NCBI GenBank assembly: GCA_030280995.1
Contig: JASXTE010000007.1
Location: 4,200,001-4,264,000 of the forward strand
Source: Hemileia vastatrix
Lineage: Eukaryota > Basidiomycota > Pucciniomycetes > Pucciniales > Zaghouaniaceae
Length of the DNA: 64,000 bases
Direction: 5' to 3'
Below are positions 1-64,000 of this stretch, piece after piece. A model generated the notes under the pieces. It was given only the letters and a program-made list of their open reading frames with translations. It searched no databases and was not told the origin of the DNA. A program made the position numbers and the translations under genes. Numbering within the stretch: position 1 is the first letter of the stretch; every line of letters starts with the position of its first letter.

Positions 1-575
1 TTTTATTCCTTTTGAATTAGTTATTTTACCTGTTTCTTTATGGTATCCGCTTTTATCTGGATTTTATATTTATGGTATGGGTCTGTGTTATCATTAATTG
101 TGATGAAGGGTCCTTACTGGAGGTCTGGGTGTTGAATCTGCTTGAAGTGGACACCATGGGGAGGTGATGGTCCCTCACAGTGCTGTAATTTCTGGGAATA
201 GCAGTGACATCATCTGGATTGAAGGTCTGTGCACTCCAGTGGATTTTGGTATAAGTAAGAGAGGATTTTGATGGTTATTTGACATCAATTACTTTCTAAA
301 ATTCAATAAAACATTTAAACACAATTATTATCATTTAGAAATATATTATAAAGCCTATTTAGATTGATATTATAATTATATAAGCTATAACTATATTCTA
401 TTTATCTATTTTCCACTACTAGCACACATTTAAATCCCAGTATTTTCAGTTTTATTTGAGTATAACTATTTTATTAGTCTTCCCCTAAGGTTTAATAACT
501 AAATCATTTATCAATAAGTAGTAGGACCATTAATAAATATTGTTAAATCAAACTTATATACTAGATACACTGACA
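1..575 (+). repeat. 3' fragment of an LTR-B
   Basis: This stretch aligns by eye with about 31925-32487, the 3' half of the 5' LTR of element B, and ends at the same ACTGACA terminus (569-575). Shared landmarks are the TGGTATGGGTCTGTG segment near 74 and the TCTTCCCCT(A/G)AGGTTTAAT block near 478. The window boundary cuts its left side, so a solo LTR cannot be told from the end of a full element. Confidence 0.85.
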
Positions 576-1642
576 GTCACTATTATTTTTAAGTAATAAA
601 TTTCCTTCTTTTTCAATAAATCAAAATATTAAGGTTGGAGTTTTATGATGTTAAACCATATGTCTAATAATTAGTACACTGAGATTTAATGTTTTTTTTA
701 GGGTTTGGGATATTACCCTTTCCATTCCTTGTTATTATATATATATATATATATATAGATTATTTATTTTATTTCAAAGCTCTCCTTCCATATCTCTCCC
801 TTCAATTTATGGTTCATATCATGTTGTTCCCCTGTTGAATCTTCTCCCTTATTTTCATTTTAATTTTTTCTTACCTATTCTATTTCCTCTTCACACGTTT
901 TGATTTCTTCTCCACCTCTCTCCAACCTACCTCCTTGAAACTCACTCCTTCCACTCCTTTCTCCCACCCCTTTTAATTGCTTTAGAGTAAAAGACATAAG
1001 ATAGAAACAATAGGGAGGGGATGGAAAGTGTGAGGGGTGGACTTTATTGAAGAGCCATAGAGTTAGGATGGAAAGAAAAGGGATGGGGTATATAGAAACA
1101 GATGTGGTGAGAGATAAAGAAGGTTAGATAGGGGGTGGAAGTGGGACTGAGTGGGGTATAGTGGTGTGCACTGGGAGCCAAATGAGTGTGGTGGGGTGGG
1201 TTGGGGTAGGAAGAAGAAAAAAATATTTATAAGGGTTGTGATTAGAGAAAAAGAGGTTAAATGGGCTGAAAGGTGAAAGGGAAGAGAATAAAGTGTGAGC
1301 AAAACAGGTGAGGAAGGGTGAAAAGAGTAAAAGTTCAGTTTTGAAGGCATGGAAAGAAAAGCTTAAGTAAAAAGATGATGAGCAAAATAAAGGGGTGGTA
1401 ATAGAAGTGAAACAGGTGAGGAGTCTGAAAAGTATGTACAAAGGGGTGGAAGGAGCTTCAAAAAAGGTGGTGAAAATCAGAATTTTCAATCTATTTTTTG
1501 GCCAAAGGATAGAGTCCACCCTGTAATAATATGATGCTTCGCTTTCATTCAGAAAGCCAATAGTTAAACCTGCTGTATGGCTATTTTACATCCTTAATCA
1601 ATTTAAAATACATATAAATTGGCTCTTAGTAATAAATACTTA
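576..1642. other. Gene-free AT-rich spacer with a TA microsatellite and a purine-rich island
   Basis: No coding region is recognised. An alternating TA tract lies at 736-757. From about 1034 to 1525 the plus strand is unusually G/A-rich. It is bounded by GGGGTGGACTTTAT on the left (1034-1050 region) and the near-inverted ATAGAGTCCACCCTG on the right (about 1509-1523), so it may be a small terminal-inverted-repeat element. Minus-strand open frames here are low-complexity Ser/Leu/Phe/Pro and look spurious. Confidence 0.5.
1034..1525. repeat. Possible small TIR element, purine-rich
   Basis: The ends are imperfect inverted copies of GGGTGGACTYTAT around a roughly 450-bp purine-rich strand. A similar purine-rich block occurs at 25990-26285 inside a CACTA-like element, where it ends in a perfect hairpin with a related ACTCTGTTCTT sequence. 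No target duplication was identified, so the call is tentative. Confidence 0.3.
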
Positions 1643-2084
1643 TGTCAGCCAGGCTATACCAGGAGCCCAGTAAATGACCTGAAAGAGGGCGTAAGAATTG
1701 TATTTTATGTATATAAATTAATATTTTATTGCATAATAAAATTATATAAGTATCTTATTAAATATAAGTGTTATATTAACTTTATTGTTATATAAATTAT
1801 TTATACATTTAAATTAAGCATAATATATTTTATATTCTACAAATAATGGCACATTTTTATGTATTTAATAATTATAAATTAATAATTAATGAATTACAAA
1901 AAATATATTATAATTATATATGTAAAACTGACTTATAATGTAATTAAGTTAATTAATTAAATTTATATATTAAATAAAACTTCATATATTATTAAACAAT
2001 AATGTTGGGTGCTTCTTTTGACCCTTAATTGTGTCAGGAAAAATTATTAAATATATTATAACACTTATTTAATAACATAGTATT

Positions 2085-3586
2085 TGTCAGGCTGAGGTCA
2101 AGTACAAAGACCTGAACTAGCTTGAATGGTCAGTTGTCTAGAAGATTTAAATGGTCCTATATGAATACTGTAGTATAAATCCAATAAGTAGTAAAATATA
2201 ATCAAAATTAAAGGTCTCAGTAATATAATTCTCACTATTTTTATATATGGCTTACAATCTTTGTAGTTGGTAGAAAAATAGATTTCATAATTCAGATACT
2301 ATTCAAAAGTCTTATAAAAGTACTAATTGATATGTATTGTAATTTATTTGGTTATATTTGTTGAATTGTAAAATGATAAAGAATGAAGAAACAAGACCCT
2401 AAAACCTCCTCCTTTTATACACACTGAATTCCCCAATTATTCCCTCAATGTACCATCCAATACACAGTTAATGACGCCCCAAAACAACTAATAGACCTTC
2501 CCATTAACATCCCTAGTAACCCATGACATAATTAGACAAATAACAACCGTCCAAATCTTGTAATAATAAGGGAAATCCATCAAAATTAAAGAAAAAGACA
2601 AAAAGAGAGTATATGCGTATAAAACAATAATATAAAAGACTGAAGGAGACTTTTTTAAATTAATAATAGCTTAATAATAAGGGGGATTAACTGTAGAAAT
2701 GGAGGGGCTAATCCTGACATTATACTACGTGAAATTCCCATCCAAAAATAACCAATATTGATTGAGAAACCACCCAAAAACTCAAAAAAGAGCGTTAGAT
2801 GTGGGGTAACCACATGCAGTCCTTGGCAGGCGCTTGCACAGGTAAATCCTTGACTAAAATTGGGCAAATTTAAGCGTGGTGATGAAATAAGACACCAAGA
2901 ATGAGGTTATTAATGAAATTAGTGCATATAAACAGGGTCAATGCATTATTAATTAAGCTAGGACACTAAATAAGCGCCTGTCGCCTATTTTAGTGTGTTT
3001 CCCCACAGTAGGCGTAGAATGTGGGGTAATTATAGTGTGAAAAAGCTAACTTTTCTAAAAATGAAGCTATTCACACAGGAAAAAAGCAGGCAGTATGTGG
3101 CCAGTACACAGAAGCCATTTCTGACATAAAAAACACCAATTTTGAAAAGTGTTATTTTTATACATTTAAATAGCCAAATCAATAGTCCTAAATGAGAAAA
3201 ATTGATCTGTCAAAGCGCAATTTTGATATTCTCAAATTTATAGCGCATATAGTCAACTTTTAAGTGAAATAAAGCGCATTTCTTGTTTTTTGCATAAAAC
3301 AGTGAATATAACAGCTTTAAGTGTACTTAAAAATTATGTAGCCTTATACTTAAGGTTCTTAAGATTACCTTAACATATTTCAACTTAATATTAAATACAT
3401 AAGACTTATAAAAGGTGGATATATGCGTGTATATAAGGTGTTATAATGGCATATTTTGTATATTATCATAATTTTACTTATATATACTGTTTGTGTACTC
3501 TTAATTATTATTCATATGTATAGTTCATGTTTTTAGCATAAATTATAAGTAGTTTTTACTCAGTGCTGCGGATATACAGTCTGACA
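2085..3586 (+). mobile_element. Solo LTR, family D (D1), 1502 bp
   Basis: It begins TGTCAGGCTGAGG, ends CTGACA, and is flanked by the perfect 5-bp direct repeat GTATT at 2080-2084 and 3587-3591. There is no internal coding part. Further D copies lie at 12987-14224 (5'-truncated) and at 31141-31303 plus 51978-53714 (split by element B); the reassembled length of the latter agrees with this one. The TG...CA ends and 5-bp duplication identify it as an LTR left after LTR-LTR recombination. The coding part of family D is not in the window. Confidence 0.88.
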
Positions 3587-3896
3587 GTATTAAAATCCCC
3601 ACTTTAAATTACAAATATCATTAAATTAATTATATGTTTCATTTAAACAAATTATTGAATTAATTACATAGTTAAAACAATTAATTAAAATTGCTTTGCA
3701 CTGGATTGAACTTATTATATGAATTTTTGGCTTGAAAATAATTTTATTTGTTTTACTTAAACCTTTACATGTCACTATAATGTCTGTTTTAGATTATTTT
3801 ACTCATTGTTCTCATGTTTCAGACTTACTTGGCTACTAATTATTTTAATTAAGTGTTTTGGGAATTCATGTTAGGAAAATGTTTAATTACTCACGG

Positions 3897-4822
3897 TGTG
3901 GTGATCCAAACCTGGGTAGGCCTTTGGAGTTCATATTTGGGGGTATTTGGTATGTAGGGTGTTATTGGGGTTATGGTGTTATTAGTGGTCTTTTTCATCT
4001 TTAGGTGATATTTAGTAGTGTTTATTGAGGCTTAAGCTAGGTTCAATTATTATGTCTCAGTTTAATGTCCTTTCTTTTCTCTTCATTTTGGTAACCCTTA
4101 TGGGTGGTTACCTTGCTTTATAGGGTAGTTATGGTGTTGTTATTGGTATTTATTGGATGTTTATTGCTTAGTGGTGCTTATGTAGGCTTAAGCTAGGGTC
4201 TCTTATTATGTCTCAGCTTATTGTCCTTCATTTTAATTTCATTTTGGTATCTTTTATGTGTGTTTATCTTGTTTATAAGTGAATTTATGGCTTTTTAGGG
4301 TTATTAGGGTTTTTATTGGTTGTATGGGTGTTTTAGGGCCTAGAAGCGGCCCGCCCGCTCCTAAGTGGAGCCGCCTCCAAGCGACCTGCCCGCCTGGGCG
4401 CTGGGGAGGCGCTAAAATGCACTTATATGCATGAAAAAGGCTGGGAAAGCTAGCTTTTGGGTGGGGAATTGGTCAGGGTGGTCTGTGCACTGGCTGTATG
4501 ATGCGTGTGTGGGAAGATTTCTAGGGGAATCATCGGATCTCTTTACTCATTGCCTCTCTGTTCCTCACTGTCTCATTGGCTTGTGTTTTGTTGGCATATA
4601 TTACTGTTCATTTCAACTCTTTCTGGTAGTCTGTCTGGGACTATTATCTTCACTTTTAAAGAGGTCAAGAGTGTTTAATTAGAGGGTCTAGCAAACAGAT
4701 CTCCAATTTGCTGAAACAGGTAAATCTCACTTGTTTTTCTAAAGGGACAGGGGTTATTCTTTCTGGTTTTTCTCCAACTCCCTTGGTCAGGGCCTATAGC
4801 TAGTACTATAGGATTGTCAACA
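3897..4822 (+). repeat. A2 5' LTR (926 bp)
   Basis: It starts TGTGGTGATCC and ends ATAGGATTGTCAACA. The last 100 bp share the TTTCTAAAGGGACAGGGG ... TATAGCTAGTACTATAGG block with the A1 and A3 LTRs, although the rest differs. It contains a long GC-rich cassette at 4344-4413. Confidence 0.9.
4344..4413 (+). repeat. GC-rich cassette in the A2 5' LTR
   Basis: A strongly GC-rich block in an AT-rich LTR. The 3' LTR of the same element has the same flanks but lacks about 36 bp from the middle of this block (compare 9220-9254), so the cassette changed length after or during insertion. Confidence 0.75.
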
Positions 4823-4826
4823 TTTC

Positions 4827-4843
4827 TGGTGACCAACGTGGGG
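4827..4843 (+). promoter_or_regulatory. Primer-binding site of A2
   Basis: TGGTGACCAACGTGGGG begins four bases after the 5' LTR. It starts with TGG, complementary to tRNA CCA ends, and resembles the equivalent sites of A3 (TGGCTCCCAATGTGGGG) and A1 (minus strand, TGGCACCCAAAGTGGGG). The tRNA species was not identified. Confidence 0.8.
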
Positions 4844-5062
4844 TTACAAATCTGTTGGCTTTTTGGAATCTCTGTTGATCTAGGCTTCTCTCTTTGGTGG
4901 ATTTCCTTTGGTGGATTTTGGATTTGGTGCTATATCTCTTTGTTGTTGGTCTAGGGGTCTTCTTTTCTGTTGCTTTTGGTCCCTCCTAGGTCTCTAAGGC
5001 TACTGGGGGGGACTTTGGCTATCTTTGGTGGAGATTGTAGGCTGTAACTTGGAATTGCTAGG

Positions 5063-6649
5063 ATGGTTAGGATTCAGTCTTGGGATGGTTCAAGTTTTTT
5101 GGGAGAGGATGCAAAGGGGTTTTTGGCTAGTTTTGAGGTTGCTTCTGAGATTGATGGGGCCTCACTGTTGGACATGGTCAGGCAAGTAATCTTTTTCATT
5201 GGTAATAGGGAGGTGGAGAAGGAAGTTTCTGGTATGGCAGGATATAGGAGTCAGGACTGGGGGAAGTTGAAGATTGAAATGGTTAAAAGGTGGCCTACTA
5301 CATTCTCAATGGTAGATCTTCATGGGATTGCTAGGAAGTGGGAATTGAAAGGTGGTGTAACTTCTCTTTCTCAGTATGGGGAATTTATGGAGGAGTTTGG
5401 GGAGGCTCTGGATTATCTGGTATATAATGATATGTTACCACATGAAGATGGGGCCAAGTATGTATTTTGGAGTGCCATAGGTAGGAATGTAAAGGTGGAG
5501 GTTTTGAAGATTCTTTTCAAGGCTGACTTGATGAAGACTCTTCCAAATGGGGAAAATAGGATTCCTGGTATGGCTATTCTGAAGGAGGTTATTTTGGGAT
5601 ATTTGGATGGTATGATGGATAGGGATGTGGAATCTGGAGAGGAAATCCTGTTGAATGGAGAGGTTCAGGAGACTGTGGTGGAAAATTCAGTTTCTAGGGA
5701 GAAGTTGAAGCCATCAATTTTGGAAGATGAGGACTCTGATGATGTTTTTGAAACTGATTTTTCCTTTTTAAATGATTCCATAGGATCTCAGGAATGTGCT
5801 TCACTGTATGTTTTGGAAATGTACACACTGGAGGATCAGTGTACTTCCTCAAGTTTGGGTGAATTATGTGGGAAGGAGGACTTGTCTGGTCATGAAGAAG
5901 GATTTTGGGATATTGAGAAGGAATCTGCGGTGGATGAATGGTTTCTGTGGTATGATTATTTTTCATTCTCAAGTTCAAATAATGGCTTATTGGAGGAGGA
6001 TGTATTGGTTGAATATTTGGATGGACAGAAAGATTCTGTCTTGGATCTTTTTCTCATAGAGGAAGATTATTTTCAAGTGGTTCCCTCAAGATCAGAAGGT
6101 CTCTTCTTGGAGGAGGATTTTTATTTTGATGTTATGGATGTTATTCTGAAGGATTTTGCAGATTCTAAGCAAGATTCCTATAGGGAAGAGGAAAATTGTG
6201 ATGTTTTGGATGTCACTGGTATGGAGGTTGATTTTAAAGATGTGGTGGAAGTTCCAGATGTTTCACAGGGTGGAGAATTTATGGATTCTGGTAATTTGAA
6301 CTATGGTAGACTCAGTGTATGGAGGAGGATGGAAGATTTGTTTGGAGGTCTGATGTTGGGATATCAGAATTGGAAGAGGAGCTTAGGGGGTTCAGGCCCT
6401 AGGGGCAAAGTTATTGGTTTAAACCTTGGGATTTATAGAATCTTATTCCTCCGTAATGAGGATAAACTACTTAATTTGTTTTGGTTTTGCTTAATTTGGC
6501 CTCTATGTATTTGGTCAGTTTTTTTGTTTTTTCCAATTCTTATCAGTCTCTCTGGTTCAAGTCTCTATATAAAAAAGGGAGGCCGGGCCGCTTCAGGCAG
6601 CACCTCCGACGTCAGGTGGCCCACCCGTAATGAAAAAAAAAAATCTTAG
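5063..6649 (+). CDS. Gag-like protein of A2 (528 aa)
   Basis: Residues about 1-200 match the N-terminal Gag of A1 and A3: RIQSWDGSSFLGED, GASLLDMVRQVIFFIGNREVEKEV, a YLVYNDMLPHEDGAKYVFWSA block and MKTLPNG. It is therefore the capsid-type domain that would build the virus-like particle. There is no CCHC knuckle. Residues about 230-400 are unusually acidic (repeated EED/DED clusters, little Lys/Arg). Near the C-terminus a hydrophobic run (about 470-505, LFWFCLIWPLCIWSVFLFF) is followed by a basic tail, and the tail (GGRAASGSTSDVRWPTR) is translated from a GC cassette. The true end may have been shorter, before the cassette arrived. It is the only long, undisturbed Gag frame here. ATG 5063 was chosen because it directly precedes the conserved WDG motif. 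Confidence 0.85.
   Translation: MVRIQSWDGSSFLGEDAKGFLASFEVASEIDGASLLDMVRQVIFFIGNREVEKEVSGMAGYRSQDWGKLKIEMVKRWPTTFSMVDLHGIARKWELKGGVTSLSQYGEFMEEFGEALDYLVYNDMLPHEDGAKYVFWSAIGRNVKVEVLKILFKADLMKTLPNGENRIPGMAILKEVILGYLDGMMDRDVESGEEILLNGEVQETVVENSVSREKLKPSILEDEDSDDVFETDFSFLNDSIGSQECASLYVLEMYTLEDQCTSSSLGELCGKEDLSGHEEGFWDIEKESAVDEWFLWYDYFSFSSSNNGLLEEDVLVEYLDGQKDSVLDLFLIEEDYFQVVPSRSEGLFLEEDFYFDVMDVILKDFADSKQDSYREEENCDVLDVTGMEVDFKDVVEVPDVSQGGEFMDSGNLNYGRLSVWRRMEDLFGGLMLGYQNWKRSLGGSGPRGKVIGLNLGIYRILFLRNEDKLLNLFWFCLIWPLCIWSVFLFFPILISLSGSSLYIKKGGRAASGSTSDVRWPTRNEKKKS
6577..6627 (+). repeat. GC-rich cassette inside the A2 gag gene
   Basis: 51 bp, nearly the same as the block in the A1 LTRs (17611-17673, reverse complement), including CACCTCCGACGTCAGGTGG. 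It is unlike the cassette in A2's own LTRs. It is read in frame as the C-terminal tail of the gag protein and is flanked by A-runs on both sides. Confidence 0.8.
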
Positions 6650-6859
6650 TATAATGAAGATGGAAGAAAAGAAAATTTCAAGTGAAGATGGGTATTTTAT
6701 TTAAAAGAAAATGAAGATAAAAATGAAGATTGTTGGTATTATTTCACCTCCAGGATGAGTTTAAACTGCAAAATTTTGTTTCTAAATTGGATTTTTTTGG
6801 ATTAAAAGAATTTTAATGGTTTTTTAATGGTTTTGGTTTTTTACGGGAGAAGATTTGTG

Positions 6860-7300
6860 TTGGAAAATCCTTTTTGTTAGAAGGTACCCAAGGGTGGGGC
6901 TTCTAGATTTTATTTTGGAAAGTGTGGGGGTGACTGATGGGCTGGCTGCTCTATCAACAGTTACCCCAGATTGTCTGTTTCCAACCCCTTCTCTTAATTT
7001 TGTTGAATTCTAGTATTGGTTTTTTTCTTTAAAAGGTTTTTAGTCCACCATGACTTTAAACTGGAAATTCTTTTGGTATTCAAGTGCTGGACCCCTCATG
7101 TTTATTGCTTTTGTTTAATTTTGTTGGATGTTGTGTTTTTGTTAAAATGTACCCAGGGGGGGCTTCTAGATTTTATTTTGGAAAGTGTGGGGGTAACTGA
7201 TGAGCTGGCTGCTCTGTAGAACAGTTACCCCAGAATGTCTGTTTCAAGCCTTTGGTTTTTTTCTAGTTGAATTCTAGTGTTGTTTTTTTTGTGATTCAGG
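6860..7300 (+). repeat. Tandem hairpin units HP1 and HP2 of A2
   Basis: Two units of about 263 bp share TACCCA.GG.GGG.CTTCTAGATTTTATTTTG, then a hairpin. HP1 at 6927-6967 pairs GGGGTGACTG with CAGTTACCCC (one G-U or mismatch). HP2 at 7190-7231 pairs GGGGTAACTG with CAGTTACCCC perfectly. The loop carries its own GAGC/GCTC inner stem in HP2. The same pair, with the same spacing, is in A1 and A3. No protein is encoded. Confidence 0.8.
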
Positions 7301-7639
7301 TTTTTAGTCCTCTATGACTTTAAACTGGATTGCCTTGGATGCCTTTTGGTGCTTTTGGATTGGTGGTGGATCACTGGTGGTCTCCCATCATTTTTACTTA
7401 TTGGAGGGAGCCCACCCAGTGATCTTTTCTGTTGACCTGGAGCTGGCTTTGCTATGTGGCTCTAGGGTGTTGGCTGTGAAAGTGGTGGATTCAAGATTAT
7501 TTTCTTTTTTTCTCTTTTTTTTCTTTTAATTTTTTATGGAGGCTATGTTTGTTCAAAGGCTCAAGATAGGGCTCTGGCAATGTTTTTGGTAGAAGAGGAG
7601 GAGTTAAAGTAAAAAAAAATATTTTTTTTTAGGTGTGAC

Positions 7640-7708
7640 CACATCAAGGTGCACTTGGATGTGGGTAAGGTATCAGGGAATCAGCTCATCAATTGGCTGG
7701 GGGATACC
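7640..7708 (+). repeat. CACATC/GATGTG structured module of A2
   Basis: Contains CACATCAAGGTGCACTTGG followed by ATGTG (a stem around a near-palindromic GTGCAC), then GGTATC ... GATACC enclosing AATTGGC. The module occurs once here and twice each in A3 (45126-45195, 45285-45353) and A1 (21025-21094, 21220-21284). Confidence 0.7.
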
Positions 7709-7855
7709 ATTTTATTTTGTTTTATTTGTTAAAGGAGGTTAAATGTTTTGGCTTTGATGGTTTTTGGTTTGGGGATTTATGGGATATATCTTCAAGATTT
7801 TTTTGGAAAGTCCTTCAATACTTTAAACTGATCTTTTAATTACAAGCTCAAGATT

Positions 7856-8462
7856 TTTTGATGTCCATCAAGACTTTAAACTGAAAATTCTGTTAGTCCT
7901 CCAAGACTTAAAACTGGTTGTTTGTTAAAGATTTATTCAAGAATTTAATTTTACTACTGTGGATCTAGTAGTCCTCCAAGACATTAAACTGGCTGGTTTC
8001 AAGATTTTATCAAGAAGTAGTCCGTCAAGACTTTAAACTGAACACTGTGTTAGTCCCCCAAGACTTTAAAATGAGGATTGTTGATGGTGAAGTCCCCCAA
8101 GACTATAAACTGAGGAATGGGAGGCAGTGTGATGTGGAAGTGTAAAGGCAGAAGGATCCAAGGGGGAACTTCTGAATTTTGTAAAGGCAAGTTTGGGAGT
8201 GACTGATGGGCTGGAAGCTCTATATACAGTTACCCCAGAAAGTTAGTTACTTCTCTAAATCTTTTTCTGGTTGATCTCTGGTTCTGGGTTCTGTGATTCT
8301 GGTTTTTTCAGTTCCCCAAGACTATAAACTGAGGATTTTTTGGAGTCCCCCAAGACTATAAACTGAGGGCTGTTAGTCCCCCAAGACTTTAAACTGAGGG
8401 GTGCTAGTCCCCCAAGACTTTAAACTGAGGTTTGTGAGTCCCCCAAGACTATAAAATGAGGA
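7856..8462 (+). repeat. Array of the AGTCCCCCAAGACT motif in A2, with hairpin HP3
   Basis: About a dozen copies of a 24-25 bp motif, AGTCCnCCAAGACTnTAAAC followed by TGAGG or TGAA, lie at irregular spacing (later ones about 30 bp apart). Each carries AGTC...GACT, a potential four-pair stem. HP3 (8196-8236, GGAGTGACTG / CAGTTACCCC) sits within the array. Single related motifs also occur near 7045 and 7305. The array recurs in A1 and A3. Confidence 0.85.
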
Positions 8463-8771
8463 AATTTTTATGCTGGTAGAAGGTTATAGTTGGGAAGACT
8501 TGTCAACTTGATATCACTTTTCATTGTTGGAGGCTGGTACAGCCAGAGTTGGAATTCAGGAACAGAAGAAAGATATTTTTTACAGAGATAGATTGAATTT
8601 AAAGGCATGGTGCAAGAGAAGTTTTAAAGAAGAAGCTTGGATTGCTGGTTTAGAAATTCATTTAGGATGGAATAAGATCTGATGGAAGAGAGAAATGGGC
8701 TGTTTGTAAAGATTCTGAAGAGGTGTTTGAACATGGTTTTTGCCGAAGGAAGAATGGGGACATTCTTGATT

Positions 8772-8781
8772 GGAGGGAGGA
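8772..8781 (+). promoter_or_regulatory. Polypurine tract of A2
   Basis: GGAGGGAGGA immediately precedes the TG of the 3' LTR, the standard position for plus-strand priming. The same tract is found at the A1 3' LTR (reverse complement, 18114-18123). Confidence 0.85.
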
Positions 8782-9663
8782 TGTGGTGATCCAAACCTGG
8801 GTAGGCCTTTGGAGTGCATATTTGGGGGTATTTGGTATGTAGGGTGTTATTGGGGTTATGGTGTTATTAGTGGTTTTTTTCATCTTTAGGTGATTTTCAG
8901 TAGTGTTTATGGAGGCTTGAGCTAGGGTCACTTTTTATTTCTTAGCTTAATGTCCTTTCTTTTCTCTTCATTTTGGTATCCCTTATGGGTGGTTACCTTG
9001 CTTTATAGGGTAGTTATGGTGTTGTTATTGGTATTTATCGGATGTTTATTGCTTAGTGGTGCTTATGTAGGCCTAAGATAGGGTCACTTATTATGTCTCA
9101 GCTTATTGTCCTTCATTTTATTTTCGTTTTTGTATGTCTTATGTGTGTTTATCTTGTTTATAAGTGAAGTTATGGGTTTTTAGGGTTTTTATTGGTTGTA
9201 TGGGTGTTTTAGGGCCTAGAAGCGGCCTTCCCGCCTGGGCGCTAGGGAGGCGCTAAAATGCACTTTTATGCATGAAGGGGGTTGGGAAAGCTGGATTTTG
9301 GGTGGGGAATTGGTCAGGGTTGTCTGTGCACTGGCTGTATGATGTGTGTGTGGGAAGATTTTTAGGGGAATCATCAGATCTCTTTACTCATTGCCTCTCT
9401 GTTCCTCACTGTCTCATTGGCTTGTGTTTTGTTGGCATATATTACTGTTCATTTTAACTCATCCTGTTAGTCTGTCTGGGACTATTATCTTCACTTTTAA
9501 AGAGGTCAAGAGTTTTCAATTAGAGGGTCTAGAAAACAGATCTCCAATTTGCTGCAACAGGTAAATCTCACTTGTTTTTCTAAAGGGACAGGGGTTATTC
9601 TTTCTGGTTTTTCTCCAACTCCTTTGGTCAAGGCCTATAGCTAGTACTATAGGATTGTCTACA
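8782..9663 (+). repeat. A2 3' LTR (882 bp)
   Basis: It matches the 5' LTR throughout but is shorter, mainly because its GC cassette (9220-9254) lacks about 36 bp. It ends GATTGTCTACA, followed by the ACGG duplication. Confidence 0.9.
9220..9254 (+). repeat. Short GC-rich cassette in the A2 3' LTR
   Basis: The same flanks as 4344-4413 (AGAAGCGGCC ... CCCGCCTGGGCGCT) with the central part missing. Confidence 0.7.
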
Positions 9664-10219
9664 ACGGGTTTTAGTTAATTGTTTCATATTTTTCTCTTAA
9701 TATCCATGTTTCATTTCTACTCTTTTATATTTTTGCTTTAGTTTATTACTATTTTGTATTTACTGATTTGTGGTGCTTCAGAGGTCCCTTGGGTAATCCC
9801 CTTTAAACCCATCACTTATTACACTCACATTTTTATTACATATTTAGATATTATACAAATTATTATTATTGTTATTAGTATTATAGTTCTAATATATATT
9901 TTAATAAATTTCTATGGTTGCTCTAAGTCTAATAATACATATAAGTGTTTCTGCCCATTGAGAATTAAAACCCTTACTTAAAATCAATATATTATAATTT
10001 AACATTAACCCTCACTTTTTCTGTCAAGTCCAATAAGTCCTCGTTGCTTTGTTTCTCTTTAGAATAACTACAAATTCTTTTATTACTTTACTTCCTTCCC
10101 TATCTCCTCCTCTTCATTTCCATTCTTCATTGTATTCCTCCTTCTTCTAGACAACTGGCCGATAACTTATATTTGAAGTAGGAGAATTATAAAAATATAA
10201 AAACTATCCATAAAGCTAT

Positions 10220-12986
10220 TGTCAGCCAGGCTATACCAGGAGCCCAGTAAATTTTATGTTAATCTATTGGAGCTTAATGAGGGCGAAAAATTATGCATTT
10301 TATGTATATAAATTAATATTATATTGCATAATAAAATTATATAACAATTGTATTATAATATAACTAAAATAAGGGTTATATTAAATTTATTATTAAATAT
10401 ATGATAGATACAACTAAAACTCATTAAATACTTTATATCTATAAAATTTTGGCGCCTTTTTTCATGTATTTAATACTTATAAACTATTAATTAATTTATT
10501 AAATATATTATAGTTAAAAAATCAAAATATTAATTTATAAAATAATTAAATAAATAAATAAAATTAAAGTATTAAAATAAAACTTTTATATCATATGAAT
10601 TATGAATATTGAGCGCTTTTTTTGACTCATAACTATGTCATTAAGGTATTATATTAGTCAAAACATTTAATTTAATTAATTACTAATGTTGTATTCTAAA
10701 ATTTAGTAATAATATTAAATTAATAAATTGTTTTAACCTAATTTAATTCTTACACTAATAAAATGGGTTATATTAATTAATATCTTATGTTCCAGACTTA
10801 ATTAATTAATTACACTAATTATTTTATTAAAATAGTTTAATTTTTATGTCTCACTTAAAATGGGCTATTATCAAACGTGTTATAATTTGAATTAGTTAAT
10901 ACTTCAAGTGTTTCAATCTTATTTAACTACTCACTTATTTTAAAGATTTATTTGGGTTTAAATTGGTGGATTTTTTGGGCTCTTACTTATTTTTTAATTA
11001 ATTGTTTTACATTTTTCCCTTACAGATTTGGTACACTTAATTTTAACTATTAATTATTTCTTATCTTATTTTTTATAGGATATAATTTCTTGTGGCGCTT
11101 CAGAGGGCCTCTTGCCTATCTAAGGGCCTTAAGAAACCTCCTTTAGCTCTTTCACTTATTATATACACTCAACTCAATATAATTTTAATTATATTACATT
11201 TATTTTATTTTTTATTAGCCTTATAAAATCTAAATTTAAAAGTAAAAAAATATTTTACGGTTGCAATAGGTCTAATAATAATATTATTGATTGTCTCGCA
11301 TTAAAAGTAACTACTAATAAAATAATCATATTATAATTTAAAGGACCTTAATATTTTTCAAAGTTCCCAAGCAAGTCTTGTCGCTCTCTATTTTAAAATA
11401 CATATATTTTTTTTATTATTATTTTACCTTTTTATTTTATCTCGCCTTTCTACTTTCTATCTTACTTCTCCTTCTTCTCCTTCTAGACGACCGGCCGATA
11501 GGTTGTCTGGATGTAGTGGAAAAGAGGAGAAAGAAGAAGAAGCAGAGGAGGAAGAATACAAATAGGAATGAAGAGGGAATAAAACTAAGGACAACAATTG
11601 ACTTTTTAAAGGACTTGTAACAGGTTTGGGTTTATATTAATTCTTGTAAGTGCTCTCTTTTCTCTGCTTAAACAAAACAATTGCATAATATTAAAACCTC
11701 TCTTAATTCAAACTATCAACTATTTAGTACTTTTAATTATTAAAGAGGTAAGTGCAGCAATAAAAATTATTATATGTAATAAAAAGTTGTAATTTTTTAT
11801 TTATTAAAATAGAGTATAGTGTAATAGTGGGTAAAAAGTGATGGGGCTTCAGGGGATTACACAATGCCCTTATATAGACAAAAGGGCCCTCTGAAGCGCC
11901 ATAAAAATTTATATAAAATATGAGAAGAAAAATAAAATAAAATAAAGTAAATTTAACAAGAAAAAATACTTTGAAAGATTAAACAAGTAATTAAAAACAT
12001 AAGTAAGAGCCCATTTCCCACCAATTAAGACCCAGACACTTTAAAAAAAATTAAGTGGGACATTAAATTAGTTAGAAACAAAATAATTCTAACCATTTTA
12101 ATTTAAAACAAGTTTCTTCAATGATTAAGAAAAATAGTCACTTTTAAGTTAAACAAAAAGTATACTATTTTTTAAACAAAATTTTTATGTAAGTAATTAA
12201 TTTTGTATAAAACTTGAATAAATAATTGTTTTAAACTATTTCATTAATGTCATAACTATCTTGATTCAAACAGATAATTAATTTAATGTGATTACTAACT
12301 TAAAGTAAAAAATTTAATATTTTTTATAAAGTAAGTGTTTTAACTTAATTAATAATTTTTCTGACACAACTAAGGGTCAAAAAGGCACCCAATATTTATG
12401 GATTATAAGATATGTATTAAATTTTTTAATAATTATATATATAATTAATTAATTAATAAATTTAACATTTAAATTTAAAACTTATAATTATAACATAATA
12501 TTATATTAATTAATTAATAATTTATAGTTATTAAATACATTAAAAAGTTCTCATACTTTATAGAATATAATATGTTAGTTATTTATTTAATTGTATATAC
12601 AATTTATATATTAACAAAATTCATATAAATATAATTTTGATTTATTATTATAAGTTAGTTATGTGATTTTATTTTTCAATATTATCTTGATTTACATATA
12701 TAATAGGGGGTATCAAAGTTAGAAATCTTCCATTTCAAAACACCTCTTTTTTCCACCAAATTAACCATGACTATTTTTTAAAATATGACATATTGTGCCC
12801 CCAAAACACCTTTTTATTAAGAGTTAATGTCAAATTTGTGGCTTTCTTTTTGTGTTGTGAAATGCCTTTTAAATAATTACAAATTTCTAACTTTGATACC
12901 CCCTAATATAAGTAAAAATTTTCCCATTTTGAAGTCCAATAAAATATTATAGCATTTACTGGACTCCTGGTACAGCCTGGCTGACA
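10220..12986. repeat. Element F2: giant imperfect palindrome
   Basis: It starts TGTCAGCCAGGCTATACC and ends with the inverted counterpart GGTACAGCCTGGCTGACA. The halves match in reverse complement from the ends to a centre near 11495 (CCGGCCGATAGG). For example, TTTGACTCATAACTATGTCA at about 10620 answers TGACACAACTAAGGGTCAAA at about 12362, and GCGCTTCAGAGGGCC at 11096 answers GGGCCCTCTGAAGCGCC at about 11888. After removing inserted T1 the arms are about 1275 and 1289 bp. No convincing protein is encoded; the short frames in the arms are low complexity. No clear target duplication was found. It could be a foldback-type transposon or a head-to-head duplication. Confidence 0.8.
12705..12904. 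mobile_element. T1: 200-bp TIR element in the right arm of F2
   Basis: The termini are AGGGGGTATCAAAGTTAGAA and its inverted complement. A 3-bp duplication AAT lies at 12702-12704 and 12905-12907. It is noncoding and so non-autonomous. Copies T2 (204 bp), T3 and T4 (200 bp each) share the interior, for example TTTGTGGCTTTCTTTTTGTG. Confidence 0.88.
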
Positions 12987-13629
12987 ATATGCATGTAATA
13001 ACTTAAAATAAAATAAGAGAAACAGAAAAGAATAACACTAAATATTACAAAATATTAAGAGGGATTAACATTAGAAATGAATGGGCTAATTATTCCAAGT
13101 TACTATGTGAAATCCTCATCCAATTATGACCAATATTGACTGAGAAACCACTGCAAAACCAGAAAAAGGACAAGAGATGTGGGGTAACTGAATTCAGTCC
13201 TTGGAAGGTTCTTGCACAGGTTAAATCTTGACTAATTTATGCAAATTTAAGTGTGGTAGTGAATTAAAGGCACCAATCTTGAGGTTGTTTATGAAATTAG
13301 TGCATATAATGAGGTCAATGCACTTATAATTAAATCAGGACACTAAATAAGTGCTTGTCACCTATTTTAGTGTGTTTCCTCATAGTGGGCATGCATTGTG
13401 GGGTAATCATAGTGTGAAATAGCTAAATTTTCTAAAAATGAAGCTTTTCATGTGGGAAAAATGCAGGCAGTATGTGACCAGTACACAGAAGCCATTTCTG
13501 GCATAAAAAACACCAAGTTTCAAAAGTGTTATTTTTATGCATTTTAGTAGCCAAATTCATAGTCCTAATTAAGAAAAATTGATCTTTTAGGGAACATTTT
13601 TAATATTATTTAATTTATAGAACATATAT

Positions 13630-13890
13630 CACTACACAATATAGGGGGTGGACTTGCTAGCAAGTCCTCAACCTGAACTCAGATGGAACTCAGATGGAAC
13701 TCAGACTGAACTCAGACTGAACCCATACTGAACTCTACTTGAACACCCACCTAAAACTGTTCTGCTGAGTGGTGTTCATCCCTGATTGTATGGTTCCTTT
13801 ATCAATAGCTCAATGTGTGTTCAATCTATGGTGAGTTTGGGTCCAAGGTTGCGGACTTGCTAGCAAGTCCGCCCCCCATATTGTGTGGTG
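13630..13890. mobile_element. CACTA-like non-autonomous element m1 (261 bp)
   Basis: Starts CACTACACAATATAGGGGG and ends in the inverted form CCATATTGTGTGGTG, with 3-bp duplications TAT at 13627-13629 and 13891-13893. The uninterrupted D copies near 3247 and 53377 supply the empty site. Both ends carry the perfect palindrome GGACTTGCTAGCAAGTCC (13650-13667 and 13853-13870). CACTA-type ends and a 3-bp duplication fit the CACTA (CMC/EnSpm) superfamily. The assignment is inferred, as no transposase is present. Confidence 0.8.
13675..13735 (+). repeat. Minisatellite inside CACTA-like element m1
   Basis: Six or so tandem copies of an 11-bp unit, GAACTCAGATG drifting to GAACTCAGACT. Confidence 0.85.
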
Positions 13891-14224
13891 TATTGAACTT
13901 TTAAGTGATTTAAAGTGCAATTCTTGTTTTTCCATGAAACAATGAAAACAACAGCTTTCAGTCTATTAAATATTATGTAGCCTTATTTTCAATACCCTAA
14001 AGATTATCCTGAAACATTACAAATAAATATTAAGTACATAAGGTTTATAAAAGGTGGATATATGCATGTATATAAGGTATTATAATGGCATATATTGTGT
14101 TTAATCATTGATTTCACTTATGTATATAACTTTTGTATCTTTACTTATTGTTCCCATGTGTACTTAATGTGTTTAAAATATTTTATGAGCAGTTTTTACT
14201 CAGTCCTGTGAATATTCAGGCTGA

Positions 14225-15048
14225 AGGGTTTATTATTTTGTAGCCCCCGCACCAAAAAAAATAATTCTTAATCATTTACCCTTTTTCTTTTGCGCCCAGG
14301 GATCAACCCTTGCACTAATCTCTCCTTTCCACAGCAATATCCCAACCACCCAAAACAACCCAAAATTCCCTAATATCTAATCTAATTTGTTCTCTCTCTC
14401 TGCTTGATGCAATCTGCTATTCATATGGATCTTGTTTACCTAGCCTCAGAGTTGCTGCAGCTTTTTATACTCCTATCACTAATTCGATACCCAGTGGTAA
14501 CTTGGAGTTGAAGAAGACCACTCCAACTTTGATGCAAAATTATTAGGGTTTCTACTTGCTCTAAAGCTAATCCAAAGAGAGAGTGAGAATGAATTAGACA
14601 AATTTTTGAGTGTTGCAATTGACTTAGACAAATCTCCAAGTGGTGAGAGTGAATAAGACAAACATTTGAGTTTTCAATTGACTTAGGCAAATATACAAGT
14701 AGTGAAAGTGACTCTGACCAATCTTTGAGTGAAGCGTGCAGATAAAAGTTTTATTTTAGGGCTTGAGAATAGAAATCTAGGTGTTTTATTCTCCAGAGAG
14801 ACCTAATGTCAGGATCTGAGATTTGAAACCATGTTAATTTCTGAAAATTAATCATGGATGTGATGAGTTTGGAATCAGGAAATAGGAATAGAAATTAGGT
14901 TATAAAAAGTGGAATAATGTATTATTGTGCATTCCTTATCCACTAGCCCAAGAGCTAGTGGATAAGAATATTCCACAATTAATAATGTCAGATCTGAGGA
15001 AAAAATTTCTGATCCCTGATTGTGGATCCCTTAATATTGATACCACCT
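14225..15048. repeat. Element E2, left-truncated copy of E
   Basis: Aligns with 60091-60974 of E1: the CCCCC.CACC..AAAAATAATTCTTAATCAT block, the CTTGATGCAATCT block, a tandem region and the terminus GATACCACCT followed by ATT. The first approximately 480 bp of E1, including the left TIR, are absent at the junction with LTR-D2. No coding function is recognised. Confidence 0.75.
14570..14725. repeat. Minisatellite of about 60-bp units in E2
   Basis: Repeated AATTGACTTAGACAAAT, AAGTGGTGAGAGTGA and AGACAAAC.TTTGAGT blocks. The same tandem region is in E1 at about 60420-60655. Confidence 0.7.
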
Positions 15049-16359
15049 ATTTTGTGTTTTGTTTAAAATTATTATGTTAAAAAATTGGTTGGTAAAAGTT
15101 GGGAAATTGTTACCATGAAAAAAATATTATAAAACAAATATTTAAACTATAAAATATAATTTAGAAGGACTCAAAATTTTAACTCAAAGAAGATCTGGAA
15201 TCACTGAGCCTTCTTGAATTTTTTATAATTTTTTTATAATTTTTAAAATAGATTGCATTATTTGTGATTTTTAAAAATACCACTCAACTTTACTTATTTT
15301 TATTTTAATCATATGAGCTTTACAGGCTATAAAATCTATATTAGTTTATTTATCAGATTTTTTCTATCTTCCTTATTTTTTTTTAAAAAAAAATATGCTA
15401 TTTTTAGCTATTATATTGGCTCCAGAAGTCCCAAAAAGCTAGGGATTAGTTCTATACAAGTTCCAGATAATTTCTGGTCAGGCTCCAGACTGAATTAGGA
15501 AATTCATATGACCTTAATTTAAATAATTAGGCTAGAAATTCTGAGTATGCATATATATTTTGATATAAAATTTGGGAAAAATAGAAAAAATAACTTAGAG
15601 AACAACAACCAACAACTAATAGAACCTTAAAATATTATTTTTACCTCTGTTTTCCATAACATTTTGTATTGGATGGATTCTGAAAATAAATTCCATGTCA
15701 CACATTTCAATGCATCAAAAAAGTCTCCTTCTTCTTTGCCTTAAAATTATGCCACTCCCCTGGCTCAGGAATCCCTGCCCTCAACATTCCTGCTGTCACC
15801 CTTCCACTGTGGCAGTCTAAATTATAATATGGCACTTAAAGATACATTTAATTGAAATCTGGGATGATTTTATAGATATTGGAGAGGCCAATCTTGTTTT
15901 ATATTTTTTTATTACTAAAAGAATGTATGGTTTAATTGCATAAAAGGGGTCAAATATACAATCAAGATGAAACAATTAATTCACAGTCAAGAAATGAAAT
16001 TATAGGTTTAAAAGAGCATAGAAATGAGATTCAGAGGTCTAATGAACCTTTAAAAAACTTTACAGAATTTTTATTATTTTTCTTATATTTTTAATAATTT
16101 TATAAAGTTTTTTTGATTATTTTTGAATTTTGATAGTTTACTTAGCTTGAATGATTTTTAGCTCAGTGAATAGGGTTATGCTGGCTACCAAAATTTAATA
16201 AAAGTTTCTTCAGATGTAAACCTATCACCTGTAATTATTTTAGATTCTTATTAAGGTTTTAAGGTTCAAGTTGAGTCTGGAAGTATTTATGAGCTCCAGA
16301 ATACTCCAGATGAACTCCAGATGAACTCTGGGATACTCCAGAGGGAAAAGTGGGGTACA
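15049..16359. other. Gene-free AT-rich spacer
   Basis: No gene or known repeat was recognised over 1.3 kb. Short direct repeats of CTCCAGATGAA lie at about 16300-16340. The few open frames are short and low complexity. Confidence 0.5.
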
Positions 16360-16915
16360 TGACTCAAATATGCATATAAGGGCTGTCGAATCAAAATTCA
16401 TGAGATCATACAACTTATCTATTTATCAATATAACTTAAAATCTAAAAACCAACAACAAATAATACAACAATCATCATTACATTTACATAGAATAGCATA
16501 ATTTGTAATACTTCTATAAAATAACACTTTTTACATAACACTTCATAAATTTTACTCAAAAACTTATCCATATTACTTATAGGGTATAAATTTAAAGGTC
16601 TAAACTTCACGGACTTAATTTTATCATCTTTATATTAAAATAAAAACTTTATAAAAACATATAAGTCAATCATTTAGATAACTTTTCTTAGTACAAATTT
16701 TCTGTTGTATTTCTTTTCTTCAACAATAAGAACACCAATTCTAAATCTCTAAATCATCTAAAACAAAATTTAAACTGCTCTTTTTTTATAAGCTAGAAGT
16801 TGAAGCTTTTTTAATTGTGAGCCCTTATTTTACTCAAAGAGACAGGGTATTCTTTTTTTTATCCAACTCCCTTGGATTCAGCTTACAGCAAGGCGACTGT
16901 AAGAGTCTTTCTACA
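16360..16915 (+). repeat. LTR-like repeat C, copy 1 (556 bp)
   Basis: Starts TGACTCAAATATGCATATA and ends AAGAGTCTTTCTACA. It aligns along its length with copy 2, which starts one base later. Its last 100 bp (AAAGAGACAGGG ... ATCCAACTCCCTTGG) distantly resemble A-family LTR ends, which supports an LTR identity. No coding part is attached to this copy. Confidence 0.6.
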
Positions 16916-17022
16916 ATGTGACCTAACTATGCATATATAGATGTAGACTCCAAATTTGATTAGAAATCATACATTCAGACATTGCCTTAACATTAAAAAC
17001 CAATAATGCATATCAATAATGT

Positions 17023-18113
17023 TGTGGACAATCCTATATTACTAGCTATAAGCCTTGACCAAGGGAGTTGGAGAAAAACCAGAGAGAAAATCCCCTGTCC
17101 CTTTAGAAAAATATAGTGAGATTTACTTGCTAAAGTAAGTTGGTTCCTGTTTGCTAAAGCCCCTTTTTCAACACACTTGACTTCTTGATGAGCCAAGAAA
17201 GTAGTCCCCAGACAGACTACCAGACCAAAGAACTGAAATGTAGACCAATGTCCACACCAGAGAAAGCAAAGATACTTGATTTAGGCTGCAAATCCACACC
17301 AGAGACAGCAATAATACTTGATATAGCTTGCAAGGCAATACCAGAGAACCTGTTGCCAAAGTTGAGTTAAATGAAGAACTAACCTTGCAACAAACACAGC
17401 CAATTGTGACAGAAAACAGTGAAAACTGAGTGAGGAACAAGGATATCACTTCCTGATGGTTGTATGATAATTAAAGTTGCCCCAAACTGTCTTATTCAGT
17501 ATTTACACACCAACCACTATCTAAGAGACCATGCACACCAACAAATTTGGCACCTGTACCAGCCAAATTGAATAAAAACCCTCCAGAAGCGCTCCCCAAC
17601 CTTCTAAAGCAGAGGCGGGCGGGCCACCCGACATCGGAGGTGCCGCCTGAAGTGGCCCGGCCTCCCTGAAGCCAGAAAACCAATAAAAACATCTAATCTA
17701 CTTAGAAAAATTCACTACAACTACTAAAACCCTTAAAACACAAAATTACGCTATAACAACATTGGGAGATGAAATATAGAGCTAAATTAGCCCTATCTAA
17801 TGGTACTAAGAACTTAACCCTAAGTCTTAAGGTTAGCCAGTAAAACGTGAAAAACAAAATTAAACAGCTATCTTTTGTAACTGAAAAATGAGGAAATGAC
17901 CCCTTAAAACTTAGAATATGAAAAATATCATCAAAACATGAAATATAGAAAAAAACCAGGGCTATCCAATGATAGTAACACCATACCTGCAGTCTCAATA
18001 TTCACGGAATAGATTCAGAAAAACACCCAATTCTTCAACAGATGTCAATTAGGACATGCACAAACAGCGCCAAACAACACAACAAAGGCCCCTGCCAATG
18101 TTGGAAGACCACA
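17023..18113 (-). repeat. A1 3' LTR (1091 bp)
   Basis: Highly similar to 29637-30726 in both length and sequence, with ends TGTGGTCTTCC...GTCCACA when read on the minus strand. It lies about 50 bp upstream of antisense gene Z1 and would have to provide its promoter. Contains a GC cassette at 17611-17673. Confidence 0.92.
17611..17673 (-). repeat. GC-rich cassette in the A1 3' LTR
   Basis: Minus-strand reading includes GGCCGGGCCACTTCAGG and CACCTCCGATGTCGGGTGG. It is the closest relative of the cassette inside the A2 gag gene. Confidence 0.75.
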
Positions 18114-18123
18114 TCCTCCCTCC
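18114..18123 (-). promoter_or_regulatory. Polypurine tract of A1
   Basis: TCCTCCCTCC on the plus strand (GGAGGGAGGA on the element strand) abuts the 3' LTR. Confidence 0.85.
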
Positions 18124-18187
18124 AATTAATAATGTCCACATTCTTTCTTCATCAAACCACCATGTTCAACCTTCTTCCCAAATCCTT

Positions 18188-18792
18188 GCCAATACTGCAT
18201 TGAAAATAATCTAATCTGCACCATCACACCTCCTGTCCATCCATACAGAATGTCTTGTGATGTCTGCCACTTTAGAAAGAAGACCTGCTACAGACCTGGT
18301 CCATTATCTTCTGCAACAGCTTCACCTCCACCTCAACCTGGTCCATCTTCTACCAGCACCAAAAGATCTAGGCCATCCATCTTGATTCCCAGATTAATCA
18401 AAAAGCTACACCCTTCCCAGAAGAGTTCCAAAACCACTAAAACAACAAGTTCTACCATCCCTGGTTCATCTGATGGTAAAAACTTCCATTTCTTCTTTCC
18501 ACTTTATAAAACTGATGACTTCTCAGTTCCTTCATCTTCTGAAAGTGATGATATCAATGTAGAATTCATTGAACCACCAACGCCAAACCACTTTCCCCCA
18601 ATTAAGGGCAAGCTCCAACAACACACATCTCAACAGAAACACCTTCTGCTAAACTACTTCCAATCCACTCATGCTAGAGATCCACAGGACATTGAGAACA
18701 GAAGACACCTCATTCACCAGCTCAAGGCTAATTCTGAACACTTCATATCATCTCTTGATTCCCTCTGTATTTCCACTAGTACTTGTGCTTGA
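18188..18792 (+). CDS. Z1 of A1: antisense cysteine-cluster protein, spliced
   Basis: Antisense to A1 gag-pol. The frame reads CQYCIENNLIC, 12 residues, CDVCHFRKKTC, that is C-x2-C-x6-C-x12-C-x2-C-x6-C. This is the spacing of a fungal Zn2Cys6 domain, but the basic half comes second. A Ser/Pro-rich linker with KRSRPSILIPRLIKK follows, then a GT-AG intron at 18476-18526 (51 nt), an acidic SSSESDD patch and a helical end (QQKHLLLNYFQST ... LIHQLKANSEHFISSLDS). Exon 2 is conserved in A3. The A3-type ATG (18163 here) is out of frame because about 17 nt are missing, and the first in-frame ATG (18250) removes half of the cluster, so this copy may be damaged. The function is unknown; a nucleic-acid-binding or regulatory role is a guess. 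Confidence 0.6.
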
Positions 18793-18846
18793 TTCAGAAA
18801 AGAAAAATTGACCACACCCTCTATAGGATGTAACCACAAACAACCC

Positions 18847-19197
18847 TCAGTTTTAAGTCTTGGGGGACCATCCTCATTTTATATTCTTGGGGGACTCAAA
18901 AACCTAAATCATAAACCCAGAACCAGAGATCAACCACATTAAGACACAGAGAATAAAACTAACATTCTGGGGTAATTGTGAATAGAGCTTCCAGCCCATA
19001 AATTACCCCCAAACTTCCCTTTGCTAAATTCAGAGGCTCACCCTGTGGATACCCTCTGCCAATCTTTCAACCCCATTCAAACAACAAAAACCCATTCCTC
19101 AGTTTAAAGTCTTGGGGGACTACACCATCAAACAATCCTCATTTTAAAGTCTCGGGGGACTAACACAGTGTTCAGTTTAAATTCTTGATGGACTACC
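18847..19197 (-). repeat. AGTCCCCCAAGACT motif array and HP3 of A1
   Basis: Reverse-complement copies of the motif (CAGTTTTAAGTCTTGGGGGA and variants) lie on both sides of a weakened hairpin HP3 at 18969-19009. The array lies between antisense genes Z1 and Z2, as in A3. Confidence 0.8.
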
Positions 19198-19346
19198 AGA
19201 ATTTTGCATAAAATAGACCCTGCAAATTTCATACAGAATACACCTACAGCCAACCTGCTGAACTTCCACCTTCACTTCATTATCTACCCATCACTGACAA
19301 AAATCTCCTCCTTATCTCTTTCCATCATCTTTTCTCACCTCAGATC

Positions 19347-20744
19347 ATGGCTGGATCCCCTGATTTTGACCCCTCCAATCTTCCTTGCTTCACTGCTCCC
19401 AAGGACTATGCTTGCAAACAGTGCATCCACATGTGCAGACATTGCACATTCACTCTTCCAACTCCTGAAGCCAAATTCTACAACAGGGCCTGTGATTCTT
19501 GCTACTCCAAAAAGAAGAAATGTGACAGAGATGCCAACTACCCTATTCCTCCTCCTTCACCTTCTCATAAATACCTCTCCAGATCCCTTACCATATCCCC
19601 AGAGCTTGGTCCAGCCTCTTCATCTTTGTCCTCAGCACCATCCAGAAGATCCCAGAACTCTCCCCAAAAGGCCTGCTTTAACTCCCCAAGAAACAGCTTT
19701 TATCTCTGCTAATTTAGCTCCTAGGCTGCTAGACCGCGTCCAGGTGGCCCATCCGCCTCACTAGACAGTGAAAATCAGGCTCAAAACTTCCAAAAACAAC
19801 CAGAAAACAGCCAAAATCCTTCAATCAACAAAAGCAACTCCACGCAGCCACCTCCCACTGCTCCCAGAGCAATGCAGCCAACCTTTCTAAGGTCCAAAAA
19901 CTCCAAAATTTCTTAAACTTGTAAGAGACCTGCCAGAAGACCCCAGGAATACACCAGAGCACCTAACACTGCACCAAAACAACAACTTTGCCCCCAGTTA
20001 AGGCAACAAAACTACACCTCTCCTCTTCCAGCCAACTATTCTTCTGCCAGTTCCATTCCTTCAAGAGCTCCATCAAGAAGAGATCAATCCGCTTCCAGAT
20101 CACCCTCTCCTTCCCCATCTTATAACAGCCCTGGTACTCCATCACCAGCATCTCATCCAACTGAATCAAGCAGAAATAATAACAACAGCAACAACAGGCC
20201 TGCTGCTCCAACTAGGCACCAGTAACATCAGCCTCCTAGTTATCCTTCTCAAAACCTTTCAGCGGAAGACCAAGAGAATCCATATCTTTCCCTGATTCAT
20301 TCACCTACTATCACCATTCCAAAGTCTTCAGAAGTCCAAATTCCAGCCACTTACAAATTTGATGAGCTTCCAATCTGTAAGTACCACATTAATTCATACA
20401 ATCTCTTCAAAAAAAATAATTACTGATCTAATTCTTCTTGTCTAGTTGGCACCCCTCCTCCTGAATCTACAATTGGAGTTGGCCAACCTCTAGAAACTTC
20501 TTTGACCCTGGATTATGGAGACATGAAACAACACCTCAGCAACATGTGTTCGAACATGCTGAAAGCCTTTGCCCTCCATGGACCATTAAATGACTTTGAT
20601 ATAACCTTGAGGAAACAACTATTGGAAGACCACTGGAAGATGACTAGGATCATTAAGCACACCTTCCAACAATCCATTCCTGCCTCTTCTTCTTCCTCTT
20701 CTGAACTTCCATCCAAACCCATTCCTGCCCATTATAATCCATAA
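19347..20744 (+). pseudogene. Z2 of A1: antisense cysteine-cluster protein, spliced, frame-broken
   Basis: Starts MAGSPDFDPSNLPCFTAPKDY. The cluster is CKQC-IHMCRH-C, 15 residues, CDSCYSKKKKC: again a swapped Zn2Cys6-like C-x2-C-x6-C ... C-x2-C-x6-C with one extra Cys in the first half. A Ser/Pro/Arg-rich middle follows (RSPSPSPS type), then ATYKFDELPI. A 69-nt intron GTAAGTACC...TTGTCTAG at 20377-20445 leads into the last exon (LDYGDMKQHLSNMCSNMLKAF ... LLEDHWKMTRIIKHTF). Reading shifts near 19660 and around the GC cassette, and there is a TAA at about 20229. Beyond the stop at 20744, similarity to A3 continues to a lysine-rich KKKQKQHH segment near 20800. A3 has the same intron position and length. 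Function unknown. Confidence 0.65.
19719..19760 (+). repeat. GC-rich cassette inside Z2 of A1
   Basis: CTGCTAGACCGCGTCCAGG and GGCCCATCCGCC. It is read as APRLLDRVQ, as in A3 (46660-46718), but is shorter than the A3 copy, which breaks the frame. Confidence 0.65.
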
Positions 20745-20884
20745 ACTATCTCCAACAGGATGCACTTCAGAGAACACAGTGCTTCCTACAACCCCAAAAA
20801 AAAACAAAAACAACATCATAATCTGGACCAGCCTCCAGAAAGTTCATCATCCAGACATTGAGCTCCTGCAAAAAGATTAAAAAC

Positions 20885-21005
20885 ATAATAATAAATAAAG
20901 AAATAAAAATTAATAACTATAAATTCTAATTTTTTTTAACAGTCTACAAACATACTAAAATTAAAAATTGATAAATAAAATAAAAATAAATAAAATAAAA
21001 TAAAG
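20885..21005. repeat. AT-rich simple repeats (AAATA-type) flanking the A1 modules
   Basis: Runs of AAATA/TAAAA units, matching about 45380-45475 of A3 in position. Confidence 0.7.
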
Positions 21006-21024
21006 GATAAAAAATAATACAAAT

Positions 21025-21284
21025 GGTATCCCCCGGCCAATTGATGAGCTGATCCCCTGATACCTTGCCCACATCAAAGTGCACCTTGATGTGGATACAC
21101 CTTAAATAATTTAAATGATTTGTAATAAGAAACATAAATTAAGGGTAATAATGAGAATAAAAAATAAAAAATGAAATTAATGAAAATAAAAATAAAATAG
21201 AATAAAATGATAAAATAGCATTGCCCGGCCAATTGATGAGCCTTTCCCCACCAATGCTTGCCCAAATCCAGGTGACCCTGATGT
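21025..21284 (-). repeat. Two CACATC/GATGTG modules of A1
   Basis: Reverse-complement copies at 21025-21094 and 21220-21284. They share GGCCAATTGATGAGC and the CACATC..GTGCAC..GATGTG stem (degraded in the second). Confidence 0.7.
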
Positions 21285-21599
21285 CATAACACCCTATATT
21301 TTTGATTTTATAATTTTAACAACCCCCATAAAAAAGTTAAAAGAAAAAAAGAGAAAAAAGAAAATAATCTGAAACTACTATCTAGCAAAATCATAACTAA
21401 AAAAATCAAAGAAAGTCCAGCTCCATGGATGGTCCAGATTAAGAGAATTTCCAGTAAGAGAAAGTCCAGTCCATAGAAATGATCACTGGGTGGGCTCCCT
21501 CCAATAAGTAAAAATGATGGGATACCACCAGTGATCCACCACCAACCCAAAAAAACCAACGATAAAGCAGCCAGTCCCAAATCAGTTTAAAGTTATAGT

Positions 21600-22040
21600 G
21601 GACTTGAAACCTGAATAATAAACAACAGAGCTAGAATTCAACTAGGAAAACCAAAAGACTTGAGACAGACATTCTGGGGTAACTGTTCTCCAGAGCAGCC
21701 AGCTCATCAGTTACCCCCACACTTGCCAAAATAAAATCTGGAAGCCCACCCTGGGTACCTTCTAACAAAAACACAACATCCAACACAATAAACCAAAACC
21801 AATAAGAGGGAAGAGTCCAGCACTTGAAACCCAAAGGAAATTCCAGTTAAAAGTCATAGAGGACTAAAACCTGTGAAAAGAAACCAATACTCGGGTTCAA
21901 CCAAATTAAGAGAAAGGGTTGGAAACAGACAATCTGGGGTAACTGTTCAACAGAGCAGCCAGCCCATCAGTTACCCCTACACCTCCCAAGATCAAATCTA
22001 GAAGCCCCACCCATGGGTACCTTCTAACAAAAGGTTTCCA
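21600..22040 (-). repeat. Tandem hairpin units HP1 and HP2 of A1
   Basis: HP2 at 21676-21717 and HP1 at 21936-21977 both pair GGGGTAACTG with CAGTTACCCC perfectly, 260 bp apart, in the same order as A2 and A3 when read on the element strand. The loops differ in sequence, so the stem is better preserved than its surroundings. Confidence 0.8.
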
Positions 22041-22109
22041 ACACAAAAGTTGCTCTGCAAAACCAAAAATTCCAAAATTTAAAGAACTTTCCATAGTTTA
22101 TCCTCATTG

Positions 22110-23068
22110 TGGAGTCAATCTTCTTCATGTCTAGTGCCTCTGGGATAAAACCTCTTCACTTGATCTGCAGCCACTCTCTTCTTTAAGACTGCACCATCCA
22201 ACTCTTCCAAAACATAAGAACATCCAGACACCTGAGATCTGACTCTGTAAGGTCCATTCCATCTGTCAGCAAACATTTTTCCCCACTAACTCTCCAAACT
22301 TCTATTATAAACCAAAACCAAACAGCCAGATTTCAAGGGATTCCGGAGTCTATGATCCAACTTCTTGTCCCAGTATCTGACTGATTGATTCCTAATCTTC
22401 ATCATTCTAGATTATGCCTTCTCTTGACATTCCTCTCTACATTTCAACTGTAGAATCCTGGCACAGAGCAATTCTTCTGTTGAGTTCACACCATCCCAAT
22501 CAATTCCAAGATAAGAGACAGCTTCCAAGTTCACTGGTAGAACAGATTTCTAACCAAGCATTGACTCATAAGTAGAATAGCCAGTTGTACTCTTCACAGT
22601 GACCCTATCAGCAAATAACACCAAGGGTAAATAATGTCTCCACTTTTCAGCACTAACCCCACACATCTTTACCACAGCATTCTTGATAACTTGATGGCCT
22701 CTTTCAACCATGCCTTCAGCTTCAGGATGATAAGGTGTAGCCACTCTAACTTTAGAACTAACACTAGCCACAGCTTCTTTAAATTTGGCACCAAACTCTG
22801 GCCCGCCATCAACAGTCACCAACTTCATCAACCCATACCTATAAATCCACTCCTTCTTCAAAAACGCTGCCACATACTTGGCAGTCAAATTAACCAGAGG
22901 AACTGCCTCAACTCATTCAGACAAATCATCCCTGGCAACAATTAAGTATTTATACCTGCCCTCTTTAATATGGACAGCATCCGGACTGACTCTTCCAAAA
23001 ACAGTTGATTCACCAGTAGCACGGCCAACCTCTTTAGGTTTCAAGTTACTTCTTCTTTGTCACTCTTC
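22110..23068 (-). pseudogene. Integrase and 3' end of pol, A1
   Basis: The integrase core inserts the cDNA into host DNA. Visible are DAVHIKEGRYKYLIVARDD (first Asp), VTVDGGPEFG (second Asp) and PYHPEAEGMVERGHQ (Glu), followed by SVRYWDKKL and a DRWNGPYRVR C-terminal block, with the end near 22110 (HNEDKLW). The zinc domain is broken: the CxxC cysteines are TGA stops near 23070 (A3 has CEEC). Another stop replaces the Trp of the GWVEAV motif near 22917. A single uninterrupted stretch is 22888-22550. This copy cannot make an intact integrase. Confidence 0.85.
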
Positions 23069-24118
23069 TCAAGATTGAACCCAACCCTGCACAGCCAACT
23101 TCATACCTGGCCACCAAAATCTGTCAGCTACTCTTCTATAAGTCTCCCCAAAGCCTCTATGACCAAGGTCTTCATGCAAAGACTTCAACACAACTTCTTG
23201 ACCCTTCTTCTGAGTCACCACAACTTGAGGATTAGGATGTCTCCTCCTCATCAACCTTCTTCCTGACACATAAAATCCAGGACTCTTCTTCTTGATTGCC
23301 ACCCAAGTATCATCATCACAACTATCTGGCCTCTCCAAGGTCAACAGATATTCCACCATAATAAAATAAAACCCAGACTGACCCCAGGTCTCATCTTCAA
23401 AATCCAACAAAACAACATCCAAGGGTACAACTCTTTCATCAAAATCACCAGTTTGAACATGAGCCAATTGATCAGCCCAAACAGGACACCAATCCTTAAA
23501 TTTTGGCACATCCTTCTCTTTCCACTGAACCTTGTGAGAATCTAGTTCACTAACAAAAACACCATTTTCCAAATTTGAGCTGTCCAAATCAACAACTCCT
23601 TCTTCATCAACAAAAACATCCTGAACACCAGAATCAAGATCCGATCCAGCCAGTTTAGCCTCTTGGGGGAGGTCAGAAAAATTTTCAGCACCCTTTGCGC
23701 TGGTCCTAACCACTGGAACATTTTCATTAAACTTTTCAGCCTCAGAATCTTCATCTGTAGGTGGCCTCCTTGATAATCCATCAGGCATTGTAAAAGTTTT
23801 GCCTGGTTTGTGTACCAGGTCAAAAGAAAAATGTTGAATAAATGCCACCCACCTAGTCATTGGAGCACTTGGAAGACTAGGTGTATTGATCATCTGAACT
23901 AAAGATTTTGCATCCACCTGCAGCTCAAAATTCTGCCCCCTTAAAACAGTCTGTAGCTTTTTTAAAATTTTTGCTACACCGCACAATTCCAACTTAGATT
24001 GAGAATACCTAGATTCCACCTCATTAAACACCACAGACTCATATCTTACTGGCCTGACCCTCCCAGTTTTATCTTCCTGAGACAAAACAGCACCAGCAGC
24101 AATATAGCTTGAGTCCAC
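23069..24118 (-). pseudogene. RNase H and integrase zinc-domain part of pol, A1
   Basis: Starts DSSYIAAGAVLSQED. RNase H residues are visible: Asp in VDSS (partly beyond the frameshift), Glu in KLEL, Asp in QVDAKS and Asp in MPDGLSRR. An acidic linker of about 150 residues follows, then the integrase N-terminal LHEDLGHRGFGETYRR ... FWWPGMKLAVQ with the two histidines. The frame ends at a stop where CEEC should begin. RNase H degrades the RNA template. Confidence 0.85.
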
Positions 24119-24420
24119 TGCCAGATAAATTTTCCAGCACCAACACCATAATCCAACTTGTGAAGAACAATATCTTCCCCAACAAGCTTTTTCAACTTCT
24201 GAAAAGCCTCTTCACACTCTTCAGTCCATTCCCAATCTGCATCTTTCCTGGTCAACCTCCTTAAAAGTGAAGACAACAAATAAAAATCCTTAATAAAAAT
24301 CCTGACATATACACACACACCCAAAAATCCCCTGACTTCAGTAGTATTTTTAGACCTTGGCCATGACTGAATTTTATTAATCTTTTTCTTTGCCATAATA
24401 TTTCCCTCTTTAAATACCAC
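24046..24420 (-). pseudogene. RT connection region, A1
   Basis: KKKINKIQSWPRSKNTTEVRGFLGVCVYVRIFIKDF ... LRRLTRKDADWEWTEECEEAFQKLKKLV is the thumb/connection segment after the Gypsy RT palm. A frameshift near 24130 separates it from RNase H, and a stop near 24433 separates it from the palm. Confidence 0.85.
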
Positions 24421-24435
24421 ATGACCCAGAGCTTC

Positions 24436-25248
24436 CTAAGCAGGAAGACAACAACATAATTTTGACCCTGAAATGGTCAAACCGGCCTCTTCAATCCTAA
24501 ACAACACTCTCTCTAGAGTTATTGCATATTCCCTAACAAACCTCCTTATGCCAGGGCTCTCCGTTAACACCTCATTACCATACTCAGTTGATGGTCCTTT
24601 GATTCCATCATCATAAATAAAAATACCAGCATAAGTTAGAACCTCATCCTGCGAAATCCAAGCCATTTGTGCTTGATATACTGCCACTGAATTAGTTGCT
24701 CCTTGAGGCAGCCTAGTGAGCTGAAATATTCTCAAAGGAGTCTCAAAAGTTTTGAGAGGCCTTGAATCCGTATGAAGATCCCTCTCATCATAACCACCCA
24801 TAATATCACCCAAACCATAACACACCCTTCCAGCAAAAGCTTCAAAAAAATCCTCTGCACTTGGTGGCATACCAGCGTCCTTGATAGTGACTCTATTCAA
24901 GGCTCTAAGATCATGAACCACCCTCAACTTTCCATTCTGCTTCTTTACACAGAAAACCAGACTTGAGTAACTGGATGTCAATTTTTTGTATAACCCAGTC
25001 CTGACTCTTTTCCTAAAAATCTCCAAAAAATCCTCTCTGATAGCAGCTGGAATCAGAATAGGTTTGATTTGCCAAGTTTCATGACAAACCACAGGAAGCA
25101 AGTAAGGCTCCCCATAAGAGTGCTTTAACACACCCCTTTCCTCCTCAACAAAATCCGCAGCTTTTTTCCTTAGCACAATAATGTGCAACAACAACTTCTT
25201 TTCTTCTTCATACAACCACCCATCAGGACCAAAATTAACAACTTTCAT
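24436..25248 (-). pseudogene. Reverse transcriptase, A1
   Basis: Ty3/Gypsy RT. SSYSSLVFCVKKQNGKLRVVHDLRALN (fingers), YGLGDIMGGYDERDLHTDSR (palm, first Asp), LPQGATNSVAVYQAQM and the catalytic box. The box reads FIYDDGIKGP where A3 keeps FIDDSGIKGP. In an ungapped alignment the first Asp of the DD pair is Tyr, so activity is doubtful. One reading frame covers most of the domain. Confidence 0.88.
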
Positions 25249-25251
25249 CCT

Positions 25252-25815
25252 TTACACAGTCACCCTAGCTGTCTCTACATATTCTGGAGGATTCTTCAAC
25301 AAAGGAGTACAGTACGGATCTATTGACAAATGAGGTCTCTTCAAGGGTGGATTCAAACCCACAGGCATAGGCTCATTGACAGGCCTAATCTTCTGCGCTA
25401 CCTTCTTATACTTTGCCACTCCACATTCAACTTGTGGGATCTTCAGGAAATCTTCACCACCAGACCTGGAAAAAAAACCAAGGGTTTCCCCATCTTTCAC
25501 ATGTGTGGCCAAGGTAATGTTTTTGAAAGGTGAAGAAGAAACCCTAGTTGTGCACAATTGTGAGAAATTACTTTTAGACCCCAATCTCACCACTCCAAAA
25601 CTTTTCCGCAATTCCAAATCATCATCTTCACTTCCATCTTCCAAATATTCAAATCTTGATTCATCTTTAGAATCAACTTTTTTAAAATTAGGCAGTTTAT
25701 CCTCACGCTGGAGGCACAAAAATTGATCTTGATGATATTCTTTCTTCATAATTTTCTTCAGTTTGACCTCATGCTGGAGGCCCAAAAATTGATCTTTATA
25801 ATCTTCTTTCTTCAT
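25252..25815 (-). CDS. Pre-RT linker of A1 with a duplicated 22-residue unit
   Basis: Region between protease and RT. It opens with two tandem 22-residue units (MKKEDYKDQFLGLQHEVKLKK and MKKEYHQDQFLCLQREDKLPN), followed by an acidic EYLEDGSEDDDLEL patch. It then joins the segment conserved in A3: KSFGVVRLGS..., NITLATHV, LGFFSRS, VGLNPPLKRP. The units are absent from A3. The frame ends directly before the RT frame. It is part of the polyprotein, not a separate gene. Confidence 0.6.
   Translation of the reverse strand: MKKEDYKDQFLGLQHEVKLKKIMKKEYHQDQFLCLQREDKLPNFKKVDSKDESRFEYLEDGSEDDDLELRKSFGVVRLGSKSNFSQLCTTRVSSSPFKNITLATHVKDGETLGFFSRSGGEDFLKIPQVECGVAKYKKVAQKIRPVNEPMPVGLNPPLKRPHLSIDPYCTPLLKNPPEYVETARVTV
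25480..25625 (-). repeat. Segment duplicated within A1 (copy 2)
   Basis: Similar to 26780-26930, including TAGACCCCAATCTCACCACT and GTGCACAATTG. A3 has one copy only. The two copies flank the CACTA-like element m2 and the 22-residue repeats. Confidence 0.75.
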
Positions 25816-25849
25816 TATCTTCAGATTTTTTATGATTTTCTTGAATTAT

Positions 25850-26736
25850 CACCACACAATATGGGGGGCGGACTTGCTAGCAAGTCCGCAACCTTGAACC
25901 CTAATTCATATCTTTTTGAGCACACATTGAGGAAGTGATGAAACCATCATGAAGAAGTATTGAATTTACTTTGAACACACCTTGAAGCTCATGTGAACAC
26001 AAATGGGGCTACAAGGGCTGGAAAGGCTGGAGAGAGGGGTGAGGAAGGGTGTATGGGGTAGCGAAAAGGTTGGGAAAGAGTTGGAAGGGAAGATTAAGGG
26101 TTACGAGGCATTTAAAATGAAGAAAGGGGTCTGGGAGAGGTTGAGAGGGGTGAAATGGGGATCAAAAGAGGATGGCATACAATGGGGCTGGGAGGATAGC
26201 GAAAGGCATGGGAAGGGAAGACAAGCATGTGTTGATAGAATTGAAAGGGATGGAGATTGGTGCAAACAGAGTGTGAAAATAGGAGGATGAACTCTGTTCT
26301 TCGGGCGAAGAACAGAGTTCACTTCCATAAAATATTAGCTGAAACATAGTTTTCAATTCTGTAAAAACAGTTGTAAGTAATAGAAAAAGTCACTGATTTT
26401 TTTTATATGTAATCTGAAATTTTTTAATAAAATTATTGTATTTAAGAATTGCATTATTGTCAATCAATTTTTATTGATCAAATTAATTTAATAAAGTATT
26501 ATTTTAATAAGCTGTTTCAAAAAATACTTTGCATTGAGTAGACTCATGGAATGATTTTTTCTGGCTTCCATTCAGTTATCCTCACACTTTCACTATGTTT
26601 TCAATATAGATCCATTGTTATTTGTGTGATACTTCAAGTGAAAGTTCAGTATTACTTCAGTCTGAGTTCCATCTGATTTCCATCTGACTTCAAGTTGCGG
26701 ACTTGCTAGCAAGTCCTCCCCCTATATTGCGTGGTG
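25850..26736. mobile_element. CACTA-like non-autonomous element m2 (887 bp)
   Basis: The TIRs of about 45 bp start CACCACACAATATGGGGGG (left) and CACCACGCAATATAGGGGG (right, inverted), with TAT duplications at 25847-25849 and 26737-26739. Both TIRs contain GGACTTGCTAGCAAGTCC (25870-25887, 26699-26716). The interior holds a purine-rich block and a perfect 32-nt hairpin at 26289-26320. No transposase is present. Confidence 0.88.
26289..26320. repeat. Perfect 15-bp inverted repeat with a 2-nt loop
   Basis: GAACTCTGTTCTTCG, GG, CGAAGAACAGAGTTC inside element m2. Every pair matches. Confidence 0.95.
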
Positions 26737-26779
26737 TATCTTGAAATTTTTAACTTCTTTTCTTGATTTTTCTTATGAC

Positions 26780-26930
26780 CTACAAAAATAACCAGGTGTT
26801 TCCCCAAAGCTAACAGGTGTGGCCCAGGTAATGTTTGTGAAAGGTGTAGAAGAAACCCTAGTGGTGCACAATTGGGAGGACTTACTGTTAGACCCCAATC
26901 TCACCACTCCAAAACTTTTTCGCATATCTT
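26780..26930 (-). repeat. Segment duplicated within A1 (copy 1)
   Basis: Reads MRKSFGVVRLGS ... SQLCTTRVSSTPFTNITWATPV on the minus strand, the same polyprotein segment as 25480-25625. It directly continues the A1 frame from the protease side. Confidence 0.75.
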
Positions 26931-27341
26931 TCAACAAAGATATATAACCAACCTTCTTTCTTAAGCTTGAATTAAAAAAAATTGAGAATCTTGAGAGAGA
27001 ACAGAGACTTGATAAAAAACTTGATGAATACTTGCAGTGAAAAGAAACATTAAAAAGAAAAAGTTGAAAATCCATTTGGTATATCTCCAAGGGAGCTGAC
27101 CTACTACAACCTGGGATTTCCTCATCTTGGGGAGAGGTTTTAGCACTATGGTGATCATCCCTCCTCATTCTAAAAAAGACAGACCCTCACTAGAGCCTGA
27201 GCCACACTCCAAAAAACCAGAGGAAGCACCCACTTCTCTTCTTCTCCTACAACAATCCATGCACTGGCACATTGAAGATAAACCAGGCCTGGTCTCCCAA
27301 CCATCCTCTCCAGGGAATGATAACCTCATGTGAAGTCTCCT

Positions 27342-28973
27342 TTAATCTTCACCAGTCAACTCCAAACTGATTCGCAAATCAAATTGATAACCAATTCTTT
27401 CCTGAAAATTCATCAAGAATGGCCCACCCAAAACAGCTTTAACTGTTCCCTTAGCAATATAAAAATGAACCTTCCCTGAGGCTCCACCAACATCTAACCT
27501 CACAAACTCAGAAATTCTAACCAATTCAGTGACATGGTAACCAATCCCTCTCAAATTCCCACCAATACCAGTTTTGATGGGGAGGCCCAAATGAGTAGCC
27601 TCAAACAAAGAAATTAGGCTTATCTGAGAACCTGAATCCACCAATACCCTTGCCTCCCTTCCATTCAGAGTGAAATTGACATAACCCAGAGGAACAGAAA
27701 AACTAGTTTCCAACCCCTCACCAAACTTTTCAGCAGAATCACAAATGTATTCCACCTCCCCAGAAGAAACTCTTCTCCTGGTCAACAACATTTTCTGTCT
27801 ATCAGCCAACCCTGGACTGATAGCATAAAATTCCCCATAAGAAAGGGAAACCTGACCCTGATTCATCCTTTCAAGAACAGAGTCCATAAAATTAGATTGA
27901 CCAGAAACCACTGGCCTCTCAAAGTGAGCCCTTGGCTTCACTACCTTGGTCCTAGAAGCTTCTTGAGGACTAGCACCACCAACAGATTTACCATCAACAG
28001 GAACCAAACCAGATCCCTCACCAGAACCCCTAACTCCAGCAGGCTTTGGCAATGAAGCCAAAGGGACATCCTCCTCAGAGTCAGAATCAAGATCCATTGG
28101 CATTGGCTCACCATTCATGTCCAATGCATCAAAACTGGGGGGGCCCATATCAGAAATCCACTTCTGCATCTTGTACAGCTCCTCTTTTCTGTACCTCTTC
28201 CTAGCTGCACTCAGCTTAGGATCCGCCTTTGAAGCCTTTGGCTTTGGTTGGGCCTGAGAACTGCTCTTGGGCCTTCCCACCTTCCCTGCTTCCACACCAT
28301 GAACAACAGCCAAGCATTCTCCACTTGAATGTCCACCACAGGAATACAACTCCAAACCACCAAAGGAAGTAGAAAAGTAGACCTTATTGACCTCCTTCCC
28401 CTTTCCCTTGACATCATCATCTTCCTTACCAGAAGACTTCCCCTGATCAGGAATCTCCTCAAACCTTGGCCTCCTTTGATTTAGACCACCCCTTCTCCTG
28501 ACCAAATCAACAGGAGCCTTACCCTCAATGGGCTTCACAAATGAGCCATCAGGGAAGTTGAAAACCCTGCCATCAAATTCCACCTTTCCTTCAGACACAT
28601 CCCTGTTCAATGCCCAACAATCATTGGACCTGTGCCCCCTCCTCCTGCAATAAGAGCAGACCCAAGGATCACTCCTACCAGCCCTCCTATCAAAATCTCT
28701 AGGCTGAGAAGGTGCCTTATTGACCTTCTTAGCCTCCTGAACAAAAATATGCAGCTTCTTTGTGAGATCAGCCAACTGCTCCACCACTGGGTCCCTCTCC
28801 TGTTTGGGAACCTGCACCATATTCTTCTCCTCTTTCTTCACCCTAACTTCCTCTTCAGCCAAAGCCTCACTGACTTTGCTGAAATATTTGGCACACTTCT
28901 CCTGATATGTGTCCACAGACAATAACATCAAATGGGCCTCAACAGCCTCCTTCAACTTATCCAAGGCAGGCAA
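27342..28973 (-). CDS. Gag nucleocapsid and protease of A1 (543 codons)
   Basis: C-terminal part of Gag followed by the aspartic protease. After a charged helical stretch (EEVRVKKEEKNMVQVPKQ) comes a perfect CCHC knuckle, CSYCRRRGHRSNDC (C-x2-C-x4-H-x4-C), at about residues 106-119, for RNA binding. An acidic linker precedes the protease near residue 440: FTLNGREARVLVDSGSQISLIS with the catalytic DSG, and LGGPFLMNF further on. It is intact from 28973 to the stop at 27342, but a stop at 28977 cuts it off from the N-terminal Gag. Pol follows in a separate frame. Confidence 0.85.
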   Translation of the reverse strand: MPALDKLKEAVEAHLMLLSVDTYQEKCAKYFSKVSEALAEEEVRVKKEEKNMVQVPKQERDPVVEQLADLTKKLHIFVQEAKKVNKAPSQPRDFDRRAGRSDPWVCSYCRRRGHRSNDCWALNRDVSEGKVEFDGRVFNFPDGSFVKPIEGKAPVDLVRRRGGLNQRRPRFEEIPDQGKSSGKEDDDVKGKGKEVNKVYFSTSFGGLELYSCGGHSSGECLAVVHGVEAGKVGRPKSSSQAQPKPKASKADPKLSAARKRYRKEELYKMQKWISDMGPPSFDALDMNGEPMPMDLDSDSEEDVPLASLPKPAGVRGSGEGSGLVPVDGKSVGGASPQEASRTKVVKPRAHFERPVVSGQSNFMDSVLERMNQGQVSLSYGEFYAISPGLADRQKMLLTRRRVSSGEVEYICDSAEKFGEGLETSFSVPLGYVNFTLNGREARVLVDSGSQISLISLFEATHLGLPIKTGIGGNLRGIGYHVTELVRISEFVRLDVGGASGKVHFYIAKGTVKAVLGGPFLMNFQERIGYQFDLRISLELTGED

Positions 28974-28976
28974 CTT

Positions 28977-29544
28977 CTAGTCCCTATTAGAAAGAGTCTT
29001 CATCAAGTGCTTCCTTGACAGCTCCTTCAACACATCCACCCTGACATCTCTAGCCATGGCAGACCAAAAAACATCTTTGGCAGAATTTTCATGTGCCAGC
29101 TCCTCCACTTCCACCAAGTATTCCACCACAGGATCAAGCTGTAGCAGAACCTTTTTGTAACTATGCAAGTTACCAACACCATCATAAGATTGCCATTCAC
29201 TGACAGCCTTTTTCAGATCCACCATAGTGAACCTGACACCCCATCTATCTACCATCTCTACACAATAGCTTTCAATCCCTCTTCTTGTAGCCAAGCATGG
29301 CCACAACCTCCTTCTCAACTTCCTTATCACCAATGAAGAAGATAATCTGCTTCACCAAGTCCAGGTAAGAAGCACCATCCACTCCAGAAGAAGTTTCATA
29401 CTTCTCCAGAAACCACTTGACATCCTCCCCATTAAACTTGCTACCATCCCAAGTTTTAATCCTAAAACACTCCCTGACCATCACAGCAGGAGGACCTTCC
29501 CCCCCACTGACAGTCACCACAGGAATAGAGGAACCAGAAGCCAT
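28977..29544 (-). pseudogene. N-terminal Gag of A1, frameshifted
   Basis: Starts MASGSSIPVVTVSGGEGPPA (start 29544), then FRIKTWDGSKFNGEDVKWFLEKYETSSGVDGASYLDLVKQIIFFIGDKEVEKEV. After a frameshift near 29280 it continues as VDRWGVRFTMVDLKKAVSEW ... VEYLVEVEELAHENSAKDVFWSAMARDV ... MKTLSNRD, to a stop at 28977. This is the capsid domain shared with A2 and A3. Confidence 0.85.
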
Positions 29545-29615
29545 TCCTCCAGACAAAAACACCAAAAAGAGCCAACCAAAGAAAACAGAGATTCCAAAGA
29601 ACTAGCAAGCTCTAC

Positions 29616-29632
29616 CCCCACTTTGGGTGCCA
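29616..29632 (-). promoter_or_regulatory. Primer-binding site of A1
   Basis: Minus strand TGGCACCCAAAGTGGGG, four bases inside the 5' LTR. Confidence 0.8.
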
Positions 29633-29636
29633 GAAA

Positions 29637-30726
29637 TGTGGACAATCCTATAGTATTAGCTATAGGCCTTGACCAAGGGAGTTGGAGAAAAACCAGAGAG
29701 AAAATCCCCTGTCCCTTTAGAAAAATAGAGTGAGATTTACTTGCTAAGTTAAGTTGGCTCCTGTTTGCTAAAGCCCCTTTTTCAACACACTTGACTGCTT
29801 GATGAGCCAAGAAAGTAGTCCCCAGACAGACTACCAGACCAAAGAACTGAAATGTAGACCAATGTCCACACCAGAGAAAGCAAAGATACTTGATGTAGGC
29901 TACAAATCCACACCAGAGACAGAAATAATACTTGATATAGCTTTCAAGGCTATAACAGAGAACCTGTTGCCAAAGTTGAGTTAAATGAAGAACTAATCTT
30001 GCAACAAACACAGTAAATTGTGGCCAAAAACATTGAAAACTGAGTGAGGAACAAGGATATCACTTCTGGATGGTTTTATGATAATTAAAGTTGCCCCAAA
30101 CTGTCTTATTCAGTATGAACACACCGACCACTATCTAAGAGACCATGCACACCAACAAATTTGGCACCTGTACCAGCCAAATTGAATAAAAACCCTCCAG
30201 AAGAGCTCCCCAACCTTCTAAAACAGAGGTGGATGGGCCGCCCATAGTCAGAGGTGCCGCCTGAAGCAGCCCAGCCTCCCTGAAGCCAGAAAACCAATAA
30301 AAACATCTAATCTACTTAGAAAAATTCACTACAAATACTAAAACCCTTAAAACACAAAATTATGCTATAACAACATTGAGACATGAAATATAGAGCTAAA
30401 TTAGCCCTATCTAATGGTACTAAGCACTTAACCCTAATACTTAAGGTTATCCCGTAAAATGCAAAAAACAAAATTAAACAGCTATCTTTTGTAACTGAAA
30501 AATGAGAAAATGACCCCTTAAAACTTAGAATATGGAAAATATCATCAAAACATGAAATATAGAAAAAACCGGGGCTATCCAATGATAGTACCCACATACC
30601 CACAGTCCCAATATTCACAGAATAAATCCATAAAAACACCCAATTCTTCAACAGATGTCAATTAAGACATGCACAAACAGCGCCAAACAACACAACAAAG
30701 GCCCCTGCCAATGTTGGAAGATCACA
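29637..30726 (-). repeat. A1 5' LTR (1090 bp)
   Basis: Pair of 17023-18113. It contains a GC cassette at 30225-30288. The outer terminus reads TGTGATCTTCC where the 3' LTR has TGTGGTCTTCC. Confidence 0.92.
30225..30288 (-). repeat. GC-rich cassette in the A1 5' LTR
   Basis: Same block as 17611-17673 with several G-to-A or C-to-T type differences, including loss of the ACGTC core. Confidence 0.7.
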
Positions 30727-31308
30727 ACATCACTTTTATTTAAAATTTCATAAAATTGTAATGCCCTTATAAATAGCACTTTTTTATAACTCTTCTTAAA
30801 TATTTTCCACAAAACATTTATATATACTTACAGGTTATAATTGTAAAGGTCTCAACATCAGATAATTGGTTATTAAATTTTTTCACAAAAATATAAATAT
30901 TCAATTATTTAAATATCTTTTCGGGTACAGCTTTGCTGTTGTATTTTTTTCATCCAAAATAAAAGAGCACAAATTCTACATCTCAAAACCATTATTTACA
31001 AACATTCAACTATTAATTCTTTATCAAGTAGGATTGTAAGCTTAGTTAATTGAGAACTCTTATTTTACTTAAAGGGACAAGGTTTTCTTATGTTTATCCA
31101 ACTCTCTTGGATTCTGCTTACAGAAAGGCAACTGCAAGAGTGTAAGGCTGAGGTCAAGTACATAGATGTGAATAGTTTGAATAATCAGTTTTCTAGAAGA
31201 TTTTGATGGTCTTATATGAATACTGTAGTAAAAAACCAATAAGTATTTTAATATAACTCAATATAAGGGTCTCAATAATTTTAATCTCACTAATTATATA
31301 TGGGATAC

Positions 31309-32487
31309 TTTCAGCCTAGGTATCTCCAGGACTGAGTAATTCCTATGTTTAAAATAAGATAAACTTAATTACATTAAGATTATAAATTAAAATAAGGTTA
31401 AAATACTTATATATCTGGTTATAATACATATATATATATAATTATTACACTATTATATGACTTATAGTAGTTTAAATAGCTTATCCATAGCCTAATAATA
31501 CTTATTAAGGTGTTAATGGAGTCATAATATACTTATCTTAAGTGATGTTAAATAATTATAGACATACATAAGCTTATATGTATACATAAACCTCATATTC
31601 AGTGAAATATGTAGTTATATTATGTATATTTAGCTCTATAGGTGGGGTTTAACATCTTAATAGCCTATAAAATTTATTTTTCTGCTTATTTTAGGTCATA
31701 TGGATGTATTCAGTGGACTTACAACACCTAAACAGCCATATACACCTTTTTCAGGTGCATATATCCAGTTTGGACAACTTAATCTGCTTCCTTTGATGGA
31801 TTTTCATGGATTTATGGGTTGGGATATCATTACTGGGTTAATATGGATGCTTGAGGATGTTATTGGGAGCTCGGAAAGTCAATTTAGTCTGTTTATATGC
31901 TTTGGGTCTCATTATATACTCTTTGGATGAGTTATTTTACCTGTTTCTCTATGGTATCTGCTTTTATCTGTTTATTCCATTTATGGTATGGGTCTGTGGT
32001 ATCATTAATTGTGATGGAGGGTCCTTACTGGAGGTCTGGGTGTTAAGACTGCTTGAATTGGAAGCCATGGGGAGGTTATTGGCCCTCACAGTTCTGTAAT
32101 TTCCAGGGATAGAAGTGACATAATCTGGATTGAAGGTCTGTAAACTCCAGTGAATTTTGGTATAAGTAAGGGAGGATTTTGAAAGGTTATTGGACATCAC
32201 TTACTTACTACTCATTAAAAAAACATCACAAGAAAATTATTATCATATATAAATATATTATAAAGCATTTATAAATTGATATTATCTTTACATAAGCTAT
32301 ACCTATATTTTATTATTCTATTTTCCACCACTAGCACACATAAAATCCAAGTATTGTGAGTTTATATTGAGAATAACTATTTTATTATTCTTCCCCTGAG
32401 GTTTAATCACTAATTAATTTAACAAAAATCAGTAGTACCATTAATATTTACTATTAAATCATACTTAGATACTAGCACACACTGACA
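31309..32487 (+). repeat. B 5' LTR
   Basis: 1179 bp, TTTCAG...CTGACA. Its 3' half recurs at 1-575. Confidence 0.85.
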
Positions 32488-33081
32488 ATTGGGGGTCTTT
32501 CCCTAATTATTACTTATTATTTAGTATAAGCCTTAGGACATGATTTTTACTCTAGTATATCTGATAAAAACCAAATATTTGAGTCTGAAGCACATTAGTG
32601 GGTTATCATATCTCATTAATTGTGGAAAAGAGCCCTTATAATAATTTTACTAATTTTTTATAATAAAAATTAGGTATTTACAGTAGTAATTGTACCCAAT
32701 ATAAACCCAATTTCACTTGGTATTTTATCACCAATATAACACCCAATTAAATTGTTATGTGGTTAAATCTTTGTAAGCTAAATATTCACCCTTATAAAGG
32801 TCTAGTTAAACTTTTTATATTATTTTTAACAGACTTTTTTTGAATTTTTCTTATATTTTATTTAAATAAATAAAGATATAAATTCAGGGTAAGCTCCAGT
32901 GATTTTATTAGTAATTGTATTGCTAATAATTTTTGTCTACTAATTACCATATAGATTTTTCCTTTTGTAGACATGAAGAATTGTTAATTAAGACACAATG
33001 AGTTCTTGAAAGGATGATGTAAGTGAAAAATCTGCTTACAACACCAGGTCTAAAGCTAAAACATTTCTCCAGGACATCACC
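32488..33081 (+). other. B leader, noncoding
   Basis: AT-rich sequence between the 5' LTR and the first gag-side frame. No primer-binding site was recognised with confidence. Confidence 0.5.
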
Positions 33082-33857
33082 ATGGAGGGTCAATCCTACC
33101 CACAACCAGAGTCTATGAGCATAGAGGAAAAGGACACCCTTCTAAAAAAGATAACAATAAAAAAGTCTTCACCTCCTCTGCAGGATCAACTGTCCTATCT
33201 GGCAAAACAGGTTCTGAAACTAGAGGAATCAAAATCTACCATGCTAAAGGAGGTAGATCAGTTGCAAAACAACTGCAAGGTGGGGTTCCAACAAATGAAG
33301 CAAACCTTGGAGGAGTTAAAGGTAGGGCAGCCAAGCCAACAACCCCCTACCCAAGGAGGGTCACATCATTTCCAGGAAAAAATCTTGGTAGAGAAATAGA
33401 AGTGTGATTGGGTCCATCAGCAGTGGTCAAGCCACAATTGCAACAGGGATCCACCCTCTCATCAGACTGTCTCAGCTCACCTCTAAAAAGGAAAGCAAAA
33501 GCGCCAAAATTCAGGGCTTTCTCCTATCCTGTGGTAAGTATATTACTCTCTCAGATTGAACATAATACTGATGATTACAATATAGGTAATGTTATTGATG
33601 TAAAATCTGTACAGAAAATTGAGGAGGACTTAAGACAATTAGGTTTTGATGTAGATACACCTGATTCGTCTTTTCTTAACAATAACAGTACTATTTATAA
33701 TAATAATACAGCTAATCCTCAGTTTCCACCACTTATTAGTGAGATTAGAGGTTCACAAAACAGTGAAAAAATTGAAAAGGAAGACATGGAGTATTTTAAT
33801 AATAACCCAACTGTCTGTAGAATTGTTTCAGAATTATTGAATAGAATGACTGAGTGA
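33082..33857 (+). pseudogene. N-terminal region of B gag
   Basis: Frames 33082-33399 and 33408-33857. The first is strongly helical and charged (QLSYLAKQVLKLEESKSTMLKEVDQLQNN), a likely coiled coil. The second has a basic PLKRKAKAPKFRAF segment, then Asn-rich sequence. They are separated by a stop/frameshift and joined to the capsid frame by another shift near 33850. No enzyme motif is present. Confidence 0.6.
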
Positions 33858-35248
33858 GAGGAACAGACAATGAAGCTCACAGTGATACAAATTTGTCCTT
33901 GACATTGAACATTTTTCAACTGGCAACAAGAAATAAAGAATTAGATAATGAAAACTTGGCTCTAACTCTTAAATATGATTCTTTAAGTAATAAATATAGT
34001 GAACTTTCAAACAAATTATGTGAGTTAGAAAAATTTTATGAAGCACATTTATTAAAATCTGAATCAAGAACTAAGTTAAATTTTTCACAAAAAAATCAGA
34101 GTGTCTCTGATCTGGTACAAAGATTAACTAAAGTTGAGATTGAAACTGCTAATCTACTAATTAAGCAGGATAATCATAAGTATACACAGTATAATAATAA
34201 TCCTTTCATTGGAAAAAATGAATATCAATCATTTCCCATACCACCACAAATAAACCTATCTGGTGGTAGTGTCAATTCTGAGAAAACAAATGTAAGTCAA
34301 AAATCTGTGCAAGAGGAAATACAAGACCACTTATACAGAGTGAATGAGTTATTGAATTTACCTAAGATTAGTGAGACTAAATTCAATCAGAAGAACTGGC
34401 CAAAGATTGCTCAGTACCCAACTTATTATGGGGAATCCAGCTCTGATTGGCAACATTTTATTCAAAGAATTGACAACTTAAAATTTTCATATAAGTTACC
34501 AGATGAAGAAATAACATCAAAATTAATCTCTCTATTTATAGATGTTTCTTTATTATTGTTTGAAGCTGTTTTGAGTGAGGGTAAAGATTACTCTTGGGCT
34601 GAATGGAAACAACTAATTGAAAAACAATTTGGAGGTTCTAAATTCAGGCTCACTCAGCAAAGATTATATGAGAAAACTAGGTATAATCCATTGAATGGTG
34701 AAAAACCTATGGTATTCTTGATGAACTTAAATAAAATATCAAAAGCCATTGATCCAAAAATGGATTTTAACTTATGGAAAGATAAGATAATATAAAAATT
34801 ACCTATATCTGTCATAGACATTTTTGTAGCTAGAACAATAATGGTTAATGAATATACTGAATTTATTAATATTTGTAATGAAATATCATTAAACCATAAG
34901 TATAAAGCAAGGTACACCACTTATAAACAAAATAATAAACCTGTGAAAAATCAGAATTCAAAACCACTTCAGGAGAAGCAAAAAAAACCTACCGCACCTG
35001 TAGTACCTAAAAAGTATGAGACTAATACTTGTTATAAGTGTAATAAACCTTTGTTTAAAGGTAATAAATGTGAGAAGAATATAAATATTGTTGAAAATCA
35101 GCATGAATCTGAAAATGAAACAGAAAAAAGTAAAGATTCAAGTGATTATGACAGTAATATCTCATATAGTAATGAGAATGAAGTCTGTATGTTGGAAGAT
35201 GATTTGTCCATCTTTGAAACTCCAATATTAAATATAGACTCAAATTAA
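33854..35248 (+). pseudogene. Gag capsid and nucleocapsid of B
   Basis: A coiled-coil start, then a capsid-type domain: YPTYYGESSSDWQHFIQRIDNLK, ITSKLISLFIDVSLLLFEAV, YSWAEWKQLIEKQFGG and RLYEKTRYNPLNGEKP. A TAA at 34793-34795 interrupts the frame, which continues to a degraded zinc knuckle (NTCYKCNKPLFKGNKC). The knuckle keeps the Cys pair but not the His. The acidic tail ends at a second stop near 35246. Confidence 0.8.
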
Positions 35249-35257
35249 TCTTTAATA

Positions 35258-35752
35258 AATTTTGAGGATTCTGAAATCATTAAGGATATGCAAGCTGATG
35301 ACTTGAAAATGACACCTATCACGGTTCCAGCTATCATTTCTGGAGAAAATGTAAATATAGTATTGGACACAGGGGTTGCTGGTTCTGTTGTTTCTACAAA
35401 TACATTACAGAAAATTGAGAGTGATTATAAGTCAAAGCTTGAACCCCTTCAAAGTAGAAATTGGTGAGGTTTTGGATCAGTACTACACCCCATTGGTAGA
35501 TACAAAGCTGCTGTTTTCTTTAAACATCAACATGGTTATGTAAGGGTAACTTGTGACATTGTAGTAATGGACAATACTAATTTTAGTAACTGTTTTATCA
35601 TTGGAAATGACATTCTGACTAATTTTGGTATGAAATTAGACCCTGCTAATAATAATTTTACAATTGGAATGAATGGTAAAAGGAAATTCAAAATAAATTC
35701 TTTTAACATGGTCTTACACGTTGAGTCAGTAATAAATATTCCTTGCAAATGA
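35258..35752 (+). pseudogene. Aspartic protease region of B
   Basis: VNIVLDTGVAGSVVSTNTL holds the DTG catalytic triplet, and IIGNDILTNFGMKLDP matches the downstream protease block. In-frame stops lie near 35465 and at 35750. Same frame as gag. Confidence 0.8.
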
Positions 35753-35767
35753 AGAGAATCCAATGAG

Positions 35768-36779
35768 ATGGAACTTATGGAAACAGAAATTTCAAAAGCA
35801 TCATTTGGTACTCATATAAGTAAAGCTGAGAAAACAAAAATTTTGGACTTAATTAAAGCATTTCCAATGGCTTTTGCACATGTGACCAATGAACTTGGAC
35901 TTGTAAAAGATCATGAGATGAAAATTAGTTTAGCCTGTGATATGGATAATATTCCTGCTAGTCTTAAAAATAAACCATACCCTGCTTCACCAATGAAGAG
36001 GAAAGACATAGAGGATAATATTTAGATGTTACTAAAAATGAACATTCTTGAAAAGGTTGAAACTACACCCAAATATTGTGTAATATCACCAGTGCTAATT
36101 TCTTATGAACAAGATAAAGCAAGACTGTGTTGTGATTATAGAGCATTGAATACATTTACAGTAGATGATATTTATCCCTTGCCAAGGATTGCCTCTATAC
36201 ATGCTACCCTTAAAGGTGCTAAGTATATAAGCTGCCTAGATGGAAATAAAGGGTACCATCAGAATCCTGTAGAAAAGAATTCACAGAGCTTTTTGTTGAT
36301 AACAACAAGTATGGGAATATATAAATATTTCAGGATGCCATTTGGACCAAAAAATGCTCCTTCAGTATTTCAGAAGTTAATGGATATAAAATTCCATAAT
36401 GAAATGATTGAGGGATGGTTAATGGTATACATTGATGACATTATAGTGTTCTCTAATACATATGATGAGCACTTAATCCATTTAAAGAAGGTATTTCAAA
36501 AAATGGATGAAATAAAAATGAACCTTGCATTGAAAAAATTTAAATTGGGTTTGAGTCTTTAAAGTGCTTTGTCATATTGTATCTGGCTTACAAATATGTG
36601 TAGAGCAAAATAAGGTGTCTGCATTCAAGAATATTGGAATTCCTCAAAATGTAAATGATGTGCAATCTTTTCTTGGTATTTGTGGTTATTATAGACAATA
36701 TATAAAGAACTACCAATTAATTGATGCACCATTGGCCACACTTATAAAGAAATCAGAAGCTATCATTTGGAATAATTAA
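35768..36779 (+). pseudogene. Reverse transcriptase of B
   Basis: ARLCCDYRALNTFTVDDIYPLPRI (fingers), YISCLDGNKGYHQNPV (palm), GIYKYFRMPFGPKNAPSVFQKLMD and the catalytic box MVYIDDIIVFS, then NVNDVQSFLGICGYYRQYIKNY (connection). The YIDD box is intact. There is a stop at 36023 and a frameshift near 36560. Confidence 0.88.
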
Positions 36780-36966
36780 AGACAACAAGATTTTGATAAG
36801 TTGAAAGAATGTTTGATGAAGGCTCCTATCTTGGGATTACCAGATTTTCAGTTGCCTTTTGTATTGTATACAGATGCAAGTTTTATTGGTCTAGGTGCTG
36901 CTTTGCATCAAAAAAAAACTTATTGAAGGTCAAATTTAGGAAGTAGTTATTTGCTATATTTTACAT
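36780..36966 (+). pseudogene. RNase H of B, left part (cut by A3)
   Basis: FVLYTDASFIGLGAALHQK carries the first Asp of RNase H. After a frameshift it reads EVVICYI up to the A3 insertion. The remainder resumes at 49637. Confidence 0.85.
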
Positions 36967-38067
36967 TGTGGTCTTCCAACATTGGCGGAGCCCTTTGTTG
37001 GTCTGTTTGGTGTTGTTTTGATATGTATTAAATGGCATTGTTTAATAATTGGGTGTTTTTCTGGAATTATTCAGCAAATATTGAGACTTCTGGGATGTGG
37101 GTATTACCATTGGATAGCCCCGGTTTTTCTCTATATTTTATGTTATGGTGACATTTTTCATATTCTAAGTATTTAAGGGATTATTTCTCATTTTTCATTT
37201 TAAAATATTGCTGTTTAATTTTGTTTTTTGCATTTTATGGGCTAACCTTAAGTCTTAGTGTTAAGTGCTTAGTACCATTAGAATGGGCTAATTTTCTCTA
37301 CGTTTCCTTTTTCAAAGTTGTTATAGCCTAATTATGTGTTTTAAAGGTTTTAGTAGTTGTAGTTTATTTTTCTAAGTATTTTGGGTGTTTATGGAGGTCT
37401 TTGGTGGTTTTCTGGCTTCAGGGTGGTCCGGCTGCCTCAGGAGGGCCTCCTGACGTCTGGCGGACCACCTTCCTCAGTGCTAGAAGTCTGGGAAGCGTTT
37501 CTAGAGGGGTTTTATGCAATTTGGCACTCAGAAACGCCAAATTTGTTGATGTGCATGGGCTCTTAGATAGTGGTCTGTGTGTATATAGTGAATAAGACTG
37601 TTTGGGGCAACCTTAATCATTATACAACCATCTGGAGGTGATATCCTTGTTGCTCACTCAGTTTTCACTGTTTTCTGGCCACAGTTAGCTGTGTTTGTTG
37701 CAAGGTTAGTTCTTCATTTAACTTAACTTTGGCAACTGTTTTCTCTGGTATAGTCTTGCAAGCTATATCAAGTATTATTTCTGTCTCTGGTGTGGATTTG
37801 CAACCTACATCAAGTATCATTTCTTTCTCTGGTGTGGACATTGGTCTACATTTCAGTTCTTTGGTTTGGTAGTCTGTCTGGAGACTACTTTCTTCGCTGA
37901 TCAGGCAGCCAAGTGTATTGGAAAAGGGGCTTTAAACAACAGAAACCAATTTACTATAGCAGGTAGATCTCACTTATATTTTTCTAAAGGGACAGGGGAT
38001 TTTATCTATGGTTTTTCTCCAACTCCCTTGGTCAAGGCCTATAGCTAGTACTATAGGATTGTCTACA
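36967..38067 (+). repeat. A3 5' LTR (1101 bp)
   Basis: Pairs with 48535-49636. Its cassette (37414-37469) includes GGAGGGCCTCCTGACGTC. Confidence 0.93.
37414..37469 (+). repeat. GC-rich cassette in the A3 5' LTR
   Basis: CAGGAGGGCCTCCTGACGTC core with GGTCCGGC and GGCGGACC arms that pair as an inverted repeat. Related to the Z2 cassette at 46660-46718, which is in the opposite orientation. Confidence 0.75.
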
Positions 38068-38071
38068 TTTC

Positions 38072-38088
38072 TGGCTCCCAATGTGGGG
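38072..38088 (+). promoter_or_regulatory. Primer-binding site of A3
   Basis: TGGCTCCCAATGTGGGG, four bases after the 5' LTR. Confidence 0.8.
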
Positions 38089-38160
38089 TAGGACCTTCTA
38101 GTTCTTTGGAATCTCTGTTGTGTTTGGTTGGTCCTTTTTGGTGATTTTGGTCTGGAAAAA

Positions 38161-39231
38161 TGGCTTCTGGTTCATTTATTCCTGTGGTGACTGTCAGTGG
38201 GGGGGAAGGTCCTCCTGCTGTGATGGGTTAGGGAGTGTGTGAGGATTAAAACTTGGGATGGTACCAAATTTAATGGGGAAGATGTGAAGTGGTTTCTGGA
38301 GAAATATGAAACTTCTTCTGGTGTGGATGGTTCTTCTTACCTGGACATGGTGAAGCAGATCATTTTCTTCATTGGTGATAGGGCAGTGGAGAAGGAGGTT
38401 GTGGCCATGTCTAGCTACTAGAAGAGGGATTGGAAGTTGTTGTGCAGGGAGATAGTGGATAGATGGGGTGTCAGGTTCACTATGGTGGATCTGAATAAGA
38501 TTGTCAGTGAATGGCAGTCTTATGGTGGTGTTGGCAATTTACTCAGTTATAGGAAGTTTCTGCTGCAATTTGATCCTGTGGTAGAATATTTGGTGGAAGT
38601 GGAGGATCTGGCACATGAAAATGCTGCCAAAGATGTTTTTTGGTCTTCCCTGGCTAGAGATGTCAGGATGGATGTGTTGAAGGAGTTGTCAAGGAAGGAA
38701 TTGATGAAAACTCTTTCCAATGGGGACCAGAAGTTGAGTCCCTTGGACATGGTGAAGGAGGCTGTGGAGGCTCATTTGAAGTTGTTGGCTGTGGACACCT
38801 ATCAAGAGGGGTGTGCCAATTATGTCAGCAAAGTCAGTGAGGCTTTGACTGAAGAGGAGAGTAGAGTGAAGAAGGAAGAGAAGCATATGGTGGAGGTTCC
38901 CAAGCAGGAGAGTGACCCAGTGGTGGAGCAGTTGGCTGATCTGACAAAACAGCTAAATATTTTGGTTCAGGAGGCTAAGAAGGCTAATAGGACTCCTTCT
39001 CAGCCTAGAGATTTTGATAAAAGGGCTGGTAGGAGTGATCCTTGGGTCTGCTCTTATTGCAGCAGGAGGGGGCAAAAGTCCAATGATTGTTGTGCTCTGA
39101 ACAGAGATGTGTCAGAAGGAAAGGTGGAGTTTAATGGCAGGGTGTTAAAATTCCCTTATGGTTCATTTGTGAAGCCCAGTGAGGGGCAAGATCCTTTTGA
39201 TTTGGTCAGGAGAAGAAATGGTCTCAATTAG
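38161..39231 (+). pseudogene. Gag of A3
   Basis: MASGSFIPVVTVSGGEGPPA starts at 38161. A frame change at about 38228 leads to RIKTWDGTKFNGEDVKWFLEKY, and a TAG at about 38419 is followed by RDWKLLCREIVDRWGVRFTMVDL. The zinc knuckle is CSYCSRRGQKSNDC: the His of CCHC is Gln, so zinc binding is probably lost. It stops at 39229-39231. Confidence 0.88.
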
Positions 39232-40362
39232 AGGAAGCCAAGGTTTGAGGAGATCCCTGATCAGGGGAAGTCTTCTGCTAAGGCAGATGAAGATGTCAAG
39301 GGGAAAGGGAAGGAGGTTAATAAAGTTTCTTTTTCTACTTCCTTTGGTGGTTTGGAGTTGTATTCTTGTGGAGGAAATTCAAGTGGTGAGTGCTTGGCTG
39401 GTGTCTATGATGTTGAAGCTGGAAAGGTGGGAAGGTATAAGAGTAGTTCTCAGGCCCAACCAAAGCCTAAGGCTTCAAAGGCGGATCCTAAGCTGAGTGC
39501 AGCCAGGAGGAGGTACAGAAAAAAGGAGCTGTACAAGATGCAGAAGGGAATTTCTGATATGGGCCCCCCCCAGTTTTGGTGCATTGGACATGAATAGTTA
39601 GCCAATGCCAATGGATGTTGATTCTGACTCAGAGGAGGATGTCCCTTTGGATTTATTGCCAAAGTCTTCTGGAGTTAGAGGTGTTGGTGAGGGATCTGGT
39701 TTGATTCCTGTTGATGGAAAATCTGTTGGTGGTTCTTGTCCTCAGGAGATTTATAGGACCAAGGTAGTGAAGCCAAGGGCTCACTTTGAGAGGCCTGTAG
39801 TTTCTGGCCAATCCAATGTCATGGAATCTGTTCTAGAAAGGATGACTCAGGGTCAGGCTTCCTTTTCTTATGGGGAATTGCACGCTATCAGTCCTGGGTT
39901 AGCTGATAGACAAAAAAATTCTTGACCAGGAGAAGGTTTTCTTCTGGGGAGGTGGAATACATCTGTGATTCTACTTAGAAGTTTGGTGAGGGGTTGGAAA
40001 CTCATTTTTCAGCTCCTCTGGGTTATGTCAATGTCACTCTGAATGGCAGGGAGGCTAGGGCATTGGTTAATTCAGGTTCTCAGATTAACTTTATTTCTTT
40101 GTTTGAGGCTACTAATCTGAGCCTCCCCATCAAGACAGGAATTGGGGGGAATTTAACAGGGATTGGTTGTCATGTCACTGAGTTGATTGGGACAGCTGAA
40201 TTTGTTAAGCTGGATGTTGGTGGAGCCTCTGGAAAGGTTGATTTTTACATTTCCAAAGGTAATGTAAAATCTGTTTTAGGTGGACCATTCTTGATGGATT
40301 TCTAGTCAAGAATTAGTTATCAGTTTGACATGGGAATCAGTTTGGAGTTGGCCGGTTAAGAT
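39232..40362 (+). pseudogene. Gag-protease linker and aspartic protease of A3
   Basis: Frames 39352-39597, 39605-39925 and 39994-40305 parallel A1. The protease site reads ALVNSGSQINFIS: the catalytic Asp of DSG is Asn (AAT). LGGPFLMDF and a degraded end follow. Nonsense changes and shifts split it. Inactive as it stands. Confidence 0.85.
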
Positions 40363-40560
40363 GAGAGGAGGCTTCACATGAGGTTATCATCTCCTGGAGA
40401 TTATGGTTGGGAGGCCTGGCCTGGCTTGTCTTCAATGTGCCAGTGCATAGATTGTTTTAGGAGAAGGAAAGAAGTGGGTGCTGCCTCTGGGTTTTTGGAG
40501 TGTGGCTCAGGCTCTAGTGAGAGTCTGTCTTTTTTAGATTAATAAGGGCTGATAGCCCTA

Positions 40561-41398
40561 GTGCTACAACCTCTCCCCAAGATGAGGAAATCCCAGGTTG
40601 TAGTAGGTCAGCTCCCTTGGAGATATACTAAGTGGATTATCAACTTTCTCTTTTTAATGTTTCTCTTCTCTGCAAGTATTCTTTATGTTTTTTGTCAAGT
40701 ATCTGTTCTCTCTCAGGATTTTCAATTATTTTTAATACAACTTCAAAAATGAAGATTGGCTATATATCTTTATTGAAAGATATGCGGAAAACTTTTGGAG
40801 TGGTGTGATTGGGGTCTAAAAGTAAGTCCTCCCAATTATGCACCGCTAGGGTTTCTTCTACGCCTTTCAAAAACATTACCTTGGCCACACATGTGAGAAA
40901 TGGGGAAACCCTTGGTTTTTATTCCAGGTCTGATAGTTAAGATGTCTTGAAGATCCCTCAAGTTGACGGTGGAGCCACAAAGTACAAGAGGGTAGCGCAG
41001 AAGATTAGGCCTGACAATCAGCCTATGCCTGTGGGTTTGAATCCACCTTTGAAGAGACCTCTGTTGTCAAGAGATTTGTACTGTACTCCTCTGGTGAAGA
41101 ATCCACCTGATTTTGTGGAAACCACTCGGGTGACTGTGGAGAGGTTGTAAGTTGTTAATTTTGGTCCTGAATGGTGGTTGTCTGATGAGGAAAAGAAGTT
41201 GTTGTTGCACGTTATTGTGCTTAGGGAGAAAGTGGTGGCATTTGTTGAAGAGGAAAGGGGTGTGTTGAAAACTCTTATGGGGAAGCTTACTTGATTTCTG
41301 TGGTTTTTCATGAGACTTGGCAAATCAAACCTATTCCAATTCCAGCTGCTATTAGGGATGATTTTCTGGAGATTGTTAGGGAAAGAGTCAGGACATAA
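40561..41398 (+). pseudogene. Pre-RT region of A3
   Basis: Contains one copy of the MRKTFGVV ... SSQLCTARVSSTPFKNITLATHV segment and MPVGLNPPLKRPLLSRDLYCTPL. It lacks the 22-residue tandem units of A1. It is broken by stops and shifts, including before RT at about 41397. Confidence 0.7.
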
Positions 41399-42169
41399 TT
41401 GTATGAACAATCAACTTCTAGTTACTCAAGTCCGGTTTTCTGTGTCAAGAAACAGAATGGGAAGTTGAGGGTGGTGCATGATCTTAGGGCCTTGAATAGA
41501 GTCACTATCAAGGATGCCAGGACACCACCAAGTGCAGAGAACTTTGTGGAAGCTTTTGCTGGAAGGGTGTGTTATGGTTTGGGTGATATTATGGGTGGTT
41601 ATGATGAAATGGAACTTCACACTGATTCACGGCCACTCAAAATGTTTGAGACTCCTTTGGGAAGATTTCAGCTCACTAGGTTGCCTCAAGGAGCAACTAA
41701 TGTTGCAGTATATGAAGCTCAAATGGCTTGGATTTTACAGGATGAGGTTCCAACTCATGCTGGTATTTTTATTGATGACAGTGGAATAAAAGGACCCTCA
41801 ACTGATTATGGAAAGGAAGTGCTGAAGGAGAACCCAGGAATAAGGAGATTTGTTTGGGAATATGCAATTACTCTAGAGATAGTATTTTTTAGAATTGAAG
41901 AGGCTGGTATGACCATTTCTGGGTTAAAGTTTTGTTGTTTTGTTCTTTCTCTGGAAATTCTGGGTCATTTTTTATGTAAAGAGGGAAGGATTATGACAAA
42001 GAAGAAAGTTAATAAATTTCAGTCATTGTTAAGGCCCAAAAATATTACTGAAGTTAGGGGATTTTTGGGAGTTTGTGTGTACCTCTGGATTTTTATTAAG
42101 GATTTTTCTTTATTGGCTTCAATTTTGAGAAGGTTGACCAGGAAAGATGCAGAGTGGAAATGGACATAA
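41399..42169 (+). pseudogene. Reverse transcriptase of A3
   Basis: SSYSSPVFCVKKQNGKLRVVHDLRALN, YGLGDIMGGYDEMELHTDSR, LPQGATNVAVYEAQM (one residue shorter than A1) and the catalytic box GIFIDDSGIKGP with both Asp kept. The connection follows to a TAA at 42167 where A1 reads TEEC. Confidence 0.9.
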
Positions 42170-42904
42170 GAAAGTGAAGAGGCTTTTCAGAAATTGAAGA
42201 AGGTGGTAGGTGAAGATATTACTCTTCACAAGTTGGATTATGGAAGGGAAGCTGGAAAAATATATCTGGCAGTGGACTCAAGTTATATTGCTGCTGGTGC
42301 TGTTTTGTCTCAGGAAGACAAAGCTGGGAAGGTCAGGCCAGTAAGGTAAGAGTCTGTAGTTTTTAATGAGGTGGAATCTAGGTATTCTCAGCCAAAGTTG
42401 GAATTGTGTGGTGTAGCAAAAATTTTGAAGAATCTACAAACCATTTTGTGGGGGCAGCATTTTGAGCTGCAGGTGGACTCTAAATCTCTGGTTCAAATGA
42501 TCAACACACCTAGTCTTCTAAATGCTCCAATGACTAGGTGGGTGGCATTTATTCAACATTTTTCCTTTGACCTGGTACACAAACCAGGCAAAACTTTTAC
42601 AATGCCTGATGGATTATCAAGGAGGCCACCTACAGATGAAGATTCTGATTCTGGAGAATTTGATGAAGATGTTCCAGTAATTAGGGCCAGCGCAAAGGGT
42701 GCTGAAGATTTTTCTCTCCTCCCCCAAGAGGCTAAACTGGATGATTCTTCTCGCCTCCACCAAGAGGTTAAACTGGATGGTTCTTATCTTGATTCTGGAG
42801 ATCAGGACGTTTTTGTTTATGAAGATGGGGCCGTTGTTTGGGATGGCTCAAAATTAGAGAATGGTGTTTTTGTTGGTGAACTGGATTTTCTTAAGATCCA
42901 GTAA
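42170..42904 (+). pseudogene. RNase H of A3
   Basis: LAVDSSYIAAGAVLSQED, a TAA near 42348, then VESRYSQPKLELCGVAKILK, LQVDSKSLVQMINTPSL and MPDGLSRRPPTDED. The acidic linker has a 17-18 residue internal duplication (LPQEAKLDDSS / LHQEVKLDGSY) not seen in A1. Confidence 0.88.
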
Positions 42905-42916
42905 ACAAAAAGAGAG

Positions 42917-43786
42917 GTGCCAAAGCTTAGGTATTGGTGTCCTGGATGGGCTGGTTGTGTTGCTCATGTGTACACCAGAGATTTTGATGATAGGGTTTCA
43001 CCCTTGGATGTTGATATGTTGGATTTTGAAGGTGATACCTGGGGTCAGATATGGTTTTATTTTATTATGTTTGAATATCTGTTAACCTTGGAGAGGCCAG
43101 ATATTTTTGATGATGATACTTGGGTGGAAATCAAGAAGAAGAGTCCTGGCTTTTATGTGTCAGGAAGGAGGTTGATGAGGAGGAGACATTTAAATCCTCA
43201 AGTGGTGGTGATTCAGAAGAAGGGTCAAGAATTGGTTTTGAAGTCTTTGCATGAAGACCTTGGTCATAGAGGCTTTGGGGAGACTTATAGAAGGGCAGCA
43301 GATAGGTTTTGGTGGCCAGGTATAAAGTTGGCTGTGCAGGGTCCGGTTCAATCTTGTGAAGAATGTCAGAGAAGGAGTCACTTGAAACCTAAAGAGGTTG
43401 GCCGTGCTACTGCTGAAACAACTTTGTTTGGAAGAGTCAGTCTGGATGCTGTCCATATCAAAGAGGGCATGTATAAATACTTGATTTTTGCCAGGGATGA
43501 TTTGTCTGGTTGGGTTGAGGCGGTTCCTTTGGTGAATTTGACTGCCAAAAACATGGCAGAATTTTTGAAAAAGGAATGGGTGTTTAGGTATGGGTTAATG
43601 AAGTTGGTGACTTTTGATGGCAGTCCAGATTTTGGAGCTGAATTTAAAGAAGCCGTCGCAAGTATTGTATCTAAAGTCAGAATGTCTAAACCTTATTATC
43701 CTGAAGCCAAAGGCATAGTTGAAAGAGGCCATCAATTTATCAAAAATGCTTTGGTAAAAATGTGTGGAGATAGTGCTGAAAAATGA
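42917..43786 (+). pseudogene. Integrase of A3
   Basis: Zinc domain LHEDLGHRGFGETYRR ... SCEECQRR with both His and both Cys. Catalytic Asp in LDAVHIKEGMYKYLIFARDD, Asp in VTFDGSPDFG and Glu in YYPEAKGIVERGHQ. Intact over 289 residues, but preceded by a stop at 42902 and ended by TGA where A1 has Trp (AEKWRHY). Confidence 0.9.
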
Positions 43787-44310
43787 AGGCATTATTTACC
43801 CTTGTTGTTATTTGCTGATAGGGTCACTGTGAAAAGGACAACTGGCTATTACCCTTATTAATTAATTTTTTGGAAAAAAGCTCTTCTACAGGTGGATTTG
43901 GAAGTGTCTCTTATCTTGGAATTGATTGGGATGATATATTCTCAACAGAAGATTAGCTATGTGCCAGGATGCAACAGTTGGAATGTAGGGAGGAATGTCA
44001 AGAGAAGGCAAACTCTAGAATGATGAAGATAAGAAATCAATCAGTCAGATACTGGGACAAAAAGTTGGCTCATAGACTCAGGAATCCCTTGAAACCTGGT
44101 TGTTTGGTTTTGGTGTATAATAGAAGTTTGGTGAGTCAGTGGGGAAAGATGTTTTTTGACAGATGGAATGGACCTTAAAGAGTCAGATTTCAGGTGTCTG
44201 GAGGTTCTTATGTTTTAGAGGAGTTAAATGGCGCAGTCTTAAGAAGAGAGTGGCTGCGGATCAGGTGAAGATATTTTATTCTAGAGTCACTATAAGTGAA
44301 AAAGATTGAC
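43787..44310 (+). pseudogene. C-terminal integrase and end of pol, A3
   Basis: HYLPLLLFADRVTVKRTTGY, then MKIRNQSVRYWDKKLAHRLRNPLKPGCLVLVYNRSL and DRWNGP, as in A1, with several stops and shifts. Ends near HNEDKLW (about 44330). Confidence 0.8.
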
Positions 44311-44394
44311 TCCACAATGAGGATAAACTATGGACCATTCTTTAATTTTTAATTTTGGTGATGCTGTGCATCTGTTTTGTTGGAAACTTTTTGT

Positions 44395-44830
44395 TAGAAG
44401 TTACCTATGGGTGGGGCTTCTAGATTTTTTTGGGCAAGTGTGGGGGTAACTGGTTGGCTGGCTGCTCTATCAACAGTTACCCCAGATTGTCTGTTTCTAA
44501 CCCCCTCTATTAATTTGGTTGAACCCTAGTATTGGTTGTTTTTCTTCACAGGCTTATTAGTCCTCTATGACTTTTAACTGGAAATTCTTTTTGTCTTCAA
44601 GTGCCGGACTCTTCACGCTTATTGGTTTTGGTTTAATGTTTCAGATTTTGTGTTTTTGTTAGAAGGTACCCAGGGGGGACTTCTTGATTTTATTTTGGCA
44701 AGTGTGGGGGTAACTGATGAGCTGGCTGCTCTGTAGAACAGTTACCCCAAATTGTTTGTTTCAAGTATTTTTCTGTCCTAGTTGAATCCTAGTTCTTATT
44801 TTTGTTATTCAGGTTTTAAGTCCACTATGA
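44395..44830 (+). repeat. Tandem hairpin units HP1 and HP2 of A3
   Basis: HP1 44443-44483 and HP2 44707-44748, both perfect GGGGTAACTG / CAGTTACCCC stems, 264 bp apart. Confidence 0.82.
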
Positions 44831-45125
44831 CTTTAAACTGGCTTGGGACTGGCTTCTTTTGTCTATTTGGTTTGGTGGGGGATCACTGGTCGTCTCCCAT
44901 CATTTTTACTTATTGGAGGGAGCCCATCCAGTGATCATTTCCTTGGACTGGACTTTCTATGCAGGAGGACTTTGTCTTTTTCTTTTCTTTAATTTTTGTG
45001 TCTATGGTTGTGTTTGATGGTATTTTTAGATTATTTACTTTTTTTCTATTTTTTTCTTTTAATTTTTTATGGGAGTTATTAGGATATAAATAGGGAAAAT
45101 TCACAAAATTATATTATATGGTGTC

Positions 45126-45353
45126 ACCACATCAGGGTCACCTGGATGTGGGCAAGCATTGGTTGGGAAAGGCTCATCAATTGGCCAGGCAATTCTATTT
45201 TCTTTCTTTTTTCTTTTTATTTTCTTAATTTCTATTTAAGTCATCTTTCTTTCAATTCATTTAAATTTTGTTTAATAGTGTATCCACATCAAGGTGCACT
45301 TGGATGTGGGTAAGGTATCAGGGGATCAGCTCATAAATTGGCTGGGGATACCA
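45126..45353 (+). repeat. Two CACATC/GATGTG modules of A3
   Basis: 45126-45195 and 45285-45353. The second keeps the GGTATC ... GATACC arms. AT-rich AAATA-type simple repeats follow at about 45380-45475. Confidence 0.72.
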
Positions 45354-45581
45354 TTTTTTTTAGTATGTTAGTAGTTTAAAATAAAAACAAAAATAAATAA
45401 AATAAAATAAAAAATAAAATATAAATAAAATAAAAATAAAAATAAATTAAATTAAATTAAAATAAAAATAAAAAAATTATTCTATATATATCTGTTAATA
45501 ATTATTCTTCTCTCTATTCAGTGAATTATTAATTTCTTTTTTATATTAATGTCTGGAAGAAGAAGCCTCCAGCGGTTGGTC

Positions 45582-47122
45582 CTAATTATGGTGGTGTTTT
45601 TGCTTTTTGTTAGGATTGGTAGAAGAACTATGTTCCTTAAGATGTAGGCGGCTGGAAAGCAAATATGGGTTGTAATGGTCAGGGACCAGAGTAGAAGGTA
45701 AATTTTGGGAAGATGTGGAAGAAGCAGGAATAGAGTTTTGGAAGGTGTGCTTGATTATTCAAAACATCTTCCAGTGGTCATCAAGCAGCTGTTTTCATAG
45801 ATTCTTTTCAAACTCATTCAATGGACTGTGGAGAGCAAAGGCTTTAAGCATATTGGAACACATCATTCTTAGATGTTGTTTCATGTTGGCGTAATCCAGC
45901 ACTAAGATAGTTTCTATAGGTTGGCCAATCCCCATTGTAGTTTCAGGAGGCAGGGTTCCAACTACACAGAAGAATTAGATCAGTAATTTTTCATGGTTAA
46001 ATAAATTGGATTTATTTATTTGGTACTTACAGATTGGGAGCTCATCAAATTTGTAAGCGGCAGGGATTTTAGCTGCTGAAGAAAGCTGAATGGATGTTGA
46101 AGGAGGATCAACCAGATAGAGGTAGGGATTCTCATGATCATTCTCTAAATGTTTTTGGGAAGATGTACTATAAGGAGGGTGTTCCTCTGGCCTGGTTGGA
46201 GAAGCAGGGCTGCTGCTGTTGTTGTTGTGGATATTATTATTGATTGGCCCAGTTGGGTCGGACACTGGTGGTGGAGTACCAGGGTTGTTGAATGAAGGAT
46301 CAGGAGAAGGTGACCTGGAAGCTGATTGTGATTTGCTAGATGAAGATCTAGAAGAAAGGGACCCATCAGAAGAATAATTGGTGGCCAGAGGGGAGGTGTA
46401 GTTAGTTCTTCTTGAAGTAACCGGAGATTTTTGTTTGGAACCAGTGTTGCGTGCTCTGATGTTTTCAGAAGGTCCTCTGGCAGGCTTTCTAGAGATGTTA
46501 GATTTTTTGGGGTTGTCTGTGGAAGAAATTTTGTGTGTGCTCATTGCTTTGGGATCACTAGGAGGTGGTTGCGTAGACTTGTTGGTGTTTAATGGTGTAT
46601 TTTGGCTGTTATCTGGCTGAATTTGGGAGTTTTGAGCCTGATTTTTGCTTTCTGGCATGGAGGGCAGGCCGCCTGACGTTGGGAGGGCCTCCTGGACCCG
46701 GTCTAGCAGCCTGGGAGCTTATTTTGAAGCTGATTTGGCCAAATTTGCTGAGATAAAAGCAGATTCTTGAGAAGATAAAGCAGGTCTTTTAGGAGTGATT
46801 TGGGAATAGAACGGTGTGATATTCTGGAAGGAGCAGAAGAGGAAGAAGAGGAAGCAGGTCCAAGTTCTGTTGACCTGGTAGGAGATCTGGAAATATGTTT
46901 GTGTGAAGGAGAAGGCGGAGTTATTGGATAGTTAAGGTCTCTGTCACATCTTTTCTTTTCAGAGTTGCAAGAATCACAGGCTCTGTTATAGAATTTGGCC
47001 TGAGGAGTTGGAAGAGTGAAATTACAAGGCCTGCACATGTGGATGCACTGTTTACAAGCATAGTCCTTTGAAGCAGTGAAACAGGGAAGGTCTGATGGGT
47101 CAAAATCTGGGGATTCAGCCAT
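45582..47122 (-). pseudogene. Z2 of A3: antisense cysteine-cluster protein, spliced, with lesions
   Basis: Starts MAESPDFDPSDLPCFTASKDY at 47122. The cluster CKQC-IHMCRP-C, 15 residues, CDSCNSEKKRC is a swapped Zn2Cys6-like arrangement. After a frameshift near 46790 the frame reads PKRPALSSQESAFISANLAK, a TAA, then in the same frame APRLLDRVQEALPTSGGLPS (from the GC cassette) and MPESKNQAQNSQ, followed by a Ser/Pro/Arg/Asn-rich middle to AAYKFDELPI. A GTAAGT...TGTGTAG intron (46030-45962, 69 nt) joins in frame to GTLPPETTMGIGQP ... LDYANMKQHL ... DDHWKM and a lysine-rich tail with KKQKHHH, ending at 45582. Two TGA stops lie in the last exon. Cysteines, intron position and C-terminal domain match A1. 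Confidence 0.68.
46660..46718 (-). repeat. GC-rich cassette inside Z2 of A3
   Basis: Minus strand GACCGGGTCCAGGAGG, CCCTCCCAACGTCAGGCGG. It keeps the Z2 frame (APRLLDRVQEALPTSGG). Confidence 0.75.
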
Positions 47123-47266
47123 GATCTGTGAAGGAAGAACAATAAAAGAAAAGAGATTAAAGAAATTTTATCAGTGATGTGTAGATGATGAAGAAAAAGT
47201 GGAAGTTCAGCAGGTTGGCTGCAGTGCACTGTGCATGGAGGTGGCTCCACCGTTATATGCAAAATG

Positions 47267-47815
47267 AGGAATAGTCCGTCAAGACTTTAAACTGAACACT
47301 TGTAGTCCGTCAAGACTTTAAACTGAACACTGGTAGTCCTCCAAGACTTAAAACTGGCTGGTTATTTAAAGATTGCTTCAAGATTTTTATTTTTTATTAC
47401 TACTGTGGATCTGTAAGTCTGTCAAGACTTTAAACTGAACACTGTGGACAGTCCATTAAGACTTTAAAATGAGAAATGGTACAGTCCCCCAAGACTATAA
47501 ACTGAGGATGGTTGTTGGTTGAGTCCTTCAGGACTATAAACTGATAATGTTGAGTTGGTGTTATTCTGGCAGAGGGCATCCAAGGGGGAGTCTCTGAATT
47601 TTGTTAAGGCAAGTGTGGGGGTAACTGATGAGCTGGCTGCTTTGTAGAAGAGTTACTCCAGAATTTTAGTTTGTTTCTTTGGTCTTTAATGTTTTGATCT
47701 CTGGTTCTGTCTTTTTGATTCAGGTTTTTAAGTCCCCCAAGACTATAAAATGAGGGCTGTTAGTCCCCCAAGACTTAAAACTGAGGATTAGTCCCCCAAG
47801 ACTTAAAAATGAGGA
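47267..47815 (+). repeat. AGTCCCCCAAGACT motif array and HP3 of A3
   Basis: About ten motif copies (AGTCCGTCAAGACTTTAAAC and variants) with a weakened HP3 at 47618-47659. It lies between Z2 and Z1. Confidence 0.85.
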
Positions 47816-47846
47816 GTTTTTTATTTTTATTTCTAAATCAAGATTT

Positions 47847-48486
47847 TCAGGCAAAAAGCAATGACAGAAAAGAATCAAGAGATGTAACAAAATGTTCAGC
47901 ATTGGCTTTGAACTGGTGAATGAGGTTCTTCCTTTTCTCAAGGTCCTGTGGGTTCCTGGCAGGAGTGGATTGGAAGTAATTTAGGATGAGATGCTTCTGT
48001 TGAGAAGAATGTTGTTAGAAGTTGTCTTTGATGGTGGGCAATGGATTAGGTGGGGGTTCTTCAATGGCTCCCACATTGTTATCATCACTTTCTGGATGGA
48101 AATGAACTGGAAATTTGTGAGATTGAATTTCAGTATGAAGAAGTATTGGGCTTACCATCAGAAGGACCAGGGATGGTAGAACTAGTGTTTTTAGCAGGGT
48201 TGTCACTCTTTTTTGAAGGGTGTAATTTGTTGACCAGTCTGGGGATCAGGATGGATGGTCTGGATCTTTTGGTGCTGGTGGAAGGTGGATCAGGTTGTGG
48301 AGGAGGAGAAGATTTTGAAGAGGAAAATGGACCAGGTCTGAAACAAGTCTTCTTCCTAGAGTGACAGGCATCACAGGAGGTTTTGTAGGGATGAGCTGGT
48401 GGTGTGATGGTACAGATGAGATTGTTGTCAATGCAGTATTGGCAAGGACCCATGTCAGTAGAAGATTTGGAGAGGAAGCTGAACAT
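47847..48486 (-). pseudogene. Z1 of A3: antisense cysteine-cluster protein, spliced, one stop
   Basis: MFSFLSKSSTDMGPCQYC starts at 48486, 49 bp from the 3' LTR. Cluster: CQYCIDNNLIC, 12 residues, CDACHSRKKTC, then a Ser/Pro linker with KRSRPSILIPRLVNK. A 64-nt intron GTAAGCCC...CATCCAG (48155-48092) must be removed to reach the conserved frame (ESDDNN ... EEPPPNPLPTIKDNF). A TAA at 48017-48015 interrupts it, and similarity to A1 continues (SQQKHLILNYFQSTPARNPQDLEKRKNLIHQFKANAEHF) to the stop at 47847. As the intron is not a multiple of three, splicing is supported here. Function unknown. Confidence 0.7.
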
Positions 48487-48524
48487 GGTGGTTCTGATGA
48501 AGGAGAATGTGGAAATTCTCTATT

Positions 48525-48534
48525 GGATGGAGGA
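48525..48534 (+). promoter_or_regulatory. Polypurine tract of A3
   Basis: GGATGGAGGA next to the 3' LTR, one base different from A1 and A2. Confidence 0.75.
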
Positions 48535-49636
48535 TGTGGTCTTCCAACAGTGGCGGAGCCCTTTGTTGGTCTGTTTGGAGCTGCTTTGATATGTCTTAAA
48601 TGGCATTGTTTAATAATTGGGTGTTTTTCTGGCATTATTTAGCAAATATTGAGACTGCAAGGATGTGGGTACTACCATTAGATAGCCCCGGTTTTTCTCT
48701 ATATTGTTTGTCTTGATGACATTTTTCATATTCTAAGTATTTAAGGGATTATTTCTCATTTTTCATTTTAAAAGATTGCTGTTTAATTTTGTTTTTTGCT
48801 TTTTACGGGCTAACCTTAAGTCTTAGGGTTAAGTGCTTAGTACCATTAGAATGGGCTAATTTTTCTCTACGTTTCATGTCACAATGTTGTTATAGCCTAA
48901 TTATGTGTTCTAAAGGTTTTAGTAGTCATAGTTTATTTTTCTAAGTATTTTGGGTGTTTTTGGAGGTTTCTGGTAGTTTTCTGGCTTCAGGGTGGTCCGG
49001 CTGCCTTAGGAGGGCCTCCCGACATTGGGAAGACCACCCACCTCAGTGCTAGAAGGCTGGGAAGTGTTTCTAGAGGGGTTTTATGCAATTTGGCACTCAG
49101 AAACACCAAAATTGTTGGTGTGCATGGGCTCTTAGACAGTGGTCTGTGTGTGTATAGTGAATAAGACAGTTTGGGGCAACCTTAATCATCATACAACCAT
49201 CTGGAGGTGATATCCTTGTTCCTTACTCAGTTTTCACTGTTTTCTGGCTACAATTGGCTGTGTTTTTTGCAAGGTTATTTCTTTATTTAACTCAAATTTG
49301 GCAACTGTTTTCTCTGGAGTAGTCTTGCAAGCTATATCAAGTATTATTGCTGTCTCTGGTGTGGATTTTTAACCTACATCAAGTATCATTGCTTTCTCTG
49401 GTGTGGACATTGGTCTACATTTCAGTTCTTTGGTTTGGTAGTCTTTCTGTAGACTACTTTCTTGGATGATCAGGCAGTCAAGTTTATTTGAAAAGGGGCT
49501 TTAAACAACAGAAAACAATTTACTGTAGCAGGTAAATCTCACTTATATTTTTCTAAAGGGACAGGGGATTTTCTCTCTGGTTTTTCTCCGACCCCCTTGG
49601 TCAAGGCCTATAGCTAGTACTATAGGATTGTCTACA
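48535..49636 (+). repeat. A3 3' LTR (1102 bp)
   Basis: Pair of 36967-38067. On its minus strand it faces Z1 and so would carry the antisense promoter. Confidence 0.93.
48983..49039 (+). repeat. GC-rich cassette in the A3 3' LTR
   Basis: As 37414-37469 with GACATTGGG in place of GACGTCTGG. Confidence 0.72.
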
Positions 49637-49920
49637 GCATACTCTAAGAAGTAGTGAATTGAAATATGTTGCTACTCAACTTGAATGTTTGGCAGTAGTA
49701 TGGGATCTTGAGAAGCTACATTATTACCTTGAAGACCAAATATTTGAGTTAATAACTGACTGTAGTGCAGTTAAGTCACTCTTAAACATGAAAACTCCTA
49801 ATAGACATATGTTTAGATGGCAATTAGCTGTACAAGAATACTGAGGACGGATTACTATTACACATAGAGCAGGAATCTTATAATATAATGTAGATCTGTT
49901 ATCTAGAGTACCTCTATCAA
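49637..49920 (+). pseudogene. RNase H of B, right part
   Basis: Continues the B frame: [63 protein letters not shown], a stop, then ITITHRAG ... DLLSRVPL. It contains the RNase H Glu and Asp motifs and the D.LSR end. Confidence 0.87.
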
Positions 49921-49982
49921 ATAATGATGATAATCCTTCTTATGTTCCTGAAACAGAAATTATTAACATTTATGGCATTTAT

Positions 49983-51113
49983 ATTGTAGATCTTGAGGAT
50001 GAATTTGTGCAATCAATTCTTGATAATTATGCTTCAGATCCTGACTTGAGTAAACTTACTACAATATTAAATGATCCATGTAATGCTTCAATAAGTGCTT
50101 TAATAAAAACATTACCTCAAAAGTATAAAGAATCATTAGAAAAAGGAAAATTTTCTATTGAGAATGGTTTTATATATTACAGGAAAAAATTAAGCAATGT
50201 AATTGTAGTTCCCCCTTCAATGAAGGAGTTAATTTCAAGCATATGTCATGATGACATATTGGCAGGTCATTTTGATTTCCATAAAACATTAACCAGAGTA
50301 AAAAATACAGCTTGGTGGATTAAAATGTCTGATGATGTTCAAAAATATGTTGAGACATGTGATTCTTGTCAAAAATCCAAAAGATTGACAGGCAAAAGAG
50401 CTGGTTTATTACAACAACTTGAGCAACCAAAAGCTCCATGGTAAATATTTAACATGGACTTTGTAACAGGTTTGCCAATAGCAGGACATAAGAGTTATAA
50501 CTCCTGCTGGGTAATTTTAGATAGATTTACAAAAATGTGTAAACTTACTCCTACCCACAAAGAGTTTTCTGCAAAGGATTTAGCTTTTTTATGGTTGACA
50601 CAAATGTTAAATATAGCAGGTTTCCCCAAAACAGTATTCTCAGACAGAGATCCTAAATTTACTTCTGAGTTCTGGACATCACTTATGGATGTTTCAGGGT
50701 GTCAATTAAAACTTTCTACAGCACACCATCCACAAACTGATGGGCTAGCAGAAAGAATGATACAAACTTTAGAAGATATGATAAGAATATATTGCTCTTT
50801 TGGTCTTGACTTAAAGAAAATGAAAAATTCCCACATTATTGGGTAACCCTTATCCCAGGTTAAGAATTTGCATACAATAGTACAGTACATTCTGTCACTG
50901 GGAAAAAGCCATTTGAGTTATGTTTGGGTTATGAACCTAACACCCCTGCTAAAACTCTTAATAAACTACCTAGATTTGATATTCATCCAGGTACACAATC
51001 TTTTCTTCAGATTCAAGAATTATGCAGAAAGCATGCTCAAGAATGCATAAATAAGGCATTGGAGTATGAGAAGAAAAGATGGGATAAAGCCCATAAAGAA
51101 CAAATGTTCTAAG
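49983..51113 (+). pseudogene. Integrase of B
   Basis: Zinc domain AGHFDFHKTLTRVKNTAWW ... CDSCQKSK (HHCC kept). Core Asp in NMDFVTGLP, Asp in FSDRDPKFTSEFW and Glu in HHPQTDGLAERMIQTLEDMIR. A stop at 50442 and a frameshift near 50840 break it, after which it reads FELCLGYEPNTPAKTL ... KRWDKAHKEQMF. Confidence 0.9.
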
Positions 51114-51535
51114 AGGATGATGAAGTCCTTATTTCTACACTAAATTTCAATTTAAATGGTAATTCTAAATTGAAGGATCCATTCATTGGACCATTTGTAG
51201 TAAAAAAGATGGTTAGTAACAATGCTGTTGAAGTTATTCTGTATGCACCATATGATAAAAAACATCCAGTATTTCCTATTTCTCTTATAAAACCATACCA
51301 TTCTAATGATACTGCTCTATTTCCAAGAAGATCAGGAAGGCATAAAAAGCAACCTAAAGAAATAGTTGAAATGGCTGAAATTGAAAAGATACTTAAAAAG
51401 AGACACCTTACTAAAGAAAAGGGAGTTGAGTATCTATTAAGGTTTAAAAATAAATCAAGTGAATATGACCAGTTTATTCCAGAAAATGAAATCTCTGATC
51501 TTAAAAATCTCTTGAAAAAATTTAAATCCAAATAA
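51114..51535 (+). pseudogene. Integrase C-terminus and chromodomain of B
   Basis: SKLKDPFIGPFVVKKMVSNNAVEVIL is the SH3-like GPF/Y block. RRSGRHKKQPKEIVEMAEIEKILKKR, GVEYLLRFKNKSSEYDQFIPENEI, NLLKKF matches the chromodomain pattern (EKIL..R, .YL.RFK, W/F.PE..I). It is expected to steer insertion to marked chromatin. An aromatic-cage Trp position appears as Phe. Confidence 0.75.
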
Positions 51536-51640
51536 TACTGGTTAATTTAGTATATGTATATTAGAAATTTTAAAATTATTTTTCTATTCACTCCTTACTT
51601 ATTAATTAAAATGTCTTAAAAATTTTTTATTGTTTTTTTT

Positions 51641-51651
51641 GGGTGAGGGAG
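51641..51651 (+). promoter_or_regulatory. Polypurine tract of B
   Basis: GGGTGAGGGAG directly before the 3' LTR. Confidence 0.7.
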
Positions 51652-51972
51652 TTTCAGCCTAGGTATCTCCAGGACTGAGTAATTCCTATGTTTAAAATAA
51701 GATAACCTTAATTACATTAAGCTCAAAGGTTAAAATTATGGTTATAATTCTTGTATATATGGCTATTATGCTCATATATTTATTTATTACACTATTAAAT
51801 GAATTATATAAGTTTAAAAAGCTTATCCATAGCCCTAAAATACTTATTCAGGTGAAAATTAAGTCATAATTAGTCTTCTCCTGAGGTTTAATCACTAAAT
51901 CATTTAACAATAAGTAGTAGGACCATTAATATTTACTATTAAATCATACTTAGATACTAGCACACACTGACA
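51652..51972 (+). repeat. B 3' LTR, internally deleted
   Basis: Matches the first about 230 bp and last about 130 bp of the 5' LTR, with the join near 51868. About 860 bp are missing. Confidence 0.85.
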
Positions 51973-52638
51973 GTTGCAATCTTATAGTTGGTAGAAAAAA
52001 TAGATGTAATAATTCAGATACTATTCAAAGACTTTATTATTACTATTGATATTTATTATAATTTTATTGGTTATATATTTTGATTGTAATAATAAAGAAT
52101 GTAGAAAACAAGACCAAAAACCTCCTCCTTTTATCCCCAATAATTCTCCAGTGAACCCCCTTGATTGACTAGTCCTATACACGGCTAATGAAACCTCATT
52201 CTAGCTAATACACCTTTCAAAAAACATAAGAAATTACCAATAACATAATTAGATTGATATCACCCGCTGAAATTCTGGAGGAATAGTGATAATCCATCAA
52301 AATAAAATAATAAGCAAAAAAGAGAGTATATGAGTGTAATATCTTAAAATAAAAGACTAAAAAAATAATGAATAACACTTAATATTACATAATAATAAGA
52401 GAGATCAAAAATATGGATAACAGGGCTAATTATGAAAATATACTAGGTGAAATCCCCATCCAAAAACAATTAAAATTGACTGAGAAACCACTGAGAAACC
52501 CAAAAAAGGACGTGAGATATGGGGGTAACTACATGCAGTCCTTGGAAGGTGCTTTCATGGGTAAATTCTTGACTAATTTAGGTAAATTTAAGCATGGTAG
52601 TAAATTAAAGGTGCCAAGCTTGAGGTTATTGATGAAAT

Positions 52639-52842
52639 AGGGGGTATCAAAGTTAGAAATTTGTAAATATTTTAAAGGTATTTTACAGCTCAAAACAGAA
52701 GCCACAAACTTGACATTAATTTGCTGTAAAAATGTGTTTTTGGAGCACAGTGTGCCAAATTTTCAAAAAAAAATTATCATGGTTGATTTGGTGGAAAAAA
52801 ATGAATTATGAAAATGAAGGATTTCTAACTTTGATACCCTCT
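52639..52842. mobile_element. T2: 204-bp TIR element
   Basis: AGGGGGTATCAAAGTTAGAA ends with AAT duplications (52636-52638, 52843-52845). The corresponding empty site is in D1 near 2917. Confidence 0.87.
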
Positions 52843-52858
52843 AATTAATGCATATAAT

Positions 52859-53058
52859 AGGGGGTATCAAAGTTAGAAATTTTCTATTTCAAAATACCTC
52901 TTTTTTCCACCAAATCAACCATGATTCTTTTTTAAAATATTCCATATTGTGTCGCCAAACCATCTTTTTACTGAGAATTAATGTCAAGTTTGTGGCTTTC
53001 TTTTTGTGTTGTGAAATACCTTTTAAATAATTACAAATTTCTAACTTTGATACCCCCT
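52859..53058. mobile_element. T3: 200-bp TIR element
   Basis: Same family, 16 bp from T2. AAT duplications at 52856-52858 and 53059-53061. It lies in the opposite internal orientation to T2, and the empty site is in D2 near 13307. Confidence 0.88.
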
Positions 53059-53729
53059 AATAAGATCAATGCACCTATAATTAAATTAGAACACTAAATA
53101 AGCACCTGTGGCCTATTTTAGTGTTTTTACCCACTGTGAGAATACAATGAGGGGTACTTATAGTGTAAAAATGCTATTCTTTCTAAAAATTAATCTATTC
53201 ACACAGGAAAAATGCAGTCAGTATGTGGCCACTACACACAAGCAATTTCTAGCATAAAAAACACCAAAATTGAAAAGTGTTATTTTTATGCATTTGGGTA
53301 GCCAAATTAATAGTCCTAATTAAGAAAAATTTATCTTTATAGGCACATTTTTAATATTATTAAATTTATAGTGCATATATTCAACTTTTAAGTGATTTAA
53401 AGTCCATTTCTTGTTTTTCACATAAAACAATGAAAAAACAGCTTTAAGTCTACTTAAAAATTATTTAGCCTTATTTTTAAGGCTCTTAATATTACCATAG
53501 CATATTCAAACTTAAAATTAAGTACATAAGACTTATAAAAGGCTGATATATGCATGTATATAAGGTGTTATAATGGCATATATTGTATTTTATCATAATT
53601 TTCACTTATGTATACAACTTGTGTACCTTTATTTATTGTTCCCATGTATATTCAATGTTTTTAACATAATTTATAAGTACTTTTTACTCAGTCCTGGGGA
53701 TATCTAGGCCAAAAAAGAGTCTTTCTACA

Positions 53730-54422
53730 ATGTTAAACCAATTATTCCAAAAACATTCAGTGGACAAAAACATGTCAAAATGCCAGGGCCACACTAGTTA
53801 TTTCACAAAATGGGGAGAAAGAGCACTCATGTTTTACTCCATGAATGGGCTCTCACCAAAAATCAGAAATTCCCTTATTAGTCACCCTTTTCCAACCTCT
53901 TTCCAAGCACTCATGAAATTGGTTATCAAAATTGATAAAAATTTAACATATCAGCAAATGGATGGTGGAAGTGGCATTTGTCAATGAAAAAACTAAGCCT
54001 CATCAAGTGGGGCCAGTACCTGGAACTTGAATCCAATGGATATTGACACATTAAATGCATGGGTTGCTAGTGGGAGGAAAATGCTTTCAAATTAAGAATA
54101 CCAAAGACACATGAGCAAAGGTTTGTTTCTAAGGTGTGGAAGAAGTGGTCACTTCAAAAGGTATTGCAGAGCAAAAATCAGGGTTGGCAAAGTGGAGGAT
54201 AGCACAAGAAAGGTGCAAGTAAAAAGAAAGCACTCAGGAGTGAAGGTTGTTCCCTCATTGAGTGGATTAGAGGGAAAGGATAAGGTGATTTTTATAGAAA
54301 AACTATTAGTGTGTGAACTAATTGAATTAAATGATAATTGCATTATGCTAAAGTTGCCTTTAAAGACCCTTTATGCCACAACAAATTTAAGAGCCCTTCT
54401 AGACTGTGGGGCCACAGAATGA
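53730..54422 (+). pseudogene. Gag relic of Gypsy fragment G
   Basis: 53730-53987 starts in mid-capsid: TSYFTKWGERALMFYSMNGLSPKIRNSLI. 54111-54422 has a knuckle FLRCGRSGHFKRYC whose first Cys has become Phe, and ends with LRALLDCGATE, the protease site. No gag N-terminus is found at the C repeat junction. Confidence 0.75.
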
Positions 54423-54669
54423 TTTATTTCCAATGAGTTTTAACAGAGGAATAAAATGAAAAAAGAAAAATTTGCTCACCCCATGTGTCTAATTTTGTTC
54501 AATGGATGATGCAATGGGGGAGGAGAAGTAAAAGAAATGGTTTGTTGCAGATTCTGGTGCAATGGAAGGGAAGCTAAGTGCAAGGAATATTCAACAAACC
54601 TAAAAGACTAGTATGAAATTTCTGGACTAGTACAACCCACACATTGACTGGAAAGTAAATGAAGTTTAA

Positions 54670-55173
54670 ATGGGAAGTAAAGGAAACTCTGGCACTAAAT
54701 TGTCAGCCTCCTGGTCCCTTCAGGGGTCAGGGGCCCATTCCAGAAAGTCTTCTCATGTTTTGTTATCATCAGTTGACCTTCCACCAGAACTGAGGCTTCC
54801 TCTTGATTCTAAGAAGCAGGCTGGCGATGGGTCACCAATGGAGAGCACCAGAGAAGACCAGAAAGGGGATGAAGCATGCAGGGAGAAGGCAGAAAATGGA
54901 AATTTGGATGGTGCAGAGAAAGAATTTGCGTCCTGGACCCTTCAGGGGTCAGGTGCCCCTCCATGCAAATCTCCTGGTGTTTTATTATCATCATTAGACT
55001 TTCCACAAGAACTAACACTTTCACTTGATGCTAGTTTTAAGGACTTTGAAGGGATGGTGGTAGAAGAGGAGGAGCTAGAATACAACATGACAACATGGAA
55101 TATATCTGGAAAGATTTCAGTCAAAGGTCCAGTCCTCAAAGCCAACAAAAAGCCTCAAGGAAATTTTCCCTGA
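54670..55173 (+). CDS. Linker frame of fragment G with a duplicated 34-residue unit
   Basis: Between protease and RT. Residues 13-46 and 87-120 are copies: ASWSLQGSGA...VLLSSVDLPPEL and ASWTLQGSGA...VLLSSLDFPQEL. Probably polyprotein sequence rather than a separate gene. No known domain is recognised. Confidence 0.5.
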   Translation: MGSKGNSGTKLSASWSLQGSGAHSRKSSHVLLSSVDLPPELRLPLDSKKQAGDGSPMESTREDQKGDEACREKAENGNLDGAEKEFASWTLQGSGAPPCKSPGVLLSSLDFPQELTLSLDASFKDFEGMVVEEEELEYNMTTWNISGKISVKGPVLKANKKPQGNFP

Positions 55174-55229
55174 AGCTTATTGGGAATTCTAACCACTGTT
55201 TGAAGATGGAGGAGTCAAGACCCTTTCAC

Positions 55230-56160
55230 CTCACCAACTGTAAAACCTTGCTATTGATCTGATTCCAGGTGCAACTCCTCAATTTAGCCACATAATCCCA
55301 TTTTCAACCTTGGAGTCAACAGCATTAAACAAAATGATTGATGAAAATTTAAAAAATGGCTTCATCAGATAATCAAAATATTCTTGGATAGCTCCTGTAA
55401 TATTTTCAGGTAAAAAGGATGGATAACTGAGACCATTCATGGATTTCAGAATGTTAAATAAACTGAAATTTAAAAACAGATATTTCTTATTTTGAATACT
55501 GAGCTAATTGATGGTCTTTAGGGTTCAGATATCTTCACATCCCTAGATTATAGGTCAGGATACTACAAAATATGTGTTAATGAAGTAGATAAACATAAAC
55601 TGGAATTCTGCACTAAATTTGGTCATTTTGAATGGTTGTTAATGCCTTTTTCTCCCTGAAAAATGCATTCCAATTTAAAACACTTCATCAATAGCATCTT
55701 CTAATATAGAATAGTGATAACTTTGGAAATTTATCTAGATAATATATTTATTTACTTAAAATCTGAAGAAGAACTTCATTTTTGAATGAATAATTGTTTT
55801 CAGTGCTTGATATATGCACAGTTATTGTTAAAACTGGAAAAATGTGTCTTCTCAGTAAGTGAAGTCCCCTATCTAGGTGTGATATGTCAAAGGATAGGGT
55901 CCAGATGGACAAGGAGAAGGTAAAGGAGGTATCCAAGTTTCCAACTCCAAAATCAGTAAAGGAGCTCCAGTCATTCTTATTTTTTGCAAATTTTTACTGA
56001 TTTTTTATTAAAACCTATTCTCACATCTTCCACTCACTTCATGACCTCACAAAGAAAGAATCCAAATTAAATTGGACAAGTAGCCAACAAGATGAATTTG
56101 ATTACATAAAAATTAAATTTGTGACAGCCCCTATTCTTACCTTCCAGATTTACTAAATCC
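55230..56160 (+). pseudogene. Reverse transcriptase relic of fragment G
   Basis: Recognisable blocks include SLDYRSGYYKICVNEVDKHK, LEFCTKFGHFEWLLMPFSP and [17 protein letters not shown]. It is broken by many stops. The catalytic box cannot be read as YxDD with confidence. Confidence 0.72.
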
Positions 56161-56722
56161 ATTTGTTCTGGAATGGTACTTCTCAAAATTTTTATTAGGG
56201 GACATATTATCCCAATATGATGCTGAAAATTTCTTACACCAAGAAACATATTTGTCATTTACACTTCTAGGTGCCAAAATGAACAATGAAATATATGATA
56301 AGGAACTATTGGAACTAGTAGAAGATTTCCAAACATGGTGCCACTACTTGGAAGGAGAATTTCACTTTTTACAATTTATTATCTACACAGATTATAAAAA
56401 CTTGGAAACCTTTTTGACCACAAAAAAGTTGACTTTCCGGAAAGCATGGTGGGTGGAACTTCTATGTAGCATTAATTTTGATGTGAAATTTTTACAAGAA
56501 AAGAAAATTGGAAGACCTGATTCACTATCACAATGCCCTTACTTGGGCCCAGTACTAAACCAGCTGCATACTGTTGGTGCAACCTTGTTGAAGAGGGACC
56601 TTGAAGAGGGGGTAATCCTAGATGAAGTGGAGTTTGCGGATAAAGATTTGATGGAATTGGTAAAGAGGTTTCAGGATTTGGTGAAGATGCTTTTATTTAA
56701 AGAGGTATTGGTAAGGAAATAA
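56161..56722 (+). pseudogene. RNase H relic of fragment G
   Basis: 56252-56722: NNEIYDKELLELVEDFQTWCHYLEGE, FIIYTDYKNLETFLTTKKLTFRKAWWVELL, FDVKFLQEKKIGRPDSLSQCP. This is the conserved RNase H end of Tf1-like Gypsy elements. Confidence 0.82.
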
Positions 56723-57962
56723 TTGGAGGAGTATCATCTGGAAGGGAAATTGCTGTATTGGAATGGGAGGATTGTGGTTCTAAAAAAGGAAGAGATTAAG
56801 AGGAAGGTGGTCAAATCTAGTCATAGGTTCACAATAGTAGGACACCCAGGAACACTGAAGATGGTGGAGCTGGTGAATTGAATTTTTTACTGGAAGTCCA
56901 TAAAGGAATATTTCCAGAGCTATGTAGTGGCATGTGACTATTTCCAGAGGAAAAAGGTCAGCCTAAAAGCCATTCCGCTAACCCTGTTAAGAATACCCAA
57001 GAAGCCATGGAAGTAACTCTCCTACAACCTGATAGTGGATTTTCCCAAGTTACAAGGAAAGAATTCTATCCTCACAGTTTTTGACTAATGCACTAAGATG
57101 GTGCACTTTGTCCCTGCCACTATGGTATTTCAGAATTAATGGTTGTGCATGTCTTGAAGCTACATGGATTACCTTAAAGCATAGTATCAGACAAGGGAAG
57201 TACTTTCAACTCTAAGTTGTTGAAGGAAATTTATGAGAAATCAGACATTAAGCCCATTTTTTCAACAGTGTGACATCTTCAGACTTATGGGCAATCAGAG
57301 ATATTGAACAAGGTAATTGAACAATACCTGCACCATTTCATTTACTATCAGAAAGATGATTGTGTGCAGCTTCTACCATTGCCTGAATTCTCATACAAAA
57401 ACCAGGCACATGCAGCAACTGGAATTTCATCTTTCTATGCCAACTATGGATACCAACCAGAACTCTTAATTGGTAACCCATTAATTTTGTGAGCTCCAGA
57501 AGCTGAAGAAAAAATTCAGAAAATACTAGGTATATGGTAGGAATTAGAAGCAGCACTCAAGCTATCCCAGCAGTCAATGAAGTGCTATCATGATCAAGAG
57601 AAGGCTCAACATTTGGTGCTACAGGTAGGTGAAAATGTTTTTCAAAGCTCAAAATTCCTTTATACATTACACCTATGTTCTAAGCTAGATCACAAGAAGG
57701 TGGGCCCATTTAAGATCAAGTGCAAAATATATGACTCAGCATATAAACTGGAACTACTAATTTCAATGAGAAAAGTGTGCCCAGTTTTCAATATCTCCTT
57801 ACTCACAAAGCATCAGGAAGACACAATATAAGGGTTCCCAGAAGAACCACTGGCACCATTTTTGTTAGAAATGAAGAGGAGTTTGAAGTTAACATATTAT
57901 TTCTAAGTTGGTGCACAGAAGAAAGTTTCAGTGTCTGGTGCACTGGAAATGTTATGAATTAG
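56723..57962 (+). pseudogene. Integrase relic of fragment G
   Basis: HRFTIVGHPGTLKMVELVN (His motif), VVACDYFQRKK (one Cys left), LIVDFPKLQG, LTVFD.CTKMVHFVPA, then FSYKNQAHAATGISSFYANYGYQPEL and HKKVGPFKIKCKIYDSAYKLELL. Multiple stops. The segment ends in a chromovirus-like tail near 57962. Confidence 0.8.
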
Positions 57963-58055
57963 GAGATAGGTCTTGGGAGCCAGTAGAGAACTTAGATGAT
58001 TCTAAGGGAAAGGTAAAGAGTCTTAAGAAGGAGAAAAGGTGTAAGGAGGGGTATT

Positions 58056-58370
58056 AAGGGGGTAATGTTAGTATCAGGGTTGAGAGGTAAGGAGGAGGAG
58101 CACTTTGGACACTATGCATTGTAATAGGTAAAAACAAAGGATATTGCATAAGCGGTTTTTATGGGGAAAGCACTGTAGGATTCTCCTCAACAGAAAACTT
58201 ATATAGTAATCCAGTCACTTTTTGGCCTCACATATTTTTAACCTTCACTTTTGGTAGCCCCAACATAGTCAGTCTTGGTTAGTCTTCCTGCTGTATCAGC
58301 ATAGTCAGTCCTGTCTTAGGCTAGTGTTAGCACTAGTAGTAGTCTTCCTTCTTTGGTCTTAAGAATTTTC
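58056..58370 (+). repeat. Probable polypurine tract and 3' LTR start of fragment G
   Basis: AAGGGGG at 58056-58062 precedes TGTTAGTATCAGGG at 58066, a common start for Tf1-type LTRs. No matching 5' LTR is in the window, so the end is unknown. Confidence 0.45.
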
Positions 58371-58374
58371 AAGT

Positions 58375-58712
58375 CAGCCAACTGATCCACCATCTTGTTT
58401 TCAAAATTTTCATCCACCTTAGAAACTGGTTAACCCATCTGAGCTTTGATAATGATATCATTTTTTATCCAATACTTCACTAATCTTGCTGAAGTATTAA
58501 GAACAAGTTTCATGGTAACTTTCTAGTGCCATAAGTTTGAGATAATCTTAAAAATTTTGTTAAATATTTTAAAATGCAGGAATTTTCTGCTTTCAATTAG
58601 GAGAATACTTTATTACAATTTTCCTAAAAAACTCCTTTAACACATCCATCCTAAAACCCCTTCTAAAAGTAGACCAAAAGAGATCCTTAGCCTGATTTTC
58701 ATTAAAATATTC
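58375..58712 (-). pseudogene. A-family gag relic
   Basis: Colinear with 28769-29100 of A1: CAGCCAACTGATCCACCA, TTGCTGAAGTATTAAGAACA and TTTAACACATCCATCCTAAA blocks in the same order and spacing. Heavily decayed. Confidence 0.65.
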
Positions 58713-59608
58713 AAAATTTCAAGTTTGAAAGTTTTTAAAAACAATGTTATTAATTTCATATTTGATTATATTTATATTACAGAAGTTAATTTCTCTTAAG
58801 AATTAGGAGGGGCTAAAACTGTTACTATAGTACATTCTTTTTGTATATCAAAACTATTTTTTTTGTGTATTTTTTTGAATATATTTCTTTTTTTTTATTA
58901 ATAAAACACAAACTTTATCAGTTATTTATTACTCCTCTTGTATAAATAATTTAAAATAATTATTTGTTACTAACTGAGATACTTAAAAATTGAAATTGTT
59001 GATAAATTATTAATTTTTGTGAGTTCATTATTTAGGAGATATACAACACCATTAAAGGTAGTTTTTTTGTTAAGAAATATTTTAAATCTTTTAATTCACA
59101 ATATATTTAAGTATTTCCTTTGAAATCCAATGAAAAGCTATCACCATTAGTACAAGTAATGTATTTTTTTTTAATATTTTTACATAAACATCTTATAAAT
59201 TATCATTTTCTCTTATTTAAAATAAATTAATTGGGAAAATAAATTTATTTTTATTCTTTCTGAAAAAAATATCTCATTTATTACAACCAGAATTAAATCA
59301 ATTTTTTTTGATTATTTGCACATTTCTTAGTTTAATAAGATACACCACACTAGTTGCATTCTTTCCATTGAGTGATGATTAAATATTTTTAAGTAAAATG
59401 AAAATTATAAGTTTTACATTTTTGAAAGAGAAAATTCAATAGTTATTAAATTTTTTCATTACATGTAGTTTAACAATTAATTTAATCCCTTTTCTAATTT
59501 TTTCTACCATTTTAAGATAATACCACCATGATTGATATTTAAAATAGTCAATTGTTATCAACACAATATTCTGGGTTGTCAATAATTTGACTGAGATAAT
59601 TATTTAAT
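58713..59608. other. Gene-free AT-rich spacer
   Basis: Very AT-rich with T- and A-runs. No gene or repeat recognised. Confidence 0.5.
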
Positions 59609-60974
59609 AGGGGGTATCAATGTTGACCAATCCTCAGTCATATTAATTTCAGATAAAAATCCTTATAACCCAATCATTAGCCACAATTGTTTTTTGCTAA
59701 TAATTGGGTTGTTGGACATTTTAGATTTCAAATTTAACCTCTATCTGGAATTTTTATCCTCAATTTTTCATAACCACATCTTTTAAAACTTTCTAAATAT
59801 CCCAGCCTACCTACCTTGCTGTGCACTTCCACCCTCATCCCATCCTGTCTATTCCTTCTATCCATTCAGATCCCTCCCCATCTGATCTGCTCATTTCTGC
59901 TTCTTTTTATTATCAAATATCCTAACATGCCTTTTAATCTCATATCTTCTCAAATTCATCCTTCTCTCACTTGTTCTTCAAATCTAACTACTCTCTCTTT
60001 CTTCTCCTCAACTAATAAATCAAAAACCACTCAACTAAAAAATTCACAAATCAAATGTGATTTCTTAAGGTCTTTATGGGATTTTAAGTGTGATTTATTA
60101 GTCTTAAGCCCCCCACCAACAAAAATAATTCTTAATCATTGACACTTTTTATTTTGAACCCTGGGATCCACCCTTTCTCCAATATTTCCTTTCCACGGCA
60201 ACATCCCAACCACTTAATCAACCCAAAACTCTCTAATTTCTAATCTTGTTCATTATTTCTCTCCACTTGATGCAATCTACTATTCAGATGGATCTTATTT
60301 ACCTAATCTTTGAGTTTCTGCTGCTGCTTATAGTCCTCTTACTAATTCAATATTTCAGTGGCAGCTTGGAGTCACAGAAGACCACTCCAACTTTGAGGCA
60401 GAATTATTAAGGGTTTACCTTTCTCTAAAGTTAATCTCAAGAGTTGTGAGAGTAACTCAGACATATTTTTGTGTGTTTCAATCAACTGAGACAAATCTCC
60501 AAGTGGTGATAGTAAATCAGACAAACTTTTGAGTGTTGCAATTGATTTATAAAAAGTTTCAAGTGGTGAGAGTTACTCAGACAAGTTTTTGAGTTTTTCA
60601 ATTGACTTAGGCAAATTTACAAGTGGTGCAAGTGACTCTGACCAATCTTTGAGTTAGGTGTGCAGATAAAAAAATTTTTCAGGGCTTAAGAGCAGAAATA
60701 TAGGTGTGTTATGCCCCAGAAAGAGCTTATTTCAGGATCCATGATTTGAAACCATGTGACTTTCTGACAAATCAATCATGGATGTGATGAGTTTGGGATC
60801 ATAAATTAGGAATAGAAATTGGGGTATAAGAAGTGGTAGAATGTATTATTGTGCATTCCCTATACACTAGCCCAAGGGCTAGTATTTAAGAATCTTCCTC
60901 AATAAATAATGTTGTATCTGGGAAAAAATAATTCCTGATCCCTAATTGCAGATCCCTTAACATTAATACCCTCT
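59609..60974. mobile_element. Element E1 (1366 bp) with TIRs
   Basis: The ends AGGGGGTATCAATGTTGA and the inverted TTAACATTAATACCCTCT form an imperfect TIR close to that of T. AAT duplications at 59606-59608 and 60975-60977. No transposase. The plus-strand frame near 59816 is low complexity. Confidence 0.75.
60420..60655. repeat. Minisatellite of about 60-bp units in E1
   Basis: Repeated AAGTGGTGAGAGT, ACAAATCTCC and TTTTTGAGTGTT blocks, as in E2. Confidence 0.7.
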
Positions 60975-61371
60975 AATATTTTTAATTTACCCAATTTTTA
61001 GTTTTTAACTATTTCTTTCCATATTTTCGAATTTAAATATATTTAAATATATATATAAAAGATATATGTATTTGAAAGTAATTCTTATTTTTTTACTTAA
61101 GAAACTTCAAGAAAAATTGTTGATAATGATGAAGAAAAATTAATCTTAAATTTTTACATGAATAAAATTATTTCTCATTTTAAGTTGGCTGGTTCAGAGT
61201 TATTAATCTTGACTCAAAATAATACCAGCAGTAAGATTTAAATATCTTTTTATTTGAGATTAAATCAACATTAATTGAGGTTCAATATTTCTTCAAGAAG
61301 GATTCAAGGAATTTTAAGCTTTTTTCACATATTTTTCAACACTAACTCAATTTTTGCACAATTTAATATGA
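60975..61371. other. Gene-free AT-rich spacer
   Basis: Nothing recognised. Confidence 0.5.
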
Positions 61372-61426
61372 ATCGGGGCTCAAGGTTGAGGACTTGCTAG
61401 CAGGTCCCCCCCTATATTGTGTGGTG
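61372..61426. repeat. Solitary CACTA-like terminus
   Basis: GGACTTGCTAGCAGGTCC (one mismatch in the palindrome), then CCCCCCTATATTGTGTGGTG. No partner end nearby. Confidence 0.7.
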
Positions 61427-62213
61427 ATTGTTTTCAACTTTTTATTTTATTTATTTATTATATATATACATTTCTTTCTTGAATTTTTTGAATACCAAAA
61501 TCATAGGCCCACTAAACTCTCCATCTTACCCTTTACTTTCAGCATTGTTTCCTTCCTATCACTTTGTATATAAGGCTGATATTTTTCATCTTAATCTTAT
61601 TTTTTATTTATTTAATTTTTACCATTTCTGAATCTTAGGTTTAAAATGTATATAAAATATGACCTACTTTTTAAAGTTAAGCTTATGATAGCTTCATTCT
61701 TTAGATAGTAAAACTCTTGTTTAGATCAATTTGAAAAATGGCTCTACCATTCACTAAAGTTCACTTTTTCCTTGGATAAATCTATATAAAAAATAAAAGC
61801 TTTTTTCACAGACCCTTCAGCCTATGTTTAGCCTGGCCAGGCCTTTAAGCTTTCTTATGAGAAAAAAAAGTTCCTTAAAAAAATTCTACTTCACATCCCA
61901 ACAAAGTATTATGTGAAATTTCAGAGTGCCTTACAGGAAAGTAGCAAAATAGATATTTCCCAATCAACTGTACATGAAGAACTTGTGTTCCAATCAATCA
62001 TGAGTGAAAAATTAACTCATAAATTCCATCTCAAACAGGACTATAACTAAATAATTTGCTATAATGAGATTATTGGTGAGTTTGATCCTTCATTCCTTGT
62101 TTTCACAGTAAAGAAAAATCTTTACAATCCTCCTCTTGCAATTATTTCTGATCTTCTTACTTACTTTATCTGATGACATATAAGTCTGGTATCTCAATTA
62201 AAGATATTTACAT
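61427..62213. other. AT-rich region without a recognised gene
   Basis: May hold the N-terminal part of the transposase relic that follows, but no motif is convincing. Confidence 0.4.
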
Positions 62214-62640
62214 GATGATGGGTGGGCCAAAGTGGGGATTTTTACAAAAAGGATTCCTAAATCAAATTCAAGGTATAGATTTATAATTATTCTTGCTGTC
62301 TCTTTAACAGGTTTGATTTCCATTACAATTCAAATGGAAATTTTTTCTCATGATCATTTTGATTTTTTTCCTTGAATAATTTTTGGTATTTTTTTATCTC
62401 AAGATCTTTTTCTTTATTTACTGCTCTAATGTTTTTTAGCTCCCAAAAATTACCCCTTATCCAGGCTACAAAAATGTGCTTGTTGTTGGTAGTGCAGCCT
62501 TCTATCATGGAGGCAACATTTCTAAATTGGTTGAAAAGTTTAGATTTTATCTTATTTAACTTCCTACATACTTACCAGGCTTAAATCATTTTGAGAAATG
62601 TTTCAATTTTTTGAAAGCTAATTTACAGTGCTCTGCAGAT
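62214..62640 (+). pseudogene. Tc1/mariner-type (IS630-Tc1, DDE_3) transposase relic
   Basis: Frame at 62214: DDGWAKVGIFTKRIP, SRYRFIIILAVSLTGLISI, MEIFSHDHFDFF, matching the (D/E)..GW ... YS.L.A...DG block. After about 60 bp that could hold an intron (62386-62439, GTATTT...TTTTAG), frame 62443: PKITPYPGYKNVLVVGSAAFYHGG, ISKLVEKFRFYLI, a stop, then LPTYLPGLNHFEKCFNFLKANLQ. Here VVGSA replaces the usual VLDNA (catalytic Asp lost) and LPGLNHFE replaces PDLNPIE. Decayed; no TIRs of its own were identified. Confidence 0.72.
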
Positions 62641-62848
62641 TTGACAGGTGAGATTGAGGATCAAGAAATAATTAATTTGATATTTTTTTTACAAATGAAT
62701 TAATCCATTTTTTTCCAAGCTATTTATTTTTTTAGTAGAGCAAAAATATGGTTAGCTTATTTTAGACTTTTAAACTTAAAAAAATATTTTTTAACCTTTT
62801 TTTACCTCTCAATTTTCTGAAAAATAATGACATGAAAGTATCAATATT

Positions 62849-63048
62849 TGGGGGTATCAAAGTTAGAAATTATTAATTATTAAAAATTTATTTCACAACA
62901 CAAAAAGAAAGCCACAAACTTGAAATTAATTCTCAGTAAAAAGTTAGTTTTGGGGTACAATATGCCATATATTAAAAAATAAACATGGTTGAATTGGTGG
63001 AAAAAAGAGGTATTTTAAAATAGAAGATTTCTAACTTTGATACCCCCT
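62849..63048. mobile_element. T4: 200-bp TIR element
   Basis: TGGGGGTATCAAAGTTAGAA with inverted partner. ATT duplications at 62846-62848 and 63049-63051. Confidence 0.86.
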
Positions 63049-63304
63049 ATTTAATGTATTTATGTTTCTTTAAATGAATAAAAATTTAAAATTTAATAAA
63101 TAATGTTTTTGCCTTACCTGATGTACTAAAGAAGAATAAAAATTTCTAATTTCTAATACATGGTAAGATCAGGTGTACCTCATGCTATAAGCATACTTAA
63201 GATTCTTAATATAAAAACAGCAACTCAGCTGAATGAGTCCAAGATAGAGAATATTTTCCAGTCACTTATTATCTCTAACATAAAACTTAAAGTAGTATAA
63301 TTAC

Positions 63305-63538
63305 TTATTTACTATTCTTATTCCTCTTCATCTTTTGCAGCTCCTTAAAATGTGCACTGTATACTTTTGACGTTTGCACACATGCTCTCACTAGTGTATC
63401 AGGGATCCCAACTTCTATGAGTTCATTATGTTCATAATCTTGGAAAAAAGACCAGTGAGTGAGGTCCAGCTTCCTAAGGCCAACTTGAAATTTTGAATTT
63501 TCACCATCTATACATTCCTCAGTGAAGAATTCTTTCAT
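63305..63538 (-). CDS. Unrecognised 77-codon frame, possibly an exon
   Basis: More balanced in composition than other short frames here: LRKLDLTHWSFFQDYEHNELIEVGIPDTLVRACVQTSKVYSAHFKELQKMKRN. An in-frame TGA lies directly before the ATG, so upstream coding would need an intron. The family is unknown. It could be part of a host gene, a transposon gene or noise. Confidence 0.35.
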   Translation of the reverse strand: MKEFFTEECIDGENSKFQVGLRKLDLTHWSFFQDYEHNELIEVGIPDTLVRACVQTSKVYSAHFKELQKMKRNKNSK

Positions 63539-64000
63539 TCAATTGAGGTCCACACATTCAGACAAAGCAGGTATGTTGGGGGAGGGTGAAAGTATATATT
63601 CACTTCTTGAAATAACTATTGTAGATGAAAAATGTGCTATAGGGCTTGGATATAAACTGTGTGACTTCTTGGGAATCTTCTAAAATGTTAATTAAGGGGA
63701 GGTAGGTGGAATAAAGTATGTTACCTCAGAGGATTGGCACTCTTCAATAGAATGTAAGCATAGTAAAATAAAAAAAATCCAAGAATAAATAAATAAACAT
63801 TTTACATACCATTGTATATGCTCAAAATTTTGCTTTTTTAAAATTAAGAGTAGAAGATTCTAGAGGATTGGAAGCTTTAATGCAATAGTGTACAGGTTTG
63901 CCTCCTGTAACATCTCTTTGCTTTTTGTGAGTCTACAAATATGTCCTTACTCTCTCAAAGTGAAGCAGATCCATTTGCAACCTATTAGTTGGAGCACCTT
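63539..64000. other. Unannotated right end
   Basis: Nothing recognised. The window cuts off. Confidence 0.5.

What the first reader, a model, noticed from the sequence alone, without database searches (positions are those of the whole stretch)
45582..48486. Two spliced genes antisense to gag-pol in the 3' part of a Ty3/Gypsy element
A3 carries Z1 and Z2 on the strand opposite its pol. The same genes, with the same cysteines, intron positions and C-terminal domains, are in A1, which is inserted in the opposite genomic direction. They are therefore part of the element, not of the locus. Antisense, spliced accessory genes near a 3' LTR recall antisense genes of some retroviruses and antisense frames of some plant Gypsy elements; I do not know of a description for this family.
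Basis: partly seen in the sequence, partly recalled or inferred. Interest (0 to 1): 0.9.

Follow-up and report, generated by a model that had tools for sequence, protein, structure and literature searches.

The report
Antisense zinc-cluster genes in fungal retrotransposon
A mobile genetic element found in many copies in a rust-like fungus carries, on its opposite strand, two small spliced genes that look like zinc-cluster regulatory proteins and that natural selection has kept working, which suggests that the element brings its own gene regulators along.

The parts
36967..49636 (+). Ty3/Gypsy element A3 (gag-pol on +), LTRs 36967-38067 and 48535-49636, 92.6% identical
   Evidence: TG...CA ends, purine-rich tract before the 3' LTR
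48156..48486 (-). [not shown]
   Evidence: Pfam Zn_clus 21 bits (cut-off 21); A1-A3 dN/dS 0.19
48107..48155 (-). [not shown]
   Evidence: donor GT in 33 of 37 and acceptor AG in 35 of 37 A3-type copies
47847..48106 (-). [not shown]
   Evidence: A1-A3 dN/dS 0.16
46031..47122 (-). [not shown]
   Evidence: dN/dS 0.10 (Cys part), 0.55 (linker)
45962..46030 (-). [not shown]
   Evidence: GT in 36 of 37, AG in 36 of 37 A3-type copies
45546..45961 (-). [not shown]
   Evidence: dN/dS 0.16
47126..47170 (-). [not shown]
   Evidence: AG kept in 30 of 37 A3-type and 13 of 13 A1-type copies; use not shown
47273..47803 (.). [not shown]
44559..44832 (.). [not shown]
47580..47672 (+). Conserved hairpin/inverted repeat R1, third copy (others 44408-44500, 44669-44761)
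   Evidence: 10-bp stem in 9 copies, one compensatory change, three cells of the stem broken
17023..30726 (-). Element A1, opposite insertion, same architecture; LTR identity 93.5%
18162..18792 (+). [not shown]
19347..20861 (+). [not shown]
3897..9663 (+). [not shown]

Best explanation
[not shown]
Confidence: 0.6

Rival explanations
1. [not shown]
For: Selection on the protein does not tell the step. Conserved R1 hairpins on the sense strand, three per element, would suit an RNA target. PMC7264820 (parts 1 and 2 of 3 read) discusses nuclear-import and Rev-like roles for such proteins.
Against: The cluster resembles the fungal Zn2Cys6 DNA-binding domain, and the strongest repeated motif found is a perfect DNA dyad.
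Confidence: 0.25
2. Captured host genes carried as passengers in an ancestral element, without function for it.
For: Spliced genes with a host-type domain; antisense capture keeps introns.
Confidence: 0.05
3. The antisense transcript itself, not the protein, is the functional product (double-stranded RNA and silencing).
For: Antisense transcripts of retroelements can act so (PMC7264820).
Against: RNA-level function does not predict codon-position bias: A1-A3 third-position excess in each of four segments, p 9e-4 to 3e-8.
Confidence: 0.05
4. Alignment or composition artefact: chance open frames in C+T-rich sequence.
Against: dN/dS, introns, cysteines and two subfamilies.
Confidence: 0.01

Closest known systems
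Plant antisense additional ORFs between pol and 3' LTR (aORF-3R): maize Grande gene23, rice RIRE2, Silene Retand (PMC7264820, parts 1-2 of 3 read; PMC11963269, passages and discussion read)
   Same: [quoted passage not shown] proposed nuclear or DNA-binding role; Retand also has tandem-repeat arrays in the same region and non-autonomous members
   Different: Retand ORFs carry the TRP28 domain; Pfam gave no TRP28 match for the Z pieces scanned. Here there are two spliced, probably paralogous genes with a zinc cluster, in a fungus. The word 'intron' occurs 0 times in the main text of PMC11963269
brtn of Boty-like elements, Botrytis cinerea (Zhao et al. 2011; only its title in a reference list and mentions in PMC8365987 and PMC7264820 seen)
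   Same: Antisense extra gene in a fungal LTR retrotransposon
   Different: Ascomycete host (recalled); sequence not compared; no zinc cluster mentioned in the passages seen
HTLV-1 HBZ and other retroviral antisense genes (details recalled; retroviral antisense genes mentioned in PMC7264820 and PMC11963269)
   Same: Antisense gene near the 3' LTR, spliced, transcription-regulatory domain: similar logic
   Different: bZIP protein (recalled), unrelated sequence; here two genes and an element-borne dyad array; antisense promoter untested
Fungal Zn2Cys6 (Gal4-type, PF00172) transcription factors
   Same: Six cysteines with C-x2-C-x6-C spacing in both halves; a basic CD-x-C-x3-KK-x-C half
   Different: Halves appear in the opposite order; scores at or below the Pfam cut-off; no fungal-specific regulatory domain matched in the pieces scanned

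Membership tests
Ty3/Gypsy LTR retrotransposon | LTRs with TG...CA ends, order protease-RT-RNase H-integrase | tested here: met
   Pfam Asp_protease_2, RVT_1, RT_RNaseH, Integrase_H2C2 in that order in A1; LTR ends
Ty3/Gypsy LTR retrotransposon | Target-site duplication | tested here: inconclusive
   A2 ACGG/ACGG perfect; A3 ACAT/GCAT 3 of 4; A1 no clear match
Antisense additional ORF (aORF-3R) | ORF between pol and 3' LTR, antisense to gag-pol, in most copies of the family | tested here: met
   Position and orientation: A1 and A3, 7 of 7 loci with LTR adjacent. Share of all copies not measured, because copies were found by their Z region; A2, a gag-only relative, lacks it
Antisense additional ORF (aORF-3R) | Conservation similar to other element proteins | tested here: met
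   [not shown]
Antisense additional ORF (aORF-3R) | Antisense transcription | not testable with these tools
   no RNA data
Retand TRP28 proteins (PF04195) | TRP28 domain | tested here: not met
   [not shown]
Zn2Cys6 (PF00172) | C-x2-C-x6-C-x5..12-C-x2-C-x6..9-C | tested here: met
   [not shown]
Zn2Cys6 (PF00172) | Pfam score above curated cut-off | tested here: inconclusive
   [not shown]
Zn2Cys6 (PF00172) | Order of the halves (basic half first) | tested here: not met
   [not shown]
HBZ-type retroviral antisense regulators | Promoter in 3' LTR, spliced antisense mRNA, action on sense transcription | not testable with these tools
   works-like argument only

The most novel reading that the evidence does not exclude
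This family carries a complete trans-regulatory circuit of its own: two paralogous, circularly permuted Zn2Cys6 factors expressed as spliced antisense mRNAs, plus arrays of a cognate dyad (AGTC-N6-GACT) that are shared with a gag-only satellite family. It would be a fungal retrotransposon with its own transcription-factor and binding-site system, a functional counterpart of HBZ or Tax evolved independently and spread in many copies through a rust-like genome.
Probability: 0.35. Interest if true: 0.85.

Novelty: new variant of a known kind. Interest (0 to 1): 0.7.

Why it matters
Antisense extra genes of plant LTR retrotransposons have been described since the 1990s without a known function (PMC7264820). 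Here the proteins have a recognisable, probably DNA-binding domain, demonstrated purifying selection and a candidate binding site in the same element, which makes the regulatory hypothesis directly testable in yeast. If true, a many-copy retroelement of a rust-like genome supplies transcription factors that could also act on host genes near its copies. A zinc cluster with swapped halves would be of structural interest in itself.

Full report
What is there. The window (35.4% G+C) lies in a 747.6 Mb assembly of 791 contigs. Apart from one record filed under Xanthomonas, the best named pol relatives are from Austropuccinia psidii, and one further from Puccinia striiformis, both rust fungi, so the host is very probably a rust; the species is not given. 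Three related LTR elements are present: A1 (17023-30726, pol on minus), A3 (36967-49636, pol on plus) and A2 (3897-9663, with a diverged gag, no pol). LTR identities without gaps are 93.5, 92.6 and 94.6%: old insertions.

How it most likely works. Element-encoded zinc-cluster proteins made from spliced antisense mRNAs, acting in the nucleus on the dyads to tune transcription of the family. Shown: gene frames, intron signals, selection, dyad enrichment. Inferred: promoter, transcripts, binding, effect. Antisense coding explains why introns persist in an element that moves through RNA.

Known kinds. [quoted passage not shown] their functions are unknown (PMC7264820, parts 1-2 of 3 read). Retand elements combine antisense ORFs with a predicted DNA-binding domain, tandem repeats and non-autonomous members (PMC11963269, passages and discussion): a striking parallel, but with another domain. 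This case is therefore a new variant of a known kind.

Noticed in passing
3897-9663: A2: gag-only relative with an open 533-aa stop-to-stop frame, about 41-60% aa identity to pieces of the A1/A3 gag, no pol and no Z genes found, but dyads and R1 hairpins kept; a likely non-autonomous partner.
   Followed up: partly
45546-48486 versus 38226-44300: Between A1 and A3 the Z region is about twice as diverged at synonymous sites (dS 0.57-1.16) as gag-pol (0.28-0.40), hinting at modular exchange between subfamilies.
   Followed up: no
L009-L045, Z region: Singleton changes C>A are as frequent as C>T (0.336 and 0.321 per major-base site), an unusual spectrum for dead repeats.
   Followed up: no
[not shown]
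   Followed up: no
44408-44500, 44669-44761, 47580-47672: R1 hairpins, three per element in A1, A2 and A3.
   Followed up: partly
protein P0006: A protein filed under Xanthomonas sp. A2111 is 80% identical to this rust-type Gypsy RNase H over 43% of the query; probably contamination of that record.
   Followed up: no
G000: Canonical Zn_clus matches: 13, one on contig C34 (33 Mb), twelve at coordinates below 111 kb on contigs whose length was not seen and which may be small or foreign.
   Followed up: no
58572-58703: Weak gag remnant related to the A2 gag on the minus strand (E 1.4e-4).
   Followed up: no
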